From a virus, in IMG/VR virus record IMGVR_UViG_3300047493_000064, positions 1-47,050 of that record: 47,050 nucleotides of DNA. One strand, given 5' to 3'. This document shows positions 1 to 47,050 of the stretch, piece after piece. Every line of letters begins with the position of its first letter. Position 1 is the first letter of the stretch. The notes under the pieces are model-generated. The model had not been told where the DNA came from. It was given only the letters and a program-made list of their open reading frames with translations, and did not search any database. The position numbers and the translations under genes were made by a program.

Positions 1-124
1 TACTATTATCAGTTGTACATTCTTCTATTCGGGGTATGCGTCAATACATTGAGGATAAAAACGCTCTTTACGCTGTAGAAATACTAAATAATGAAATGGA
101 AATGAAAATAGGGAATTGTATGAC
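1..124. repeat. Terminal direct repeat, copy at window start
   Basis: These 124 bases are identical to 46927-47050, the last bases of the window. A gene running off the right end (starting 46875) continues in frame at position 3 here and ends at 221, so the overlap joins the two ends of one circular sequence. The circle would be 46,926 bp. This is either an assembly overlap of a circular or permuted genome or, less likely, a short true terminal redundancy. Confidence 0.9.
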
Positions 125-221
125 CACATTAATTGAAATAAGTGCACTAATCGAATTTACGCTGGCTCATGCTACTAATCTTCCCAATAAGCTAAAAGAA
201 GAAAAGGATAATCCCCTTTAA
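1..221 (+). CDS. Small helical protein, second tandem copy (5' part lies at 46875-47050)
   Basis: Function unknown. When the ends are joined, the gene begins at ATG 46875 behind a strong AAGGAGAGTAAGG ribosome site and encodes 90 residues ending KEEKDNPL. An internal ATG at 36 would give only 61 residues and lacks a ribosome site. The neighbouring copy at 46573-46860 is nearly identical but has a different C-terminus. The N-terminus is rich in I, L and N, followed by helical, weakly amphipathic sequence (IEISALIEFTLAHATNL). It lies directly downstream of the intein N-half gene and probably shares its transcript. Confidence 0.7.
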   Translation, partial: LLSVVHSSIRGMRQYIEDKNALYAVEILNNEMEMKIGNCMTTLIEISALIEFTLAHATNLPNKLKEEKDNPL

Positions 222-278
222 AGCGTTAATAATCAGTCAGAGAGTTTTTAATCTAAGGTTGATTCATTAAAGGGGATT
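210..278. promoter_or_regulatory. Long-spaced 12-bp perfect inverted repeat after the small-ORF copy
   Basis: AATCCCCTTTAA (210-221) and TTAAAGGGGATT (267-278) are exact reverse complements with a 45-bp spacer. The left arm overlaps the end of the upstream gene, so it could fold in the transcript as a terminator or processing signal. The 12-mer ATCCCCTTTAAA also occurs at 6558-6569 near the other end of the block separating the two terminase halves. The rest of 222-480 holds no gene I can support; CAGGAGACAG (470-479) is the ribosome site for the next gene. Confidence 0.5.
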
Positions 279-480
279 TCCTGGACAGAATTTAATTATA
301 AAAACATTAACAATCTATTAGGAAACTATTTTTATTTAAATAGATTTAATCCTGTCTTATAGGGAAACTAGCAGGGTTAAATATTTTTTACAATGAGAAA
401 TTTGTGTTATTTTTCAACTATTTTAATCTGGATTATATGTTATATACGTCTCATTAAACGATAAATATCAGGAGACAGAA

Positions 481-750
481 ATGACGTTTGACCAATTAGA
501 ACAATTAAAAGAGCAGATTAGAGCTAAGTTTGTGGAGATAGATAACATGTCTCCCATGGCGGAACCGTCAGACTCATGGGAAAATGCGCGTTGGGAATTA
601 GAAAAGATAGAATGTTATATTGATAGTATGAGACGCTCGGTTGAAGATATTATTTTTGATTCACAGCGAATCTTTAAATCATTAGATAACATTGGTGAAG
701 TTGTTAGAGCTAAAATAGAGAACCCTTATTCTCAGCAGGATTTTATATGA
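481..750 (+). CDS. Hypothetical 89-aa helical protein
   Basis: Not recognised. The ATG follows a good CAGGAGAC ribosome site. The protein is charged and predicted largely helical (MTFDQLEQLKEQIRAKF, then WENARWELEKIECYIDSM), with no membrane segment or cysteine motif. Its stop overlaps the next start as ATGA (747-750), implying translational coupling. The last 38 bases (714-751) recur exactly at 1208-1245 in front of the paralogous gene at 1241, so this end took part in a local duplication. Confidence 0.7.
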   Translation: MTFDQLEQLKEQIRAKFVEIDNMSPMAEPSDSWENARWELEKIECYIDSMRRSVEDIIFDSQRIFKSLDNIGEVVRAKIENPYSQQDFI

Positions 751-1142
751 ATTCAGTAAAGGAAATATTAAAAACCTTGCGAGATTTAATAATTGAATCA
801 AAAGAATGGGAAAAAGAATGGGATGCTTTATATAGATTTTTTTTACAAACAGACGACTTATTTTTTTTACCTATTTTAATATCAAAGGCATTGCGAATTT
901 TGGAAAAGGATGGATGGAAATTAGATGATTTGTTGTTAGAATTAGCCAAGAATAACACACTCTCTAGTGAGGATAACAAAAAAGTTTTAACAGCAGCTCT
1001 AGTAACATTAACTCCTCCTTCCAAAAAGAAGAAAAAAGAGGAAGGTCGTTTACCTATTTCTTATCAGGAGATAAAAGAGTTAGGGTTAGAGAAATATTAT
1101 TATTATTTCAAGCAGCGTTTTGATGTAAGAAGTAGAAGTTAA
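747..1142 (+). CDS. Chimeric small protein (N-half like 1241 gene, C-half like 1856 gene)
   Basis: Function unknown; 131 residues. The N-terminal half (IIESKEWEKEWDALYR, then KALRILEKDG) is a paralogue of the protein at 1241-1660. The C-terminal half (TPPSKKKKKEEGRLPIS, then KELGLEKYYYYFKQRFDVR) matches the protein at 1856-2182. The DNA agrees: 1011-1061 matches 1907-1957, and 1132-1172 matches 2134-2174. Relative to the 1856 gene it has lost LIKS and a later internal stretch, the latter shifting frame and ending it early in RSRS. It is translationally coupled to the gene at 481. The lysine run could bind nucleic acid, but this is speculative. Confidence 0.6.
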   Translation: MNSVKEILKTLRDLIIESKEWEKEWDALYRFFLQTDDLFFLPILISKALRILEKDGWKLDDLLLELAKNNTLSSEDNKKVLTAALVTLTPPSKKKKKEEGRLPISYQEIKELGLEKYYYYFKQRFDVRSRS

Positions 1143-1240
1143 TCAATTTATTAAAAAGATGGTAAGAACATGTCCCCTCCCCAAAGTTATCCCATAACAG
1201 GAGCTTTAATAGAGAACCCTTATTCTCAGCAGGATTTTAT

Positions 1241-1660
1241 ATGAAGAGATTGCAAATAGATCAAATCTTTCTTATAAAGTTAAGGTCTCTTATTATTGAA
1301 TCAAAAGAATGTATTATTGAATCAAAAGAATGGGAAAAAGAATGGGATGCTTTATATAGATATACCTTACAAGAAGAGCCCTTATCTTTTATTCCTATTC
1401 TTGTATCAAAAGCTTTAAGAATTTTAGAAAAAGATGGACATAAATTAGAAGATATAATAATGAAATTAAAATTTTATCCTGATGAATCGACGGATGTCAT
1501 AAAGCATTATTTAGCTTCTATTCTTTCAAGATTAGATGTTGATCTTATAAGGAAAAATCATTATTTTCCTTTTGCTGATGAATGGACTGATTTATTCGAA
1601 CAAATACAGGACAAAAGGAATAAGACAGTGGCAGAATTTTTGAGTAGAGAAAATGGATAA
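1241..1660 (+). CDS. Hypothetical helical protein, paralogue of the 747 gene
   Basis: Not recognised; 139 residues. It shares ESKEWEKEWDALYR and KALRILEKDG with the protein encoded at 747. An internal duplication is visible near the N-terminus, where IIESKE occurs twice in succession. The C-terminal half (residues ~75-139) is unique to this copy and contains DEWTDLFEQIQDKRN. The ATG sits in the duplicated segment 1208-1245, where AGCAGGA serves as ribosome site. It overlaps the next gene by 8 bp at 1653. Confidence 0.65.
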   Translation: MKRLQIDQIFLIKLRSLIIESKECIIESKEWEKEWDALYRYTLQEEPLSFIPILVSKALRILEKDGHKLEDIIMKLKFYPDESTDVIKHYLASILSRLDVDLIRKNHYFPFADEWTDLFEQIQDKRNKTVAEFLSRENG

Positions 1661-1841
1661 AGAATTGATAAAAGATATTATGCTGGTCTTGTATAATGTT
1701 ACCATCCTGGGACTGTTTGGAATCACACTATCTGATTTAATTATTCCTTCTTTAACAGCGGGCCAGCGAAGTTCCTTAAATGGAATCTTAATAGGAACAT
1801 TGCTGGCTTACGTATACCCTTTATCTAAAAGAGAGAAATAA
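1653..1841 (+). CDS. Small two-segment membrane protein
   Basis: Unrecognised 62-residue protein with two hydrophobic stretches: roughly residues 8-30 (IMLVLYNVTILGLFGITLSD) and 43-56 (ILIGTLLAYVYPL), then a basic tail SKREK. Size and topology are compatible with a small holin or another inner-membrane phage protein, but no family motif is visible and no endolysin lies beside it. It overlaps the preceding gene by 8 bp, so it is likely coupled in the same operon. Confidence 0.55.
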   Translation: MDKELIKDIMLVLYNVTILGLFGITLSDLIIPSLTAGQRSSLNGILIGTLLAYVYPLSKREK

Positions 1842-1855
1842 AACATGGTTAAAGA

Positions 1856-2182
1856 ATGGCCAGAATAAGTTCGGATGAATGGGCTGAGTTATTAAATTTT
1901 ATCAAAACTCCTCCTTCCAAAAAGAAGAAAAAAGAGGAAGGTCGTTTACCTATTTCTTTGATTAAATCTTATCAGGAGATAAAAGAGTTAGGGTTAGAGA
2001 AATATTATCATTATTTCAAGCAGCGTTTTGATGTAAGAAAGAGTCAGGGATTATCATTTGATGATGCTGAATGGAAGGGGATGAATGATACGGTTTATTA
2101 TTTTATAGAACAGACAAAGTTTACATTAGATAGTGTAGAAGTTAATCAATTTATTAAAAAGATGGTAAGAACATGCCGATAA
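1856..2182 (+). CDS. Hypothetical protein with lysine-rich linker
   Basis: Unknown function; 108 residues. Layout: short N-terminal helix (SDEWAELLNFIK), basic linker PPSKKKKKEEGRLP, then the helical block KELGLEKYYHYFKQRFDVR and a C-terminal helix ending VRTCR. The linker and helical block recur in the chimeric protein at 747-1142, and this longer version looks like the parent. ATG 1844 just upstream is closed by a stop after seven codons, so 1856 is the usable start, although its ribosome site is weak. Confidence 0.6.
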   Translation: MARISSDEWAELLNFIKTPPSKKKKKEEGRLPISLIKSYQEIKELGLEKYYHYFKQRFDVRKSQGLSFDDAEWKGMNDTVYYFIEQTKFTLDSVEVNQFIKKMVRTCR

Positions 2183-2215
2183 AGGTTTGAAGATTGATAT
2201 AAGGAACAAAGAATA

Positions 2216-2665
2216 ATGGCTAAAAAATCTCCTCAGGACGAAAAACCTCTTTCTGAAAAGCCAATAACTCAATATTTGGAAGAAAATATCTATTCTCTGA
2301 TAGGTGATGCAAAAGCCTATTGTCGACTGATGATGGACGAATTTAAAGACATTCCTTGTAATACCTCTATCATTGAAAGAATTGACAAGGATGGAGTCAT
2401 TACAACAATAGATGTGCTGGATCAAGTTATCCATTTAAGAGATATCATTATGAAAATTGACTTAAGCCTAACTGGCTACATAAGAGAACGAATGAAGAGT
2501 AAACACACGCCTATGAGTTATGAGCCCTCTCTGTTGCTAGTTCCAACAGCGTATGTTAGTGTGCCTTCAGAAACGGCATTTTATAGTCCGCCGATTTCAT
2601 CTTCTTCTATGAAAGATTCTAAAAATGCCAAACTGGACACACGCATTAAAAGAAATCCAAATTGA
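2216..2665 (+). CDS. Hypothetical 149-aa protein
   Basis: Not recognised. The ATG follows AAGGAACAAAG. The N-terminal ~100 residues are predicted helical and include QVIHLRDIIMKIDLSLTGYI; the last ~50 are a low-complexity tail rich in P, S and K (PPISSSSMKDSKN). No membrane segment. It is the last gene of the small-gene cluster, and a 27-bp palindrome capable of a stable hairpin begins 8 bp after the stop. Confidence 0.65.
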   Translation: MAKKSPQDEKPLSEKPITQYLEENIYSLIGDAKAYCRLMMDEFKDIPCNTSIIERIDKDGVITTIDVLDQVIHLRDIIMKIDLSLTGYIRERMKSKHTPMSYEPSLLLVPTAYVSVPSETAFYSPPISSSSMKDSKNAKLDTRIKRNPN

Positions 2666-2673
2666 TGAAATTC

Positions 2674-2700
2674 GAACTGTCAAGGATTCCTTGACAGTTC
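2674..2700. terminator. 27-bp perfect palindrome after the 2216 gene
   Basis: GAACTGTCAAGGA (2674-2686) and TCCTTGACAGTTC (2688-2700) are exact reverse complements around a single T. In RNA this is a very stable hairpin just after the stop at 2665, but no U-run follows, so it may be a factor-dependent terminator or an operator. It lies 24 bp before a second palindrome and ~145 bp upstream of the HigA-like gene. Confidence 0.5.
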
Positions 2701-2723
2701 AGTTGTTCGGGATTTCCGAATAT

Positions 2724-2754
2724 CTCAACTATTTCCAAAATGGAAACAGTTGAG
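2724..2754. promoter_or_regulatory. 31-bp inverted repeat, candidate operator of the HigA-like gene
   Basis: CTCAACT-A-TTTCCA / TGGAAA-C-AGTTGAG forms an almost perfect inverted repeat with one mismatched pair and an AAA centre. Its position 90 bp upstream of the HigA-like DNA-binding gene fits an autoregulatory operator, since HigA proteins typically repress their own promoter. Promoter hexamers are not clear enough to call. Confidence 0.45.
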
Positions 2755-2844
2755 GTATGTGCAAAGACAGCCTGAGATTGTTCCAAAGAGATAGGTCTGT
2801 TATTACAAAGCATATAGGTAATATTTTTGAAGAAAGGGAATTAT

Positions 2845-3093
2845 ATGAAAATGCACAACCCTCCCCACCCTGGCGAAATCCTAAGAGAACTTTATCTTAA
2901 GCCTTTAGGACTTACCATAACAGAAGTCGCGAAAGGATTAGGAGTTACACGGAAAACATTAACAGTTCTTGTGAATGGACATGCAGGCGTTAGTCCAGAG
3001 ATGGCTATAAGACTTTCCATAGCTTTTGATACAACCCCAGAAAGTTGGCTTAATTCTCAGCAGCATTATACCTTTTGCTCTCTCCATAAATAA
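2845..3093 (+). CDS. higA-like: HigA-family XRE-type antitoxin/regulator without partner toxin
   Basis: An 82-residue helix-turn-helix protein of the HigA/VapI antitoxin family. The family signature [18 protein letters not shown] is at the N-terminus, followed by [21 protein letters not shown] (recognition helix region), then [23 protein letters not shown] 2845 fits best, with AAAGGGA 5 bp upstream; an upstream in-frame TTG at 2827 has no such site. The C-terminus is short and ends [10 protein letters not shown] where family members usually continue with a QxxYDL-type helix, so the tail may be frame-altered. No HigB-like ribonuclease gene is adjacent on either side. It probably acts as a stand-alone repressor or as antitoxin to a host toxin. 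Confidence 0.85.
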
Positions 3094-3146
3094 GTCTAAG
3101 TCATTTATTTTGCTGTGTTTTTTTTTGTGTGCGTTAGTGAATTTCA

Positions 3147-3476
3147 TTAGCTATCCAACTCCAGTTGACATTCCTGTTCTATTGATTCACTCACTCTTCT
3201 CATCAAAGAAGCGCTGATCTGGGTAAAGAAAGTAATATAAGTCATCACTCTTTCACAATCCTCAGTCTCGCTTTCAAAATATTTAAGAAGATCTTCCTTT
3301 TCTGAGGGGCTTACAAAGGAATTCTCAATTATTTCCCTAATCTCCTTTTTTATCTTAGGAATGGAATCAAAATGATCAGTAATGATCTTTTCAAATAAGA
3401 TGGAAAGAGCTCTAAACAACAACAACTTTACTCGTACCCCTTCCAAGGGTAGTTTTTTTGGTTCTACTTGATTCAT
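3147..3476 (-). CDS. Hypothetical 109-aa helical protein, opposite strand
   Basis: Not recognised. Read from the minus strand, ATG 3476 follows AGGACTGAT, a good ribosome site, which supports a real gene. The product is predicted helical and charged (MNQVEPKKLPLEGVRVKLLL, later KIKKEIREIIENSF and ESETEDCERVMTYITFF). It is the only minus-strand gene between 1 and 37 kb. It diverges from the Rep gene, with the putative origin between them, so it could be a copy-control or replication accessory gene; this rests on position only. Confidence 0.6.
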   Translation of the reverse strand: MNQVEPKKLPLEGVRVKLLLFRALSILFEKIITDHFDSIPKIKKEIREIIENSFVSPSEKEDLLKYFESETEDCERVMTYITFFTQISASLMRRVSESIEQECQLELDS

Positions 3477-3559
3477 ATCAGTCCTATTTGTTCATCATAA
3501 AAAAATTATCTAGCGAATCATACAATATGTAGCTTTGTGTCTGCTAGTCTGCTATAAAA

Positions 3560-3595
3560 AAAAATAGCTCTTCCCGCTAGAGAAGAACTATTTTT
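3560..3595. terminator. Strong hairpin with A-run and T-run, origin region
   Basis: AAAAATAGCTCTTC (3560-3573) pairs with GAAGAACTATTTTT (3582-3595) with one mismatch and an 8-base loop. An A-run precedes it and a T-run ends it, so it would act as an intrinsic terminator in both directions. Its location between divergent genes, just upstream of iteron-like repeats, also fits a structured origin element. Confidence 0.6.
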
Positions 3596-3667
3596 ACTCA
3601 ATTTAAACTTAGAAAATAATCAACAACAATTATCTTAGAAAGACCATTTAAAGGACCCTCATAAAAC

Positions 3668-3771
3668 TTACAAAGTATAACAAAGGAAATATACAAAGTA
3701 TAACAAAGGAGCTTTACAAAGGAGACTTACAAAGTATTACAAAGCAAAGTATTACAAAGGAGATTTACATA
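3668..3771 (+). repeat. Iteron-like direct repeats, candidate replication origin
   Basis: The motif TACAAAGTATAACAAAGGA and close variants repeat in one orientation: starts near 3669 and 3692 (23 bp apart), a short form at 3715 (TACAAAGGAG), then TACAAAGTATTACAAAG at 3728 and an overlapping copy reading AAAGTATTACAAAGGAG from 3746. The array lies 70 bp upstream of a winged-helix replication-initiator-like gene in a strongly AT-rich gap (3477-3841) containing no gene. This arrangement is typical of iteron-controlled origins; function is inferred. Confidence 0.55.
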
Positions 3772-3841
3772 TGCCCTAATTCTACATAGATGTCAACAAA
3801 AAAACATTTTTTTTCACAATTAAAAATATGAAAGACATTTT

Positions 3842-5062
3842 ATGGCACTTAATTCTTATATTAAATACCAGCTTTCGCTGGCCAAAATAATTGGAGATAA
3901 GGAAGCTCTCTTTATCGACAGCCTTAAATATTGGAGAGAACATCCTAACGTTGGCAAACTCTACCAAGGGAAAAAGTGGATTTATAACACAGCAGAAGAA
4001 TGGGCCAATCAACTTAATATCTGTAGCCGTCATGTTAGAAGAATAGTGGCTAAACTCGTTAAGCTAGGAATCCTTCTTGTTGAGAAGCTAAACTTCAACA
4101 AGTTCAAACGGACCAACTATTACACAATTGATGATAATAAGTTACAAGAAGTCCTTACTCCTCAAGAAGGAAAAAAATGTCCTAATGCATTAGGCTCGCA
4201 GAGCCTAATCTATAATACAGAGAATACTAATACATCTTATAAGATTATAAGAGGAAATAAAGATTTAAGTAAAATACAAGATACATTCATTAATGATAAT
4301 AAAGATTACTCTAATACTAACGATGTTAGTACAGATAGAGAAGATGTGAGTGGTAAATACTTGAGCAAGGTTGAAAAGAGGATAGATCATTTCATGGATG
4401 AAAAAGATAAGCTAGAAGCTTATAAGATGTTAGAAATCATAACAGATAAGCTGGATCCTCCCTTAAAGATCAATTCTGAGTTGACGATGAATATTCTCTC
4501 CAGGAGATTGCAGGCACATTTCGGCACAGGCCGAGAGGCTCTCACTGCCTTTAAGGATTATTGTACCTGTTATGCCCACAATGAGCTCTTGATGGGAAAG
4601 AAAGCTTTAAAGGATGGAACCTACTTTAAAACCAATATCGGCACTATCCTCTCAAACAAGTTCATCAACGATTACCTGGAAAAAAGAGGATTCTTCCGTT
4701 TTACTAACCTTCAGTACTCACCTGTTGAGAGAAGGGCTCCTGGCGCCGAAGATCAAGAGAGAAGAGAACAGAACTCCTGGTTTTACGACGACAAACCTGC
4801 ACGAGAAAAAGTCATGGCCCCCCGCGAATATGTCTCCCCCCCAGCTTCCCCTGAAATGGAAGCCATGTTTGAGAGATTAGGCAAGACATTAGGAATGGCC
4901 GTTAAACCCGCTGTAATGGCACCTACAGCCCCATCACCCTCTTACCCTAGGCCAACCTACCTTCCTAAGGCAGAAGGGCCGTCAGGGGGCTTAAAATCGC
5001 TGTTACGGGCACAAAAGGATTATCGACCACCAAACAGGAGGGAAGAAGGAGAAATATCCTAA
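3842..5062 (+). CDS. Putative replication initiator (winged-helix Rep-like)
   Basis: Likely binds the adjacent origin and starts replication. Residues ~15-100 form a winged-helix-type DNA-binding domain: KEALFIDSLKYWREH, then WIYNTAEEWANQLN, CSRHVRRIVAKLVKLGILLV and a wing KFKRTNYYTID. This pattern is common in plasmid and phage replication or regulatory proteins. Residues ~110-180 are a low-complexity N/T/D linker. A second helical domain follows (residues ~180-285, with NILSRRLQAHFG and YFKTNIGTILSNKFINDYLEKRGFF), then a proline-rich tail. The region upstream carries direct repeats and a hairpin. There is no strong ribosome site. Codon use becomes less AT-rich after ~4,680. It lies inside the interval separating the two terminase halves. 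Alternative: a transcription regulator. Confidence 0.6.
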   Translation: MALNSYIKYQLSLAKIIGDKEALFIDSLKYWREHPNVGKLYQGKKWIYNTAEEWANQLNICSRHVRRIVAKLVKLGILLVEKLNFNKFKRTNYYTIDDNKLQEVLTPQEGKKCPNALGSQSLIYNTENTNTSYKIIRGNKDLSKIQDTFINDNKDYSNTNDVSTDREDVSGKYLSKVEKRIDHFMDEKDKLEAYKMLEIITDKLDPPLKINSELTMNILSRRLQAHFGTGREALTAFKDYCTCYAHNELLMGKKALKDGTYFKTNIGTILSNKFINDYLEKRGFFRFTNLQYSPVERRAPGAEDQERREQNSWFYDDKPAREKVMAPREYVSPPASPEMEAMFERLGKTLGMAVKPAVMAPTAPSPSYPRPTYLPKAEGPSGGLKSLLRAQKDYRPPNRREEGEIS

Positions 5063-5180
5063 GAGCTTTTTTCTCTTCTAAGGAGAAGTTTAATTGAATT
5101 TTCTTTTAAACCCTCTCTTTATAGAGAGAGATAAATTAGCTATGATTCGAGGATTAACAAGTAAAAAAGGACAATTTGAA

Positions 5181-5807
5181 ATGAAACGATTGATAACAAG
5201 CTTAATAAGTGTAGCTTTATTAACAACAGCAGTGTATGCCAGTGACGCTGATTCACTTGCTGAGAAAAGAAATGAAAGCGGAACACTTTTAACAGATGTT
5301 GTTAGATATACTCTTCCTGCACCAGTGGTAGAGCAGTTAGATGAGCACTGGGGAAGAGTAAAGACTGCTTTGGTAGAGTTAGGAGAAACTCATTGGAAAG
5401 GAAATATAGAGGACCCTCTCCGGGCTTTGTACGTTAGCCGTGGTCTGGCTCATTCTAGTGCATTAGGGCAATCATTGGTCGCACGCCGAGAAGAGCATGA
5501 AGCTTCTATACGAGGGCAAGCTGATTCACTAATGATAAAGATCTTTTTAAGATATCCAGATATTATGGATCTTACGCCTGCTGATTCTATAGCGGGTCCT
5601 TATTGGGTATGGTCGGATCCTCATAGATTACAATTAGCTGAAGAGCAATGGACAACCAAAATTGCGCCCACTATCCAAAGAGCTTACAATTTGATAGGAC
5701 AAGGAACTGGTCCAGGTGTTCAAGCAGCTTTACAGACAGCACGAAAGAAATTTGATGATGAAGTAAAAATAGAAATGGGAATATTACGAAGGAGGAGCGC
5801 TTCTTAA
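5181..5807 (+). CDS. Secreted or periplasmic protein with signal peptide
   Basis: 208 residues from ATG 5181. This start is preferred because it has AAAGGACAATTTG upstream and gives a textbook signal peptide: basic MKR, a hydrophobic core LITSLISVALLTTAVYA, then SDAD after the likely cleavage site. An upstream in-frame TTG at 5094 would bury the signal. The mature part is helical and charged, with no cysteine and no recognisable catalytic motif. Export suggests a periplasmic job such as lysis support, superinfection exclusion or host modification. It overlaps the next gene by one base (TAATG). Confidence 0.75.
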   Translation: MKRLITSLISVALLTTAVYASDADSLAEKRNESGTLLTDVVRYTLPAPVVEQLDEHWGRVKTALVELGETHWKGNIEDPLRALYVSRGLAHSSALGQSLVARREEHEASIRGQADSLMIKIFLRYPDIMDLTPADSIAGPYWVWSDPHRLQLAEEQWTTKIAPTIQRAYNLIGQGTGPGVQAALQTARKKFDDEVKIEMGILRRRSAS

Positions 5808-6148
5808 TGAGATTAAATAAAGATTTCAAGAAAACCAAATATGGGCTTTTCAGGAAAGAGAAGGCTTCTTTACCTGAAGAAAAGGGGGGTGGCAATTTGC
5901 CCCCATCCTTAATGCCAACCTGTGACGATTTGTCACGGGTTGCTGTTGCTTCAGAAGATTCCCCTGTTCCTGTTATGCTTCCTATTTGGCCTGGGAAGGG
6001 GATACAGTTCCTTAAACAGCGTCGACCAAAACCATTTATGTATCTAACTGATGAAGACTTGGAAGAATATAAGAAAGAGCAAGAAGAGTGGGAAGAATGG
6101 CAGAAAGAGTGGAATAATACGATACGAGACAACAGCAGATTAAGATGA
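5807..6148 (+). CDS. Hypothetical 113-aa protein with acidic/aromatic coiled tail
   Basis: Not recognised. The start overlaps the stop of the exported-protein gene (TAATG), so the two are probably co-translated. The N-terminal part is basic with a glycine/proline linker (EEKGGGNLPPS). The last ~40 residues form a highly charged helix with repeated W and E (LEEYKKEQEEWEEWQKEW). No membrane segment. It ends immediately before the six-copy 22-bp tandem repeat. Confidence 0.6.
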   Translation: MRLNKDFKKTKYGLFRKEKASLPEEKGGGNLPPSLMPTCDDLSRVAVASEDSPVPVMLPIWPGKGIQFLKQRRPKPFMYLTDEDLEEYKKEQEEWEEWQKEWNNTIRDNSRLR

Positions 6149-6181
6149 AGAAATGTTTAAAGAACCTGCACGTCAACATCT

Positions 6182-6313
6182 TACCGCCTACTCAAATGCG
6201 CACTACCGCCTACTCAAATGCGCACTACCGCCTACTCAAATGCGCACTACCGCCTACTCAAATGCGCACTACCGCCTACTCAAATGCGCACTACCGCCTA
6301 CTCAAATGCGCAA
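6182..6313 (+). repeat. Six tandem copies of a 22-bp unit
   Basis: Six head-to-tail copies of a 22-bp unit beginning TACCGCCTACTC and ending ATGCGCAC, identical except for the last base of copy six. The GC-rich units stand out from the AT-rich surroundings. Because 22 is not a multiple of three, any reading frame cycles through all frames every 66 bp, so the short open frames here (6145-6399, 6153-6389) are probably not genes. Located ~330 bp upstream of the terminase C-half. Possible roles: protein-binding array, packaging or partition site. Confidence 0.9.
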
Positions 6314-6401
6314 ACAACATTGTGAAACATATGATTTACTGCGGTTCACAGGAGGTATTCGTTTTTATAAAAATATTAAAAACTATTAAGAGTTTTTAAT
6401 A

Positions 6402-6445
6402 GGGGGGGGGAACTAACGCAAAAGGGGGGGGGAACTAACGCAAAC
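6402..6445 (+). repeat. Two 22-bp units beginning with nine G residues
   Basis: Nine Gs followed by AACTAACGC and an A-run occur twice, again with a 22-bp period (6402 and 6424). Two G9 tracts on one strand in an AT-rich genome are conspicuous and could form intermolecular or slipped G-rich structure. G-run lengths may also be affected by sequencing error. Confidence 0.75.
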
Positions 6446-6506
6446 CAAATCCATGGAACCCTATATTTTCAGCCATATATAGAAACATTCGTTTTGGCGT
6501 AAAGAA

Positions 6507-6569
6507 TTTAAAGACTATATAAAGTCTTTAAAGGGGGGACGGCTCTTTTTAGTCGCCATCCCCTTTAAA
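6507..6569 (+). terminator. Two overlapping alternative hairpins
   Basis: Hairpin 1: TTTAAAGACT (6507-6516) with AGTCTTTAAA (6523-6532). Hairpin 2: TTTAAAGGGG (6527-6536) with CCCCTTTAAA (6560-6569). They share 6527-6532 and so are mutually exclusive, a layout seen in attenuators and antiterminators. The gap 6149-6644 otherwise holds the two 22-bp repeat arrays and one more hairpin, with no gene I can support. Confidence 0.5.
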
Positions 6570-6578
6570 AAACAAAAG

Positions 6579-6618
6579 GTAATAACTCGCTCTTCCTAAT
6601 TCACTATTGAGTTATTAC
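6579..6618 (+). terminator. 10-bp stem hairpin just upstream of the terminase C-half gene
   Basis: GTAATAACTC (6579-6588) and GAGTTATTAC (6609-6618) are perfect reverse complements with a 20-base loop, followed by TTTT. It could terminate transcripts coming through the 22-bp repeat zone or act in the leader of the gene starting at 6645. The stem is AT-rich and only moderately stable. Confidence 0.4.
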
Positions 6619-6644
6619 TTTTCTGTGAAGATTGAGTTAAGCTT

Positions 6645-6788
6645 GTGAAAACCAAGTTTAAATTCAATCAATACATGAAAAGTAAAGTTGTCAAATCCAT
6701 TAAACGAATCAAGAAAAAATGTGACGTTTATAATCTAGAAGTCAAAGACAATAACAATTACTTTGCAGAGGATATCCTCGTCCATAAT
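6645..6788 (+). other. Intein C-half coding segment
   Basis: Encodes up to 48 residues removed by protein splicing. It contains the block F aspartate (D27 in KKCDVYN), the penultimate histidine H47 and terminal asparagine N48; the next codon, TGT at 6789, is the C-extein nucleophile. All residues expected of a class 1 intein C-half are present. The first ~24 residues are very basic (KSKVVKSIKRIKKK), as in many natural split C-halves that pair electrostatically with their N-half. Confidence 0.92.
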
Positions 6789-7889
6789 TGTGACGATGCG
6801 AACAACGTTGTTGATGTAGAATCAGAAGTCATTCGTGTTGGGGTGAATGAATGGTGGGACTTTGTTATGTCCACTCGCGTTAGCAACTTCAAGACGGCTC
6901 GATGGATTGTCGCCCAACAAAGAACCCACACATTAGACCTGTCTGGCCATGTGCTTGCCAAGAACAATGATGACTGGATTCATTTGTGTTTACCGATGGA
7001 ATTTGAGAGTAATCGGCGGTGTCAAACAGTCCTTCTCAACAAAGAAACTTGGCAAGACCCGCGTCAACATGAAGGAGAGCTGTTATGGCCTCAAGGGATT
7101 GGGCCAAAAGAGCTTCAGAACATCAAATCAGACTTCAATTATGACTCCTATCGTATCTCTGGTCAGTTACAGCAGAGCCCTTCCCCTGAAGGAGGAGGCA
7201 TCATTCAAAAGAGTTGGTTCAAGTGGTGGAAGCAACCTGATTACCCTGAGTTTAAATATATCCTCCAGAGTTGGGATACAGCCTTAACCAGTAACGTTAA
7301 TAGCTGTTACAGTGCTTGTACAACATGGGGAGTGTTTGAAGAGAATGGTATCAAGAATATTATGCTCTTAAGCCTCTTTAGTGAAAAGTTAGAATATCCT
7401 GAACTTCGGAAAATGGCTGTCAGACTCTATAATAATTATGAGGATACGTTAATTGATGAACCTATCTACGGTATCAATAGAGCTCATCATATTCTTATTG
7501 AACAGAAAGTTAGCGGCTATTCTCTCTTGCAAGATTTAATGGCAACTAATATTCCTGTTTTGAAATTTAATCCTAATAAATATGGAGATGATACGGGACG
7601 AAAAGGAAAAGGAAAGATGGGACGTTGCCGTATTGTCACTCATTTGATGGAAAATGGCTTGGTATGGTTGCCAACAATAACCCCTGCCTGTCAGTTCTTG
7701 ACCGAAGATTCACAGCTGTTTCTGAAAGCAGCCACTCTTTTCCCCAATGATGAAAGCAACGATATCATCGATAGCATGAGTCAAGCCTTTATTCGCCTCA
7801 TTAGCTCTGGGTGGATTGCTAACAAAGAAGACCCTCGTGACTTTCCTGAAGAAGATAATTGGAAAAAACAAAAAAGGCGCTATTATTAA
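6645..7889 (+). CDS. terL (C-half): Split intein C-half + large terminase C-terminal part (rest of ATPase, nuclease)
   Basis: Residues 1-48 are an intein C-half: block F is CDVYNLEVKDNNNYFAEDIL and block G ends VHN, followed by Cys49 as the +1 residue. Residues 49-414 are terminase: CDD completes the Walker B motif begun in the gene at 45713; YRISGQLQQSP follows; the RNase H-like nuclease shows LQSWDTAL (D211), IEQKVSGYSLLQDL (E286) and NDIIDSM (D373/D376). GTG 6645 gives a 48-residue half; ATG 6675 would give 38, closer to usual sizes, and neither has a good ribosome site. Neither gene alone encodes a working terminase. Trans-splicing with the product of 45713-46558 would give ~549 residues, a normal TerL length. 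A frame stop at 6633 shows the gene is not continuous with anything upstream. Confidence 0.93.
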   Translation: MKTKFKFNQYMKSKVVKSIKRIKKKCDVYNLEVKDNNNYFAEDILVHNCDDANNVVDVESEVIRVGVNEWWDFVMSTRVSNFKTARWIVAQQRTHTLDLSGHVLAKNNDDWIHLCLPMEFESNRRCQTVLLNKETWQDPRQHEGELLWPQGIGPKELQNIKSDFNYDSYRISGQLQQSPSPEGGGIIQKSWFKWWKQPDYPEFKYILQSWDTALTSNVNSCYSACTTWGVFEENGIKNIMLLSLFSEKLEYPELRKMAVRLYNNYEDTLIDEPIYGINRAHHILIEQKVSGYSLLQDLMATNIPVLKFNPNKYGDDTGRKGKGKMGRCRIVTHLMENGLVWLPTITPACQFLTEDSQLFLKAATLFPNDESNDIIDSMSQAFIRLISSGWIANKEDPRDFPEEDNWKKQKRRYY

Positions 7890-7923
7890 AAGAATATTCT
7901 TTTTTACTGTCGTTTTTATAATA

Positions 7924-10485
7924 ATGAAAGATCAGACTTCTTTAGGTAACTATAGTCCTCCTTTGGAAGGAATTCCTGATCCCAATGCATCGAATCCTTC
8001 TCAGCCTTTTGAAAGTATCCACGGCAATAATCGTCTTCTCCAATTCCCTGATGGCAGTGCTGCTATTGAAGAGGCAACCAATCTGCCTAGAAAACAAACG
8101 GATAGTCACTTCCAAAATCTAGCAGATGTTTTAACCGAGATAGAAATTAAACAAATCGGCTTTGAATTAAAAGAAGCAGTTGAAGAAGATATCAGCAGTC
8201 AAGAAACATATCTCCACGCTCTCGCTGATGTCATTAAACTTCTCGGCCTTAATCTTGATGGCGATCGTGAAAAGGAAGATTTACCCTTTGAAGGAGCCAG
8301 CGGTATCTGCTCCACTGCCCTGTTTGAATCTCTCCTTGATATGCTGGCAACGGCCACCACTAGCCTTTACCCCCCTACAGGGATGGTCGATTGCGTTATT
8401 AATGGAGAAGTAACCCAAGAACTTCAAGACAAAGCTTATCGCAAGAAATTATTCTTTAATTATTATTTAACCCAAGTTGCCCATGAATTTAAAAAAGAAG
8501 GACGACGCGCTTTAACATGGGCCATTCTTGCTGGCTCTTGTTATAAAAAAGTCTATATTGATCCCCTTCTTCAAAGGCCCACCTCTCAATTTATTAGGCC
8601 TGAAGATTTCATTGTTAATACTCAATACGCTACCCATCTCAGTGCGCCGCGCAAAACTCACATTATTCGCATGTCAGGCAAAGAAATCAAGATTAGAATG
8701 ATGAATGGCCAATATCGAGATGATGAAACTTTAATAAAAGTCAATACTCAGCAAGAAGAACGAGGAGAAATACAAGAAGCCCTCGATGAAATAAGCGGAA
8801 GAGAGAGAACTAATTATAGTATTACTTTAGATCAAGAGTATACATTGTATGAAATCCATGCCGAATATTTCATACAAGGAGATAAACGAGCGCCTCACTA
8901 TGATTTGCCGATGCCTTATATTATTACGTTGGATGCCAATAGTGGGTATGTCTTAAGTATTATAAGGAATTGGGATAAGAATGATTTCTTAAGGAAGAAA
9001 AAAGAATATTTTGTTAATTATTCTTTATTCCCTGCGTTAGAAGGGGAAGGCTATGGGTTGGTTCATTATGCAGGGGGATTAGCAGAAGCTGCCACAGCGA
9101 TTAAAAGACAGTTGATTAACACAGGAACTTATGCGAACTTTCCAGGCGGTGTTTATTCAGCAGGCATTCGATTAGAGAATAACAATATAAGACCTTCTCC
9201 TGGGGAGTTTATTCCTATTCAAGCGGGAGGAGAAGCCATTGATAAGGTTTTAACGGCTCTTCCTTATAAAGAACCTTCTCCCACGTTAGGAACGCTGTTA
9301 ACAAGCATTGAAGATAGCATTAAGAAGCCTTCAGCCATTGTTAATCAGAAAGTAGCGGATATGACACCCCAAGCTCCTGTTGGGTCTGTGCTTGCCATGT
9401 TGGAGAGTTTACAGAAGGTGCCGAATGCAATTCTTGAAGGATTTCATGAGTCATTTGGACAGGAACTGATGTTATTCAATGATCGATTTGGTGAGTGGTT
9501 ACCACCGAATGTTCCTTATCCTTTTAAAGTTCCAGGCGGTCAACATGAAATTATGAAGCAGGACTTTGATGAAGATATAAAAATCATTCCAGCAAGTAAT
9601 CCTTCTTTACAAAATAGTAGCTATCGCTTTATGCAATCAGAAATCATTCTGACTCAAGCACGTCAGAGTCCTGATATTCATAATATGCGTTATGCGTATG
9701 AATATTTTTATAAAAATCTTGGATTGTCTCCAGAAGATATCCAACAACTTCTTCCTCCTCCTCCTCAACAGGCACCTCCGCCTTTTTCTGGTGATCCTGT
9801 TACTGAAAATACTTATTTGATGACCAATAAACCTGTTAGAGCGTCAATCGCGCAAGATCATGCAAGTCATCGAATGGTTCATCAATTGATTCTAGCAAAT
9901 CCACAAGTTGATCCAACTATCGCGGCGGCGGTAAAAGCCCATGATCAAGAACATGAAGCGTTAGAGTTCTTGGTTGATATGCAAGCGAGAATGAATATTC
10001 AATTGCCTCAAGACCCTTCTCAAATTCCACCAGAGGTACAGAATCAAATTGCTGTTCAAGCAGCACAAGTGGCGCAACAGAAGCTGCAAGAGTTACAAGC
10101 TGCACAACAACCGCCTCAACCTCAAATTGATCCAACTGTCGCTGCTATTGAAATTGAAAATATTCGCACACAACAACGCAGAGAAAGTGATTTAAATAAA
10201 ATAGAATTAGAGAAAATGAAATTAACTTTACAAGAAAACAAATTTAAAACAGAATCAGTATTAGCTGAGATGAAATTACAGCAAGACCGCGAGCGAGAAT
10301 TCTTAAAAGAACAGTGGGCCACTCGCCGCGAAGAACTGAAGCTCCAACAGGAAAAAGAGAGCGAGTTACTCCGCGCACAGCTAGAAGAGAAAAAACTAGA
10401 TATTGAGAATGCGCGTGAAGAGAGAGAAAGAATAGAAGAGCAACTGCAAAGAATTAATACTGCAACTCTTCCTAGTCAAGAATAG
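7924..10485 (+). CDS. Portal protein
   Basis: 853 residues from ATG 7924; an upstream in-frame start at 7816 lies inside the terminase gene and is unlikely. The order terminase then portal, the size, and the sequence style of podovirus portals support the call: acidic N-terminus, LPFEGASGICSTALFESLLD, a central mixed fold around GEGYGLVHYAGGLAEAATAI, then a long C-terminal coiled coil. The portal ring is the DNA entry channel and joins TerL and the neck. From residue ~690 the protein is very rich in Q, E, R and K (LQQEKESELLRAQLEEKK), resembling extended podovirus portal barrels. The ribosome site is weak. Confidence 0.85.
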   Translation: MKDQTSLGNYSPPLEGIPDPNASNPSQPFESIHGNNRLLQFPDGSAAIEEATNLPRKQTDSHFQNLADVLTEIEIKQIGFELKEAVEEDISSQETYLHALADVIKLLGLNLDGDREKEDLPFEGASGICSTALFESLLDMLATATTSLYPPTGMVDCVINGEVTQELQDKAYRKKLFFNYYLTQVAHEFKKEGRRALTWAILAGSCYKKVYIDPLLQRPTSQFIRPEDFIVNTQYATHLSAPRKTHIIRMSGKEIKIRMMNGQYRDDETLIKVNTQQEERGEIQEALDEISGRERTNYSITLDQEYTLYEIHAEYFIQGDKRAPHYDLPMPYIITLDANSGYVLSIIRNWDKNDFLRKKKEYFVNYSLFPALEGEGYGLVHYAGGLAEAATAIKRQLINTGTYANFPGGVYSAGIRLENNNIRPSPGEFIPIQAGGEAIDKVLTALPYKEPSPTLGTLLTSIEDSIKKPSAIVNQKVADMTPQAPVGSVLAMLESLQKVPNAILEGFHESFGQELMLFNDRFGEWLPPNVPYPFKVPGGQHEIMKQDFDEDIKIIPASNPSLQNSSYRFMQSEIILTQARQSPDIHNMRYAYEYFYKNLGLSPEDIQQLLPPPPQQAPPPFSGDPVTENTYLMTNKPVRASIAQDHASHRMVHQLILANPQVDPTIAAAVKAHDQEHEALEFLVDMQARMNIQLPQDPSQIPPEVQNQIAVQAAQVAQQKLQELQAAQQPPQPQIDPTVAAIEIENIRTQQRRESDLNKIELEKMKLTLQENKFKTESVLAEMKLQQDREREFLKEQWATRREELKLQQEKESELLRAQLEEKKLDIENAREERERIEEQLQRINTATLPSQE

Positions 10486-10513
10486 TATTAACATTGAAAA
10501 AAGGATAATAACT

Positions 10514-11377
10514 ATGTCAAAAAATTCTCCTGCTCATGTTTTAATGAGTCATGGTGGTAAAGAACATCACAAGAATACACATGATAAATTTTCAACAGCT
10601 AAGCCCCGTTGTTATGCCACAGGTGGCTATGCTGAAGGTGGTGATACCTATGATGAAGGTGGGGAAACCATGAGGCGAGGAGGTCGTCGTCATCGTGATA
10701 TGGGAGGACCTTTAGGTCCTGGATTTTTAGGTCCTGTAATGAACAATGCTAGCTGGGGACGTGCAGCTCCTCCTATGGGAGCTAATCCAGCAACTACAAA
10801 TCCTACGAGTTGGAGCCCTAATGATATGAGAGATGCAATGGCACGATATCAGCAGCAATATCCTGGTTACTCTAAAGGATATCATCAGGGTTACTCTAAA
10901 GGTGGTCATGCTGAAGGTGGGGAAACCATGAGGCGAGGAGGTCGTCGTCACCACGCTGATGGGGGGATGAACAGGAATCCTCATACTGGTCATCCCCAAT
11001 ATGGTATATTAGATGTTCTAGATAATATTCCTATTCTTGGTGATATTAAGCGAGCTCTCTTTGCTGAAGGTGGGGAAACCATGAGGCGAGGAGGTCGTCG
11101 TCACCACGCTGATGGAGGAGACACCATGAGGCGAGGAGGTCGTCGTCACCACGCTGATGGAGGAGACACCATGAGGCGAGGAGGTCGTCGTCACCACGCT
11201 GATGGAGGAGACACGATTCCCGTTGAAGGAAAGGCTCGTGCTAATGCAATAGGGGGGCCTCAATTTGCTCGTTCTGCATTGGGAGGAAATCGAGCTTTTG
11301 CAGAAGGAGGGGACATGATGCGTCGTGGTGGTCATCGTAGTCGTCGTCACCACGCTGATGGGGGTTATGATGACTAA
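10514..11377 (+). CDS. RGG/His-repeat virion-type protein with NPHTG module
   Basis: 287 residues; start supported by AAAAGGATAATAACT. A repeated module AEGGETMRRGGRRHHADGG occurs singly near residues 132-150 and as three tandem copies around 183-230, with partial copies at both ends. It is rich in Gly, Arg and His; RGG-type segments generally bind nucleic acid, so DNA or RNA contact inside the capsid is plausible. Between repeats is NPHTGHPQYGILD followed by a hydrophobic stretch (VLDNIPILGDIKRALFAEGG), also seen in the proteins at 18465 and 29136. Position directly after the portal suggests a virion or assembly role. No known family recognised. Confidence 0.7.
   Translation: MSKNSPAHVLMSHGGKEHHKNTHDKFSTAKPRCYATGGYAEGGDTYDEGGETMRRGGRRHRDMGGPLGPGFLGPVMNNASWGRAAPPMGANPATTNPTSWSPNDMRDAMARYQQQYPGYSKGYHQGYSKGGHAEGGETMRRGGRRHHADGGMNRNPHTGHPQYGILDVLDNIPILGDIKRALFAEGGETMRRGGRRHHADGGDTMRRGGRRHHADGGDTMRRGGRRHHADGGDTIPVEGKARANAIGGPQFARSALGGNRAFAEGGDMMRRGGHRSRRHHADGGYDD
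11063..11215 (+). repeat. Tandem 45-bp coding repeat
   Basis: A 45-bp (15-residue) unit starts at 11063, 11108 and 11153, with a partial fourth from 11198. The second and third units are identical at DNA level and the first differs only at a few bases near its start. A single matching unit sits at 10910. The near-identity implies recent expansion or ongoing homogenisation, so copy number is likely to vary between isolates. Confidence 0.9.
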
Positions 11378-11738
11378 TCGTCGATATCCTCGATATTATT
11401 CAGATGGAGGAGATACTCTTCCTCCATCTACTCCTTATGTGCCTGAACCAAGTGCTGATACGGATTTAAAAAGAGGCGGTCGTCGTCATCGAGCGACAGG
11501 AGGATCCATGTGTCGTGGTGGTCGTCGTCATTATGATGATGGAGGAACAGCTCAATCAGCACCATCATCAAACGGTTCTGATATATGGGGCACTCTTGGT
11601 CACATAGCTGAAATAGCTGCCCCGTTCTTACCTATGTTGCTTGCTTTAAAAAAAGGAGGAGAAGTAAGACAATCTAAGAGACTTCGACGAGCAGTAGGTG
11701 GAGCAGGAAAAACTCGTAAGAATTATCCTTATACATAA
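11367..11738 (+). CDS. Second RGG/His-rich protein
   Basis: About 123 residues, starting at ATG 11367 or 11370 (GGGGG just upstream) and overlapping the end of the preceding gene by ~10 bp. It carries the same kinds of motif, LKRGGRRHRATGG and MCRGGRRHYDDGG, so it probably arose from that gene. A hydrophobic segment (IAEIAAPFLPMLLALKKGGE) precedes a basic tail. The arginine/glycine repeats suggest nucleic-acid contact. Unknown family; likely expressed with the portal-proximal gene. An intrinsic terminator follows at 11804. Confidence 0.6.
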   Translation: MMTNRRYPRYYSDGGDTLPPSTPYVPEPSADTDLKRGGRRHRATGGSMCRGGRRHYDDGGTAQSAPSSNGSDIWGTLGHIAEIAAPFLPMLLALKKGGEVRQSKRLRRAVGGAGKTRKNYPYT

Positions 11739-11803
11739 ATTAGCAATTATAAGGTTAATGTTTAAGGTTTTTGAAAATATGATTAATCATTAAAAATAAT
11801 TTA

Positions 11804-11834
11804 AACATTCTTATAACCTGAAGAATGTTTTTTT
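11804..11834 (+). terminator. Rho-independent terminator
   Basis: AACATTCTT (11804-11812) pairs perfectly with AAGAATGTT (11821-11829) across an 8-base loop and runs into seven Ts. It closes the terminase-C / portal / RGG-protein transcript. The remainder of 11739-11899 contains no gene. Confidence 0.8.
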
Positions 11835-11899
11835 ATTTGTAATGATTTACAAAAAGTGTAAATTATTATCATATTAATTTTATTTTGTGGAATTTGTTT

Positions 11900-12115
11900 A
11901 TGAATTTAGAAGCTTATAATGTTTTTTTAAAAACTCGTTTAAATGAAGTAAGGGCTCCGTTGACAGAAAATATTTTAAATTCACTTAGTAATTTAGAAGA
12001 TAAAAGAATATATCGTTTGGTTGGTTCGAGAGATGTTTTAAATGAAGTAATAAATGGTCTCGATGGTCTGTTAAAGGATTTTTATAATACTAACAAAATA
12101 GAGACGGTTGAATAA
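11900..12115 (+). CDS. Hypothetical 71-aa protein
   Basis: Not recognised. ATG 11900 is preferred over an upstream in-frame TTG (11885), though only a weak GTGGA-like site precedes it. Small, helical and acidic (VRAPLTENILNSLSNLEDKR, then VLNEVINGLDGLLKDFYN). Its stop overlaps the ATG of the GroES-like gene (TAATG), so the two are likely co-translated; it is the first gene after a terminator and probably follows a new promoter that I cannot pin down. Confidence 0.6.
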   Translation: MNLEAYNVFLKTRLNEVRAPLTENILNSLSNLEDKRIYRLVGSRDVLNEVINGLDGLLKDFYNTNKIETVE

Positions 12116-12477
12116 TGGAAGAATCATTTTGTAAACAACAAATTGGTATTGATCCTGAAGTCTTAGGTTATCAGGTCCTTGTGAAAGGACCCATTTTACA
12201 TGATAAGACAAAAGGTGGAATCATTTTGACTGACTCTTTGATTAAAGAACAGCAACGTCGTCAGAATATTGGTCTAATTTTAAAAATTGGTCCAACGGCT
12301 TTTAAAGATCGATGTGCCGATCGTAAATGTGAAGTAGGTCAATGGGTTGCTTACAGTAATTTTGAACGTAGTCCGGAATATATTAATGATTTTGTCTTAT
12401 ATTATATTAGTGATGCTCATATCTTGGCTCGTTACAGTGAAGAAGATGTTGAAAAAATATTGGAAAGATTTAAATAA
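12115..12477 (+). CDS. GroES-like co-chaperonin (Cpn10 fold)
   Basis: 120 residues. The Cpn10 barrel is visible: a first strand GYQVLVKG, a mobile-loop-like segment ILHDKTKGGIILTDSL, a middle strand NIGLILKIGPTAF, then EVGQWVAYSNFERSPEY and a final strand LYYISDAHILARY. This follows the GroES pattern of 'V(L)V...T.GGI.L...V..G.V..VG.G.....VGD.V.Y'. Phage versions (T4 gp31, related podovirus proteins) replace host GroES in folding the capsid protein with host GroEL. Its place just before scaffold and capsid genes fits that role. Confidence 0.85.
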   Translation: MEESFCKQQIGIDPEVLGYQVLVKGPILHDKTKGGIILTDSLIKEQQRRQNIGLILKIGPTAFKDRCADRKCEVGQWVAYSNFERSPEYINDFVLYYISDAHILARYSEEDVEKILERFK

Positions 12478-12502
12478 AGATTAATAAACAGGATAGGGTG
12501 GT

Positions 12503-13573
12503 ATGGAAGAGAAAGAAGTTATTGAAGGTTATTCTCCTAGTTTTTCAAATGATGGTTTTACTGATAATTCTGTTTATACTGAAACAATTCCTGATGAACA
12601 AACAAATGAAGCAGACTTAGAGAGTTCGCTAAGACCTCGCAAAAAAAAGGTTTCTTCTGATCGTCGTTTCGATCAATTAATGTATGAACGTGATCTTTTA
12701 GAACAGCAGAATAATTTTAAAAATTCTGTTATTGAAGATCAACAGCGTCAACTTCAAGAAATTCAAAATCAATTACAGCACAAAGATAAATTATCGAATG
12801 ATTATTTTGAGACCGCACTACAGGAACGAGAAAGTGCGATCATTCGAGAAATAAAGCGGGCTAAAGAAGACGGTGATGTTGATGTTGAAGTAAAATTAAT
12901 TGAAGAATTAGCTGATATTAAAGCTAAGAAAAGCACTAATTCTTTATTTCAATATCAACAGCAAGAACAGGCAGCGGAAAGAGTTGAGCGTTTTAAGCAA
13001 CAAGACTATGTTCCTATCGAGACAACTATTCCAACGAATAATTCAAATGTTCCTGCTGAGTTTCGGGAATGGTTAGAAGAAAATACGTGGTATAATACTA
13101 GTCCTCGATTACGACAAGAAGCTGATGTTATTGCTCAAGATTTAAGTGATCGTTTCGCCTTTAATAATGAAGGTCATTTAATTGGAACACCATATTTCTT
13201 TCAGTGCGTTACCGATTCTATGCAAGATCGTTATAGATTAGCAAATAAAGCTCCTGCTAGGAAGATGATGGAAAGAGATGCCTATGAAGATGAAATTGTT
13301 GTTCCTGAATATGAATCCCCCGTTAATAATGTAGCCCCTGTCACCAGAAGAGGAATTAATATGGCTGATCAATATGTACAAAACCGTTTTCCATCACAAG
13401 GTCAAAATACCGTACGTGCTTTAACGAAAGAAGAATATGCGATTGCACGGCATTTACCTATTCGTCAAAAAGGAGAAGGAGAAGTTGATCTTGTTAGGCG
13501 TTATGCGCAAGCCAAGAATTATCCAAGGAGTCCTCTTGAAGGGGGAAGTCCTTGGCGTTTAACTATTAGGTAA
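12503..13573 (+). CDS. Putative scaffolding protein
   Basis: 356 residues; AGGATAGGGTGGT precedes the ATG. Residues ~60-170 form a long charged, Q-rich coiled coil (LLEQQNNFKNSVIEDQQRQL and following) flanked by an acidic disordered N-terminus. A compact W-containing stretch follows (FREWLEENTWYNTSPRLRQE), then DAIAQDLSDRFAF-like helices. Size, coiled-coil content and position between portal and major capsid genes fit an internal scaffold, which guides capsid assembly and leaves before maturation. The family cannot be proven by eye. Confidence 0.65.
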   Translation: MEEKEVIEGYSPSFSNDGFTDNSVYTETIPDEQTNEADLESSLRPRKKKVSSDRRFDQLMYERDLLEQQNNFKNSVIEDQQRQLQEIQNQLQHKDKLSNDYFETALQERESAIIREIKRAKEDGDVDVEVKLIEELADIKAKKSTNSLFQYQQQEQAAERVERFKQQDYVPIETTIPTNNSNVPAEFREWLEENTWYNTSPRLRQEADVIAQDLSDRFAFNNEGHLIGTPYFFQCVTDSMQDRYRLANKAPARKMMERDAYEDEIVVPEYESPVNNVAPVTRRGINMADQYVQNRFPSQGQNTVRALTKEEYAIARHLPIRQKGEGEVDLVRRYAQAKNYPRSPLEGGSPWRLTIR

Positions 13574-13583
13574 GGATAAGATT

Positions 13584-14054
13584 ATGAGCAGAATGGCAAG
13601 ATCAATAAAAATAGATCGCCCCCATGAACGGGGAGAAGAGAGAGAAGCAGTTTCCTTAGGAGAAGATAGTGCTTTTAATTTACCAAAGCATTTTCTCGAA
13701 AAATATCCTGACAAAAGTTTTTGTTTTATTCCTTATCTCTGTGGGGGAGTTGAATTGACCGATGATTATTATGATGCAATTTATAAAAGAAAGTTTGAAC
13801 CTGTACTGTCAACAAGCTTTCCAGAATTATGTCGCAGGATGCCTAATTCTCCTTTTGCCAAAAAAGAGGATGATAATCTGATTAAAGTAAAAGGTCAAGC
13901 TGTCATGATGCGTTCTGTAGAGGATAAAAAGGCTGAGGATGATAAGTATAATGAATATAATGCTCGCCAAGAATACTTAATCAATCTTCATAGACAAAAT
14001 CCTCAGAATCCTGCTTTATTTGTTGATGAAAGACGGTGGGTGTCCGCTGGATAA
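13584..14054 (+). CDS. Hypothetical head-region protein
   Basis: 156 residues, unrecognised. Start supported by AAGGATAAGATT. The N-terminus is basic and charged; the middle has FCFIPYLCGGVELTDDYYDA; the C-terminal part is a charged helix (RSVEDKKAEDDKYNEYNARQ) ending VDERRWVSAG. Located between the scaffold candidate and the capsid operon, so a head-completion or assembly role is plausible. It overlaps the next open frame by 35 bp. Confidence 0.6.
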   Translation: MSRMARSIKIDRPHERGEEREAVSLGEDSAFNLPKHFLEKYPDKSFCFIPYLCGGVELTDDYYDAIYKRKFEPVLSTSFPELCRRMPNSPFAKKEDDNLIKVKGQAVMMRSVEDKKAEDDKYNEYNARQEYLINLHRQNPQNPALFVDERRWVSAG

Positions 14055-14481
14055 TAATTTTTCAAATGGAAATAATCGTCTTGAAGCTCTTAAATTAGCT
14101 TTTGAAATAGCTTTCAAGGTTGAAGCTTTTAATCGAAGACAAACGCCTGAAGAACGCTATTGTTCATTAGAAGAAGTTTTCGATCTATCTAATATTCTTT
14201 ATGAATATATTGTTAAACCCAATTTAATAGGATTTCCGATGACAGATACAAAAATTTATGTAGGTGCAACTAACCTTACCAAAGGAAAGGTTACTGTTGA
14301 ATTTGAAGGATTGCCTGATACAGCAAGATTCTTTTTGAGTCATCGAGTAATAGCAGGAACACCTGGATTTTTATCTATTCCTGTTTGGGATGACAAGAGT
14401 TTCACAATTACTTCATCAAGCGATGAAGATGAAAGTATCATTGATTGGTTAGTTGTTAATCCACCAGAAGAGACTAAGTAA
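14020..14481 (+). CDS. Hypothetical head-region protein with C-terminal beta domain
   Basis: Up to 153 residues. The start is uncertain: ATG 14020 or 14026 lies in the end of the preceding gene without a clear ribosome site, and the true beginning may be near DNNFSNGNNRLEALKLAF. The N-terminal half is helical (LEALKLAFEIAFKVEAFNRR). The C-terminal half looks like a small beta sandwich (KIYVGATNLTKGKVTVEFEG, then ARFFLSHRVIAGTPGFLSIP). This mix recalls small head-decoration or completion proteins. No firm family. Confidence 0.55.
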   Translation: MLMKDGGCPLDNNFSNGNNRLEALKLAFEIAFKVEAFNRRQTPEERYCSLEEVFDLSNILYEYIVKPNLIGFPMTDTKIYVGATNLTKGKVTVEFEGLPDTARFFLSHRVIAGTPGFLSIPVWDDKSFTITSSSDEDESIIDWLVVNPPEETK

Positions 14482-14823
14482 TGTAAGATAGCAATTCTTA
14501 ATTTATCTTGTCAAAAAGCTTAAATTATCTTATTACTTATTGTAAGGATAACGAGTTCTACTCCTTGTTATCCTGTAAACAAGAGTAGATAGGTAAGGGG
14601 CTGTTTTAGAAAATTACCCTCCTTATGACCGTCTTTCCAGCAATGATGTGACGTACCCTAATTTTCTAGTTAACTTTATCGGCCATGCGTAAGGTTAATT
14701 TAGTTTCCGACATGGCTCCCTACGTGCCTATGGAATGGATTATCGTAGGAAGCGTCTTTCCAGCAATGATGTGACGTACCCCAAATTCCAATTTTTTGAA
14801 ATTGAATTTTACTGGGAGGTTTT
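14482..14823 (+). promoter_or_regulatory. Untranslated leader before the capsid genes, with hairpin and 29-bp direct repeat
   Basis: 342 bp without a convincing gene. It contains a hairpin AGGATAAC (14545-14552) / GTTATCCT (14567-14574) and an exact 29-bp direct repeat beginning CGTCTTTCCAGC at 14630-14658 and 14753-14781. It precedes the head structural genes, usually the most highly expressed in a phage, so a promoter, RNA-stability element or regulatory leader is likely. ACTGGGAGGTTTT just before 14824 is the ribosome site of the next gene. I cannot assign promoter hexamers with confidence. Confidence 0.55.
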
Positions 14824-15510
14824 ATGTCCTATGGACAGAATCTGCCTTGGGGGTTACAAGCTACACGGACCCTTGGGGCTGCATCATGGAATGGTCAAAC
14901 CAATCCATATTTTATTAAATCAGGCTATTCCAACAATATCTTTAAAGGTGATCCTGTCGTTGTCGCAGGTACCACGGACGCGGGTGGTACTAATACAGGT
15001 TATCTTATTAGCCTTTATGACGTTAATACTAATGTCTTTAACGCTCAAGCAACCCTAGGGATTTTCCAAGGTTGTTCCTTTATTACCCCTACCGCTACGA
15101 ATCCTATTGATCCAGCATCGCCAGGTCGTCAATATTGGCCAGCTAACACAGCCACTTTAAATGCAGTTCCTGCAGTTGCTTATGTCGTTGATGATCCTAA
15201 TACTGTTTTCAATGTACAGACAGCAACAAATGTGGGTGCTATGCAGTCGGATGTTGGTAATACCTTTAATTATAGTTTTGTTTTGACAGGGACCACAGTT
15301 CAAGGAAATACCAATACGGGTCAATCTAGTGTTTCTGCAATAGCAGGAACTCCTCCTGCGCGAGGTCTAGGCTCTGCCGTTAGAAATATGATTTGTGTCG
15401 CTATTGTCCCTAGCCCTCCTAATCCTAGTACTGCTGGAACTCAATACAACAATATTGAAGTGTTGATTCAAAATCATCAATATGCGCAACGCGCGCCAGC
15501 TAGATTATAA
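14824..15510 (+). CDS. Putative capsid decoration/structural protein
   Basis: 228 residues behind a strong TGGGAGG site. The composition (A, G, N, T and V rich, few charges) and beta-strand pattern (NIFKGDPVVVAGT, TLNAVPAVAYVVDDPNTVFNV) are typical of abundant phage head proteins. It lies 12 bp before the major capsid gene, a common position for decoration proteins. The long leader and strong ribosome site imply high expression. Alternative: a capsid-associated fibre base. No diagnostic motif. Confidence 0.65.
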   Translation: MSYGQNLPWGLQATRTLGAASWNGQTNPYFIKSGYSNNIFKGDPVVVAGTTDAGGTNTGYLISLYDVNTNVFNAQATLGIFQGCSFITPTATNPIDPASPGRQYWPANTATLNAVPAVAYVVDDPNTVFNVQTATNVGAMQSDVGNTFNYSFVLTGTTVQGNTNTGQSSVSAIAGTPPARGLGSAVRNMICVAIVPSPPNPSTAGTQYNNIEVLIQNHQYAQRAPARL

Positions 15511-15522
15511 GGAGAGCAAGCT

Positions 15523-16425
15523 ATGGCATTAATAAATAGGTCGGCCTATCCTTCGCTGTTACGGCCAGGTTTGGCAGATGTTTTTGGAGATTGGAATACA
15601 TATCCCGCTCTTTGGAAAGATGTTTACAAAGTTTTACGTTCAGAAAAAGCTGTTGAATATAGCTTGGAAATGCAGGGATTAGGACTTGCTGAATTGCAAG
15701 CAGAAGGTGCTCCTGCTTCTCAAAGTTACATGCAACAAGGTTATACCACAAGTTTTGTGCATCAATACTATTCAACTAGTTTTGTTATTACACGAGCAGC
15801 TATTGTCGATAACTTATATCAGAGTCAATTCCCACAGCAAGCTGTTCAGTTCAGGAATAGCTTGGAAACATTGAAGAACATTAACGCAATGTATATCTTC
15901 AACAATGCCTTTAATCCTAATTCAACAGTTAGCGATGGACAGCCACTTTGCTCAACGGCTCACCCAATTTCTACAGGGGTATTGGCGAATACCTTTACCA
16001 ATGGTGTTGGGTTTACTGAATCAGCCGTCGAAGATGCCATTACCATTATTAGGTCATGGTATAACCTAGCTGGTTTGCAGATCAATTATCGATCCATTAA
16101 AACGCTTGTTCCTCAGAAACAAGCTTTTAATGCTGCTCGTATCTTTAAGTCTCAATATCAGACTGGAACAGGTAATAACGATATCAATGCGATTGTTCAT
16201 GATCAGTATATGCCAGGTGGTTACATTGTTAATCAGTTCATTACCAATGGAAACTCTTGGTTTATTTTAACTGACTGTGATGGCTTCAGATATTACTTAC
16301 GAGAAAATCTAGATATCGATTTTATCACCGATACTTTAACCAACAACGTAACCGTTCGAGCTTTAGAGCGTTATAGCTTTAACTGTCAGAATTGGCGTGC
16401 GGTATTTGGCTCTCAAGGTTCTTAA
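15523..16425 (+). CDS. Major capsid protein (Mu gpT-like, HK97 fold expected)
   Basis: 300 residues after AAGGAGAGCAAGCT. The segment DGQPLCSTAHP (residues ~139-149) matches the D-G-x-P/A-L-x-S-T-A-H-P signature of the Mu-type major head subunit family. Other family features: EYSLEMQGLGLAELQAEGA in the N-terminal arm region, a 'GG...NQFIT..NSWFILTDCDGFRYYLR' stretch, and a late MTVRALERYSF-like segment. It self-assembles into the capsid shell, probably with the GroES-like protein (12115) and the scaffold candidate. Length is normal for the family. Confidence 0.85.
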   Translation: MALINRSAYPSLLRPGLADVFGDWNTYPALWKDVYKVLRSEKAVEYSLEMQGLGLAELQAEGAPASQSYMQQGYTTSFVHQYYSTSFVITRAAIVDNLYQSQFPQQAVQFRNSLETLKNINAMYIFNNAFNPNSTVSDGQPLCSTAHPISTGVLANTFTNGVGFTESAVEDAITIIRSWYNLAGLQINYRSIKTLVPQKQAFNAARIFKSQYQTGTGNNDINAIVHDQYMPGGYIVNQFITNGNSWFILTDCDGFRYYLRENLDIDFITDTLTNNVTVRALERYSFNCQNWRAVFGSQGS

Positions 16426-16441
16426 GAAAAGGAAATAAGAC

Positions 16442-17710
16442 ATGGTACAACCATTTTCAGTTCCTGCAAACATTCCAAAAGGAACGGCTGTTGCTGATGG
16501 ATATCGAATAGCTCCTACTATTTCAACTTTAAGCGGTACAGGTGTTAGTACAAGTGGAGTTTTGATTTCTGGTTCTTCTTATAATAATTATGGACCAGGG
16601 ATGTTGCAAACTCCTTTTAATACTTGGAATATAACCCCCTATCCTACAACAGTTGGAAATATTGTTGCCAATAATACAGTCGTTCCAGGCGCACGCTGGT
16701 TAACCTTAGCAGGTGATGGCGCGGCAACAACACTAACTCCTTCAAGCAATCCTAATAAGTTTCCACCTGGGGCACCCAATAATTTTTATTTGCAATTTGA
16801 TTGGCCTCGTGTGCCTCAGATATCTTTAGTAGGGCCTAATTTAGGCGGCGCTATTAATGTGACCTTTTTTGGATTTGATTGGTATGGCCAACCTTTGCAA
16901 CATACTTATAGTATTCAGGCAGCAGGAACTTATCCTGGGCCGCTTTATAATGTAGCAGCCTTGAAAGGAAAAGCTTTTTATCAAATTACGGGTGTGTATC
17001 TTAATGGCGTTATTACAAACCCAAATAGTATTAGTTGTCAAGTTTCTAATACCTTTGGATTACCTTATGTCTTGAAAACTTACAGTGATGTCAATCTCTT
17101 TGCTTGGAATAATAATGATATGAAAGTTCAAGGAGGGATAACTCAATTACAAGCGGGGACAGTCACCGTTAATACTCCAGTAGCACAAGCATTATATGAT
17201 GCTAATGCTATTGTTTTAAATGCTGCCAATAATTATCAATCCTATGCTCCTCAAGTGTCATTAGCGTATCTTGGAGCAGCTACGCCAACTAGCATTATAT
17301 CTGCGTCCGCATTTAATAGATCCACTCAAGCTGCAATTGGTAATTTTACCATAAGCTCTCTTAATAACACTGATATTGGTAAGATTTCATGGTCTATCCC
17401 TAATGGTGGTTACTATCTTGTCGCTATTGGCGATGCGACATCCCCTTCCACACAGCTAACAGGGGATGTAAGGGGATTATTCGAGCTTCCCTATTTAACT
17501 GAAACTTGGGCAAAAATACCTGATGGCAATACTAAGGCTATCTTTACTTATTATTGCGAAGGGTATGATGAATGGTTAAGCATATTGAATGCTGGGGGTC
17601 AACCTCAATTAAATGGCGTTGTGAATCCTGGTAGTAATAATATTGTTCCGCCTAATTTAACCACAGATATGTTTGGTGTTCCTCAATATTATACAGGAGT
17701 GGCCATTTAA
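16442..17710 (+). CDS. Structural protein, beta-rich
   Basis: 422 residues; AAAAGGAAATAAGAC upstream. Few charged residues and many N, T, P, G and Y, with beta-strand alternation (PRVPQISLVGPNLGGAINVT, ISCQVSNTFGLPYVLKTYSD), as in virion surface proteins. No repeat or enzyme motif seen. Overlaps the next gene by one base (TAATG), so the two are translationally linked. Position after the major capsid gene suggests a minor capsid or fibre-like protein. Confidence 0.65.
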   Translation: MVQPFSVPANIPKGTAVADGYRIAPTISTLSGTGVSTSGVLISGSSYNNYGPGMLQTPFNTWNITPYPTTVGNIVANNTVVPGARWLTLAGDGAATTLTPSSNPNKFPPGAPNNFYLQFDWPRVPQISLVGPNLGGAINVTFFGFDWYGQPLQHTYSIQAAGTYPGPLYNVAALKGKAFYQITGVYLNGVITNPNSISCQVSNTFGLPYVLKTYSDVNLFAWNNNDMKVQGGITQLQAGTVTVNTPVAQALYDANAIVLNAANNYQSYAPQVSLAYLGAATPTSIISASAFNRSTQAAIGNFTISSLNNTDIGKISWSIPNGGYYLVAIGDATSPSTQLTGDVRGLFELPYLTETWAKIPDGNTKAIFTYYCEGYDEWLSILNAGGQPQLNGVVNPGSNNIVPPNLTTDMFGVPQYYTGVAI

Positions 17711-18468
17711 TGAGCCATCCCAAGGTTATATTTTGGCCTAATGTGGAAAATAACGTAGCCACTATTGCTCCTTTACAGGTTGTTGGGGATGATTTGACCG
17801 TTCAGATCAACTCTAATCAACCTAATATGCCTAATGTTCCAGTGAATAATAGTGGTGTGTATATCTATCAAGACATGCTTCGTACGGTCTCTATAACTTC
17901 ACCGAATGATTTAAGCGCTATTTCTTTTTTCATTATGGGTCTAAGTTCTCCGCTAGATGAGAATGGCAATCCCGTTCTTTCAACAGTAGAGCTTGATACG
18001 GAAACGATCTTAGTAGGTCCGAATAATGGCACAGTTCTGACCACGCGGGTTTATCAACAGATTTATTCGATCACCACGGATATCGCAACGGGAACAGATC
18101 AAGTAAGCGTTGGATTTGGTTCAGGTGGGATTACAGCTTATACCTTTTTAAACTTAAATAGTTCGGCTCCTCAGGCGGTTCAATTGCAAGGACAAGTAGT
18201 TAATGGAAACGATAACTTTAACTATCAATTCTACGCCAGTATGACAAAGCCAGAAATTATTAATACGAACTATGGGACGGTTACTCCTTTTCCCCAGCCA
18301 ATTCCTGCTTTTCCTGTGGGAACGCTAAACACGAATGTGAATATTCAAGTACCGCTTGTAGGTCCTCAAGCGATTATTTGGGCTCAAATTAGTGATGCTA
18401 CTAACCCAGCATCAGACTCAGTAACTTCATTTTATTTCACCATTATAGAACAAGGAATTACAAGATGA
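17710..18468 (+). CDS. Structural protein, beta-rich
   Basis: 252 residues, unrecognised. Start at the TAATG overlap with the preceding gene; it ends in an ATGA overlap with the next. Beta-rich, low in charge (LQVVGDDLTVQINSNQPNMP, TFLNLNSSAPQAVQLQGQVV), similar in style to its upstream neighbour. The chain of one- to four-base overlaps suggests the three proteins are made in fixed ratio. Confidence 0.6.
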   Translation: MSHPKVIFWPNVENNVATIAPLQVVGDDLTVQINSNQPNMPNVPVNNSGVYIYQDMLRTVSITSPNDLSAISFFIMGLSSPLDENGNPVLSTVELDTETILVGPNNGTVLTTRVYQQIYSITTDIATGTDQVSVGFGSGGITAYTFLNLNSSAPQAVQLQGQVVNGNDNFNYQFYASMTKPEIINTNYGTVTPFPQPIPAFPVGTLNTNVNIQVPLVGPQAIIWAQISDATNPASDSVTSFYFTIIEQGITR

Positions 18469-19082
18469 AAGCTCGAAATAGACAAACCTCTTCTGTTCGA
18501 AATCCGCATAAACTGGCTGGGTCTTCCACGCATTCTAGTTTACATACTGAACCTTCCTTTATAAAGCTTCGTGCATCTCATGCTGACACATCAGAAGGAT
18601 TACCTCATGAATACAATTCTCATGTAAGGCCTAGCAGAGGTAAGAGATTTAGTCAAGGTAAGGGAACGAAAGACAATCCTTATTGGAAGGTCCCTAAGGA
18701 ATACGGCCCTAATTATCATCATAATTTAGCTAAAGAACATTTTGCTGAAGGTGGGAATATTAATCCTCATACTGGCCATCCTCAGTATGGATTTATTGGA
18801 AATATACTAGGAGGACTAATCAATCCTAGCGGGGCTTTAAGTAGTTTAGCGCATATGTTGCCTTTTTCAGAAGGTGGGACCGCAAAGGAGCACGCTAAAG
18901 GTGGTAAATGGATTCAAGGAGCTATAAAGCACCCAGGTGCTCTTCATATGGCTTTAAAGGTACCGAAAGGTCACAAAATTCCAGAGATGAAGCTGGAGAA
19001 GGCCAGTCATTCTAGTAGTCCTGTAATGAGGAAAAGGGCGAATTTAGCTTTAACTCTAAAAGGATTTCATCACAAGGGATGA
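18465..19082 (+). CDS. Basic virion-type protein with NPHTG module and glycine-glycine motifs
   Basis: 205 residues, coupled to the previous gene by ATGA. The N-terminal ~90 residues are basic and S/H/R rich. Then come FAEGG and INPHTGHPQYGF, a hydrophobic amphipathic stretch IGNILGGLINPSGALSSLAH, FSEGG, and a basic C-terminus. The NPHTGHPQYG element recurs in the proteins at 10514 and 29136 and, more divergently, at 30139. A DNA-contacting or membrane-active virion protein is plausible. Family not known to me. Confidence 0.65.
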   Translation: MKARNRQTSSVRNPHKLAGSSTHSSLHTEPSFIKLRASHADTSEGLPHEYNSHVRPSRGKRFSQGKGTKDNPYWKVPKEYGPNYHHNLAKEHFAEGGNINPHTGHPQYGFIGNILGGLINPSGALSSLAHMLPFSEGGTAKEHAKGGKWIQGAIKHPGALHMALKVPKGHKIPEMKLEKASHSSSPVMRKRANLALTLKGFHHKG

Positions 19083-19098
19083 AGGAGCATGTTATTAG

Positions 19099-20193
19099 AT
19101 GGCAACCAGCAATACTTATACATTTGGGACAAACACTCAAATCGATGATTTAATTCGAGAATCATTCGAACGTATTGGTATAATTGGTGATCAAATTACT
19201 GGTTTACAAATCCAGTCAGCGATTACGTCAGCTAATTTAGAGTTGACTTCTTGGCAAGGAAAGGTTCCTCTACAATGGACTCGCAAACGTTTTCTTTTAA
19301 GTTTATATGTTAATCAACCTACTTATCAGTTGCCTACCACTATTACTCGGATTGTTGATGTTGCTGCGGTTCAACCTCAACGTTTAAATAGTGGAGGCAC
19401 AGCCAGTTCTTCAAAGCCTGTACAATCAGGAACATCAGCGGCTAATTGCTTTAATCCCTTTAGTAGCACTGGTTGTATCCAAACAGAACCAAATGGAAAT
19501 ATTGCTTATAGTTATGGGATTTCTAATCCACAAAGTATTTCATATGTAGGTATTACACCGCTTCAGAGCCAATCTACTTATACAATTGCGGTAGATTACT
19601 CATTTGATAGTAGCAATTGGACCACAATTTATCAGGCACCAACTCAAGTTTATTATGCCAATCAAATAACATGGTTTGTGATTGAGAATTCTCTAAATGC
19701 AATGAGTTGGCGCATTCAAGAAACCAATAATGCCACTTTAGCTATTCAGCAAATCTATTTTTCTGTTCCAACAACGACAGGTACGGGCGATCGGTATATG
19801 ACACCTTTGTCTTACACAGAATGGATGCAAATTCCCTCGAAAAATAGTCAAGGATTTCCCAGTTCTTATTTCTTTAATGAGCAAATTAATCCTTATATAA
19901 CCTTATGGCCTATCTTGGGGCCAACAGCTGCTAATAGTCAGTTCACAGGATTGCTTTATACGGCTTATCAATATTCCCAAGATGTTACCTATTTATTTAA
20001 TCAATTTGATGTGCCTCAAAGGTTTTATGATGCTCTTGTCGCAGGACTAACCTATCGATTGGCCGTTAAATTTGCCCCTGACAAAGCCCAGCTAGTTAAG
20101 GGAGATGCAATAGAAGCTTTCCAATTGGCAGCTTTAACTGATGCTACGTATGTACCGCTTCGTATTCAACCTGATTTTCTAAATTATACATGA
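19099..20193 (+). CDS. Head-tail connector-type protein
   Basis: 364 residues, after GAAGGAGCATG. The N-terminus follows a pattern common in podovirus connector genes: IDDLIRESFERIGIIGD, an S/A-helix with LELTSWQGK, then LYVNQPTYQLPTTITRIVDV. The middle is a beta sandwich (TYTIAVDYSFDSSNWTTIYQ). The C-terminal helices (FYDALVAGLTYRLAVKFAPD) again match connector proteins that contact the portal. It likely builds the neck below the portal; exact family not proven. Confidence 0.65.
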   Translation: MATSNTYTFGTNTQIDDLIRESFERIGIIGDQITGLQIQSAITSANLELTSWQGKVPLQWTRKRFLLSLYVNQPTYQLPTTITRIVDVAAVQPQRLNSGGTASSSKPVQSGTSAANCFNPFSSTGCIQTEPNGNIAYSYGISNPQSISYVGITPLQSQSTYTIAVDYSFDSSNWTTIYQAPTQVYYANQITWFVIENSLNAMSWRIQETNNATLAIQQIYFSVPTTTGTGDRYMTPLSYTEWMQIPSKNSQGFPSSYFFNEQINPYITLWPILGPTAANSQFTGLLYTAYQYSQDVTYLFNQFDVPQRFYDALVAGLTYRLAVKFAPDKAQLVKGDAIEAFQLAALTDATYVPLRIQPDFLNYT

Positions 20194-20200
20194 GGTAGAT

Positions 20201-20761
20201 ATGAGAGTCAGGAATCACGGTAAATATACTCATATGAGAAAGAATAATCCACGAGCAATTGCTCGTTGTGATTACTCAGGATTTATGGTGGCTCATCGGA
20301 CCTTGAAAGATCAATATCAATATCGAGGACAAGGATTGGTTAACACCGGCTATAAAGTTGATCCACACTTTTGGGACGAACCCAATCCTCAAGATTTAAC
20401 GCCGCTTATTAAAGCTGACCCTGTGCCGTTGGTTAAACCGCGTCCCGATAATATTATTGATAATCCAAGTGCAAATATACAACTCCTTGTTCTAGATGTA
20501 TCGGGTGATGAAAATATTACCTTAACACCATCTGAAGCAAGTAATATCAATTTTATATTTACAGGAATATTGACTGGAGATGTAATTATATTTGTGCCAG
20601 GCAGTTTTAATATTTTCTTCGTTACTAATAATACAACGGGAGGTTTTTCTCTTTTTATGCAAATCACTAATAATTCATCTTCCCTGATTTTATTAACTCC
20701 TAATCAAACAATGTATATTTGTAATGATGGATATACGTTATTAACAATTCACCCTAATTAA
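20201..20761 (+). CDS. Phage structural protein with degenerate zinc-ribbon-like N-terminus
   Basis: 186 residues; GAGGTAGAT precedes ATG. The N-terminal ~85 residues follow a widespread phage protein pattern (basic start, 'NPRA..RCD..GF.....L..QY..RG..L.NTG', then 'LIKADPVPLVKPRPDN'). Relatives normally carry two CxxC pairs there; here only one Cys (RCDYSGF) remains, so metal binding is probably lost. Residues ~95-186 are a beta domain (NITLTPSEASNINFIFTGIL, QTMYICNDGY) that resembles a domain in the fibre at 24415. Likely a virion protein. Confidence 0.65.
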   Translation: MRVRNHGKYTHMRKNNPRAIARCDYSGFMVAHRTLKDQYQYRGQGLVNTGYKVDPHFWDEPNPQDLTPLIKADPVPLVKPRPDNIIDNPSANIQLLVLDVSGDENITLTPSEASNINFIFTGILTGDVIIFVPGSFNIFFVTNNTTGGFSLFMQITNNSSSLILLTPNQTMYICNDGYTLLTIHPN

Positions 20762-20771
20762 GGAACAGACA

Positions 20772-23765
20772 ATGGCTCTAGAGAATGCACCTTTTTTATT
20801 AGTAGGAACTGATGTAACAGATGCTCCAAATTCACGAAATTTAACGAGTGATCCTTTTTCCTCAAATTTAATATTTGTTGATAGTGGACCTGGAGGGAAT
20901 TATACGCTTTCTCCTGTTTTAAACTTACAATCATTAACTCAGATTGGCTCAACAGGATTAACAACTTATCTAGGGAATAATAGCTTTACTAGCCGTTCCA
21001 TTACTTCGCCTGGGTCTATTTCTGTAACGAATCCTGATGGAAACGGAGGAAATATTGGCCTTTCGGTCGTTGATTTTACTTCAACACAAAATGTTCAAAT
21101 TCAGGTTAGTGATTTTGCTCCATTAATTGGAAATACTCTCCAATTTATTCCTGGAACAAATATGGACATTAATGCAACGGAGAACAGTGGTATTCTTAGT
21201 GTTGTCTTTAATTCTGCTGCTGGAAGTGGAGGGGAAGGAACAGTAACAAGCATTGGGGTAGGAGCGGGATTAAGCAGCAACACAACTAATCCGATCACAA
21301 CTAATGGCATTATTTCTCTTTCTCCTCTTGGTGCTCCATTGGTTCCTGGGACTTATATAAGTCCTCTGTTGAATGTCAATGAGTATGGTCAAATTACTGA
21401 GATCGTTAATGGGACAATTGGCAATGGAACAGTAACGGAAATAGCAACGGGGATTGGCTTAGAGGGCGGTCCGATCTTTACCTCAGGGACAATTTCTATT
21501 GCTAATATTGACGGATTGGCTGCTGGTACCTATTCAAATCCCATTTTAACGGTCAATCAACAAGGCCAAATCACAGAAATTTTCCCAGGACCTGGAGGTG
21601 ATGGAACGGTAACGGAAATAGCAACAGGTGTTGGCTTAGAGGGTGGTCCAATCTATACGTCAGGGACAATTTCTATTGCTAATATTGCTGGGCTAAATCC
21701 TGGTATTTATACCAATCCTATTATTGAAATAAATGCTCAGGGACAAATTATTGATGCGATCCAAGGAACAGGAGGAGAAGGAACAGTAACGGAAATAGCA
21801 ACAGGGATTGGGTTAACGGGTGGTCCGATCTATGAATCAGGAACGATTTCTATTGCTAATATTGCGGGATTAACGCCTGGACCTTATACCAATCCTAACT
21901 TAACGGTCAATCAACAAGGCCAAATTACTGAGATTAGTAACGGAAGTAGTTCTACGTTGCCTGGTCCTGGTGTCATTGTAACCGATCCATTAGGTACGCC
22001 AGCTGCTGTTTCTTATTTGATGGATAATTCAACTGAAGATACGGGTGGTTTATTCTTAGGCCTTAATACAGGATCGATAGGAAATAAAGTCCTTGGAATA
22101 GGGTATGGTGTTCTAGCTGAAAACACTGCTGATTTTAATACAGCCATTGGATGGTTGTCTTTAGCCACGAATTCATCGGGTAGTTATAATACAGCCGTAG
22201 GCCCTAACTGCTTAAATGCTAATCAGACAGGCAGTTACAATACAGCTCTTGGTGTCTTTTCTTTGCAAAGTAATACAACTGGTAGTAACAATCTTGGAAT
22301 AGGACTTGATTCTTTATTCACAAATACAACTGGCAACAATAACGTTGGTATTGGTGTAGAGTCTTTGTATTTAAATATAACAGGAAGTGATAATGTAGCT
22401 ATCGGCTACCAAGCGCTTAGGTCAAATGTTTCTGGGCAGAATGTAGCCATAGGAAGTGGGGCTCTCCTAAATACTGTCTCTGGTGGTAATACAGGTTTAG
22501 GCTATCAAGCTTTATTTTACAATACATCAGGAACGTCCAATGTTGCTGTTGGTAATGCCGCTCTTCAAAACTATCTAGGATCTAGAAATACAGCGGTAGG
22601 GTGGTCTGCTTTACAAAGTACACTTGGTACATCCTCGTCATCGGATAATACGGCTGTTGGTCAGCAAGCTTTAAGAGAGAATATATATGGACAGTTCTGT
22701 ACTGCCGTTGGGTCAAATGCTCTTTTAAATTCTACAGCGGCTTCCTACTTGACTGCTATAGGCTTTAATGCAGGCGCAACTTATCAAACAACAGATAACT
22801 GTACATTTATAGGAAGTGGCACTGATGCGACAGTTGCCGGGTTGTCGAATATAGTTGCCATTGGTGCTAACGCGCTGGTCTCAGCTTCAAACAATATGGT
22901 TCTGGGTGGAACAGGCGCCAATGCTGTATCAGTCGTTGTTGGGGCAACTGAAGCTGATCCTTCTGCAGTTTTAGATTTAGAATCGTCGACTCAAGGCTTC
23001 TTAATGCCTCGGATGACATCGGCAGATAGACTCGCCATTCCTTCACCAGTAAATGGCCTTCAGGTTTATGACACCACAAGTGCTCTTCCTTACTATTATA
23101 ATAGTACTATCCCCGCATGGCTTCCAGTAGGAACTGGTGGGTCAGGAGGGATTATTGAGGTAAACGTTATAAAATATGATACTCCTGGCCTCTATACTTA
23201 TACGCCAACTCCAGGAATGGTATTCTGCCTAGTTCAGATGTGTGGAGGAGGAGGAAGTGGACGTCTTTCTACTTCGGGTACTCCAGGTGCAAGTGGTGGT
23301 GGTGGTGGATATACTCAAAAATTCTTCCTTGCTGGCGATATAGGGCTTTCTCAGAGTGTGACAGTAGGGGCAGGGGGGGCAGCAATTACTGGCACTTCAG
23401 CAAACAACGGAAACCCTGGAGGAACTTCTTATCTTGGAACTATACTTGCGGGAACAGGAGGATCGGGAGGAACACAAACAGCAATAGCAATTGGTGGAGT
23501 TGGTTTTGGTGGAGATTTTATATTGAACGGACAAAACGGAGGACTAGGGGTGAATACAGGGGCGGGTGCTTTAATAAGTCCAGGAGGGAGTTCGTTCTTT
23601 GGACCTTCTATGCAGCCACTTATAGGTTCAGCTGCAACCGGGAATGGAATAAATGGCCGTAATTACGGAGAGGGGGGAAGTGCAAATTATGCATCTGGTG
23701 CAGGGCCTTTTTCATCTGGAGCTGGTGCTTCTGGCGTTGTCATTATTACTGAATATTTAGCTTAA
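20772..23765 (+). CDS. Receptor-binding/tail-fibre type protein with YadA-head-like repeats and Gly-rich tip
   Basis: 997 residues after AAGGAACAGACA. Domains: N-terminal beta region; four ~59-63-residue repeats containing GTVTEIATGIGL and VNQQGQITEI (residues ~155-390); a long trimeric-autotransporter (YadA head)-like block (residues ~435-720) of motifs such as GSYNTAVG, NNVGIGVESL and DNVAIGYQAL; a linker with VLDLESSTQGFLMPRMTS; and a C-terminal glycine-rich domain with GGGGGYTQKF. YadA-like repeats form trimeric beta rolls in adhesins; glycine-rich tips bind receptors in several phage fibres. It probably recognises the host surface. The second fibre at 24415 has the same linker and YadA-like elements. 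Confidence 0.8.
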   Translation: MALENAPFLLVGTDVTDAPNSRNLTSDPFSSNLIFVDSGPGGNYTLSPVLNLQSLTQIGSTGLTTYLGNNSFTSRSITSPGSISVTNPDGNGGNIGLSVVDFTSTQNVQIQVSDFAPLIGNTLQFIPGTNMDINATENSGILSVVFNSAAGSGGEGTVTSIGVGAGLSSNTTNPITTNGIISLSPLGAPLVPGTYISPLLNVNEYGQITEIVNGTIGNGTVTEIATGIGLEGGPIFTSGTISIANIDGLAAGTYSNPILTVNQQGQITEIFPGPGGDGTVTEIATGVGLEGGPIYTSGTISIANIAGLNPGIYTNPIIEINAQGQIIDAIQGTGGEGTVTEIATGIGLTGGPIYESGTISIANIAGLTPGPYTNPNLTVNQQGQITEISNGSSSTLPGPGVIVTDPLGTPAAVSYLMDNSTEDTGGLFLGLNTGSIGNKVLGIGYGVLAENTADFNTAIGWLSLATNSSGSYNTAVGPNCLNANQTGSYNTALGVFSLQSNTTGSNNLGIGLDSLFTNTTGNNNVGIGVESLYLNITGSDNVAIGYQALRSNVSGQNVAIGSGALLNTVSGGNTGLGYQALFYNTSGTSNVAVGNAALQNYLGSRNTAVGWSALQSTLGTSSSSDNTAVGQQALRENIYGQFCTAVGSNALLNSTAASYLTAIGFNAGATYQTTDNCTFIGSGTDATVAGLSNIVAIGANALVSASNNMVLGGTGANAVSVVVGATEADPSAVLDLESSTQGFLMPRMTSADRLAIPSPVNGLQVYDTTSALPYYYNSTIPAWLPVGTGGSGGIIEVNVIKYDTPGLYTYTPTPGMVFCLVQMCGGGGSGRLSTSGTPGASGGGGGYTQKFFLAGDIGLSQSVTVGAGGAAITGTSANNGNPGGTSYLGTILAGTGGSGGTQTAIAIGGVGFGGDFILNGQNGGLGVNTGAGALISPGGSSFFGPSMQPLIGSAATGNGINGRNYGEGGSANYASGAGPFSSGAGASGVVIITEYLA
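21237..21945 (+). repeat. Four coding repeats of ~59-63 codons in the fibre gene
   Basis: Units begin near 21237, 21426, 21603 and 21780 (189, 177 and 177 bp apart), each starting GGAACAGTAAC or a close variant and encoding GTVT(S/E)I, then TISIANI and G(Q)ITEI. Units 2-4 are very similar at DNA level, indicating duplication. Their number probably sets fibre length. Confidence 0.85.
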
Positions 23766-23770
23766 AATAA

Positions 23771-24415
23771 ATGGCATTCGTTCTTACCTATACGAATCTT
23801 GTTACGAATCTGCAGAACTATCTGCAAAGAACGGATGCCACTTTTGTAAGTGAGATTCCTGTTTTTATTATGCTGGGCCAACGTCGTGTTGCCCGTGATC
23901 TTAAAATTTTAGGAATGAGAGTCGTTATTAATGGCACATTAATTCCTTCAAATCCCAAATTACAGAAGCCGACTCGATGGTTTAATACATCAACTTTTAA
24001 TATAGGAACAGGAACGAACTCTGCTATTAAAAATAATTTACCGCTTAGAACTTACGAATATTGTAACATTTATTCTCCTAATCCGACTATTGTCTCTCAA
24101 CCTAAGTATTTTGCTGATTTTGATTTTGATTATTGGTATTTAGCACCAACACCTGATCAAGCTTATCCATATGAAATTGCTTATTTTCAGGTTCCTCAAC
24201 TTATTGATGAAACGGTTTCAACGAATTTTATGACTCAAAGTTGTCCTGATGTTTTGTTATTTGCTTGTCTTTTGGAAAGTGCTTCTTATTTAAAGGATGA
24301 TGATAGAATTAGAACTTGGCTAACTTCTTATAATTTGGCAAAAGATGCGTTGAATAAGGAAGACATACAAAGATTATACGATAATTACAGTGTCAATAGA
24401 GGAGCAACTAATTAA
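23771..24415 (+). CDS. SU10-type adaptor / head-tail connector protein
   Basis: 214 residues. The C-terminal half strongly resembles the phage adaptor family (SU10 adaptor-like): YWYLAPTPDQAYPYEIAYF, then QVPQLIDETVSTNFMTQSCP, DVLLFACLLESASYLKDDDR and a last helix with YNLAKDALNKEDIQ. The N-terminal helix carries FVSEIPVFIMLGQRRVARDL. Adaptors sit under the portal ring and join it to the nozzle. No clear ribosome site (start TAAAATAAATG). Overlaps the next gene by one base. Confidence 0.75.
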   Translation: MAFVLTYTNLVTNLQNYLQRTDATFVSEIPVFIMLGQRRVARDLKILGMRVVINGTLIPSNPKLQKPTRWFNTSTFNIGTGTNSAIKNNLPLRTYEYCNIYSPNPTIVSQPKYFADFDFDYWYLAPTPDQAYPYEIAYFQVPQLIDETVSTNFMTQSCPDVLLFACLLESASYLKDDDRIRTWLTSYNLAKDALNKEDIQRLYDNYSVNRGATN

Positions 24416-27210
24416 TGCCTGTTTATGCTAATCAATTTGGTGCTGTTCAGACTGCTTATATTGCTTATGCAACTTATGATTTAAAGACTGCTTTATTGCA
24501 ATTAAATTGGCCGACTTCTTATCAAGATTCACCTAATGTTGTGGCAGCTTATATGGAGTTTACCAATGTAAATAATACACCAACTCCTAATGTTCAATTA
24601 CCTGATGCAACACAAGTCAGTGTAGGACAAAACTTCATTGCTAGTAATCTTGGGAGTAAGACGATCTTTCTGTTGGATGGGGCTGGTAACGAATTTGATA
24701 GTATTCCTCCTCTTTCCGAGACTGTTAGCAATATTAAATATTATATCTTAGTAGACAATAGTACGATTGCAGGGGTTTGGCATATTGTAACATTTGGAGC
24801 GGGAACTTCAGAAGCGACTGCCGCACAATTGGCTGGTTATGGATTGAATTCTTTAATTATTGGCACATCGGATGGAACAAAGCTTAATACTCAGATTAAT
24901 CCAACAATATTAGATAATAGTCTTATATCTTATAATATTCAACCGACTGATTACACAAGTTTATTGGTTTGGACGGCTGCCACGGGTAATATTTATTTAC
25001 CTGCAACGAATTCTTCTCCTATTCCTCCTGCTGTTCCGCCTGCTTATTATGTAGCTATTAACAATGCAGGAACGGGCATTATAACTGTTTCTTCTAGCGA
25101 ATCTGGAATAGGCATTCAAGGAGAATTAAGTATTGATGTCGCTCCTCAACAAACTTTAATTCTTATAAGTTGTGGGACTGCCCAAACAATCAACGGAAGA
25201 CCGACTAAATGGTTTACCTTAGGATTTGGTCAGGAATCTACAGTAGGAATTACTTATCTTAATATCCCTGTCGCAGGTAATAGCAGTATCTATTTAACCA
25301 CGAGTCAAGTTAGTAACGAAATATTAGAATTCTCAGGAACTTTAACTGGAAATATTTTTGTTTATTTCCCTAATGTTCAAGGTCAATGGTCTCTTTATAA
25401 TAATACGATGGGTGATTTTACATTGACCATTCAATTAGTTAATACAACTCCGACCCCTATTGGAACGCCTTATGGAATACCCCAAGGTAATCGTGCGATT
25501 TTTTATAGCAATGCTTTATCTTTATTTAATATTCCTGAACCTAGCGGCACAGGAAACGTCACTTTTATTCCCCCTACTCCTACATTAGCAGGTATTATCG
25601 CCACTTATGCTGATACAACTGGTCTTAATATAAACGCTTCATCAGTTAATATAGGAACACTTACTCCAACTTTATCATTAAGTCCCGTTACAGCAATTGA
25701 GAATTTGAATGCTATTTCATTCGCCGAAAGTGGAAATGGTCTTCTAATGCTTGGAAGTCAAGTAGGGATGGAGATCATTGAACAAAATAGTGAAGTTTGC
25801 GCTATCTTTAATGGAGGTCTTCCTAGTGGAGGATTGAGGACTATTAATACATTGGTTGAAATAAGATCACCTCTTTCGACACCGATGGCTCTTCAGTTAT
25901 CGCAATTAACTACTCCCTTACCAACACCTCTTAGTGGAGGAGCAGGCCTTATTGCTTTTAATTTATCGGCGAATGAATTCCAAGGATATAACGGCACTGA
26001 ATGGGTGACATTAGGAGGAAGTAGTGTGTTGCCTGCTTCTGGTATCATTGTAACGGATGGCTCTGGGAGTCCATCAGCTGTTTCCAATCTAGTTGATACC
26101 AGTACAGATGTGTACGCTACTGGAGGAAACTTACTGCTTGGCTTAGAAATTACTTCAGGGGGTAATAGTAATACAGGTTTTGGCTTTCAGGCCTTAGCTG
26201 TGAATGTGGGGCAATACAATTCTGCTTTTGGTTACCAAGCCCTTGCGAATAATCAAAACGGCACAGAAAATACGGCTTTGGGTTTGTTTGCTTTAGCAGA
26301 AAATCAGACAGGAAGCCAAAATACCGCGTGTGGTCAAGGGGCTTTAAGTCGAATAACAAGCGGAAACCATAATACTGCCATCGGACAAAGTGCAGGGGAT
26401 CAATATACAGAATATGATTATTGTGTATTTGTGGGAGCCCAAGCTAATGCCAATAATGGAAATTTACAATATTCAATTGCTATGGGATATCAATCAGCTG
26501 TTGGGTCAAGTCAAGCAATTGTTATTGGCGGTCAATCGATTGTGGGAGAGAATGGGGGAGGATCGGAAGATACAAACTCGATCATTGTTGGATATAACTC
26601 TCAAATTGGCACAGATGATGGCGGCCCTGGTACGTCAAACTCAATTATTCTTGGAGCGAATTCATATATTGGCCACGCAACAGATGAAATTGATAATTCA
26701 ATAGGTATCGGCTGTAATATTAATATTGAAGTAGCCAATAAGCTCGTTCTGGGAAATAATTGTGCGGTTGGTATAGGAACTTTTGCTTCTGATTCCGCTC
26801 TTCAGATAGTCGCTCAGACCAATGCTGATGCATGGCTTCATATAGGAGCACCGAATGCTGCTCCTGCGTCAACTTCCTCAAATGATACTATCATTTATAA
26901 TAATGTAGCTTCTAGTACAGGATTCTTGGCAGTGATGGGTTCTCAAGGGTATTCAAGTGGGAATCTGGTTACGGCTAAGACAAATGTGACGGCTGGAACG
27001 GCAACTTTAACAGCAGGGGCTATGACGGTAATGACAACGGCGGTTCAAGCTAATTCTATTATTCTGGTAAATTATAACATGATTTCAGGGGTAGGAGGCA
27101 GTCTAAGTGCGCCTGCTGCTGGTCGGAGCGTAGGGGTTAGCTTCACTATTAATTCCACCATAGGAACAGATACAAGTACGGTAGATTGGGTAATTATTAA
27201 TCCACTGTAG
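24415..27210 (+). CDS. Second large receptor-binding/tail-fibre type protein
   Basis: 931 residues, start overlapping the adaptor stop (TAATG). The N-terminal ~550 residues consist of several beta domains; one (around STVGITYLNIPVAGNSSIYL and NEILEFSGTLTGNIFVYFP) resembles the C-terminal domain of the protein at 20201. Residues ~545-560 (LPASGIIVTDGSGSPSAVS) repeat a linker of the 20772 fibre. Residues ~580-670 are YadA-head-like motifs (NTGFGFQALA, NSAFGYQALA, NTAIGQSAG). The C-terminal ~70 residues (TATLTAGAMTVMTTAVQANS to the end) form a beta tip domain seen in other phage and adhesin proteins. Likely a second adhesin with different specificity. Confidence 0.78.
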   Translation: MPVYANQFGAVQTAYIAYATYDLKTALLQLNWPTSYQDSPNVVAAYMEFTNVNNTPTPNVQLPDATQVSVGQNFIASNLGSKTIFLLDGAGNEFDSIPPLSETVSNIKYYILVDNSTIAGVWHIVTFGAGTSEATAAQLAGYGLNSLIIGTSDGTKLNTQINPTILDNSLISYNIQPTDYTSLLVWTAATGNIYLPATNSSPIPPAVPPAYYVAINNAGTGIITVSSSESGIGIQGELSIDVAPQQTLILISCGTAQTINGRPTKWFTLGFGQESTVGITYLNIPVAGNSSIYLTTSQVSNEILEFSGTLTGNIFVYFPNVQGQWSLYNNTMGDFTLTIQLVNTTPTPIGTPYGIPQGNRAIFYSNALSLFNIPEPSGTGNVTFIPPTPTLAGIIATYADTTGLNINASSVNIGTLTPTLSLSPVTAIENLNAISFAESGNGLLMLGSQVGMEIIEQNSEVCAIFNGGLPSGGLRTINTLVEIRSPLSTPMALQLSQLTTPLPTPLSGGAGLIAFNLSANEFQGYNGTEWVTLGGSSVLPASGIIVTDGSGSPSAVSNLVDTSTDVYATGGNLLLGLEITSGGNSNTGFGFQALAVNVGQYNSAFGYQALANNQNGTENTALGLFALAENQTGSQNTACGQGALSRITSGNHNTAIGQSAGDQYTEYDYCVFVGAQANANNGNLQYSIAMGYQSAVGSSQAIVIGGQSIVGENGGGSEDTNSIIVGYNSQIGTDDGGPGTSNSIILGANSYIGHATDEIDNSIGIGCNINIEVANKLVLGNNCAVGIGTFASDSALQIVAQTNADAWLHIGAPNAAPASTSSNDTIIYNNVASSTGFLAVMGSQGYSSGNLVTAKTNVTAGTATLTAGAMTVMTTAVQANSIILVNYNMISGVGGSLSAPAAGRSVGVSFTINSTIGTDTSTVDWVIINPL

Positions 27211-27221
27211 GAAAATAAATC

Positions 27222-28859
27222 ATGCTCAATTATTTAATTGGTATTATTCATTCTCAGAACGGTATTCAACGAGATTGCACCGCTTATGCTTCTAAAGCTT
27301 ATATAGGGGGCTTATGGGTTCGATTTTATGAAGGTCATCCAAAAAAGATTGGAGGATGTAAGTTAACTAATTTTGGAACAAATACTATTATTAGAAGTTT
27401 ATTTTCCCTTCCTCAAAGTACAGGAGGAATTTATTTATATAGTGGTATGAATCCCCCCGATTCCATAGCAGGAAGTGTATCTTATATAGAAATAAGTATG
27501 GGTGGAATATCTTCAGGGGGTGTTGATCGGACTCCGCTTAGTTGGACACCGACTCCTAATATTATCTGGAAATTTGATTCAGGAAATTTTACAGGAACTG
27601 CTGTATCTGATCTGGAAGTTGTTTCTACTCTAATTTTTGCGAATCCCATTCAAGAAGATATTAGTAATACAACACTATATCCTGTTTTTGCGGGAAATGT
27701 TAATGATGAATTACCTCTTGTGCCTCTTTCTTATAGCGCTGACACGGGTGGTGGACCAGTTGAGGCTTCGGGAGGAATTCTAGTTTGTCCTCCTGTACTT
27801 GTTGTTCTACAGGGTGGAAGTATCAGTTGGAGTCGATTTGACGGTGGATTAGGAATTAATGATCCAAGTGTTTGGCTTAAAACGAATACTTTACCTATCT
27901 CTAATACAAAACTTGTGAGAGGAATTAATATATTAGGAGGAGGAAGTCCTACAATCTTATTATGGTCTTTGAATGCTCTTTATCGAGCAAGTTTTGTAGC
28001 CAATCCTATTACAGAAGGACCAGAACCTCTTACTTTTATCTCTACAACTATTCATCCTAATATTTCTATTATATCTGCTAATAGTGTTGTGACTTATGAT
28101 CAAATGGTATTTTGGATAGGAATTGATCAATTCTATGTCTATAACGGAATTGTTCAAAGTTTACCTAATACTATGAATAACGATTGGTTTTTTGAGAGTG
28201 TCAATCAATCAGCGCTATCACGAATATGGGGAGTGGCTATCCCTCGATATAAAGAAATCTGGTGGTTTTATCCAAGAGATACAGCTACTGAATGTAATGC
28301 AGTTATTATTTATAATGTTGAACAAAATATTTTTTATGATAATACCATTCCTTCTGGATTACCTGCTGCTGTATATCCTTTTACACGCAGTGCAGGAATA
28401 GGTGCAACGGGAAATTATCCTTTTCCTATTTATGCTGACAATACCTTAGTAGCCAATCCGAATAATCCACTTTCTAAAACTTATCCTATTTGGACACATG
28501 AACAAGGTGTTGATCGTGTTATTCAAAATCAAACTTTTGCTATTCCTTCTTATTATACGACACATTTGATGGATTTATGGAGTCAAGATGGCACAAATTC
28601 TAATCTGTTAATTAATCGTCGCATAGCTCCTGATTTTCAACAAATCGGATCAATGACAGTAACAGTTAATTCTTTAATGTATCCTAATAGTGTTCCTATG
28701 GTGGATGGTCCTTATCCTTTTACTCAAAGTACGGAATTTATTGATCTTTCTTCACAAGGGGGATTATGTAATTTCACGTTTGAATCAAATACAATAGGGG
28801 GAGATTATTTTGCTGGCAAATCTTTATATTTCTATTCTAAAGGAGATACATTAAAGTAA
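27222..28859 (+). CDS. Nozzle / tail-stabilisation protein (P22 gp10-like)
   Basis: 545 residues after AGGAAAATAAATC. The segment MVFWIGIDQFYVYNGIVQSL followed by PNTMNNDWFF matches the 'FW.G...FYVY.G.VQ.LP' hallmark of podovirus nozzle/packaged-DNA-stabilisation proteins. Another hallmark is IWGVAIPRYKEIWWFYPRD with a nearby NAVIIYNVEQNIFY. The fold is expected to be a beta-propeller forming the tail nozzle hexamer that closes the channel. Length is typical. It overlaps the next gene by one base (TAATG). Confidence 0.85.
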   Translation: MLNYLIGIIHSQNGIQRDCTAYASKAYIGGLWVRFYEGHPKKIGGCKLTNFGTNTIIRSLFSLPQSTGGIYLYSGMNPPDSIAGSVSYIEISMGGISSGGVDRTPLSWTPTPNIIWKFDSGNFTGTAVSDLEVVSTLIFANPIQEDISNTTLYPVFAGNVNDELPLVPLSYSADTGGGPVEASGGILVCPPVLVVLQGGSISWSRFDGGLGINDPSVWLKTNTLPISNTKLVRGINILGGGSPTILLWSLNALYRASFVANPITEGPEPLTFISTTIHPNISIISANSVVTYDQMVFWIGIDQFYVYNGIVQSLPNTMNNDWFFESVNQSALSRIWGVAIPRYKEIWWFYPRDTATECNAVIIYNVEQNIFYDNTIPSGLPAAVYPFTRSAGIGATGNYPFPIYADNTLVANPNNPLSKTYPIWTHEQGVDRVIQNQTFAIPSYYTTHLMDLWSQDGTNSNLLINRRIAPDFQQIGSMTVTVNSLMYPNSVPMVDGPYPFTQSTEFIDLSSQGGLCNFTFESNTIGGDYFAGKSLYFYSKGDTLK

Positions 28860-29107
28860 TGGAAAATGGAATAATAATACCTTTGAGAATTAGTTTTAAT
28901 AGATGGACGGATCATCTTAATCAAATATTACCGAATCTATCCATACCGATATCATGGGGAGAAGAAAATTGGAGAGAATGGGCTAATCAATTGATTAGTA
29001 CTAATTCACTTTCAACAGTTCCTGTAGCAACTGAATTGAATTTTCCTAAAAAGGAAGATTGGCGAAAATGGGCCACTTATTTTATTACAATTATAAATTT
29101 ACCTTAA
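28859..29107 (+). CDS. Small tail-region protein with repeated W..WA motif
   Basis: 82 residues, coupled to the nozzle gene by TAATG. It contains two similar aromatic motifs, ENWREWANQLI (residues ~37-47) and EDWRKWATYFI (~66-76), suggesting an internal duplication of a ~30-residue unit. No charge cluster or membrane anchor. Gene position suggests a neck or tail accessory protein; function unknown. Confidence 0.65.
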   Translation: MENGIIIPLRISFNRWTDHLNQILPNLSIPISWGEENWREWANQLISTNSLSTVPVATELNFPKKEDWRKWATYFITIINLP

Positions 29108-29135
29108 ATAAGGAATGAAAAAACAAGGAGAAATT

Positions 29136-30101
29136 ATGTACACAAATCTTTATGCCGGTGGAGGAAGATTAAAAAGAGGAAAGATGGTCATTGCTCATTT
29201 TAATCCTCATGAATTGAATGGTCTTGATTATTTGCAAGGGAAAAAAGAAACATGTCCTCGTTCTGGAATGAGGTCTTATTCTCATTTAGAAGAACTTCTA
29301 AAAAATCCTCATATCTTAAGAGGTGTAATGCATCATGTTGAAGGAAAAGTAAATCCAAAAAGACATGGACACGCTGGCGGTGGTCAACCTCATGATTATA
29401 GAAATCCTCAATTAAATCGCATGGCTGATGAAGGAGTTCATGGTGATAGTGAACTAGCCCTCATTGGACCTCACACTAAAAATGTATTGGATCATTTAAC
29501 CGCTATGGAAGGCTATCCTATAACGCATAATCCTCATACGGGTCATCCTCATTATGGAATACTTGATGGATTATTAGGAGGATTAAGCTCTGTTATTTCT
29601 AAAATCCCATTGATTGGCCCTACCTTAGGTAAGGTTGCTTCAGGGATTGGTAATTTCTTAGGTACGCATGCTTCTACAATTATTCCTGCTGCTACTGCTG
29701 TTGCTCAACAAGCTTTGCCAGCTCTTGCAGATAAATTAGGAGCAGGAGACACAGGACGCAATCTAGCCCAAATAGCTAATAATGCGATTAATTCAGTTAC
29801 CCAACAATATTATACTCCTGATCAAATTGCTCAAGGTCAACAGTTAGCAAATCGAGCTTCTCAATTTGGACAAGGCCTTTATAATTCTTATCAACAGGGT
29901 GGAATGCAGCAAATGGGTCGTGATCTAGGAGGCCAAGCTTTGAATCAAATGAGTCAATATGCAGGTCAATATGGGGGCGGAATTCCAGGTCAATTAATGA
30001 GTCAAATGGGACAAGGTCTTCAAGCGGGTCAATCGCTGGCTGATATTGCCAGAGGAGCTGGAAGAGGAGCTTTACAACAGATGGCGGCCTATGGTCAATA
30101 A
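29136..30101 (+). CDS. Putative ejected/internal virion protein with NPHTG module and hydrophobic segments
   Basis: 321 residues. ATG 29136 has the best ribosome site (AAGGAG at 29125-29130); ATG 29115 is an in-frame alternative. The N-terminal domain (VIAHFNPHELNGLDYLQG) is paralogous to the start of the protein at 30139. Then GDSELALIGPHTKNVLDHL, NPHTGHPHYGILDGLLGG, a long glycine-rich hydrophobic stretch with IPLIGPTLGKVASGIGNFLG, and a Q/G-rich amphipathic C-terminus. The hydrophobic glycine-rich helices resemble membrane-penetrating segments of podovirus ejection proteins. Inferred role: part of the channel built across the host envelope. Confidence 0.65.
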   Translation: MYTNLYAGGGRLKRGKMVIAHFNPHELNGLDYLQGKKETCPRSGMRSYSHLEELLKNPHILRGVMHHVEGKVNPKRHGHAGGGQPHDYRNPQLNRMADEGVHGDSELALIGPHTKNVLDHLTAMEGYPITHNPHTGHPHYGILDGLLGGLSSVISKIPLIGPTLGKVASGIGNFLGTHASTIIPAATAVAQQALPALADKLGAGDTGRNLAQIANNAINSVTQQYYTPDQIAQGQQLANRASQFGQGLYNSYQQGGMQQMGRDLGGQALNQMSQYAGQYGGGIPGQLMSQMGQGLQAGQSLADIARGAGRGALQQMAAYGQ

Positions 30102-30138
30102 GGTCACAACCTTAATAATTTAGGAGAAAGGGTATTCT

Positions 30139-31863
30139 ATGACTTGGCAAAATTCTAAAAAGCCGAAACTGTTGTTGGCTCATTTTTCTAAAGATGAATT
30201 GCAAGCTCTTGATACCATTCAAGGAGGACCTTCTATTGATCCAGCTACTGATATTCGAGACTATCGTAAATTAGGTGAATTGATTGAAATTCCTCAGATC
30301 AGAGAAATATTCTTAAAAGTAAAAAATGAGGTGTTAAGGGATTTAAAGCCTGATGATAAATTAGACTCTCCTTTGAAAGGAGCCTATCAAGTAGCACCAA
30401 AGATTTTGCCACCTTTTAAAGAAGTAAAACCAGAAAATCCTATGGCGGAGAAAATAGGGGAAGAGGGAATAGGGGGTGATACAGAAATTGCTTGGATTCC
30501 AACCAATCTAGCGGCTTTCTTTATTGAGATTAATAATGGCACCATTCGTATTAATCCTTATACAAAATTCTTAATGTTTGGATGGGGCAATTTCTTCAAA
30601 TCCATTGTAAGAATCGCTGCTCCTATCGCAGCGATAGCAGCAGCTCCTTTTACAGGAGGAAGTTCTTTAGGATTATTAGGGAAGGCAGGGGTAGCAGCAA
30701 TGGCAAGTGGGCTTGCTCATATAGCAACAGGAGCCAAACCTGGAGAAGCTTTAAGGGCAGGTATATTAAGTGGTGCAACCCAAGGATTAGGATCATGGGG
30801 AGCGGGTATGACTGGATTGTCTCCTGCTATAACTCATGGATTAGCCCGTACTGGTTTAGAGATGGCACAGGGTGAGAAATTTAAAGATGCAGCCATGCAC
30901 GGATTAACTCATGGGGTTATTCATCGTGGAGTAGGAAAAATAGGAGAAGCTTTTAATCCTCAAGATGCTTCTTCCAAAGGAATGATTCATACAGCAATAG
31001 GTTCTTTACCAAAGAATAATCCTACATTAGTAGCTCATGGCATAGAAAATATAGGCTCTAAAATTAGCAATTTCTTTAGCAATCCAGCAGTGAGTGGTGC
31101 AGGTAGTTTATTACCGTTAGCAGCCATGGGTGCTTTAAGTTATAAGGGACAAAAAGAAGCTTATCAGCATGAAAACCAAAGGCGAGAAGAAGCTAAACGG
31201 GAAGCGGAAAAGCTCAAACATGACACAGGATATTACCTTCCTTGGCGTCGGCTAAGTGCTAAGGATATAAAGGTGAGGCCTAATCCTGAGTTTTTCAATC
31301 CAACTGATTGGGAAAGGGAAACGGGGGCGTATCCATCCCCTTTCTTACCCGAAGAAGAGGGAGACATGCCTTATAGAAAAGGTGGTCACGTTAAGAATCC
31401 TATTTATCATGATCAGAACAAAGTTCATTCAGAGGTAGAAGGGGTTTTAGTAAAGGGTAAGGGTAAGGGGCAGCAAGACCTTATTAAGACTTCTGTTCCT
31501 GAAAATTCTTATATTGTGGATGCTTCTGCTACCAGTATGTTTGGGGATGGATCATCGGATGCGGGCGCTAAAGTTCTAAAAGAATTTGAAGATCAAATTA
31601 AAAGAAAAGCACCGAAACATCATGTGGTACAATTAGCACATCATATCAGTTCAACTGCCAAGCAACTACCTGTCTGGTTATCTGATTCTGAATATAAATT
31701 TGATCCTTTAACGGTTTCTTTATTAGGAAAAGGAAACAGTAGAAAGGGTGCTCAGCTATTAAAGCAGATGATTGAGAATATTCGAGAAGAGAAATCAAAA
31801 AAAGGTGCAGGATTACCTCTTAAGGCTAAATCTCCTTGGCATTATTTAGAAAATAGAGGTTAA
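30139..31863 (+). CDS. Putative internal/ejection protein, paralogous N-terminus to 29136
   Basis: 574 residues after AGGAGAAAGGG. The N-terminus LLAHFSKDELQALDTIQGG aligns with that of the 29136 protein, as does GDTEIAWIPTNLAAFF followed by RINPYTKFLMFGWGNFFKS, the divergent form of the NPHTG module. A strongly hydrophobic A/G-rich region follows (IVRIAAPIAAIAAAPFTGGS, residues ~157-176, with more to ~260), then a charged C-terminal domain with YRKGGHVKNP and VPENSYIVDASATSMFGDGS. The mix of membrane-active and soluble parts suits a DNA-ejection protein. No lytic motif seen. Confidence 0.65.
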   Translation: MTWQNSKKPKLLLAHFSKDELQALDTIQGGPSIDPATDIRDYRKLGELIEIPQIREIFLKVKNEVLRDLKPDDKLDSPLKGAYQVAPKILPPFKEVKPENPMAEKIGEEGIGGDTEIAWIPTNLAAFFIEINNGTIRINPYTKFLMFGWGNFFKSIVRIAAPIAAIAAAPFTGGSSLGLLGKAGVAAMASGLAHIATGAKPGEALRAGILSGATQGLGSWGAGMTGLSPAITHGLARTGLEMAQGEKFKDAAMHGLTHGVIHRGVGKIGEAFNPQDASSKGMIHTAIGSLPKNNPTLVAHGIENIGSKISNFFSNPAVSGAGSLLPLAAMGALSYKGQKEAYQHENQRREEAKREAEKLKHDTGYYLPWRRLSAKDIKVRPNPEFFNPTDWERETGAYPSPFLPEEEGDMPYRKGGHVKNPIYHDQNKVHSEVEGVLVKGKGKGQQDLIKTSVPENSYIVDASATSMFGDGSSDAGAKVLKEFEDQIKRKAPKHHVVQLAHHISSTAKQLPVWLSDSEYKFDPLTVSLLGKGNSRKGAQLLKQMIENIREEKSKKGAGLPLKAKSPWHYLENRG

Positions 31864-31866
31864 AAA

Positions 31867-34866
31867 ATGCCAAATGGATTTCAGACTGCTCCTACCACTG
31901 AAGAAACAGAGCAGCTTTTAAAAACACAAGGAATCGCTCCTTTTCGTACTCATGAACTGCATGAAATAGCCATAGAAGCTCAAAAGAGAGCAAGATTAGC
32001 TGAAGCAAGAGGAAGATTTGGGCCGAAAGAAAGAGAAGCTAAGAAGGCGTTAATAGAAAGAGCAAAAGCAGAGTATTCTCCTTATCAGACAGGAGAAGGA
32101 GAGACTCTTAATGTAGAGATTCTTCCAGGATTTGAGACATCTTTTACGCCCCTTGAGCTTGTTAAAATCTTAAAAGATGAGAATTTTGCTCGCTCAATTT
32201 ATAGAAAAGCTACTCATATTGAGAATCCGTCCCGTGATGCTATTAAATTCTTTCAACAGCGTATTGAAAGAACTTATCCTACTCTGCCTGAAATAGTACA
32301 AAAAGGTATGAGGAAAAAATATTTCTCAGAATATAGTCCTTTTGCACTTCCGCCCAAAACTGAAAGAGAAAAAGTCAAAAGAGAATTAGAGCAAGATGTA
32401 AAAAAGAAAGGAGAGGAATTCGATAAAGTATACGCTGAAAGAGACAAGATATACAAAACGCTTTCTGCAGCCCAGCAAAGAGAAATAAACGATAAAGTAC
32501 AGAGCGCAGTTGTCGACTACGAGCACGCCAAGATGAGAGCTGCGTTATTGCCGACTACTGATTCAGTTGAACAACATATAATGTTAATAGGAAAAGCGCT
32601 AGAAGAAAAAAGAAAAGACCTTAGAGATAAACCATTTAATCATAGTACTCTAAAGTCTGTCATAGAACTTACTGAACGAAAACAAGCTCTTGAACTTCAA
32701 GAAACATTAAAAAAAGAAATCAGCGCAGGTAATATTACCAGTGTAGAACAAGCTAATGAGTTAATAGAAAAACAGAAGGATTTAGATCCAGGCGCCAAAC
32801 GATATGTTCGTTCAGAATTAGAGAAATATTTTTCAGGTGCGTCAAAAGTTAGTAGAGAAGCTATGGAGGCTCCTTTATCTCCTGTTGATGAAAGCAAAAC
32901 CTATAAACGATTAGAGGGAGTTCGTAAGCTTCGTGACTTAGAACGAAGTGCAGTACAGGTAGCACCTTTAAATATGAGGCATGCAGAAGCTGAAGATTTA
33001 GTAAGACGAGCTCAACAAGGGACTGAGGCAGCAACTGCAGCCCAGCAAAGGCGCGCTCAAAGAAGAGAAGAGGCCATTCCTCCTAGCCCTCAAATTCTAG
33101 GGGAATGGGAGCGGGGACGACAAGCGCTGGCAGAAGCCGATGCGCCTTTTCAAGAACAAATAGACAAGCATTTTAATCCTTATTGGCAGAAAGCTTATGG
33201 CGCTAGACGAGAATTATCGGAAGAACAATGGAAAAAAATTGAGCCTCGTATTCGGGCTAGTTATGTCTCAATGGGTGCCCAGAATTCGCCTGCCATGCAT
33301 GAAGCTATAAAAACAGCTCGTATCCAGCATGAAGATAAATTAAGAAGAGAAGAAGATATTTTACAAGCTCGACTTTATGATCAAGCACGTCATTCCGCTG
33401 CTATTCAACAACAACATGCCTTAAGTCGAGGACGTGAACATGCTAGTTTAGGTCATCATCAACAAGAACAATTAACCAGAGAAGAAGTTTTAGCTCAACA
33501 AGCGGTTGCCCAACAAGCGGTTCGAGAACAGATGGATGTGGCGGCTATGGGACAATTAGCCCACCAACAGCAAGTTCAGAAACAAAATGAAATGCAAGCA
33601 CAAGAAAGAGAATTTAATGAAGAGACAGCTCGTCCTCTGCAACTTTTAGAAGCTCAGTCAGCAATTAGCCGAGGTCTAACTCCTACCTCCTTAAGTAGCG
33701 TAGTCTCTATTCCTCCTGCTCCTGCTCCTCCTAGTGGTGCAAATGTTCTAGCAGGTGTGCTGGGAGCTGCTCAAGGGTTAAGGCAAGCAGTTGCCAAGGG
33801 AGGAAGGATCAAAAGCAAGTTTGCTCATGGAGGAATGCCAAGTTGGTCACACTTGAATCAACAACTCCAAGAGGATAGATATGCTCCTCAGCAAGAACGA
33901 ATAGCTCAAGATTTAACAGATTATCAATTTGATCCTGTTCGTAATTTAATGAGTCGAGTTTCTCCTCATTTGATGATGGCTCGACAAGGTCAAGGTCATT
34001 ATGCTATTGGCCATGGAATGGCAGAACATTTTAACGATCAGCGAGCAGCTTATGATAAGAGAATGCTGATGAAAGAAAAGGCTGCCAATCTTTATCATGC
34101 GATGAATAGATCATTAATGGATCAAAAACATTTCTTGGCAGATTATGAGAGTAAGAAAGCATCTCACGCAGAAACGGGTAGATATCATGATATCATGGCA
34201 CAACATCATCAGAGGGCTGAAGAAGAAAACAGACGTCATCATCAAGCCGCTGAATCATTCCATGAGCAGTTATTAAATCAGAAATCTTCTCAGATTTCCA
34301 AAGAAGATAATAAAGCTATTATTCAAGAGAAAGATCGTATTAGGGATGCCATAAAATTACAAAGCACCCTTGATAAATTACAGAAATTATATGGAAGATT
34401 GGGTACAGGGCCTAATCGAGGCGCTTTAGCGGAGAACAAATGGGATACCACCGCTGCTCTCAGTGGAATGGGAAGTGTGGATGAAATTGCTGAAGCCAGA
34501 GCTTTAAGCAATAAATTAGTTACTGAGATTCATCAAACAATGAAGAACATTCCAAGAGCTCATGCTTTTGTGGAATTAATTCAGAGTGCTAAACCTAACT
34601 TTAGGAATCCTTCTCCAACTAATTTAAAAGTAATTGAAGATTTGCAAGAAGGACCTGCTATGGCGTTAGCCCATGCTAAAGCAGAATTAAAAGATAGAGG
34701 CATGAATGAAGAAGAAATTGACTCTTATATTAAAGAGATGACGTCTGCTACTCATTTACCGAAATCTAGATCGGCTTCTCATAACCAGCGTTCTTCTTCT
34801 TTTAAGAAAATGAGTACCAGAGAATTAGAGGCGTATCGCAATCAATTACAAGCAATGGTAGGATAA
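31867..34866 (+). CDS. Large coiled-coil internal virion protein candidate
   Basis: 999 residues, starting 3 bp after the preceding stop. Predicted almost wholly helical, rich in E, K, Q, R and A, with long charged heptad-like stretches (REKVKRELEQDVKKKGEEFD). The middle is Q/H-rich, with two GG motifs GGRIKSKF and FAHGGMPSW (~residues 640-660). The C-terminal part has KSASHNQRSSSFKKMSTREL-type basic sequence. Large helical proteins in this position are ejected with the DNA in many podoviruses. I see no lysozyme or transglycosylase signature. Confidence 0.65.
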   Translation: MPNGFQTAPTTEETEQLLKTQGIAPFRTHELHEIAIEAQKRARLAEARGRFGPKEREAKKALIERAKAEYSPYQTGEGETLNVEILPGFETSFTPLELVKILKDENFARSIYRKATHIENPSRDAIKFFQQRIERTYPTLPEIVQKGMRKKYFSEYSPFALPPKTEREKVKRELEQDVKKKGEEFDKVYAERDKIYKTLSAAQQREINDKVQSAVVDYEHAKMRAALLPTTDSVEQHIMLIGKALEEKRKDLRDKPFNHSTLKSVIELTERKQALELQETLKKEISAGNITSVEQANELIEKQKDLDPGAKRYVRSELEKYFSGASKVSREAMEAPLSPVDESKTYKRLEGVRKLRDLERSAVQVAPLNMRHAEAEDLVRRAQQGTEAATAAQQRRAQRREEAIPPSPQILGEWERGRQALAEADAPFQEQIDKHFNPYWQKAYGARRELSEEQWKKIEPRIRASYVSMGAQNSPAMHEAIKTARIQHEDKLRREEDILQARLYDQARHSAAIQQQHALSRGREHASLGHHQQEQLTREEVLAQQAVAQQAVREQMDVAAMGQLAHQQQVQKQNEMQAQEREFNEETARPLQLLEAQSAISRGLTPTSLSSVVSIPPAPAPPSGANVLAGVLGAAQGLRQAVAKGGRIKSKFAHGGMPSWSHLNQQLQEDRYAPQQERIAQDLTDYQFDPVRNLMSRVSPHLMMARQGQGHYAIGHGMAEHFNDQRAAYDKRMLMKEKAANLYHAMNRSLMDQKHFLADYESKKASHAETGRYHDIMAQHHQRAEEENRRHHQAAESFHEQLLNQKSSQISKEDNKAIIQEKDRIRDAIKLQSTLDKLQKLYGRLGTGPNRGALAENKWDTTAALSGMGSVDEIAEARALSNKLVTEIHQTMKNIPRAHAFVELIQSAKPNFRNPSPTNLKVIEDLQEGPAMALAHAKAELKDRGMNEEEIDSYIKEMTSATHLPKSRSASHNQRSSSFKKMSTRELEAYRNQLQAMVG

Positions 34867-34870
34867 GATC

Positions 34871-37090
34871 ATGACTCCTCAAGAAGCAGCTAGTGAATTA
34901 CACCGTATTGATGCTGAACTTGAATTGCGTAAAGTTGAAGAAGAGTTAGAGCGTCGGAAAGAGACTAAACAGGAAGGCGTGCATATCGGACCTCTTAGTG
35001 ATATTCCAAGGCATGGAGCTAGAACAATTAGAGATGTTATTGCTTCTACAGGTAATATTGTTGATTTTCCTTTCTTACCTTTCGAAGTAGCTCGTTATGG
35101 TGTTGAACATTTAAGAGGAAAAAACCCTAAATTTGGAGAATGGCTCCCTGGGACTGCCGAAAAGATTAAACACGGTATTGATACTCTCACAGGAGGATAT
35201 ACTAAGCCTCGAAATAAAAGTGAAGAGCTAGTCAGTGATGTCGTTGAGAGTGTTGGTACATTACCTGTTGGTACAGGAGTAGCGAGTATCACTAGTAAAA
35301 TTCCTTCTTTCATGAAAATAGGAAAGATTATTGGAAGAATGTATGCTCCAACAGCTGCTAATATAGGAGCTTCAGTGGGTGCGCCTATCGCTGTTCGACG
35401 ATACCAAGAATCAATTCCTGATGCAGGTCCTATCGGTACGTTATTAGCAGGTACAACAGGAGCTCTCTTAGGAGGATATGGTGCAGCTAAAAGCCCTGGT
35501 CTCTTGAAAGGATTAAGGCATCCAATAGAGGGAACTAAAAATGCATTTGCTGAATCAGTTGGAAAAGCCACGAAATTTAGTCCTAAGCGTTATAAAGAAT
35601 GGCAAGATTTAGGAATTCCTTCTACCTTGGGATCGGCATCTGAATCCGTTCATCCTTTAGGCTTAGAATTAATCATGGCAAAAATGCCAGGAACTCATAA
35701 ATATATTTCCCCTGTTCTACAACAGCGGATGGAAAAGATGGCACGAGCTGCAGGAATAAAAGAAAAAGATTTACGCCATGCTGTCGCAAATCCTAAAGAA
35801 TATTTAGCAAAAGAAGGAGCTTTAACACATAAAGAGGCTAAAAGTGCTGAATATAAAGCTCATGAAGCAGGATGGGGTGAATTTGAAAAAGATTTAATCA
35901 GAAAACAAACCACCGCTGACATTGGAGATATCTTAGGGAAAATTGAAGATGAGTATAAATTAGGTGCAATTAAAAAGACTGATTTAAAACATTTTGAACA
36001 AACCTTTCCAGGTCAAGTTTATGAAGATCTTAAAGAATCTGTTAAAGATTGCAGTTCTCCTTCCGCTTTACCTGACTATAAGAAAATTGTTAAGGACTTA
36101 GAAAAGTACGGGTTATCAACAGAAGCAGCTCATAAATATGCTACTCAAATTGTTGAAAAAGCTACGTCTGAACCACCCCAAGCTTCCTTACAAGTTTTAA
36201 AGGATTTAAAAGAAGAAGCTTTAAATCGTTCTCAAAGTCCAACGCTCTCAGATAATGAAAAAATGCAAGCGACTGCTATTCATAATATGTTGCGAGATAA
36301 AATCGTTGATGTGATGGAACAACATGGTACTCCTGAACTGGTTAAAGGAGCTAAAGAAGCCAAACGATTATGGGCAGAATATGCCAGTTCTAACCAATCA
36401 GATATGAAACAAAATATTAAAGAACTTTTAAGAAAGAGAACAGAAACAGCAGCCTTTGAATCTTTATTCAATCGACAAAAGAAGCATTTAGAAGCAGCGA
36501 GTAAATACTTACCGCCTTCTCAAAAATTAGATTTAGCAGAAAGTATGATAGCTTCTGTCGGCAAGAAGGATGGTTATTGGAGTCCTGTTAAAGCCTTTAG
36601 CGCCTTTGATAATTGGTCTCCTAAAATCCAACAAGATTTCTTAAATCTTTTTCCCAATGCTCATCAACGGGAAAATTTTTTGAATGTTAAAAGGTTAGTG
36701 GAAGACAACAAAGAACGAATCCAAAAGATCGCCAATACTTCAGGAACAGCACCTACGGCTGCTGTGATTGATAGTGCAAAAACTGTTGCTAAGGCTTTAA
36801 AAAATATTGCCGTTGGAACCGCTACCGCAAAGGGTATTCAAATGGTAGCAGGTATGGAAGGACTAGCATTGTCTGGCATAGGTTATTTACTGGTTAAAGG
36901 AGGTGCTAAGCTTTGGACTGACCCTCTCTTTTTAGAAAGAGTTAATCGAGTGATGCAAGCCAAAACTCCTTCTTCAATGGGAAATAATTTATCTCTTTTA
37001 TTAAGAACACCTTCTGTTAAACATTTAAAAAAGGTAAATAGATTATCTCCTTTAGTTGGAGAAAGAGAATTAGAAGAAGAGGAAGAATGA
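34871..37090 (+). CDS. Large internal/ejection-type virion protein
   Basis: 739 residues. N-terminal charged helix (LHRIDAELELRKVEEELERR), then a block with several hydrophobic G/A-rich segments (ANIGASVGAPIAVRRY, IGTLLAGTTGALLGGYGAAK; residues ~160-215), a long helical middle, and a last hydrophobic stretch (GMEGLALSGIGYLLVKGGAK) before an acidic tail ERELEEEEE. The arrangement fits a virion protein that leaves the capsid and inserts in the host envelope. It is the last gene of the late + strand block and converges on the minus-strand barrel gene. Confidence 0.65.
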   Translation: MTPQEAASELHRIDAELELRKVEEELERRKETKQEGVHIGPLSDIPRHGARTIRDVIASTGNIVDFPFLPFEVARYGVEHLRGKNPKFGEWLPGTAEKIKHGIDTLTGGYTKPRNKSEELVSDVVESVGTLPVGTGVASITSKIPSFMKIGKIIGRMYAPTAANIGASVGAPIAVRRYQESIPDAGPIGTLLAGTTGALLGGYGAAKSPGLLKGLRHPIEGTKNAFAESVGKATKFSPKRYKEWQDLGIPSTLGSASESVHPLGLELIMAKMPGTHKYISPVLQQRMEKMARAAGIKEKDLRHAVANPKEYLAKEGALTHKEAKSAEYKAHEAGWGEFEKDLIRKQTTADIGDILGKIEDEYKLGAIKKTDLKHFEQTFPGQVYEDLKESVKDCSSPSALPDYKKIVKDLEKYGLSTEAAHKYATQIVEKATSEPPQASLQVLKDLKEEALNRSQSPTLSDNEKMQATAIHNMLRDKIVDVMEQHGTPELVKGAKEAKRLWAEYASSNQSDMKQNIKELLRKRTETAAFESLFNRQKKHLEAASKYLPPSQKLDLAESMIASVGKKDGYWSPVKAFSAFDNWSPKIQQDFLNLFPNAHQRENFLNVKRLVEDNKERIQKIANTSGTAPTAAVIDSAKTVAKALKNIAVGTATAKGIQMVAGMEGLALSGIGYLLVKGGAKLWTDPLFLERVNRVMQAKTPSSMGNNLSLLLRTPSVKHLKKVNRLSPLVGERELEEEEE

Positions 37091-37114
37091 ATCGGTGACA
37101 GTTTGTCACCGATT
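37090..37114. terminator. Hairpin between converging genes
   Basis: AATCGGTGACA (37090-37100) pairs perfectly with TGTCACCGATT (37104-37114) around a GTT loop. It lies exactly between the stop of the + strand late operon (37090) and the stop of the minus-strand gene (37113) and can end transcription in both directions, although the U-runs are poor. Confidence 0.7.
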
Positions 37115-37868
37115 AAAATTGATAAATCAACCCTATTTTAAATTTATGGGTTCTATAATGAGTAGAAATATTCTCTAACTCTAATTGAGACCCCAAATCA
37201 TAACTATATTCTAGACGAGTAATAAGATTAGGAAAGAAAATCTTTTCTGTTCCAAGGCTTGGGACAATACTTATTCTGTTTTTCTTTGTAGATTTCTTGC
37301 TAACAGAAGAAGAACTGTCATGATAAATGGTATGAATCAAGCTATTAGAGCTGCTTTCTATCCCTATCTTGAGATAAATCAGATGATTGTTCTGGATAAT
37401 AATACCTACACGCGGCCCAATTGAGGTAACCCATCCTCGTTTAAAGGTCGTAGAGATATGATATTTTGTTGAAGAGGAAGGAGGGGGTGTTACGGAAGGA
37501 GTAGGAAAACTACTCAGAGGATGTGCAGGAACCGTAGGCGTCATAGTAAATGAAGATGAGAAAGAGCTCTTCTCTTCCATGTTAGGGGATTCTATTCCTG
37601 CTTCAATACCACAATAACAATCTCCTCTTGAATGGCCATATCCACCTATTAGAGTTCCTCCCCAATAGTTTGATTTGCTATTCTTATCAATTGATGAGAG
37701 TTGATGAGTCGTATCGTGGTGAGTAGTTATGTGGGGAGGAAATGTTGTTTGAGTATTGCGAGAAGTATGATGCGCAGCAACGCCAGCATAAAAACCATTA
37801 AATGGCGCGGCCATACTATTTTTAAAAGTAAAGATAATTAACAAGAGAAGAATTTTTATAAAGATCAT
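37113..37868 (-). CDS. Outer-membrane beta-barrel protein (phage moron)
   Basis: 251 residues with a signal peptide (MIFIKILLLLIIFTFKNSMA, then APFNGFYAGVAA) and the alternating strand pattern of a small outer-membrane barrel. The last strand HKFKIGLIYQF ends in Phe, the residue read by the BAM assembly machinery. A P/S/T/H-rich insertion (residues ~100-135) would be a surface loop. Such genes (lambda lom, Ail/Opa-like) alter the host surface, giving adhesion, serum resistance or superinfection exclusion. It lies alone in opposite orientation at the end of the late genes, a classic moron position. No strong ribosome site seen. Confidence 0.75.
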   Translation of the reverse strand: MIFIKILLLLIIFTFKNSMAAPFNGFYAGVAAHHTSRNTQTTFPPHITTHHDTTHQLSSIDKNSKSNYWGGTLIGGYGHSRGDCYCGIEAGIESPNMEEKSSFSSSFTMTPTVPAHPLSSFPTPSVTPPPSSSTKYHISTTFKRGWVTSIGPRVGIIIQNNHLIYLKIGIESSSNSLIHTIYHDSSSSVSKKSTKKNRISIVPSLGTEKIFFPNLITRLEYSYDLGSQLELENISTHYRTHKFKIGLIYQF

Positions 37869-37970
37869 TGTTAAGGCTATTTAGGTAAGAGCTATCTATA
37901 TTCAATAATAATCGTTTTTATGAAATAAAACCAGGAAAACAATGAGGAAAAACAAGCTGAGAAGTAGAAA

Positions 37971-38002
37971 AAAAAGGGGGCGCCACAGCAAATGGCACCC
38001 CT
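37971..38002 (-). terminator. Rho-independent terminator of the minus-strand operon
   Basis: On the minus strand, AGGGGTGCCA (38002-37993) pairs with TGGCGCCCCC (37985-37976) apart from one mismatch, directly followed by eight Us. It ends transcription from the ERF/AlpA operon (39997 downwards) before the barrel gene, which therefore needs its own promoter. The gap 37869-38071 contains no gene. Confidence 0.85.
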
Positions 38003-38071
38003 ATTAACGGTATGCAAAGTCAATATAACAGACGTACTAATTTTCATCAAGGTCCTAAAGGAGAAAATTTG

Positions 38072-38341
38072 TTAGAAAATCTCATCTATATATTTTAATT
38101 TTAAATAAATTAAAACGAACGGTATGTTTATTGTTAAGAATTTTAGATACACTGATATTTGTGTAACTCCTATTCCCATCACAAGATTTAATAAGAGAAA
38201 TATACGAAGAAATTGAATATACATATATTGAGGATTATTATCCATTATTTTTATTATAAATACAGCTAAATTGTAACTTAAAGAAACTGCTCCAAAAAAG
38301 ATTAAAAACCCCATAATTACCTCAAGAATGAGTGGATTCAT
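38072..38341 (-). CDS. Small membrane protein, duplicated N-terminus
   Basis: 89 residues with several hydrophobic segments (GFLIFFGAVSLSYNLAVFII, FLRIFLLLNLVMGIGVTQI, NIPFVLIYLKL), so two to three membrane passes. The first 29 residues equal those of the protein encoded at 38955-39155. The ATG has AAGGAAGCCAGCG in front, copied in both genes. The middle (IMDNNPQYMYIQF) is read from a second duplicated DNA segment (38203-38254). It may be a holin-like protein or simply a product of rearrangement. Confidence 0.55.
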   Translation of the reverse strand: MNPLILEVIMGFLIFFGAVSLSYNLAVFIIKIMDNNPQYMYIQFLRIFLLLNLVMGIGVTQISVYLKFLTINIPFVLIYLKLKYIDEIF

Positions 38342-38412
38342 CGCTGGCTTCCTTTTCTATTATGAAGAAATCGAATATACGTATATTGAGGATTATTATC
38401 CATTATTTTTAT
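38203..38412. repeat. Nested duplications A-B-A' in the minus-strand block
   Basis: Segment A (38203-38254) recurs as 38361-38412 with a few base changes. Between them, segment B (38255-38360) is an exact copy of 39069-39174, which contains the end of the ERF gene and the start of the small membrane gene. A' includes the 14-bp perfect palindrome AATATACGTATATT. The layout records at least two duplication events. Confidence 0.85.
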
Positions 38413-38657
38413 CTTTCTTCCTCTATTGGGACTGCCCCCTCTAGCATAGAAAGTAGTTTTTTCTCTTCTTCCTTTAAAGCCGTCAGAAGCTTATTATCAT
38501 TTAAGAACTCAACCAATGTTAGGCTTGGGTCTCCTTCCTCGCCATTTGCTTGAGTATAAAGAAATAGTAAATACAATAACTTTTGGTTTTTCACTTTCTC
38601 TATTATCTTTAATAATTTGCGGGTTTCTGCTATTAGGTTGTAGGTGTCAATAGTCAT
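38409..38657 (-). CDS. Hypothetical 82-aa helical protein
   Basis: Unrecognised, predicted helical (TRKLLKIIEKVKNQKLLYLL, then LTALKEEEKKLLSMLEGAV). Read on the minus strand, ATG 38657 follows GAAAGAGAATAA, an acceptable ribosome site. No membrane segment. Its 3' end touches duplicated segment A'. In the ERF/AlpA operon by orientation and spacing. Confidence 0.6.
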   Translation of the reverse strand: MTIDTYNLIAETRKLLKIIEKVKNQKLLYLLFLYTQANGEEGDPSLTLVEFLNDNKLLTALKEEEKKLLSMLEGAVPIEEER

Positions 38658-38686
38658 TTATTCTCTTTCTTCTAACATAACTGGGG

Positions 38687-38917
38687 TTAATAAAACAAAT
38701 CTCCGCATGAATGACTCTCAATAATTGACCAAAGTTTCTTTGTGATTTTATCCATCACTATTTCTTCCTCAGTAGTCATTTCAGTATGCTTAATTTGGTC
38801 TCTTAAATAATGCAATAACTCAAAAATTATTGCTATCAGATCATCTACTTTTAAAATATTCTGAAGACTATTTTTATCTAATTTAATCTTAATTTCATAT
38901 TCGGTATCATCGTTCAC
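38687..38917 (-). CDS. Hypothetical 76-aa protein, GTG start
   Basis: Unrecognised. GTG at 38917 follows GGAGAAGAAAA on the minus strand, supporting this start. Acidic and helical (LQNILKVDDLIAIIFELLHY, then EEEIVMDKITKKLWSII). Lies between the two duplicated small membrane genes in the same operon. Confidence 0.6.
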   Translation of the reverse strand: MNDDTEYEIKIKLDKNSLQNILKVDDLIAIIFELLHYLRDQIKHTEMTTEEEIVMDKITKKLWSIIESHSCGDLFY

Positions 38918-38954
38918 TTTTCTTCTCCAGTAATGGATTTCTTGTTTTTCTTAG

Positions 38955-39155
38955 TCATTTATTCCCTTTTTTTCTTTTGTAGATAGCCCAATCAAGGGTA
39001 TCTTGATTAAGCCTGTGACTTAAGGTTTTTAAACTTTTTCTAGAAGCTATTTTCTTGTAAAGAAATAATATAAATACAGCTAAATTGTAACTTAAAGAAA
39101 CTGCTCCAAAAAAGATTAAAAACCCCATAATTACCTCAAGAATGAGTGGATTCAT
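38955..39155 (-). CDS. Small membrane protein, parent copy
   Basis: 66 residues: a hydrophobic N-terminal segment (ILEVIMGFLIFFGAVSLSYN and LAVFILFLY) then a basic cytoplasmic tail (KKIASRKSLKTLSHRLNQDT). The ATG lies within the end of the ERF gene (20-bp overlap) behind AAGGAAGCCAGCG, so it is translationally coupled. The first 29 residues are duplicated in the protein at 38072-38341. Function unknown; one membrane segment and a basic tail could suit a holin or antiholin. Confidence 0.6.
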   Translation of the reverse strand: MNPLILEVIMGFLIFFGAVSLSYNLAVFILFLYKKIASRKSLKTLSHRLNQDTLDWAIYKRKKGNK

Positions 39156-39174
39156 CGCTGGCTTCCTTTTCTAT
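39069..39174. repeat. 106-bp duplicated segment B (parent copy)
   Basis: Identical to 38255-38360. It covers the last codons of the ERF gene, the shared ribosome site and the first codons of the membrane protein. Because the copy near 38.3 kb carries an orphan ERF tail with no ERF gene attached, 39069-39174 is likely the original. Confidence 0.85.
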
Positions 39175-39762
39175 ATGGTTAATATACTTAGTATAATATT
39201 CATTGAAATATTGCACTACTTGCGCAATTTTTTGTAAATCCTGGGTAGAAAGATTATGGAATTTAGCGAACTCACGTACATCAATACCTTGATTTTGACA
39301 TAATATCTTTAATTTATTAGCGACCGAATTGTTTGGTTGAGCTTCTCTCTTATTAGCTTCTTGGTTATGAGTACTTGTATTTCCATCATCATCTTCTTGA
39401 GCTAATCCAATAATAGCTGCTAGAGAATATCGTCTAGCATAACTAATGACTGCACCAAAGGCCTGCATTTTATTTTGCATGGAAATCACTGTCGTATTTA
39501 AAGGAAAGGCAGATTTAATCCATTGACCTGAGGTATGCATTAATAAGGTAATAAGAACTAATTCACCCTCTTCTTTATCAATAAGCTGAGTAAGAGCCAG
39601 ACCATTTTCTCTTAAAGGTTCTTTAACAGCGTTGATACAATTGCCTAAATCAGCATACTTATATTGATAACCACTGCTTTCTTTATGAACATTTTTTATC
39701 TTGCCTTGGGCTTCACATAAAGCTTTAGCAAGCTCTTTAATATCTTCACTCATCATGTGCAT
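39136..39762 (-). CDS. erf-like: ERF-family single-strand annealing recombinase
   Basis: 208 residues. ERF superfamily features: ALCEAQGKIKNVHKESSGY followed by KYADLGNCINAVKEPLRENG and LALTQ, a central LITLLMHTSGQWIKS, and the conserved GAVISYARRYSLAAIIGLAQ then EDDDGN. ERF proteins anneal complementary single strands in phage recombination and genome circularisation. An A/N/Q-rich linker (~residues 127-145) and a helical C-terminal domain follow. Start ATG 39762 (or ATG 39756) with AAGGATAAAATC upstream; it overlaps the AlpA-like gene by 17 bp, so the regulator and recombinase are co-expressed. No partner exonuclease is evident. Confidence 0.88.
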   Translation of the reverse strand: MHMMSEDIKELAKALCEAQGKIKNVHKESSGYQYKYADLGNCINAVKEPLRENGLALTQLIDKEEGELVLITLLMHTSGQWIKSAFPLNTTVISMQNKMQAFGAVISYARRYSLAAIIGLAQEDDDGNTSTHNQEANKREAQPNNSVANKLKILCQNQGIDVREFAKFHNLSTQDLQKIAQVVQYFNEYYTKYINHIEKEASDESTHS

Positions 39763-39997
39763 AATTGATTTTATCCTTTTTCGATTTATTTGAAAAATTT
39801 TGATTTCCTACTGGATTGAATGTAGGAAGATTATTCATCCATTCCTCGATCTCTGTTGAAATCCATCCTACTCGGCGTGAAGAAATAACGCGTTTTTTGG
39901 GAAATGAGCCGTCTTTTTCACGGGCCCAACGCGTCGTGCGACTTAATCCAGTTATTTCATAACATTCTTTTTCACCAATAAGTTTCATTTTGTTCAC
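39746..39997 (-). CDS. AlpA/MerR-like DNA-binding regulator
   Basis: 83 residues. AlpA-family pattern: LIGEKECYEITGLSRTTRW, then AREKDGSFPKKRVISSRRVG and WISTEIEEWM. These small winged-helix proteins act as transcription regulators or excisionases. A basic N/K-rich tail follows. It is the first gene of the minus-strand operon and faces an operator-like inverted repeat at 40067-40100. With no integrase in the window, a regulator role is more likely than excision. Confidence 0.85.
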   Translation of the reverse strand: MNKMKLIGEKECYEITGLSRTTRWAREKDGSFPKKRVISSRRVGWISTEIEEWMNNLPTFNPVGNQNFSNKSKKDKINYAHDE

Positions 39998-40066
39998 CTT
40001 AAAAAATTATTGTTTATTAGGGATAGCTGATTTCTTAAGTTGATGTCAAGTTTTTTTTAACATCTC

Positions 40067-40121
40067 TTTATGTTCGTTAAATTATTTTAACGAACATAAA
40101 GCATTAAGAATGTTCGTTAAC
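40067..40121. promoter_or_regulatory. Operator-like inverted repeat plus extra half-site between divergent operons
   Basis: TTTATGTTCGTTAAA (40067-40081) and TTTAACGAACATAAA (40086-40100) are perfect inverted repeats with a 4-bp spacer. A third half-site, ATGTTCGTTAA, is at 40109-40119. The intergenic region 39998-40200 separates the AlpA/ERF operon (minus) from the + strand gene at 40201. A further TGTTCGTTAG lies at 44329-44338 just before the AT-hook gene. Candidate binding site of the AlpA-like or HigA-like protein. Confidence 0.65.
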
Positions 40122-40200
40122 TTTTAGGGGAAGGGAGTCTAGCCAAAACTAGAATTTGAAGATATTCTCAAACGAATAACTCTTTACAAAGAAGAAATAT

Positions 40201-40614
40201 ATGGAAGAAAATAAAAAGCCTTTACCCACTACTAAAGAAATCATTGCTAATTTTTTTTCAGAGAAGCAAAAGGATAAGACAAAATCAGCTAAAGAAACGT
40301 TAGAGAAATTCTTTAAATTATTCTCTGATATGCAGGATATGTATACTCCTTTATGTGATCCGCTTTCAAGAATAGTTCATAAAATCTATGAAACAAATAA
40401 AGCTTTTGATGCTTATGTTGTGAGTACTTATCCTAAATCTTTGTCTGATGAAGAAGTGACTAAATTAATTGCTGAAGCAACTTTTCATTTTAATTCTTTC
40501 AGAGATAGAATGGAACAAATAACCGCTATCATAAAGAAGATAAATTCTTTAAAAGAAATAAAAGAAGAAGGAGAGAAGAAGAAAAGAATTAGGAAGAATC
40601 ATTATCCTGATTAA
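40201..40614 (+). CDS. Hypothetical 137-aa helical protein
   Basis: Not recognised; ATG follows AAAGAAGAAATAT. Helical and charged throughout (TTKEIIANFFSEKQKDKTKS, later RMEQITAIIKKINSLKEIKE) with a basic C-terminus (KKKRIRKNH). It stands opposite the AlpA/ERF operon across the operator region, so it is probably controlled by it. Its 3' end overlaps the converging gene at 40589 by 26 bp. Confidence 0.65.
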   Translation: MEENKKPLPTTKEIIANFFSEKQKDKTKSAKETLEKFFKLFSDMQDMYTPLCDPLSRIVHKIYETNKAFDAYVVSTYPKSLSDEEVTKLIAEATFHFNSFRDRMEQITAIIKKINSLKEIKEEGEKKKRIRKNHYPD

Positions 40615-40912
40615 TAGGATGTTTATTGAGCAGAAAATACTCTTCGTCTCGTATATAGGCAAAGATATGTTGATCAACAGTAAGAGGCCATACTCGATCT
40701 CTGCTTTTGGTAAAATCCCATCGACAGCAATGATAATAAGTAGTAGGGGCAACACCAGGAGAACTGCCTAAATTAATCTGATTAACATGCCATTCAGGCA
40801 TTTCCTTTTTTAATCGTTTTCTAATATCTTCTACATAGGTATAGAATTCTAACTGGGTAACAGGTTCAAATTTATAAGGTTCTTCAACCTTGAATTTAAG
40901 TAAATCAATCAT
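40589..40912 (-). CDS. Hypothetical 107-aa protein, mixed fold
   Basis: Unrecognised minus-strand gene. Contains aromatic-rich sequence (YYHCCRWDFTKSRDRVWPL, then IFAYIRDEEYFLLNKHP) and a helix EFYTYVEDIRKRLKKEMPEW. The pattern recalls small alpha+beta proteins of lysogeny or defence regions, but no family is identified. No ribosome site is visible: an 11-bp tandem repeat array lies directly upstream of its start, suggesting regulation there. Confidence 0.6.
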   Translation of the reverse strand: MIDLLKFKVEEPYKFEPVTQLEFYTYVEDIRKRLKKEMPEWHVNQINLGSSPGVAPTTYYHCCRWDFTKSRDRVWPLTVDQHIFAYIRDEEYFLLNKHPINQDNDSS

Positions 40913-40975
40913 TATTTAATCGTTATTAAATCGTTATTAAATCGTTATTAAATCGTTATTAAATCGTTATTAAGA
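40913..40975. repeat. 11-bp tandem repeat, about five copies
   Basis: CGTTATTAAAT repeats head to tail at 40921, 40932, 40943 and 40954, with a partial copy at 40965 and a degenerate start upstream. An 11-bp period is about one helical turn, so each copy presents the same DNA face; this suits cooperative protein binding or DNA bending. It fills the gap between the genes ending at 40970 and starting at 40912 on the minus strand. Confidence 0.85.
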
Positions 40976-41185
40976 AGTTCTATTTCCAAATTTATACTTG
41001 CCTATATAGGCGCAGATTGCATTACCTTCTTTATCTTCCTTAACCTCTGTTAATTCCATTCCTTCTTGAAGACATTTCACATGAGGTTTTAAAAAATCAG
41101 GTATTGAATTTAAATCAATATCATCCTTGCTTCTATCAAAGAATTTTAATTCTTTTGCTGCTTCTGGATTCTTTAAAGTCCACAT
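40970..41185 (-). CDS. Hypothetical 71-aa protein
   Basis: Unrecognised. ATG 41185 on the minus strand follows GAGGAAATAAAAC, a good ribosome site. Charged small protein (KELKFFDRSKDDIDLNSIPD, later EVKEDKEGNAICAYIGKYKF). Its stop codon lies in the 11-bp repeat array. Probably transcribed together with the gene at 41202-41579. Confidence 0.6.
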   Translation of the reverse strand: MWTLKNPEAAKELKFFDRSKDDIDLNSIPDFLKPHVKCLQEGMELTEVKEDKEGNAICAYIGKYKFGNRTS

Positions 41186-41201
41186 GTTTTATTTCCTCTT
41201 A

Positions 41202-41579
41202 TTATAAAGTTAATTCCAACGCTCGTAATACGCTTCTAACATTATCTGTGAGAATAAATTGAGTCACCCATTTTTTTAATTCTGATAAATCAGCAGAGTA
41301 TTCTACTTCTGAGTGTTCCACTCTTACTGCAAAGACTTGTTGGAATTTTCTTTCCTTTATACTTTCATGGTTCATTTTTCCAATAATCTCTTTAACGGTG
41401 TATTCATTAGTGCGAATGATAAGTAAGTCCCAAACTTCTGGCTCAATATCTTTAATTGGAAATCTCTTAATAAGATGATAATCAGGATATTTATTTTGAA
41501 TGGTTTCTATAATATTTTGTATTATCTCTTCCTTGTTGAAATTTCTATAAATTTCTTGGGGTTTTTTAATTAATACCAT
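41202..41579 (-). CDS. Hypothetical 125-aa protein
   Basis: Unrecognised. Contains FNKEEIIQNIIETIQNKYPD, then EVWDLLIIRTNEYTV and QQVFAVRVEHSEVEYSADLS, a plausible alpha+beta fold. First gene of a short minus-strand unit diverging from the + operon at 41655, with a 75-bp AT-rich intergenic region that must hold both promoters. No clear ribosome site. Confidence 0.6.
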   Translation of the reverse strand: MVLIKKPQEIYRNFNKEEIIQNIIETIQNKYPDYHLIKRFPIKDIEPEVWDLLIIRTNEYTVKEIIGKMNHESIKERKFQQVFAVRVEHSEVEYSADLSELKKWVTQFILTDNVRSVLRALELTL

Positions 41580-41654
41580 TTGATTTGCTATGATTTTTCT
41601 AATAAAAGTAATTTTATGTTTTTACCCGAAATATTTTAGAAAGAAAAGGAAAAA

Positions 41655-42074
41655 ATGATGGAAGAGACAGAAAATAATTCCGAGATTGTAGAAAGTTTGG
41701 AAGAGATAGAAGCGCCTCTTAATAATGTAGTAAATTTGGACATACTTATTGAAAAAGCTAAAGCTATTTTAGTCTTTGGAATTATTGATCCTCCTGCTGA
41801 TGATAAGTTGAAAAGCGTTATAATGTATAATCTTAAAGGAGAATTAACTTTTGCTGATTACAGCAGTATCTGGAATATTTTAATAGAAAAAATGCAGCTA
41901 AAGATTAGAGACTTTTTACACACTGATGTAACTGGTTATAAGCAATTAGAAAATTCTTGGAGGAAATTAGATGATGGTGGAGTGGTGAGGGCTATGGTGA
42001 AGGATTTAAGCTGTTCTTTTACAGAGTACAGTGAATTTGAGTCTTTATTAACTATGCTTAAAAATAAGGAATAA
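41655..42074 (+). CDS. Hypothetical 139-aa acidic protein
   Basis: Unrecognised; ATG behind AAAAGGAAAAA. Acidic N-terminus (ETENNSEIVESLEEIEAP), then helices IEKAKAILVFGIIDPP and SSIWNILIEKMQLKIRDFL. It starts the rightward operon of small genes that runs into terminase. Its FGIIDPPADD...MYNLKGELTF region has the same layout as part of the next gene, hinting at distant paralogy, which I cannot prove by eye. Confidence 0.65.
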   Translation: MMEETENNSEIVESLEEIEAPLNNVVNLDILIEKAKAILVFGIIDPPADDKLKSVIMYNLKGELTFADYSSIWNILIEKMQLKIRDFLHTDVTGYKQLENSWRKLDDGGVVRAMVKDLSCSFTEYSEFESLLTMLKNKE

Positions 42075-42079
42075 AAAAA

Positions 42080-42439
42080 ATGACGGAACAAGTTCAAGAA
42101 GATGAATATGGAAAAGCTGATGGAGTCTTGTTAATCAGGCTCTTTCGAGAGGGTGGAAGGTTAAAAATAATTGCTCATTCTTATGATAATGCTAACGATA
42201 ATCAACCTCTACCGTTTGAAGAATTAATCAAATGTTGGTATGTTTTAGGAGAGGAGATTTGTGATACTTATCAAAGGAGGCTTGTGAACAGTCCTTCAGT
42301 CTCTACTTATATAAATAATTTTAATGACACAGCTAAATTCTTAGAACTTATTACTCGGTTATCGATAAAAATGATAAAGAGTTATAATGAATTAAGTCAG
42401 CAAAAAGAAATATCTACTCCTGAGGATGAAAACAAATGA
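42080..42439 (+). CDS. Hypothetical 119-aa protein
   Basis: Unrecognised. AATAAGGAATAAA precedes the ATG. It begins with an acidic segment followed by beta-like DGVLLIRLFREGGRLKIIAH, then helices (CWYVLGEEICDTYQRRLVNS). Ends by ATGA overlap with the next gene (42436). Possibly related in layout to the products of 41655 and 42680, which share a 'beta pair, helix, helix' appearance. Confidence 0.62.
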   Translation: MTEQVQEDEYGKADGVLLIRLFREGGRLKIIAHSYDNANDNQPLPFEELIKCWYVLGEEICDTYQRRLVNSPSVSTYINNFNDTAKFLELITRLSIKMIKSYNELSQQKEISTPEDENK

Positions 42440-42669
42440 TAATATTAACTGAAGAATTTCCTATTAAGGGAGAGTGGTTAATTTCCTCTATCCAAGACCT
42501 TAAGAATACTGTTTCTGAAGAGAAGCCCATGGAAGATGAAAGAAAATATCTTAAAAGTCGTTTGGAGCTGATAGAGGAGGTCTTGATTCCTTTTATACGT
42601 CTTTCTCTTGACGCTCTTATAAAAGATCATGCAACTCTTAAGGAAGAGGAGCGCAGGAACAGGAAATGA
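42436..42669 (+). CDS. Hypothetical 77-aa helical protein
   Basis: Unrecognised; coupled to the previous gene by ATGA. Helical, charged (IQDLKNTVSEEKPMEDERKY, later LDALIKDHATLKEEERRNRK). No membrane segment. Part of the small-gene operon. Confidence 0.6.
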   Translation: MIILTEEFPIKGEWLISSIQDLKNTVSEEKPMEDERKYLKSRLELIEEVLIPFIRLSLDALIKDHATLKEEERRNRK

Positions 42670-42679
42670 AAGGCATCTA

Positions 42680-42967
42680 ATGAAAATTATTCCTGAAAAG
42701 AAAGAAAAAGTTAGGTTAACTCTTAAAATTGAGGTAAGAGAAGAAAATATAATAGTTCTTTGCGATGGCGGAGGTACAGCACTGGACTGTTTAAATGCAT
42801 GGTCAGCTTTAACAAAATCAATACTCTCTCAGGGAGATGATGAAGGATTTAGCGCAGAAGAGAATCTCGACTGTAGAAGATTACTGGCTAGAATGATGGG
42901 TGAAAAACTCGCGGAGATTATTGAATTACTTCCTTCTTTAAAGGCTGCCTCAAAGAAGCCACATTAA
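42680..42967 (+). CDS. Hypothetical 95-aa protein, source of a 119-bp duplication
   Basis: Start ATG 42680 (AAAGGCATCTA upstream) is preferred over 42629, which lies inside the previous gene. Beta-like N-terminus (VRLTLKIEVREENIIVLCDG), then helices LNAWSALTKSILSQGDDEG and CRRLLARMMGEKLAEIIELL. Bases 42799-42917 recur exactly at 44064-44182 inside a shorter gene, which carries only the helical half. Function unknown. Confidence 0.62.
   Translation: MKIIPEKKEKVRLTLKIEVREENIIVLCDGGGTALDCLNAWSALTKSILSQGDDEGFSAEENLDCRRLLARMMGEKLAEIIELLPSLKAASKKPH
42799..42917 (+). repeat. 119-bp direct repeat, first copy
   Basis: Identical to 44064-44182, 1,265 bp downstream and in the same coding frame in both genes. 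Complete identity indicates recent duplication or conversion. Confidence 0.9.
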
Positions 42968-43022
42968 TTCTTAATTAAGGGATGATACCTTATACTCAAA
43001 GCAAAAAGCGAAAGGATGCCAA

Positions 43023-43292
43023 ATGGATTGGATTCAAGTTATAACACTCGGTTCTTATCTAACAGCCATATGTTTTTTCTTCTATTATCTTAATGAAAAA
43101 ACAATCAAAGAATGGCGTGCGGAACATGAAAAGCAGATACAAAAAATGGACAACCGCATGGAGAAAATGGACGAACGTATGCAACGCATGGATGAAAAAT
43201 GGGAAAGGCTTTTTGAAAGGCTATTATTGCAAGACCAGCATACCAAATTAAAAGAAATAAGGAAACTTGAAGATGAAAGAATTAAAAGATAA
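43023..43292 (+). CDS. Membrane-anchored coiled-coil protein
   Basis: 89 residues after AAAGGATGCCAA. One N-terminal membrane segment (VITLGSYLTAICFFFYYLNE) followed by a coiled coil with seven-residue repeats KMDNRMEKMDERMQRMDEKW. This layout is seen in phage XhlA-like haemolysin/holin accessory proteins and in Rz-like or superinfection proteins. Without a recognisable endolysin, a lysis role is only a suggestion. It sits in the early operon before the alpha-CTD gene. Confidence 0.65.
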   Translation: MDWIQVITLGSYLTAICFFFYYLNEKTIKEWRAEHEKQIQKMDNRMEKMDERMQRMDEKWERLFERLLLQDQHTKLKEIRKLEDERIKR

Positions 43293-43307
43293 AAAAAGGA
43301 ATTAACT

Positions 43308-43718
43308 ATGGATGAAGATAAAGTAACAGCTAACAAGCATTTGTTCGAAAAGGTGGATGAATTAGAGCTATCAGGGCGTTCAGCTAACTGCTTGAAAAAT
43401 GAAAATTTATTCTATATTGGAGATTTAGTCCAAAAGAGTGAAAACGATCTGTTGAAAACACCTAACTTTGGACGTAAATCTTTGAATGAGATTAAAGAAG
43501 TGTTATCGCAAATGGGGTTGGGCCTTGGAATGACTATAGTGGGTTGGGAGGACAAGAAGCAAAAAGAAGTAGAATGCAGAAGAAGACTTATACAGCTTTC
43601 TGAATTTATTCATAACCAAATAAAAAGGCGTACAAATGTTGAGGAAATTATAGATGTCGTTGCCGCTGTTTTGAAAAACCTTAAAAGTTATATTTCCGAA
43701 ACAGATAGCTCCTCTTGA
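43308..43718 (+). CDS. Stand-alone RNA polymerase alpha C-terminal-domain-like protein
   Basis: 136 residues. Residues ~12-80 are a near-full match, without gaps, to the C-terminal domain of bacterial Rpo[20 protein letters not shown], then [10 protein letters not shown] and [32 protein letters not shown]. The DNA-contact residues map exactly on E. coli numbering minus 241: R24=R265, N27=N268, C28=C269, G55=G296, K57=K298, S58=S299. The sigma-facing acids are also kept (D17, E18, E20 for 258, 259, 261). G23 replaces a usual Val. The N-terminal assembly domain is absent; residues 81-136 are a different helical tail. '[14 protein letters not shown]' with 'LGM' and 'GW' resembles alphaproteobacterial RpoA. 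It could bind promoter UP elements, occupy activators, or compete with host alpha. Confidence 0.93.
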
Positions 43719-43719
43719 A

Positions 43720-44022
43720 ATGAAGCCTCATAAATTCAAAGCGAAACCACAGATAATTGATGATATCCATTTTGCTTCTAAGAAAGAAGGCAAGCGATAT
43801 CAAGAGTTGCTTTTGGCTCAAAAGGGGGGAAGAGTTGTTTTCTTCCTTCGCCAAGTGCCTTTTCATTTACCAGGAGGGAATAAATATATCTGTGACTTTA
43901 TGGTATTCTGGGAAGATGGCAAGATTACCTTTGAAGAAGTAAAAGGCTATAAAACTCCCCTTTATAAAATGAAGAAACAAATTGTTGAGAGTGTTTATCC
44001 TATAAAAATAACGGAGATTTAA
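43720..44022 (+). CDS. DUF1064-family nuclease-like protein
   Basis: 100 residues, starting one base after the alpha-CTD gene stop. The family pattern is visible: KFKAKPQIIDDIHFASKKEG and KRYQEL, then VFFLRQVPFHLPGG, then YICDFMVFWEDGKITFEEVK and GYKTPLYKMKKQ. The D...(E)xK arrangement (CDF, then EEVKG) is the PD-(D/E)xK nuclease core. Phage DUF1064 proteins occur in replication/recombination clusters and are thought to be resolvase- or endonuclease-like. Adjacent to the packaging genes, it could process branched DNA before packaging. Confidence 0.8.
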   Translation: MKPHKFKAKPQIIDDIHFASKKEGKRYQELLLAQKGGRVVFFLRQVPFHLPGGNKYICDFMVFWEDGKITFEEVKGYKTPLYKMKKQIVESVYPIKITEI

Positions 44023-44193
44023 ATGAATGAAAAAGACAACATTGATATTATAATGGAAGAATTATGGTCAGCTTTAACAAAATCAATACTCTCTCAGGGA
44101 GATGATGAAGGATTTAGCGCAGAAGAGAATCTCGACTGTAGAAGATTACTGGCTAGAATGATGGGTGAAAAACTCGCGGAGAGTACTGAATGA
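44023..44193 (+). CDS. Short 56-aa protein built on the 119-bp repeat
   Basis: Begins right after the previous stop (TAAATG) and reads MNEKDNIDIIMEEL, then the duplicated helical block SALTKSILSQGDDEGF to MGEKLAE, ending STE. It equals the C-terminal helical part of the 42680 protein with a new N-terminus. Its stop overlaps the start of a small membrane gene (ATGA at 44190). Whether it is functional or a remnant is open. Confidence 0.5.
   Translation: MNEKDNIDIIMEELWSALTKSILSQGDDEGFSAEENLDCRRLLARMMGEKLAESTE
44064..44182 (+). repeat. 119-bp direct repeat, second copy
   Basis: Exact copy of 42799-42917 in the same reading frame; see that entry for the parent gene. Confidence 0.9.
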
Positions 44194-44339
44194 CAGACCT
44201 TCTTTATTTGATTCTCATTTTTTCTGTTTTAATTATTATCACTTTATTGGTTATGTATGGGGTTTCTACTTCTGACGCTTTATTATCATTTGTAAAAGAT
44301 TCAGATATTTGTTATGAACGTTTTATGTGTGTTCGTTAG
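44190..44339 (+). CDS. Very small membrane protein (49 aa)
   Basis: MTDLLYLILIFSVLIIITLL is a clear membrane segment at the N-terminus, followed by VMYGVSTSDA and a short charged tail ending ERFMCVR. The ATG overlaps the previous stop (ATGA), a coupling signature that supports translation. Size fits a small holin, antiholin or Rz-like helper, but no motif decides. Its 3' end carries the TGTTCGTTAG half-site. Confidence 0.55.
   Translation: MTDLLYLILIFSVLIIITLLVMYGVSTSDALLSFVKDSDICYERFMCVR
44329..44338 (+). promoter_or_regulatory. Isolated TGTTCGTTAG half-site
   Basis: Matches nine of ten bases of the half-site TGTTCGTTAA in the operator at 40067-40121 and lies 16 bp before ATG 44354 of the AT-hook gene. 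May link control of the packaging genes to the same regulator; could also be chance. Confidence 0.3.
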
Positions 44340-44353
44340 AATTAAGGATATTT

Positions 44354-44896
44354 ATGACAAATAATAATAAGATAAAAGAAGTATTGAATGCGTTAGAAAG
44401 CAAAAAACCCAGAGGACGCCCTAAAGGCATTCCCCGTTCTCCTCTTGCAGGCAAGCCACCAAAGAACCTATCAAAAAAGATTAAGAGTATTTTTAACAAA
44501 AAAGGAACGATTAATAAATCAACAGCTTTGAAAAGGGAATTAATAGCACTTAGAGAAGAAGATGTTATTAATGTTAACAAATATACCGCTATTATGGAAA
44601 AGCTATGGGAAGAATCAGTTTATAAAGGCTCTTCAACGGCTGCTCGTATATGGTTAGAGGTTTATACCAGTCATATTTCTTGTGACATAAAATTAATGGT
44701 AAAAAGTATGGAAGATATAGAGGAAGCGGCCCAAATAGTTATCGACAAGATGTGTGCTGGGCATCTTTCCATTAGTCAAGGTAAAGAGTTAATGTATACA
44801 CTTCATGTAAGAAAGAACTTTAGAGAAGCGGCACTCACAAGAGCGGCTGAGCAAATTCTAGAGGATGAAGCTAATAAAACAATGAAAAGGAGATAG
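44354..44896 (+). CDS. AT-hook DNA-binding protein, candidate small terminase subunit
   Basis: 180 residues from ATG 44354 (AAGGATATTT upstream; an in-frame start at 44327 lacks one). N-terminal AT-hook-like basic region KKPRGRPKGIPRSPLAGKPP, then a basic helix (KNLSKKIKSIFNKKGTINKS) and a long helical C-terminal domain (YTAIMEKLWEESVYKGSSTA; SISQGKELMYTLHVRKNFRE). DNA-binding start, helical oligomer-type rest, size and place three genes before the TerL N-half fit a small terminase that recognises the packaging site. No family signature proves it; a transcription regulator is the alternative. Confidence 0.55.
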   Translation: MTNNNKIKEVLNALESKKPRGRPKGIPRSPLAGKPPKNLSKKIKSIFNKKGTINKSTALKRELIALREEDVINVNKYTAIMEKLWEESVYKGSSTAARIWLEVYTSHISCDIKLMVKSMEDIEEAAQIVIDKMCAGHLSISQGKELMYTLHVRKNFREAALTRAAEQILEDEANKTMKRR

Positions 44897-44897
44897 T

Positions 44898-45107
44898 ATG
44901 GAAAACACAATTAAAGGCACTCATGTTTATTTAATGACAATTAAAAGTAAGACCATTCCTTATCGGGTGTTTACAACAGAAGACCTTTTAAAAGAATGGA
45001 TAGAAGAAAGAGGTTTTCCTATAGAAAATCTTAGTGTTTATAGAGTTCCTTTAAACCCTACTATTACCCATGAAGAAGGTCTTGAAATGAGAAGAATGGA
45101 TGCCTGA
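44898..45107 (+). CDS. Hypothetical 69-aa protein
   Basis: Unrecognised, behind a strong AAAAGGAGATAGT site. Alpha+beta appearance: beta-like THVYLMTIKSKTIPYRVFTT, a helix EDLLKEWIEERGF, then VYRVPLNPTITHEEG. Lies between the small-terminase candidate and the cold-shock/terminase unit. Confidence 0.62.
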   Translation: MENTIKGTHVYLMTIKSKTIPYRVFTTEDLLKEWIEERGFPIENLSVYRVPLNPTITHEEGLEMRRMDA

Positions 45108-45191
45108 TATTCTGCTTAAATTAGCCTGGGCCAAAACCAAATTGGATTTACAACATCTATACACAAAAAATACTCTGATGCACTCTTCTAG

Positions 45192-45237
45192 AGTACGCGA
45201 ACTTTTAGTACGCGAACTTTTTTTGAGAAATTATAAT
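45192..45237 (+). promoter_or_regulatory. Tandem 15-bp repeat followed by a TATAAT box
   Basis: AGTACGCGAACTTTT occurs twice back to back (45192-45206 and 45207-45221). Ten bases later is a perfect -10 hexamer TATAAT (45232-45237); no good -35 lies at the usual distance, so an activator binding the repeats could substitute. Downstream are the 65-aa, cold-shock and TerL N-half genes. The gap 45108-45293 holds no gene. Confidence 0.5.
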
Positions 45238-45293
45238 CTTTTCCTCAATCGAGGAGAGGCTGACGGATGAAAGCTTAGAAGAGGGAGCCAGAA

Positions 45294-45491
45294 ATGAAAT
45301 CTAAATCTACCGATAATTTATCCGATGATTTCCCTTTAGACTCTACGGATGTAGTAACTTTATCAGGAAGTAAAGAAGAGATTGTGCAACAATTGATGGA
45401 ATTATTGATGACATCTCCTTATCCTATTAGAAAACGTGTACAAGTAGGGGATGAAAGTATTATTCTTGAAGAAGAAAGTGAACAGAAATGA
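45294..45491 (+). CDS. Hypothetical 65-aa acidic protein
   Basis: Unrecognised; AGAGGGAGCCAGAA before the ATG. Acidic, with a short helix (KEEIVQQLMELLMTSPYPIR) and a strand KRVQVGDESIILEEE. Overlaps the cold-shock gene by ATGA, so the two are translationally coupled. Length and position suggest a small regulatory partner, unproven. Confidence 0.6.
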   Translation: MKSKSTDNLSDDFPLDSTDVVTLSGSKEEIVQQLMELLMTSPYPIRKRVQVGDESIILEEESEQK

Positions 45492-45709
45492 AATTAGGTA
45501 AAGTAAAATGGTTTGATGCTAAGAAAGGGTATGGCTTTGTATCGTTAGTAGAAGATAAGCAAGATGCTTTTATTCATATAACTCTTCTTCAACGAAAGGA
45601 AATAGAGAATTTATTTCCTAACCAGCTCATCTCCTGTGAAATCAAAGATAATAAAGGAAAATTAATGGTTGAAGATTTTTCTTTAATAAAAGAGGGAATA
45701 AATGGTTAA
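45488..45709 (+). CDS. csp-like: Cold-shock-domain protein (CspA-like)
   Basis: 73 residues: KLGKVKWFDAKKGYGFVSL carries RNP1 (KGYGFV), and DAFIHITLLQ is the RNP2 strand (usually VFVH). Full length for a single OB-fold cold-shock domain that binds single-stranded RNA or DNA and melts RNA structure or prevents termination. It lies 3 bp upstream of the TerL N-half gene, unusual for this family. In phage it may promote read-through of the many hairpins in this genome or protect late transcripts. Confidence 0.9.
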   Translation: MKLGKVKWFDAKKGYGFVSLVEDKQDAFIHITLLQRKEIENLFPNQLISCEIKDNKGKLMVEDFSLIKEGING

Positions 45710-45712
45710 AGC

Positions 45713-46558
45713 ATGAACTTCTCTAACGCTCGAAAAATCGATCAAGCTTTGAAGGTTATCGACAGGCGGTCTGATATTGACTTATTAACTGACCAGCAGT
45801 TAGCTATTAAAGAAAAATGTGAAGGTTCATTTTATGAATTTGTACGTCATGCTTGGAAAACGTTGGAGAACCGTGAATTTATCCCTGGGTGGCATGTCAG
45901 AGCGATGTGTGATCATTTAGAAGCGGCTTATGATGGAGATATTAAGAAGCTTTTGATTAACTTACCGCCTCGTACAGGTAAATCGAATGTTATGAGTGTC
46001 TTTTTCCCTGCTTGGTGTTGGGTTAAAGATGCAGGCTTGCGCTTTCTCTATACATCCTATGCCCAAACTCTTTCTGTCAGAGATAGTGTAGGGTGTCGTC
46101 GTCTTATCTTATCAGAATGGTATCAATCGTTATGGGGCAATAAATTTCGTCTCATGAGTGATGTAAATAACAAGTTACGTTTTGATAACAATTGCTCTGG
46201 CTATCGGATTGCCAGTTCAGTGGGGGGAACCAATACGGGGTTAGGAGGGGACTTTGTGGTTTGTTTCCCTTATTCAACGAAAGTTATGACAGCCCAAGGT
46301 TCTATCCCCATTGGAATGATTGTTGAAGACGCTATGGATATAGAAGTAGCTTCTTACAATCATAAGAAGCAGAAGATAGAATTTAAACCAATTTTAAAGC
46401 GTATGAATAGTCAGGCACATGAACTTATTGAGATTGAGTTTGAGGATGGGGAAAAGCTCCAATGTACCCCTGACCATCCTATTTTTGTGAAAGGAAAAGG
46501 CTATGTAAAAGCGGCAGAATTAGAAAAAGATAATAAATGTTTTTCAATGGTGAATTAA
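45713..46558 (+). CDS. terL (N-half): Large terminase N-terminal part (ATPase) + split intein N-half
   Basis: 281 residues. Residues 1-183 are the start of a terminase ATPase: adenine/arm region FYEFVRHAWKT and FIPGWHVRAMCDHLEAAY, Walker A LPPRTGKS (84-91), LRFLYTSYAQTLSVRDS, then TNTGLGGDFVV, where Walker B begins. At residue 184 the sequence turns into an intein N-half: block A starts CFPYSTKVMTAQG, block B contains QCTPDHPIFVKGKG with the TxxH motif (T252, H255). It ends after 98 intein residues at ...KDNKCFSMVN, the usual length of a natural N-half. The matching C-half begins the gene at 6645. The ribosome site is weak and translation may depend on the cold-shock gene 3 bp upstream. Confidence 0.93.
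   Translation: MNFSNARKIDQALKVIDRRSDIDLLTDQQLAIKEKCEGSFYEFVRHAWKTLENREFIPGWHVRAMCDHLEAAYDGDIKKLLINLPPRTGKSNVMSVFFPAWCWVKDAGLRFLYTSYAQTLSVRDSVGCRRLILSEWYQSLWGNKFRLMSDVNNKLRFDNNCSGYRIASSVGGTNTGLGGDFVVCFPYSTKVMTAQGSIPIGMIVEDAMDIEVASYNHKKQKIEFKPILKRMNSQAHELIEIEFEDGEKLQCTPDHPIFVKGKGYVKAAELEKDNKCFSMVN
46262..46555 (+). other. Intein N-half coding segment
   Basis: 98 codons from Cys1 (TGT 46262) to the stop. Splicing residues present: Cys1, block B Thr and His. Breakpoint after block B corresponds to where the homing endonuclease sits in full inteins and where natural split inteins are cut. The last ~10 codons (KDNKCFSMVN) are duplicated as the tail of the next gene. Confidence 0.92.
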
Positions 46559-46830
46559 AAGGAGAGTAAGGAATGATTATAAATGAGCTACGAATAACAA
46601 AATTAAATATTAATAATATATTAATACTATTATCAGTTGTACCTTCTTCTATGCGGGGTATGCGTCAATACATTGAGGATAAAAACGCTCTTGACGCTGT
46701 AGAAATACTAAGTAATGAAATGGAAATGAAAATAGGGAATTGTATGACCACATTAATTGAAATAAGTGCACTAATCGAATTTACGCTGGCTCATGCTACT
46801 AATCTTCCCAATAAGCTAAAAGAAGAAAAA
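46529..46830 (+). repeat. 302-bp tandem duplication beginning inside the intein N-half
   Basis: 46529-46830 and the sequence starting at 46831 (continuing across the circle junction to about 212) are tandem copies with a 302-bp period. The unit covers the last intein codons, the ribosome site and the following small gene. The junction joins GAAAAAGATAAT of the intein end with GAAAAGGATAAT of the small gene's end, a microhomology. Copies differ by a few bases (for example 'ctatgcgggg' against 'ctattcgggg'). Confidence 0.9.
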
Positions 46831-46860
46831 GATAATAAATGTTTTTCAATGGTGAATTAA
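46573..46860 (+). CDS. Small helical protein, first tandem copy, with borrowed intein tail
   Basis: 95 residues after AAAAGGAGAGTAAGG. Nearly identical to the second copy (46875 through the junction to 221) for ~86 residues, then ends KEEKDNKCFSMVN instead of KEEKDNPL. The KDNKCFSMVN tail is the C-terminus of the intein N-half, acquired in frame through the 302-bp duplication. N-terminus rich in I/L/N (LNINNILILLSVV), rest helical with two Cys/Met-rich spots. Located 14 bp after the terminase N-half; function unknown. Confidence 0.7.
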   Translation: MIINELRITKLNINNILILLSVVPSSMRGMRQYIEDKNALDAVEILSNEMEMKIGNCMTTLIEISALIEFTLAHATNLPNKLKEEKDNKCFSMVN

Positions 46861-46874
46861 AAGGAGAGTAAGGA

Positions 46875-47050
46875 ATGATTATAAATGAGCTACGAATAAC
46901 AAAATTAAATATTAATAATATATTAATACTATTATCAGTTGTACATTCTTCTATTCGGGGTATGCGTCAATACATTGAGGATAAAAACGCTCTTTACGCT
47001 GTAGAAATACTAAATAATGAAATGGAAATGAAAATAGGGAATTGTATGAC
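46875..47050 (+). CDS. Start of the second tandem copy (continues at 1-221)
   Basis: Partial only because the window ends. ATG 46875 has the same AAGGAGAGTAAGG site as copy one. Bases 46927-47050 repeat 1-124, so the complete 90-residue gene is read as 46875-46926 then 1-221. Confidence 0.75.
   Translation, partial: MIINELRITKLNINNILILLSVVHSSIRGMRQYIEDKNALYAVEILNNEMEMKIGNCM
46927..47050. repeat. Terminal direct repeat, copy at window end
   Basis: Identical to 1-124 with no mismatch seen; the gene crossing it stays in frame when the ends are joined, supporting a circular or permuted molecule. Confidence 0.9.

What the first reader, a model, noticed from the sequence alone, without database searches (positions are those of the whole stretch)
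6182..6313. Six exact 22-bp tandem repeats upstream of the terminase C-half
Near-identical GC-rich units stand out in an AT-rich genome. The period is about two helical turns, so each copy shows the same DNA face. It is not codon-compatible, so selection is on DNA or RNA. Candidates: packaging (pac) recognition, partition centromere, or regulator array.
Basis: partly seen in the sequence, partly recalled or inferred. Interest (0 to 1): 0.58.

Follow-up and report, generated by a model that had tools for sequence, protein, structure and literature searches.

The report
Iteron-like array inside split terminase gene
Six back-to-back copies of a 22-base DNA word in a bacterial virus look most like docking sites for the protein that starts its DNA replication, and they lie in a replication block wedged between two halves of the DNA-packaging gene, which a split intein probably rejoins as protein.

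Summary
The array is real: 6182-6313, five exact 22-bp units plus one differing at its last base, and no other copy in the 47-kb circular phage. It is 55% GC in a ~37% GC genome. Its context changes the reading. The terminase is not broken: it is split by a complete-looking split intein (N half 45713-46558, C half 6645-7889). In 16 of 16 other split-intein terminase loci the gap is 0.2-0.9 kb; here it is about 7.0 kb and holds an O/DnaD-like replication initiator gene (3842-5062), with the array 1.1 kb downstream. The order replication gene, GC-rich repeats, shared TTACTGCGGYTCACAGG box, easily melted DNA recurs in relative G023, and three other relatives pair GC-rich repeats with very unstable DNA. 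The best reading is an iteron-type protein-binding array, most likely the initiator-binding part of the phage origin (confidence 0.45). Against it: the unit is in no independent relative, a rival repeat cluster lies directly upstream of rep, perfect DnaA boxes are absent, and strand skew gives no support once a relative serves as control. A late-operon regulatory array and a neutral minisatellite remain open. Pac and partition get no support. New variant of a known kind.

The parts
6182..6313 (+). array of six 22-bp direct repeats TACCGCCTACTCAAATGCGCAC (last copy ends in A)
   Evidence: among the 0.4% most stable 50-mers of the genome
6336..6352 (+). box TTACTGCGGTTCACAGG, shared at 16/17 with the repeat region of relative G023
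6353..6402 (.). A+T-rich stretch (candidate unwinding element) with a 14-bp-arm palindrome 6374-6401
   Evidence: least stable 0.39% of 50-mers; palindrome
6398..6441 (+). second 22-bp tandem, two copies, each with a G9 tract (the only G/C runs of 8 or more in the window)
6507..6622 (.). three inverted repeats (6507-6532, 6527-6569, 6575-6622), hairpin/terminator-like
   Evidence: single-strand fold z -3.15 for 6149-6644
3842..5062 (+). O/DnaD-like replication initiator (rep); predicted N-terminal winged helix
   Evidence: PHROG 6493 E 1.1e-21; fold model and matches
3657..3769 (+). rival repeat cluster ACAAAGTATWACAAAGG just upstream of rep
5094..5807 (+). gene of unknown function downstream of rep
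5807..6148 (+). gene of unknown function ending 33 bp before the array
6645..7889 (+). intein C-part (38 aa if ATG 6675 is the start) + terminase large subunit C-half
   Evidence: Intein_splicing and Terminase_6C, TerL PHROG 38; start judged from alignment with relatives
45713..46558 (+). terminase large subunit N-half (183 aa) + intein N-part (98 aa)
46824..47050 (.). second copy of a 302-bp tandem duplication at the circle junction (124-bp identical ends, 1-124 = 46927-47050)

Best explanation
The array is an iteron array: six phased binding sites for a DNA-binding protein, most likely the phage's own O/DnaD-like initiator encoded 1.1 kb upstream. Inferred mechanism: initiator molecules fill the GC-rich, 22-bp-spaced (about two helical turns) sites on one face of the helix. 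The strain opens the adjacent A+T-rich stretch (6353-6402), and the helicase loads there. The module sits in a ~7.0-kb block between the two halves of a split-intein terminase gene. This is tolerated because the halves are, by inference, joined as proteins (trans-splicing). Shown: the array, the low-stability stretch, the nearby initiator-type gene, the split intein with its sequence motifs, the large gap, and similar layouts in relatives. Inferred: binding, melting, origin activity, splicing.
For: Exact phased 22-bp repeats. An O/DnaD-like initiator gene in the same block; its modelled N-terminal winged helix (pLDDT about 65-83 over most of residues 11-100) ranks entries titled 'Rep-DNA complex' and 'initiator' (Z 9.1-9.6) and DnaD's N-domain (Z 8.9) near the top, tied with other winged helices. 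The array is in the most stable 0.4% and the stretch 40 bp to its right in the least stable 0.4% of the genome. Relative G023 (47 kb, circular): primase-helicase gene, GC-rich 9/11-bp repeats, a box matching 16/17 in the same orientation, then the least stable DNA of its genome. At most one mismatch to the box is expected 0.022 times in the 3.6 Mb searched. GC-rich repeats by very unstable DNA also in L008, L224, L232. [quoted passage not shown]
Against: The unit occurs in no other virus in the collection except a 100%-identical 36.9-kb twin contig that ends inside the array, and in none of the genome contigs scanned. A second repeat cluster (3657-3769) sits closer to rep. The O-like rep genes of two relatives carry perfect DnaA boxes inside or beside them (G021 2 of 2, G028c32 4 of 4 in the record), whereas the window has none anywhere. 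In random windows of the same size 13% reach the array's unstable stretch. The box match is modest by alignment score: 1 of 200 shuffles but 5 of 299 random relative pieces reach it. Third-position T/A skew changes near 6.5-10.5 and 30 kb, but the same module shows it in G021 where rep is elsewhere, so it supports nothing.
Confidence: 0.45

Rival explanations
1. A regulatory array for the late operon: a phage or host transcription factor binds the phased repeats and controls transcription of the ~30-kb structural operon that starts with the terminase C-half, or insulates it from the rep operon.
For: It lies directly upstream of intein-C/TerL-C, portal and the structural genes, all on +; the region is rich in palindromes and hairpins. 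The phage encodes a lone RNAP alpha C-terminal domain that might act at such sites (speculative).
Against: Hairpins and 300 bp separate the array from the gene; the one promoter-like site in this intergenic region (6345-6374) is weak and such sites are not above shuffles in the wider stretch scanned. No GC-rich noncoding array was found directly upstream of the terminase genes of the relatives examined.
Confidence: 0.2
2. A neutral or weakly selected minisatellite: slippage amplified one 22-mer between two genes in a repeat-prone genome.
For: Units are identical, as in a recent expansion; the genome has other duplications (302-bp tandem at 46522-47050, 38.2-39.2 kb, 42.9/44.1 kb, 45-bp coding repeats). 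The unit is not conserved in relatives.
Against: The strongest noncoding array of the genome by TRF score, next to an unstable stretch and a second 22-bp tandem, in the rep block; relatives show analogous repeat clusters of unrelated sequence.
Confidence: 0.15
3. The origin is elsewhere (3657-3769 upstream of rep, or inside rep) and the array is an accessory control locus for the initiator (titration/handcuffing).
For: Repeat cluster ACAAAGTATWACAAAGG ends 72 bp before rep; the mid-rep stretch is in the least stable 0.23%; relatives' rep genes carry DnaA boxes internally.
Against: The upstream cluster is irregular and contains GGAG-type ribosome-site-like words; no perfect DnaA box in the window.
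Confidence: 0.12
4. A packaging (pac/cos) recognition site.
For: Lies next to a terminase half.
Against: The TerS-like gene is ~8.2 kb away; relatives examined lack such an array by TerL; what lies beside the array is an intein part. That such sites lie in or near terS is recalled from P22/SPP1.
Confidence: 0.04
5. A partition centromere for a plasmid-like prophage.
For: Repeat geometry alone; a HigA/VapI-like antitoxin in the same block.
Against: No partition ATPase or adaptor in the 42 of 59 ORFs scanned.
Confidence: 0.03

Closest known systems
Iteron origins of theta plasmids (R6K, pPS10: 22-bp iterons; recalled) and ori-lambda
   Same: Directly repeated, helically phased units beside an A+T-rich stretch with an initiator gene close by (phasing and lambda paradigm: PMC5043065, passages)
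   Different: Initiator is O/DnaD-like rather than Rep_3; no DnaA boxes; binding and function untested; iterons not inside the initiator gene as in lambda
Origins of phage-inducible chromosomal islands (PMC6092414, passages)
   Same: Position 3' of the replication genes; repeats next to AT-rich DNA. Relatives G023 and L008 resemble this closely
   Different: PICIs have two iteron sets flanking the AT-rich region; the window has the 22-bp array on one side only; no Pri-Rep here; two genes lie between rep and the array
PLE satellite origin with RepA_N iterons (PMC7145576, passages)
   Same: Noncoding repeat region bound by an initiator encoded by the element
   Different: No demonstrated relation; the window's Rep is O/DnaD-like by profile
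Fractured genes with split inteins (Dassa et al. 2009, seen only as a cited reference) and TerL split inteins such as AceL-TerL (PMC11766414, passages)
   Same: TerL split into two genes by a split intein; relatives carry a free-standing endonuclease ORF in the gap
   Different: Here the gap is ~7.0 kb with a replication module and no recognisable endonuclease; the split is canonical (98 + 38/48 aa), not the short-N type of AceL-TerL (25 + 104)

Membership tests
Iteron-type replication origin | several near-identical direct repeats of about 17-22 bp | tested here: met
   size range recalled
Iteron-type replication origin | spacing in phase with the DNA helix | tested here: met
   constant 22-bp spacing; phasing rule from PMC5043065
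Iteron-type replication origin | adjacent easily melted A+T-rich region | tested here: inconclusive
   present (0.39% least stable) but 13% of random windows do as well
Iteron-type replication origin | initiator gene nearby | tested here: met
   rep 3842-5062, winged-helix model; that it is cognate to the array is not shown
Iteron-type replication origin | initiator binds the repeats and the segment replicates autonomously | not testable with these tools
   needs EMSA and mini-replicon
PICI-type origin | two iteron sets flanking an AT-rich region, immediately 3' of the initiator gene | tested here: not met
   22-bp array on one side only, two genes between rep and array
pac/cos site | in or next to the small terminase gene | tested here: not met
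   TerS-like ORF 44327-44896 (weak DUF5681) is ~8.2 kb away; feature recalled
Partition centromere | linked partition NTPase and adaptor genes | tested here: inconclusive
   none in 42 of 59 ORFs scanned; the other 17, in 10.5-35 kb, not scanned
Split intein in a fractured gene | N-part with Cys1 and TxxH, C-part ending His-Asn before Cys+1, in separate ORFs | tested here: met
   CFPYST..., TPDH, VHN|C; motif roles recalled
Split intein in a fractured gene | exteins abut without loss in an intein-free homologue | tested here: met
   N-extein aligns to residue 185 and C-extein from 186 of G021 TerL
Split intein in a fractured gene | free-standing endonuclease gene in the gap | tested here: not met
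   endonucleases of L003/L032/L075 find nothing in the window (best E 1.2); none by Pfam in the gap ORFs scanned
Split intein in a fractured gene | trans-splicing activity | not testable with these tools
   needs expression of both halves

The most novel reading that the evidence does not exclude
A split intein has turned the terminase gene into a tolerated landing site, and the phage's replication module with its origin now lies between the two terminase halves. Initiator bound to the 22-bp array, or fork passage through it, could then time expression of the terminase C-half, so that a complete packaging motor appears only after replication has started: a replication-to-packaging switch that works through protein trans-splicing.
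Probability: 0.1. Interest if true: 0.75.

Novelty: new variant of a known kind. Interest (0 to 1): 0.45.

Why it matters
If the array is the origin, this phage group becomes a natural series in which related virions use origins of unrelated repeat sequence (22-bp array, 11-bp repeats, rep-internal DnaA boxes), useful for asking how origins and initiators are swapped as modules. The position between split-intein terminase halves suggests that a fractured essential gene can hold a whole multi-gene block, not just an endonuclease, which would make split inteins possible agents of genome rearrangement. Both points can be tested with small constructs.

Tried and rejected
Strand skew as origin evidence: third-position T/A skew switches near 6.5-10.5 and 30 kb, roughly opposite points, which looked like origin and terminus. 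The same module shows the same kind of arc (22.5-41 kb) in G021, whose rep is at 7.6-8.7 kb, so it is a module effect; G/C skew did not agree either. Rejected.

Rfam: nothing above noise in 3400-7000. BLAST of the region against plasmids gave two short matches at E 7e-3 that cover only the stretch after the array, and phages gave none; the first 25 kb of the window has no near match among phages. ARAGORN's tRNA-His inside rep (4754-4851, minus) was not followed up; taken as false because it lies in the rep frame.

Direct scans for relatives of Rep and of 5094-5807 in viral contigs found none; a search with Rep in nine relative records found none, though PHROG 6493 matches 3 of 20 records, the window included. 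No independent relative of the exact unit: the twin contig G001 is 100.000% identical over 36,894 bp.

Box over-reading: L206 has the exact 17-mer inside a coding gene of an unrelated phage, so the sequence alone is not diagnostic; L206 and L207 were fetched with the box and do not count as tests. L207 carries the same replication gene as G023 and is not independent of it. The shorter core GANCCGCAGT was chosen after seeing the sequences and is not used in the argument.

Selection to disclose: of the 29 rows of noncoding repeats I looked at sequence for L008, one G023-type phage (L030/L190/L207), L224 and L232, plus L072; others, such as L196, L241, L263 and L279, were not followed. In one search I passed 54 of the 80 loci; the 26 left out were weaker or duplicates. 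Of the 54, 16 (about 12 distinct lineages) are TerL loci with the intein C-part in its own ORF and the N-part located (in L218 the N-part is cut by the contig start); L226 was set aside because no N-part was found on its short upstream flank. Loci other than L107 were left out of the repeat surveys. The fold of Rep is poor beyond residue 106, so only its N-domain was interpreted; a family not listed is not excluded.

Full report
What is there. The window is a virus record of 47,050 bases whose ends are identical for 124 bp; it is therefore most likely circular, about 46,926 bp. The terminal copy differs from a neighbouring 302-bp tandem copy at 4 of 124 positions while the two contig ends agree at all 124, which favours true closure over a repeat artefact. 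The array at 6182-6313 is as described: five exact 22-bp units and a sixth with one change. It starts 33 bp after the stop of ORF 5807-6148 in a 496-bp gap between that ORF and the next. To its right follow a 17-bp box (6336-6352), an A+T-rich palindrome, a second 22-bp tandem with two G9 tracts (6398-6441) and three hairpins; folded as one strand the region is more stable than all 100 shuffles (z -3.15).

The terminase is split by an intein. The C-half ORF begins with an intein C-terminal part ending VHN before CDD; the N-half with an intein N-part beginning CFPYST and holding TPDH lies at 45713-46558. Against the uninterrupted TerL of relative G021 the N-extein aligns up to residue 185 and the C-extein from 186, so the halves abut without a gap. 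Alignment of four C-parts suggests ATG 6675, not GTG 6645, as the start. Scans found 16 TerL loci in which the C-part also has its own ORF and the N-part is located, from 54 loci passed out of 80 kept; their gaps measure 202-937 bp. Three that I examined hold an endonuclease ORF of 272-279 aa (HNH by Pfam in L003; homologous to each other at 36-49%). In the window the gap is about 7.0 kb around the circle junction, with no match to those endonucleases. It carries small genes, a HigA/VapI-like antitoxin, the initiator gene rep, two unknown genes and the array.

Relatives. G021 (49.8 kb) and G023 (47.05 kb), both with identical ends, G022 (30 kb) and a 42.5-kb contig in a Mucilaginibacter MAG share the structural genes with the window. 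Their replication regions differ. G021 and the MAG contig have O-like rep genes, and all their perfect TTATCCACA boxes, 2 of 2 and 4 of 4, lie in or within about 350 bp of those genes (consensus recalled). G023 has a primase-helicase gene followed by 9- and 11-bp GC-rich repeats, the box, and the least stable 50-mer of its genome. L008, L224 and L232 have GC-rich repeats of other sequence beside the least or nearly least stable DNA of their loci; random windows of equal length reach that in 10%, 4% and 3.6% of trials, 1.25% for G023, 13% for the window and 65% for the G021 rep. So the group pattern is lineage-specific GC-rich repeats plus easily melted DNA; the window fits it, but on its own only moderately.

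Link between window and G023. The 17-mer TTACTGCGGYTCACAGG matches 16 of 17, in the same orientation, after a replication gene and before the A+T-rich stretch. With at most one mismatch it is expected 0.022 times in the 3.6 Mb searched. By local alignment score the match is less striking: 1 of 200 shuffles and 5 of 299 random pieces of relatives reach it. I count it as suggestive.

The initiator. Rep matches PHROG families named DnaD-like helicase loader, replication initiation protein and O-like. A model from three sequences is usable only for residues 8-106, a winged helix. Foldseek and VIA-align place initiator N-domains (entries titled Rep-DNA complex, initiator; Z 9.1-9.6) and the DnaD N-domain (Z 8.9) among the best, tied with CRP, TFIIE and other winged helices: compatible with DNA binding, not proof of a family.

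Judgement. An iteron array serving the phage origin explains the repeat geometry, the neighbourhood and the parallel layouts in relatives. It is weakened by the lack of any independent relative with the unit, by the rival repeats at 3657-3769, by the missing DnaA boxes and by the failed skew test. A late-operon regulator array and a neutral minisatellite remain open; pac and partition are poorly supported. I put the origin reading at 0.45. The nesting of a replication block between split-intein terminase halves is the more unusual part.

Noticed in passing
window 43308-43718 (+): A lone RNA polymerase alpha C-terminal domain (136 aa; Pfam 7.4e-25; best solved-structure matches are bacterial RNAP alpha chains, E 1.6e-29). 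No match at E 1e-4 in the other loci fetched. Could be a protein that acts on host RNA polymerase.
   Followed up: partly
window 46522-47050 continuing into 1-211: 302-bp tandem duplication that includes the last codons of the intein N-part gene, so its 3' end is repeated downstream.
   Followed up: partly
window 3657-3769: Irregular direct repeats ACAAAGTATWACAAAGG directly upstream of rep; candidate operator or rival origin.
   Followed up: partly
window 6402-6410 and 6424-6432: The only G/C runs of 8 or more in the window, both in the two-copy 22-bp tandem; candidates for slippage.
   Followed up: no
window 6500-30000; G021 22500-41000: Third-position T excess confined to the structural gene module, shared with a relative whose replication gene is elsewhere.
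   Followed up: partly
window 10514-11377: Gly/Arg/His-rich protein with 45-bp coding repeats (RGGRRHHADGG), next to portal.
   Followed up: no
window 2842-3093: HigA/VapI-like HTH antitoxin in the 7-kb block without an obvious toxin partner beside it.
   Followed up: no
L193 8146-8331 (G021 rep gene): 92-nt repeat at 94-nt spacing inside the rep gene, so the two copies are read in different frames, which hints at selection on DNA.
   Followed up: partly
L010 4203-5612: An intein-bearing terminase-like ORF at another insertion site.
   Followed up: no

What the first reader, a model, noticed from the sequence alone, without database searches (positions are those of the whole stretch)
45713..46558. 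Large terminase is a fractured gene rebuilt by a split intein cut inside Walker B
Seen: TerL residues 1-183 (Walker A LPPRTGKS) run into intein blocks A and B with Cys1 and TxxH; the partner at 6645-7889 begins with intein blocks F and G (VHN) plus +1 Cys, then CDD and the nuclease motifs. Joined exteins read ...GLGGDFVV-CDDANN..., a normal Walker B. Known: inteins favour catalytic motifs, and fractured genes with natural split inteins have been reported from phage-like metagenomic sequence. Inferred: packaging ATPase and nuclease activity appears only after two separately encoded proteins meet and splice, giving a built-in checkpoint on packaging. All catalytic splice residues are kept, so it is probably active and may be a new, usable split intein.
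Basis: partly seen in the sequence, partly recalled or inferred. Interest (0 to 1): 0.95.

Follow-up and report, generated by a model that had tools for sequence, protein, structure and literature searches.

The report
Split-intein phage terminase holding cargo genes
This phage makes its DNA-packaging motor as two separate proteins that most likely splice themselves together; such broken motor genes were known, but here a 7-kilobase block with replication-type genes, not the usual small homing endonuclease gene, sits between the halves.

Summary
The ORF at 45713-46558 is TerL residues 1-183 plus 98 residues of intein (IN). The ORF at 6645-7889 is 38-48 residues of intein (IC) plus the rest of TerL. 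The joint is inside Walker B; the closest relative (L098, 78% identical) has an intact, intein-free TerL there. An exact 124-bp end repeat closes the record, placing the halves 7.45 kb apart in the order N then C. IMG/VR holds a family at this one site: empty, contiguous mini-intein, contiguous large intein, and split. Fourteen distinct split relatives have 0.8-1.4 kb between exteins, filled by one ORF; nearly all examined are HNH or GIY-YIG endonucleases. One pair, 83-87% identical, shows contiguous versus split by a GIY-YIG gene. The window is the outlier: no endonuclease found, but a ~7 kb block with an O/DnaD-like initiator gene, six perfect 22-bp repeats and a HigA-type gene, absent from the closest relative. 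Trans-splicing is very likely but unproven. Split TerL inteins (AceL-TerL, GOS-TerL) and fractured phage genes are known, so this is a new variant. The packaging checkpoint is speculation.

The parts
45713..46261 (+). TerL N-extein, residues 1-183, with Walker A LPPRTGKS (45962-45985) and the first strand of Walker B (GGDFVV)
   Evidence: PHROG_4758 E=1.8e-31 and PHROG_38 E=1e-29; 57-64% identical to TerL of L002 and L003
46262..46558 (+). Split intein N-fragment (IN), 98 residues and stop: Cys1, block A, block B with TPDH
   Evidence: Pfam Intein_splicing, PDB split inteins; 49% identical to the IN of L002
6645..6788 (+). Split intein C-fragment (IC): 48 residues from GTG 6645, or 38 from ATG 6675; blocks F and G ending VHN
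   Evidence: Pfam Intein_splicing profile 121-155; L002 C-half starts at the Met equivalent to 6675
6789..7889 (+). TerL C-extein from Cys+1: CDD of Walker B, then the RNase H-like nuclease domain
   Evidence: PHROG_38 E=4.6e-36, Terminase_6C; the presumed catalytic acidic residues are invariant or nearly so in A5
46559..47050 (+). First part of the block between the halves, up to the contig end: 95-aa ORF and its partial second copy in an imperfect tandem duplication (46522-46748 / 46824-47050)
   Evidence: Self-comparison, ORFs across the joined ends
1..6644 (+). Second part of the block between the halves (about 7.0 kb in all with the first part)
   Evidence: First 124 bases equal the last 124; genes absent from L098, which is collinear on both sides, but for one weak partial match
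2827..3093 (+). HigA-family antitoxin / HTH gene in the block; no HigB seen
   Evidence: TIGR02607 E=6.3e-28, over cut-off; HTH_3; neighbouring ORFs listed
3842..5062 (+). Replication initiator / helicase-loader-like gene (O/DnaD type) in the block
   Evidence: PHROG_6493 E=1.1e-21; absent from nine related records
6182..6312 (+). Six perfect 22-bp tandem repeats (iteron-like)
   Evidence: TRF
6527..6626 (+). Two stable hairpins between the block and the C-half, the second followed by TTTT: terminator-like
   Evidence: RNA fold z = -3.95 and -4.40; not proof of termination

Best explanation
The phage's only recognised large-terminase gene is fractured. Two proteins, TerL(1-183)-IN and IC-TerL(184-549), are translated separately. 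IN and IC associate into a HINT fold, and this class-1 split intein ligates the exteins inside the Walker B motif, giving a 549-residue packaging ATPase-nuclease. It arose when an intein at this recurrent Walker B site was split by a free-standing homing endonuclease gene lodged in the intein's loop. In this lineage the endonuclease gene is gone and about 7 kb of other genes, one of them replication-type, lies between the halves, with the gene order around them kept. Shown: anatomy, site, family, contiguous/split pair, absence of the block in the closest relative. Inferred: that splicing happens, that both halves are expressed together, and the history of the block.
For: Complementary profile matches of both halves; joined intein and exteins match solved inteins and intact TerLs without a gap; all scored intein alleles of the family keep Cys1, His-Asn and Cys+1; 14 further distinct split TerLs at the same site with one ORF between the halves, nearly all examined being HNH or GIY-YIG endonucleases; contiguous/split pair L061/L062; HINT fold of the contiguous homologue L037, TM 0.87 to NrdJ-1; window and L098 end branches equal and pN far below pS in both exteins, so no relaxed constraint; record closed by an exact 124-bp overlap.
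Against: No splicing or expression data. The end overlap lies in a tandem duplication, so closure and copy number are less sure than 124 bp suggests. No Shine-Dalgarno-like sequence is obvious before either C-half start. Where the block came from is unknown.
Confidence: 0.88

Rival explanations
1. Assembly artefact: in the real genome the halves are about 1 kb apart with an endonuclease gene, or joined, and the 7-kb block was put between them by mis-joining at repeats.
For: The ends lie in a tandem duplication; the other public contig breaks at the 22-bp repeats at 6204; other split relatives have gaps of 1.4 kb or less.
Against: Both halves read into non-endonuclease sequence inside the contig: 492 bp after the N-half and 6.6 kb before the C-half; L001 confirms 441 bp upstream of the C-half with no endonuclease. 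The split itself does not depend on closure. L030/L210 is a second candidate for a wide gap.
Confidence: 0.08
2. Broken gene: the fractured terL is decaying and packaging depends on another terminase (helper phage or host prophage).
For: The record may be incomplete; splicing is untested.
Against: Both frames open, all splicing and ATPase/nuclease motifs kept, pN far below pS, equal branch lengths with intact L098; the same split form recurs in at least 14 other lineages.
Confidence: 0.03
3. The halves work as two subunits without splicing, as reported for a phage ribonucleotide reductase gene split by an endonuclease gene.
For: A reductase gene split by a homing endonuclease gene that works as two peptides is cited in PMC10448857.
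Against: Both intein fragments are conserved with their nucleophiles across the family; unspliced, the intein would interrupt the Walker B strand.
Confidence: 0.02
4. Built-in checkpoint: splitting is kept because it delays or conditions packaging until both halves are made.
For: Terminator-like hairpins separate the block from the C-half; regulation by TerL inteins has been proposed for contiguous ones (PMC7156551; PMC5050341).
Against: Close relatives have contiguous or no intein; the split form is explained by endonuclease insertion; no promoter signal above chance.
Confidence: 0.12

Closest known systems
AceL-TerL and GOS-TerL natural split inteins (terminase large subunit, metagenomic; PMC11766414)
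   Same: Naturally split intein in a large terminase; class-1 chemistry; Cys+1.
   Different: Those are split atypically (25+104 and 37+115 residues); this one is split at the canonical endonuclease site (98 + 38-48). Whether the TerL insertion site is the same was not tested.
Fractured genes (Dassa et al. 2009; PolB of phage MIJ3, PMC6892783)
   Same: An essential phage-type gene in two ORFs carrying split-intein halves; in the relatives a free-standing endonuclease gene lies between.
   Different: Here no endonuclease gene remains and about 7 kb with several genes lies between the halves.
TerL1-e and other mycobacteriophage TerL inteins (PMC5050341); two TerL inteins of cyanophage Mic1 (PMC7156551)
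   Same: Inteins in the TerL ATPase domain; TerL1-e is in Walker B.
   Different: Contiguous, not split. The paper groups TerL1-c and -e with class-3 DnaB-b inteins; this one is class 1.
NrdJ-1 split intein
   Same: Best solved match by sequence (E=2.5e-14) and by fold of the contiguous homologue (TM 0.87); canonical split.
   Different: Different host protein.
Cyanobacterial DnaE split inteins (from memory)
   Same: Halves encoded far apart and rejoined by trans-splicing.
   Different: Chromosomal polymerase gene, not a phage gene with the original gene order kept around a block.

Membership tests
Class-1 split intein | Cys/Ser at 1, TxxH in block B, His-Asn at the end, Cys/Ser/Thr at +1 | tested here: met
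Class-1 split intein | IN and IC on separate ORFs with their own stop and start | tested here: met
   7.0 kb between the ORFs
Class-1 split intein | HINT fold | tested here: inconclusive
   Met for the contiguous homologue L037. The window's own pair could not be folded as a complex; its N-half model hits split inteins weakly
Class-1 split intein | Trans-splicing activity | not testable with these tools
   Needs co-expression
Fractured gene (Dassa et al. type) | One gene in two ORFs rejoined through a split intein | tested here: met
   architecture only
Fractured gene (Dassa et al. type) | Free-standing homing endonuclease gene between the halves | tested here: not met
   Not found in the window; present in the relatives
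Phage large terminase | Walker A, Walker B, RNase H-like nuclease motifs, neighbours TerS and portal | tested here: met
   portal follows the C-half; a TerS-like ORF precedes the N-half, itself only a weak match
AceL-TerL / GOS-TerL group | Atypical split after about 25-37 residues | tested here: not met
   IN is 98 residues; values for the others from PMC11766414
AceL-TerL / GOS-TerL group | Same insertion site in TerL | not tested

The most novel reading that the evidence does not exclude
A split intein has turned an essential packaging gene into a landing place for other phage genes: once trans-splicing makes physical continuity of terL unnecessary, a whole module (initiator, iteron-like repeats, regulator) can lodge between the halves in separate transcription units, so that the halves are made at different times and packaging depends on both.
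Probability: 0.2. Interest if true: 0.8.

Novelty: new variant of a known kind. Interest (0 to 1): 0.6.

Why it matters
It gives a series of states (empty site, contiguous intein, endonuclease insertion splitting it, endonuclease shortened, other genes between the halves) at one position of one essential gene, with relatives in each state. That makes the question of how and why inteins split, and whether splitting is reversible or only ratchets on, directly testable. It also adds about fifteen candidate natural split inteins with the canonical split, useful for protein ligation if active.

Tried and rejected
(1) Decay suspected from the unusual F-block (Asn for Asp and His): rejected, family-wide. 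(2) A second TerL or intein in the record: PF03237 does not match at all (it misses the fractured one too), PF14890 finds only the two halves. (3) A hidden endonuclease in the block: Pfam HNH and GIY-YIG over the record, motif search in all frames, L002 HNH protein by tblastn: nothing. (4) Co-conversion tract at the site: window-L002 DNA identity is not raised next to it (63% and 56%). (5) Homologues of the block: none for the initiator gene in viral contigs, none of its ORFs in the fetched relatives at E 1e-4; only the initiator's N-terminal part resembles phage O/DnaD and plasmid proteins. (6) A bacterial-genome relative to name the host: one scan, none. (7) A frame error in my census script was corrected. 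(8) The L037 model is of modest overall confidence (mean pLDDT 65); only its intein part (about 80) is used. (9) Promoter scan: no more sites than shuffles.

Full report
OBSERVATION. The N-half is 281 aa: 183 residues of TerL with Walker A, then CFPYST... with block B CTPDH, then a stop. The C-half is 414 aa: blocks F and G ending VHN, then CDDANN and the nuclease part. The Pfam intein profile is matched by the two fragments at positions 12-88 and 121-155, and PHROG_38 (TerL) at 253-408 and 408-725, so the pieces are complementary. Two independent profiles breaking at the same place is not chance. The joined 146-residue intein matches NrdJ-1 (E=2.5e-14) and other solved inteins.

CIRCULARITY. 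The window is the whole virus record of 47,050 bases. Its last 124 bases equal its first 124. The ends lie in an imperfect tandem duplication (46522-46748 against 46824-47050, 98%) whose sequence continues at the start of the record. Joined, the N-half precedes the C-half on the same strand with 7,453 bp between exteins. Another public contig (L001) is identical over 6204-17886 and breaks in the 22-bp repeat array.

EMPTY SITE. L098 is the closest relative found (78% identical over the joined exteins) and has an uninterrupted TerL: NTGLGGDFIV CDDANNVV. Its order is TerS-like, TerL, portal; the window's is TerS-like (44327-44896), cold-shock gene, TerL-N, block, TerL-C, portal. The genes of the block are absent from L098 apart from one weak partial match of 5094-5807, and the initiator family is absent from nine related records, some of them fragments. 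So the block sits exactly in the intein site of an otherwise collinear region.

FAMILY. Scans of IMG/VR with the two halves and with alignments of them found many TerLs with an intein at this same position. Among loci with both exteins and both intein ends, 22 distinct ones are contiguous (399-1482 nt between exteins) and 15 are split: 14 with 796-1420 bp, and the window with 7,453 bp. In the split relatives examined the gap holds one ORF: HNH with Cys-rich zinc-ribbon-like repeats (L002, L031, L032, L035, L065; L033 by likeness only), HNH on the opposite strand (L028), or GIY-YIG / homing endonuclease (L045, L051, L060, L061). L053's short ORF had no family match. L203 and L212 were not examined for content. 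L027 keeps only a shortened HNH ORF. L030/L210 is one 50,043-bp contig with N- and C-halves near opposite ends, in N-to-C order if closed, at least 3.8 kb apart, with no endonuclease motif seen; no end overlap was found, so its closure is unproven. The flank limit of 10 kb means wider splits could be missed.

CONTIGUOUS AND SPLIT TWINS. L061 and L062 are 83-87% identical in DNA around TerL. L062 has a contiguous 139-aa intein. L061 has the same intein interrupted by a GIY-YIG ORF: IN ends in a stop, and IC starts at an ATG at the end of the endonuclease ORF. This shows the step from contiguous to split directly, or its reverse.

TREE. On the extein tree the split label needs 10 changes, at least 9 forced by well-supported branches. 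Window+L098 (split+empty) and L002+L099 (split+empty) are each well-supported pairs. The intein tree is poorly resolved; the rows nearest to the window are L002 and L027. The state therefore changes often, by gain, loss or transfer. The window and L098 have equal end branches (0.17), and both exteins show pN far below pS (pS is near saturation), so the fractured copy shows no relaxed constraint.

SPLICING RESIDUES AND FOLD. Cys1, terminal His-Asn and Cys+1 are kept in all scored intein alleles, while the +1 residue in empty alleles is mostly not Cys. The F-block Asp is Asn in 29 of 31. The contiguous homologue L037, folded with nine sequences, has its intein part at pLDDT about 80 and matches NrdJ-1 (TM 0.87, rmsd 1.7) and many solved inteins. 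The window's own N-half model hits Npu DnaE and NrdJ-1 split inteins, and T4 gp17 more weakly.

THE BLOCK. About 7.0 kb lies between the N-half stop and the C-half start: a duplicated 95-aa ORF, partly duplicated small ORFs (747-2182), a HigA-family gene without a visible HigB, an O/DnaD-like gene, ORFs without relatives, six perfect 22-bp repeats, then two strong hairpins before the C-half. An initiator-like gene plus iteron-like repeats suggests a replication module; this is inference.

MECHANISM. Most likely: separate translation, IN-IC association, class-1 trans-splicing, functional TerL. Origin: splitting of an intein at Walker B by a free-standing endonuclease gene, then loss of that gene and arrival of other genes. 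A packaging checkpoint is possible but has no evidence here; a similar idea is already published for contiguous TerL inteins (PMC7156551, PMC5050341).

NOVELTY. Natural split inteins in TerL (AceL-TerL, GOS-TerL, PMC11766414), fractured phage genes with an endonuclease between the halves (MIJ3, PMC6892783; Dassa et al. 2009, known from citations, text not held) and a Walker B intein in TerL (PMC5050341) are known. In the papers I could search I found no report of this canonical-split TerL family, nor of a phage fractured gene with a multi-gene block in place of the endonuclease; most subscription papers were not searchable. I call it a new variant of a known kind.

Noticed in passing
window 43308-43718 (+): 136-aa protein whose N-terminal part is an RNA polymerase alpha-subunit C-terminal domain (PF03118 E=7.4e-25; NF003513 E=6.3e-39). 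A homologue is in L098 on the other strand. A phage-borne alpha-CTD might redirect host transcription.
   Followed up: partly
window 2827-3093 (+): HigA-type antitoxin gene without a recognisable HigB toxin next to it, inside the block.
   Followed up: partly
window 747-2182: Small ORFs that share duplicated stretches (81-100% identical); no relatives found.
   Followed up: no
window 6401-6444: Perfect double copy of a 22-bp unit with a run of nine G, just after the six 22-bp repeats; same period, other sequence.
   Followed up: no
window 42799-42940 and 44064-44206: 143-bp direct repeat, 96% identical, on either side of the alpha-CTD gene; L001's contig length would end it near here.
   Followed up: no
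L030/L210 (contig IMGVR_UViG_3300049175_000049): Second candidate for a wide split: N-half followed by at least 2.9 kb of unknown genes without endonuclease, C-half near the other end of the contig.
   Followed up: partly
L061 and L062: Near-twin loci with split and contiguous forms of one TerL intein: a good pair for testing what splitting costs or gains.
   Followed up: yes
L009 4203-5612: Contiguous intein in what looks like the nuclease domain of another TerL (HDDY|CFVAG ... VHN|CDALALA), with an IC close to the window's.
   Followed up: no
window 4754-4851 (-): ARAGORN tRNA-His call antisense inside the initiator-like gene; probably false.
   Followed up: no
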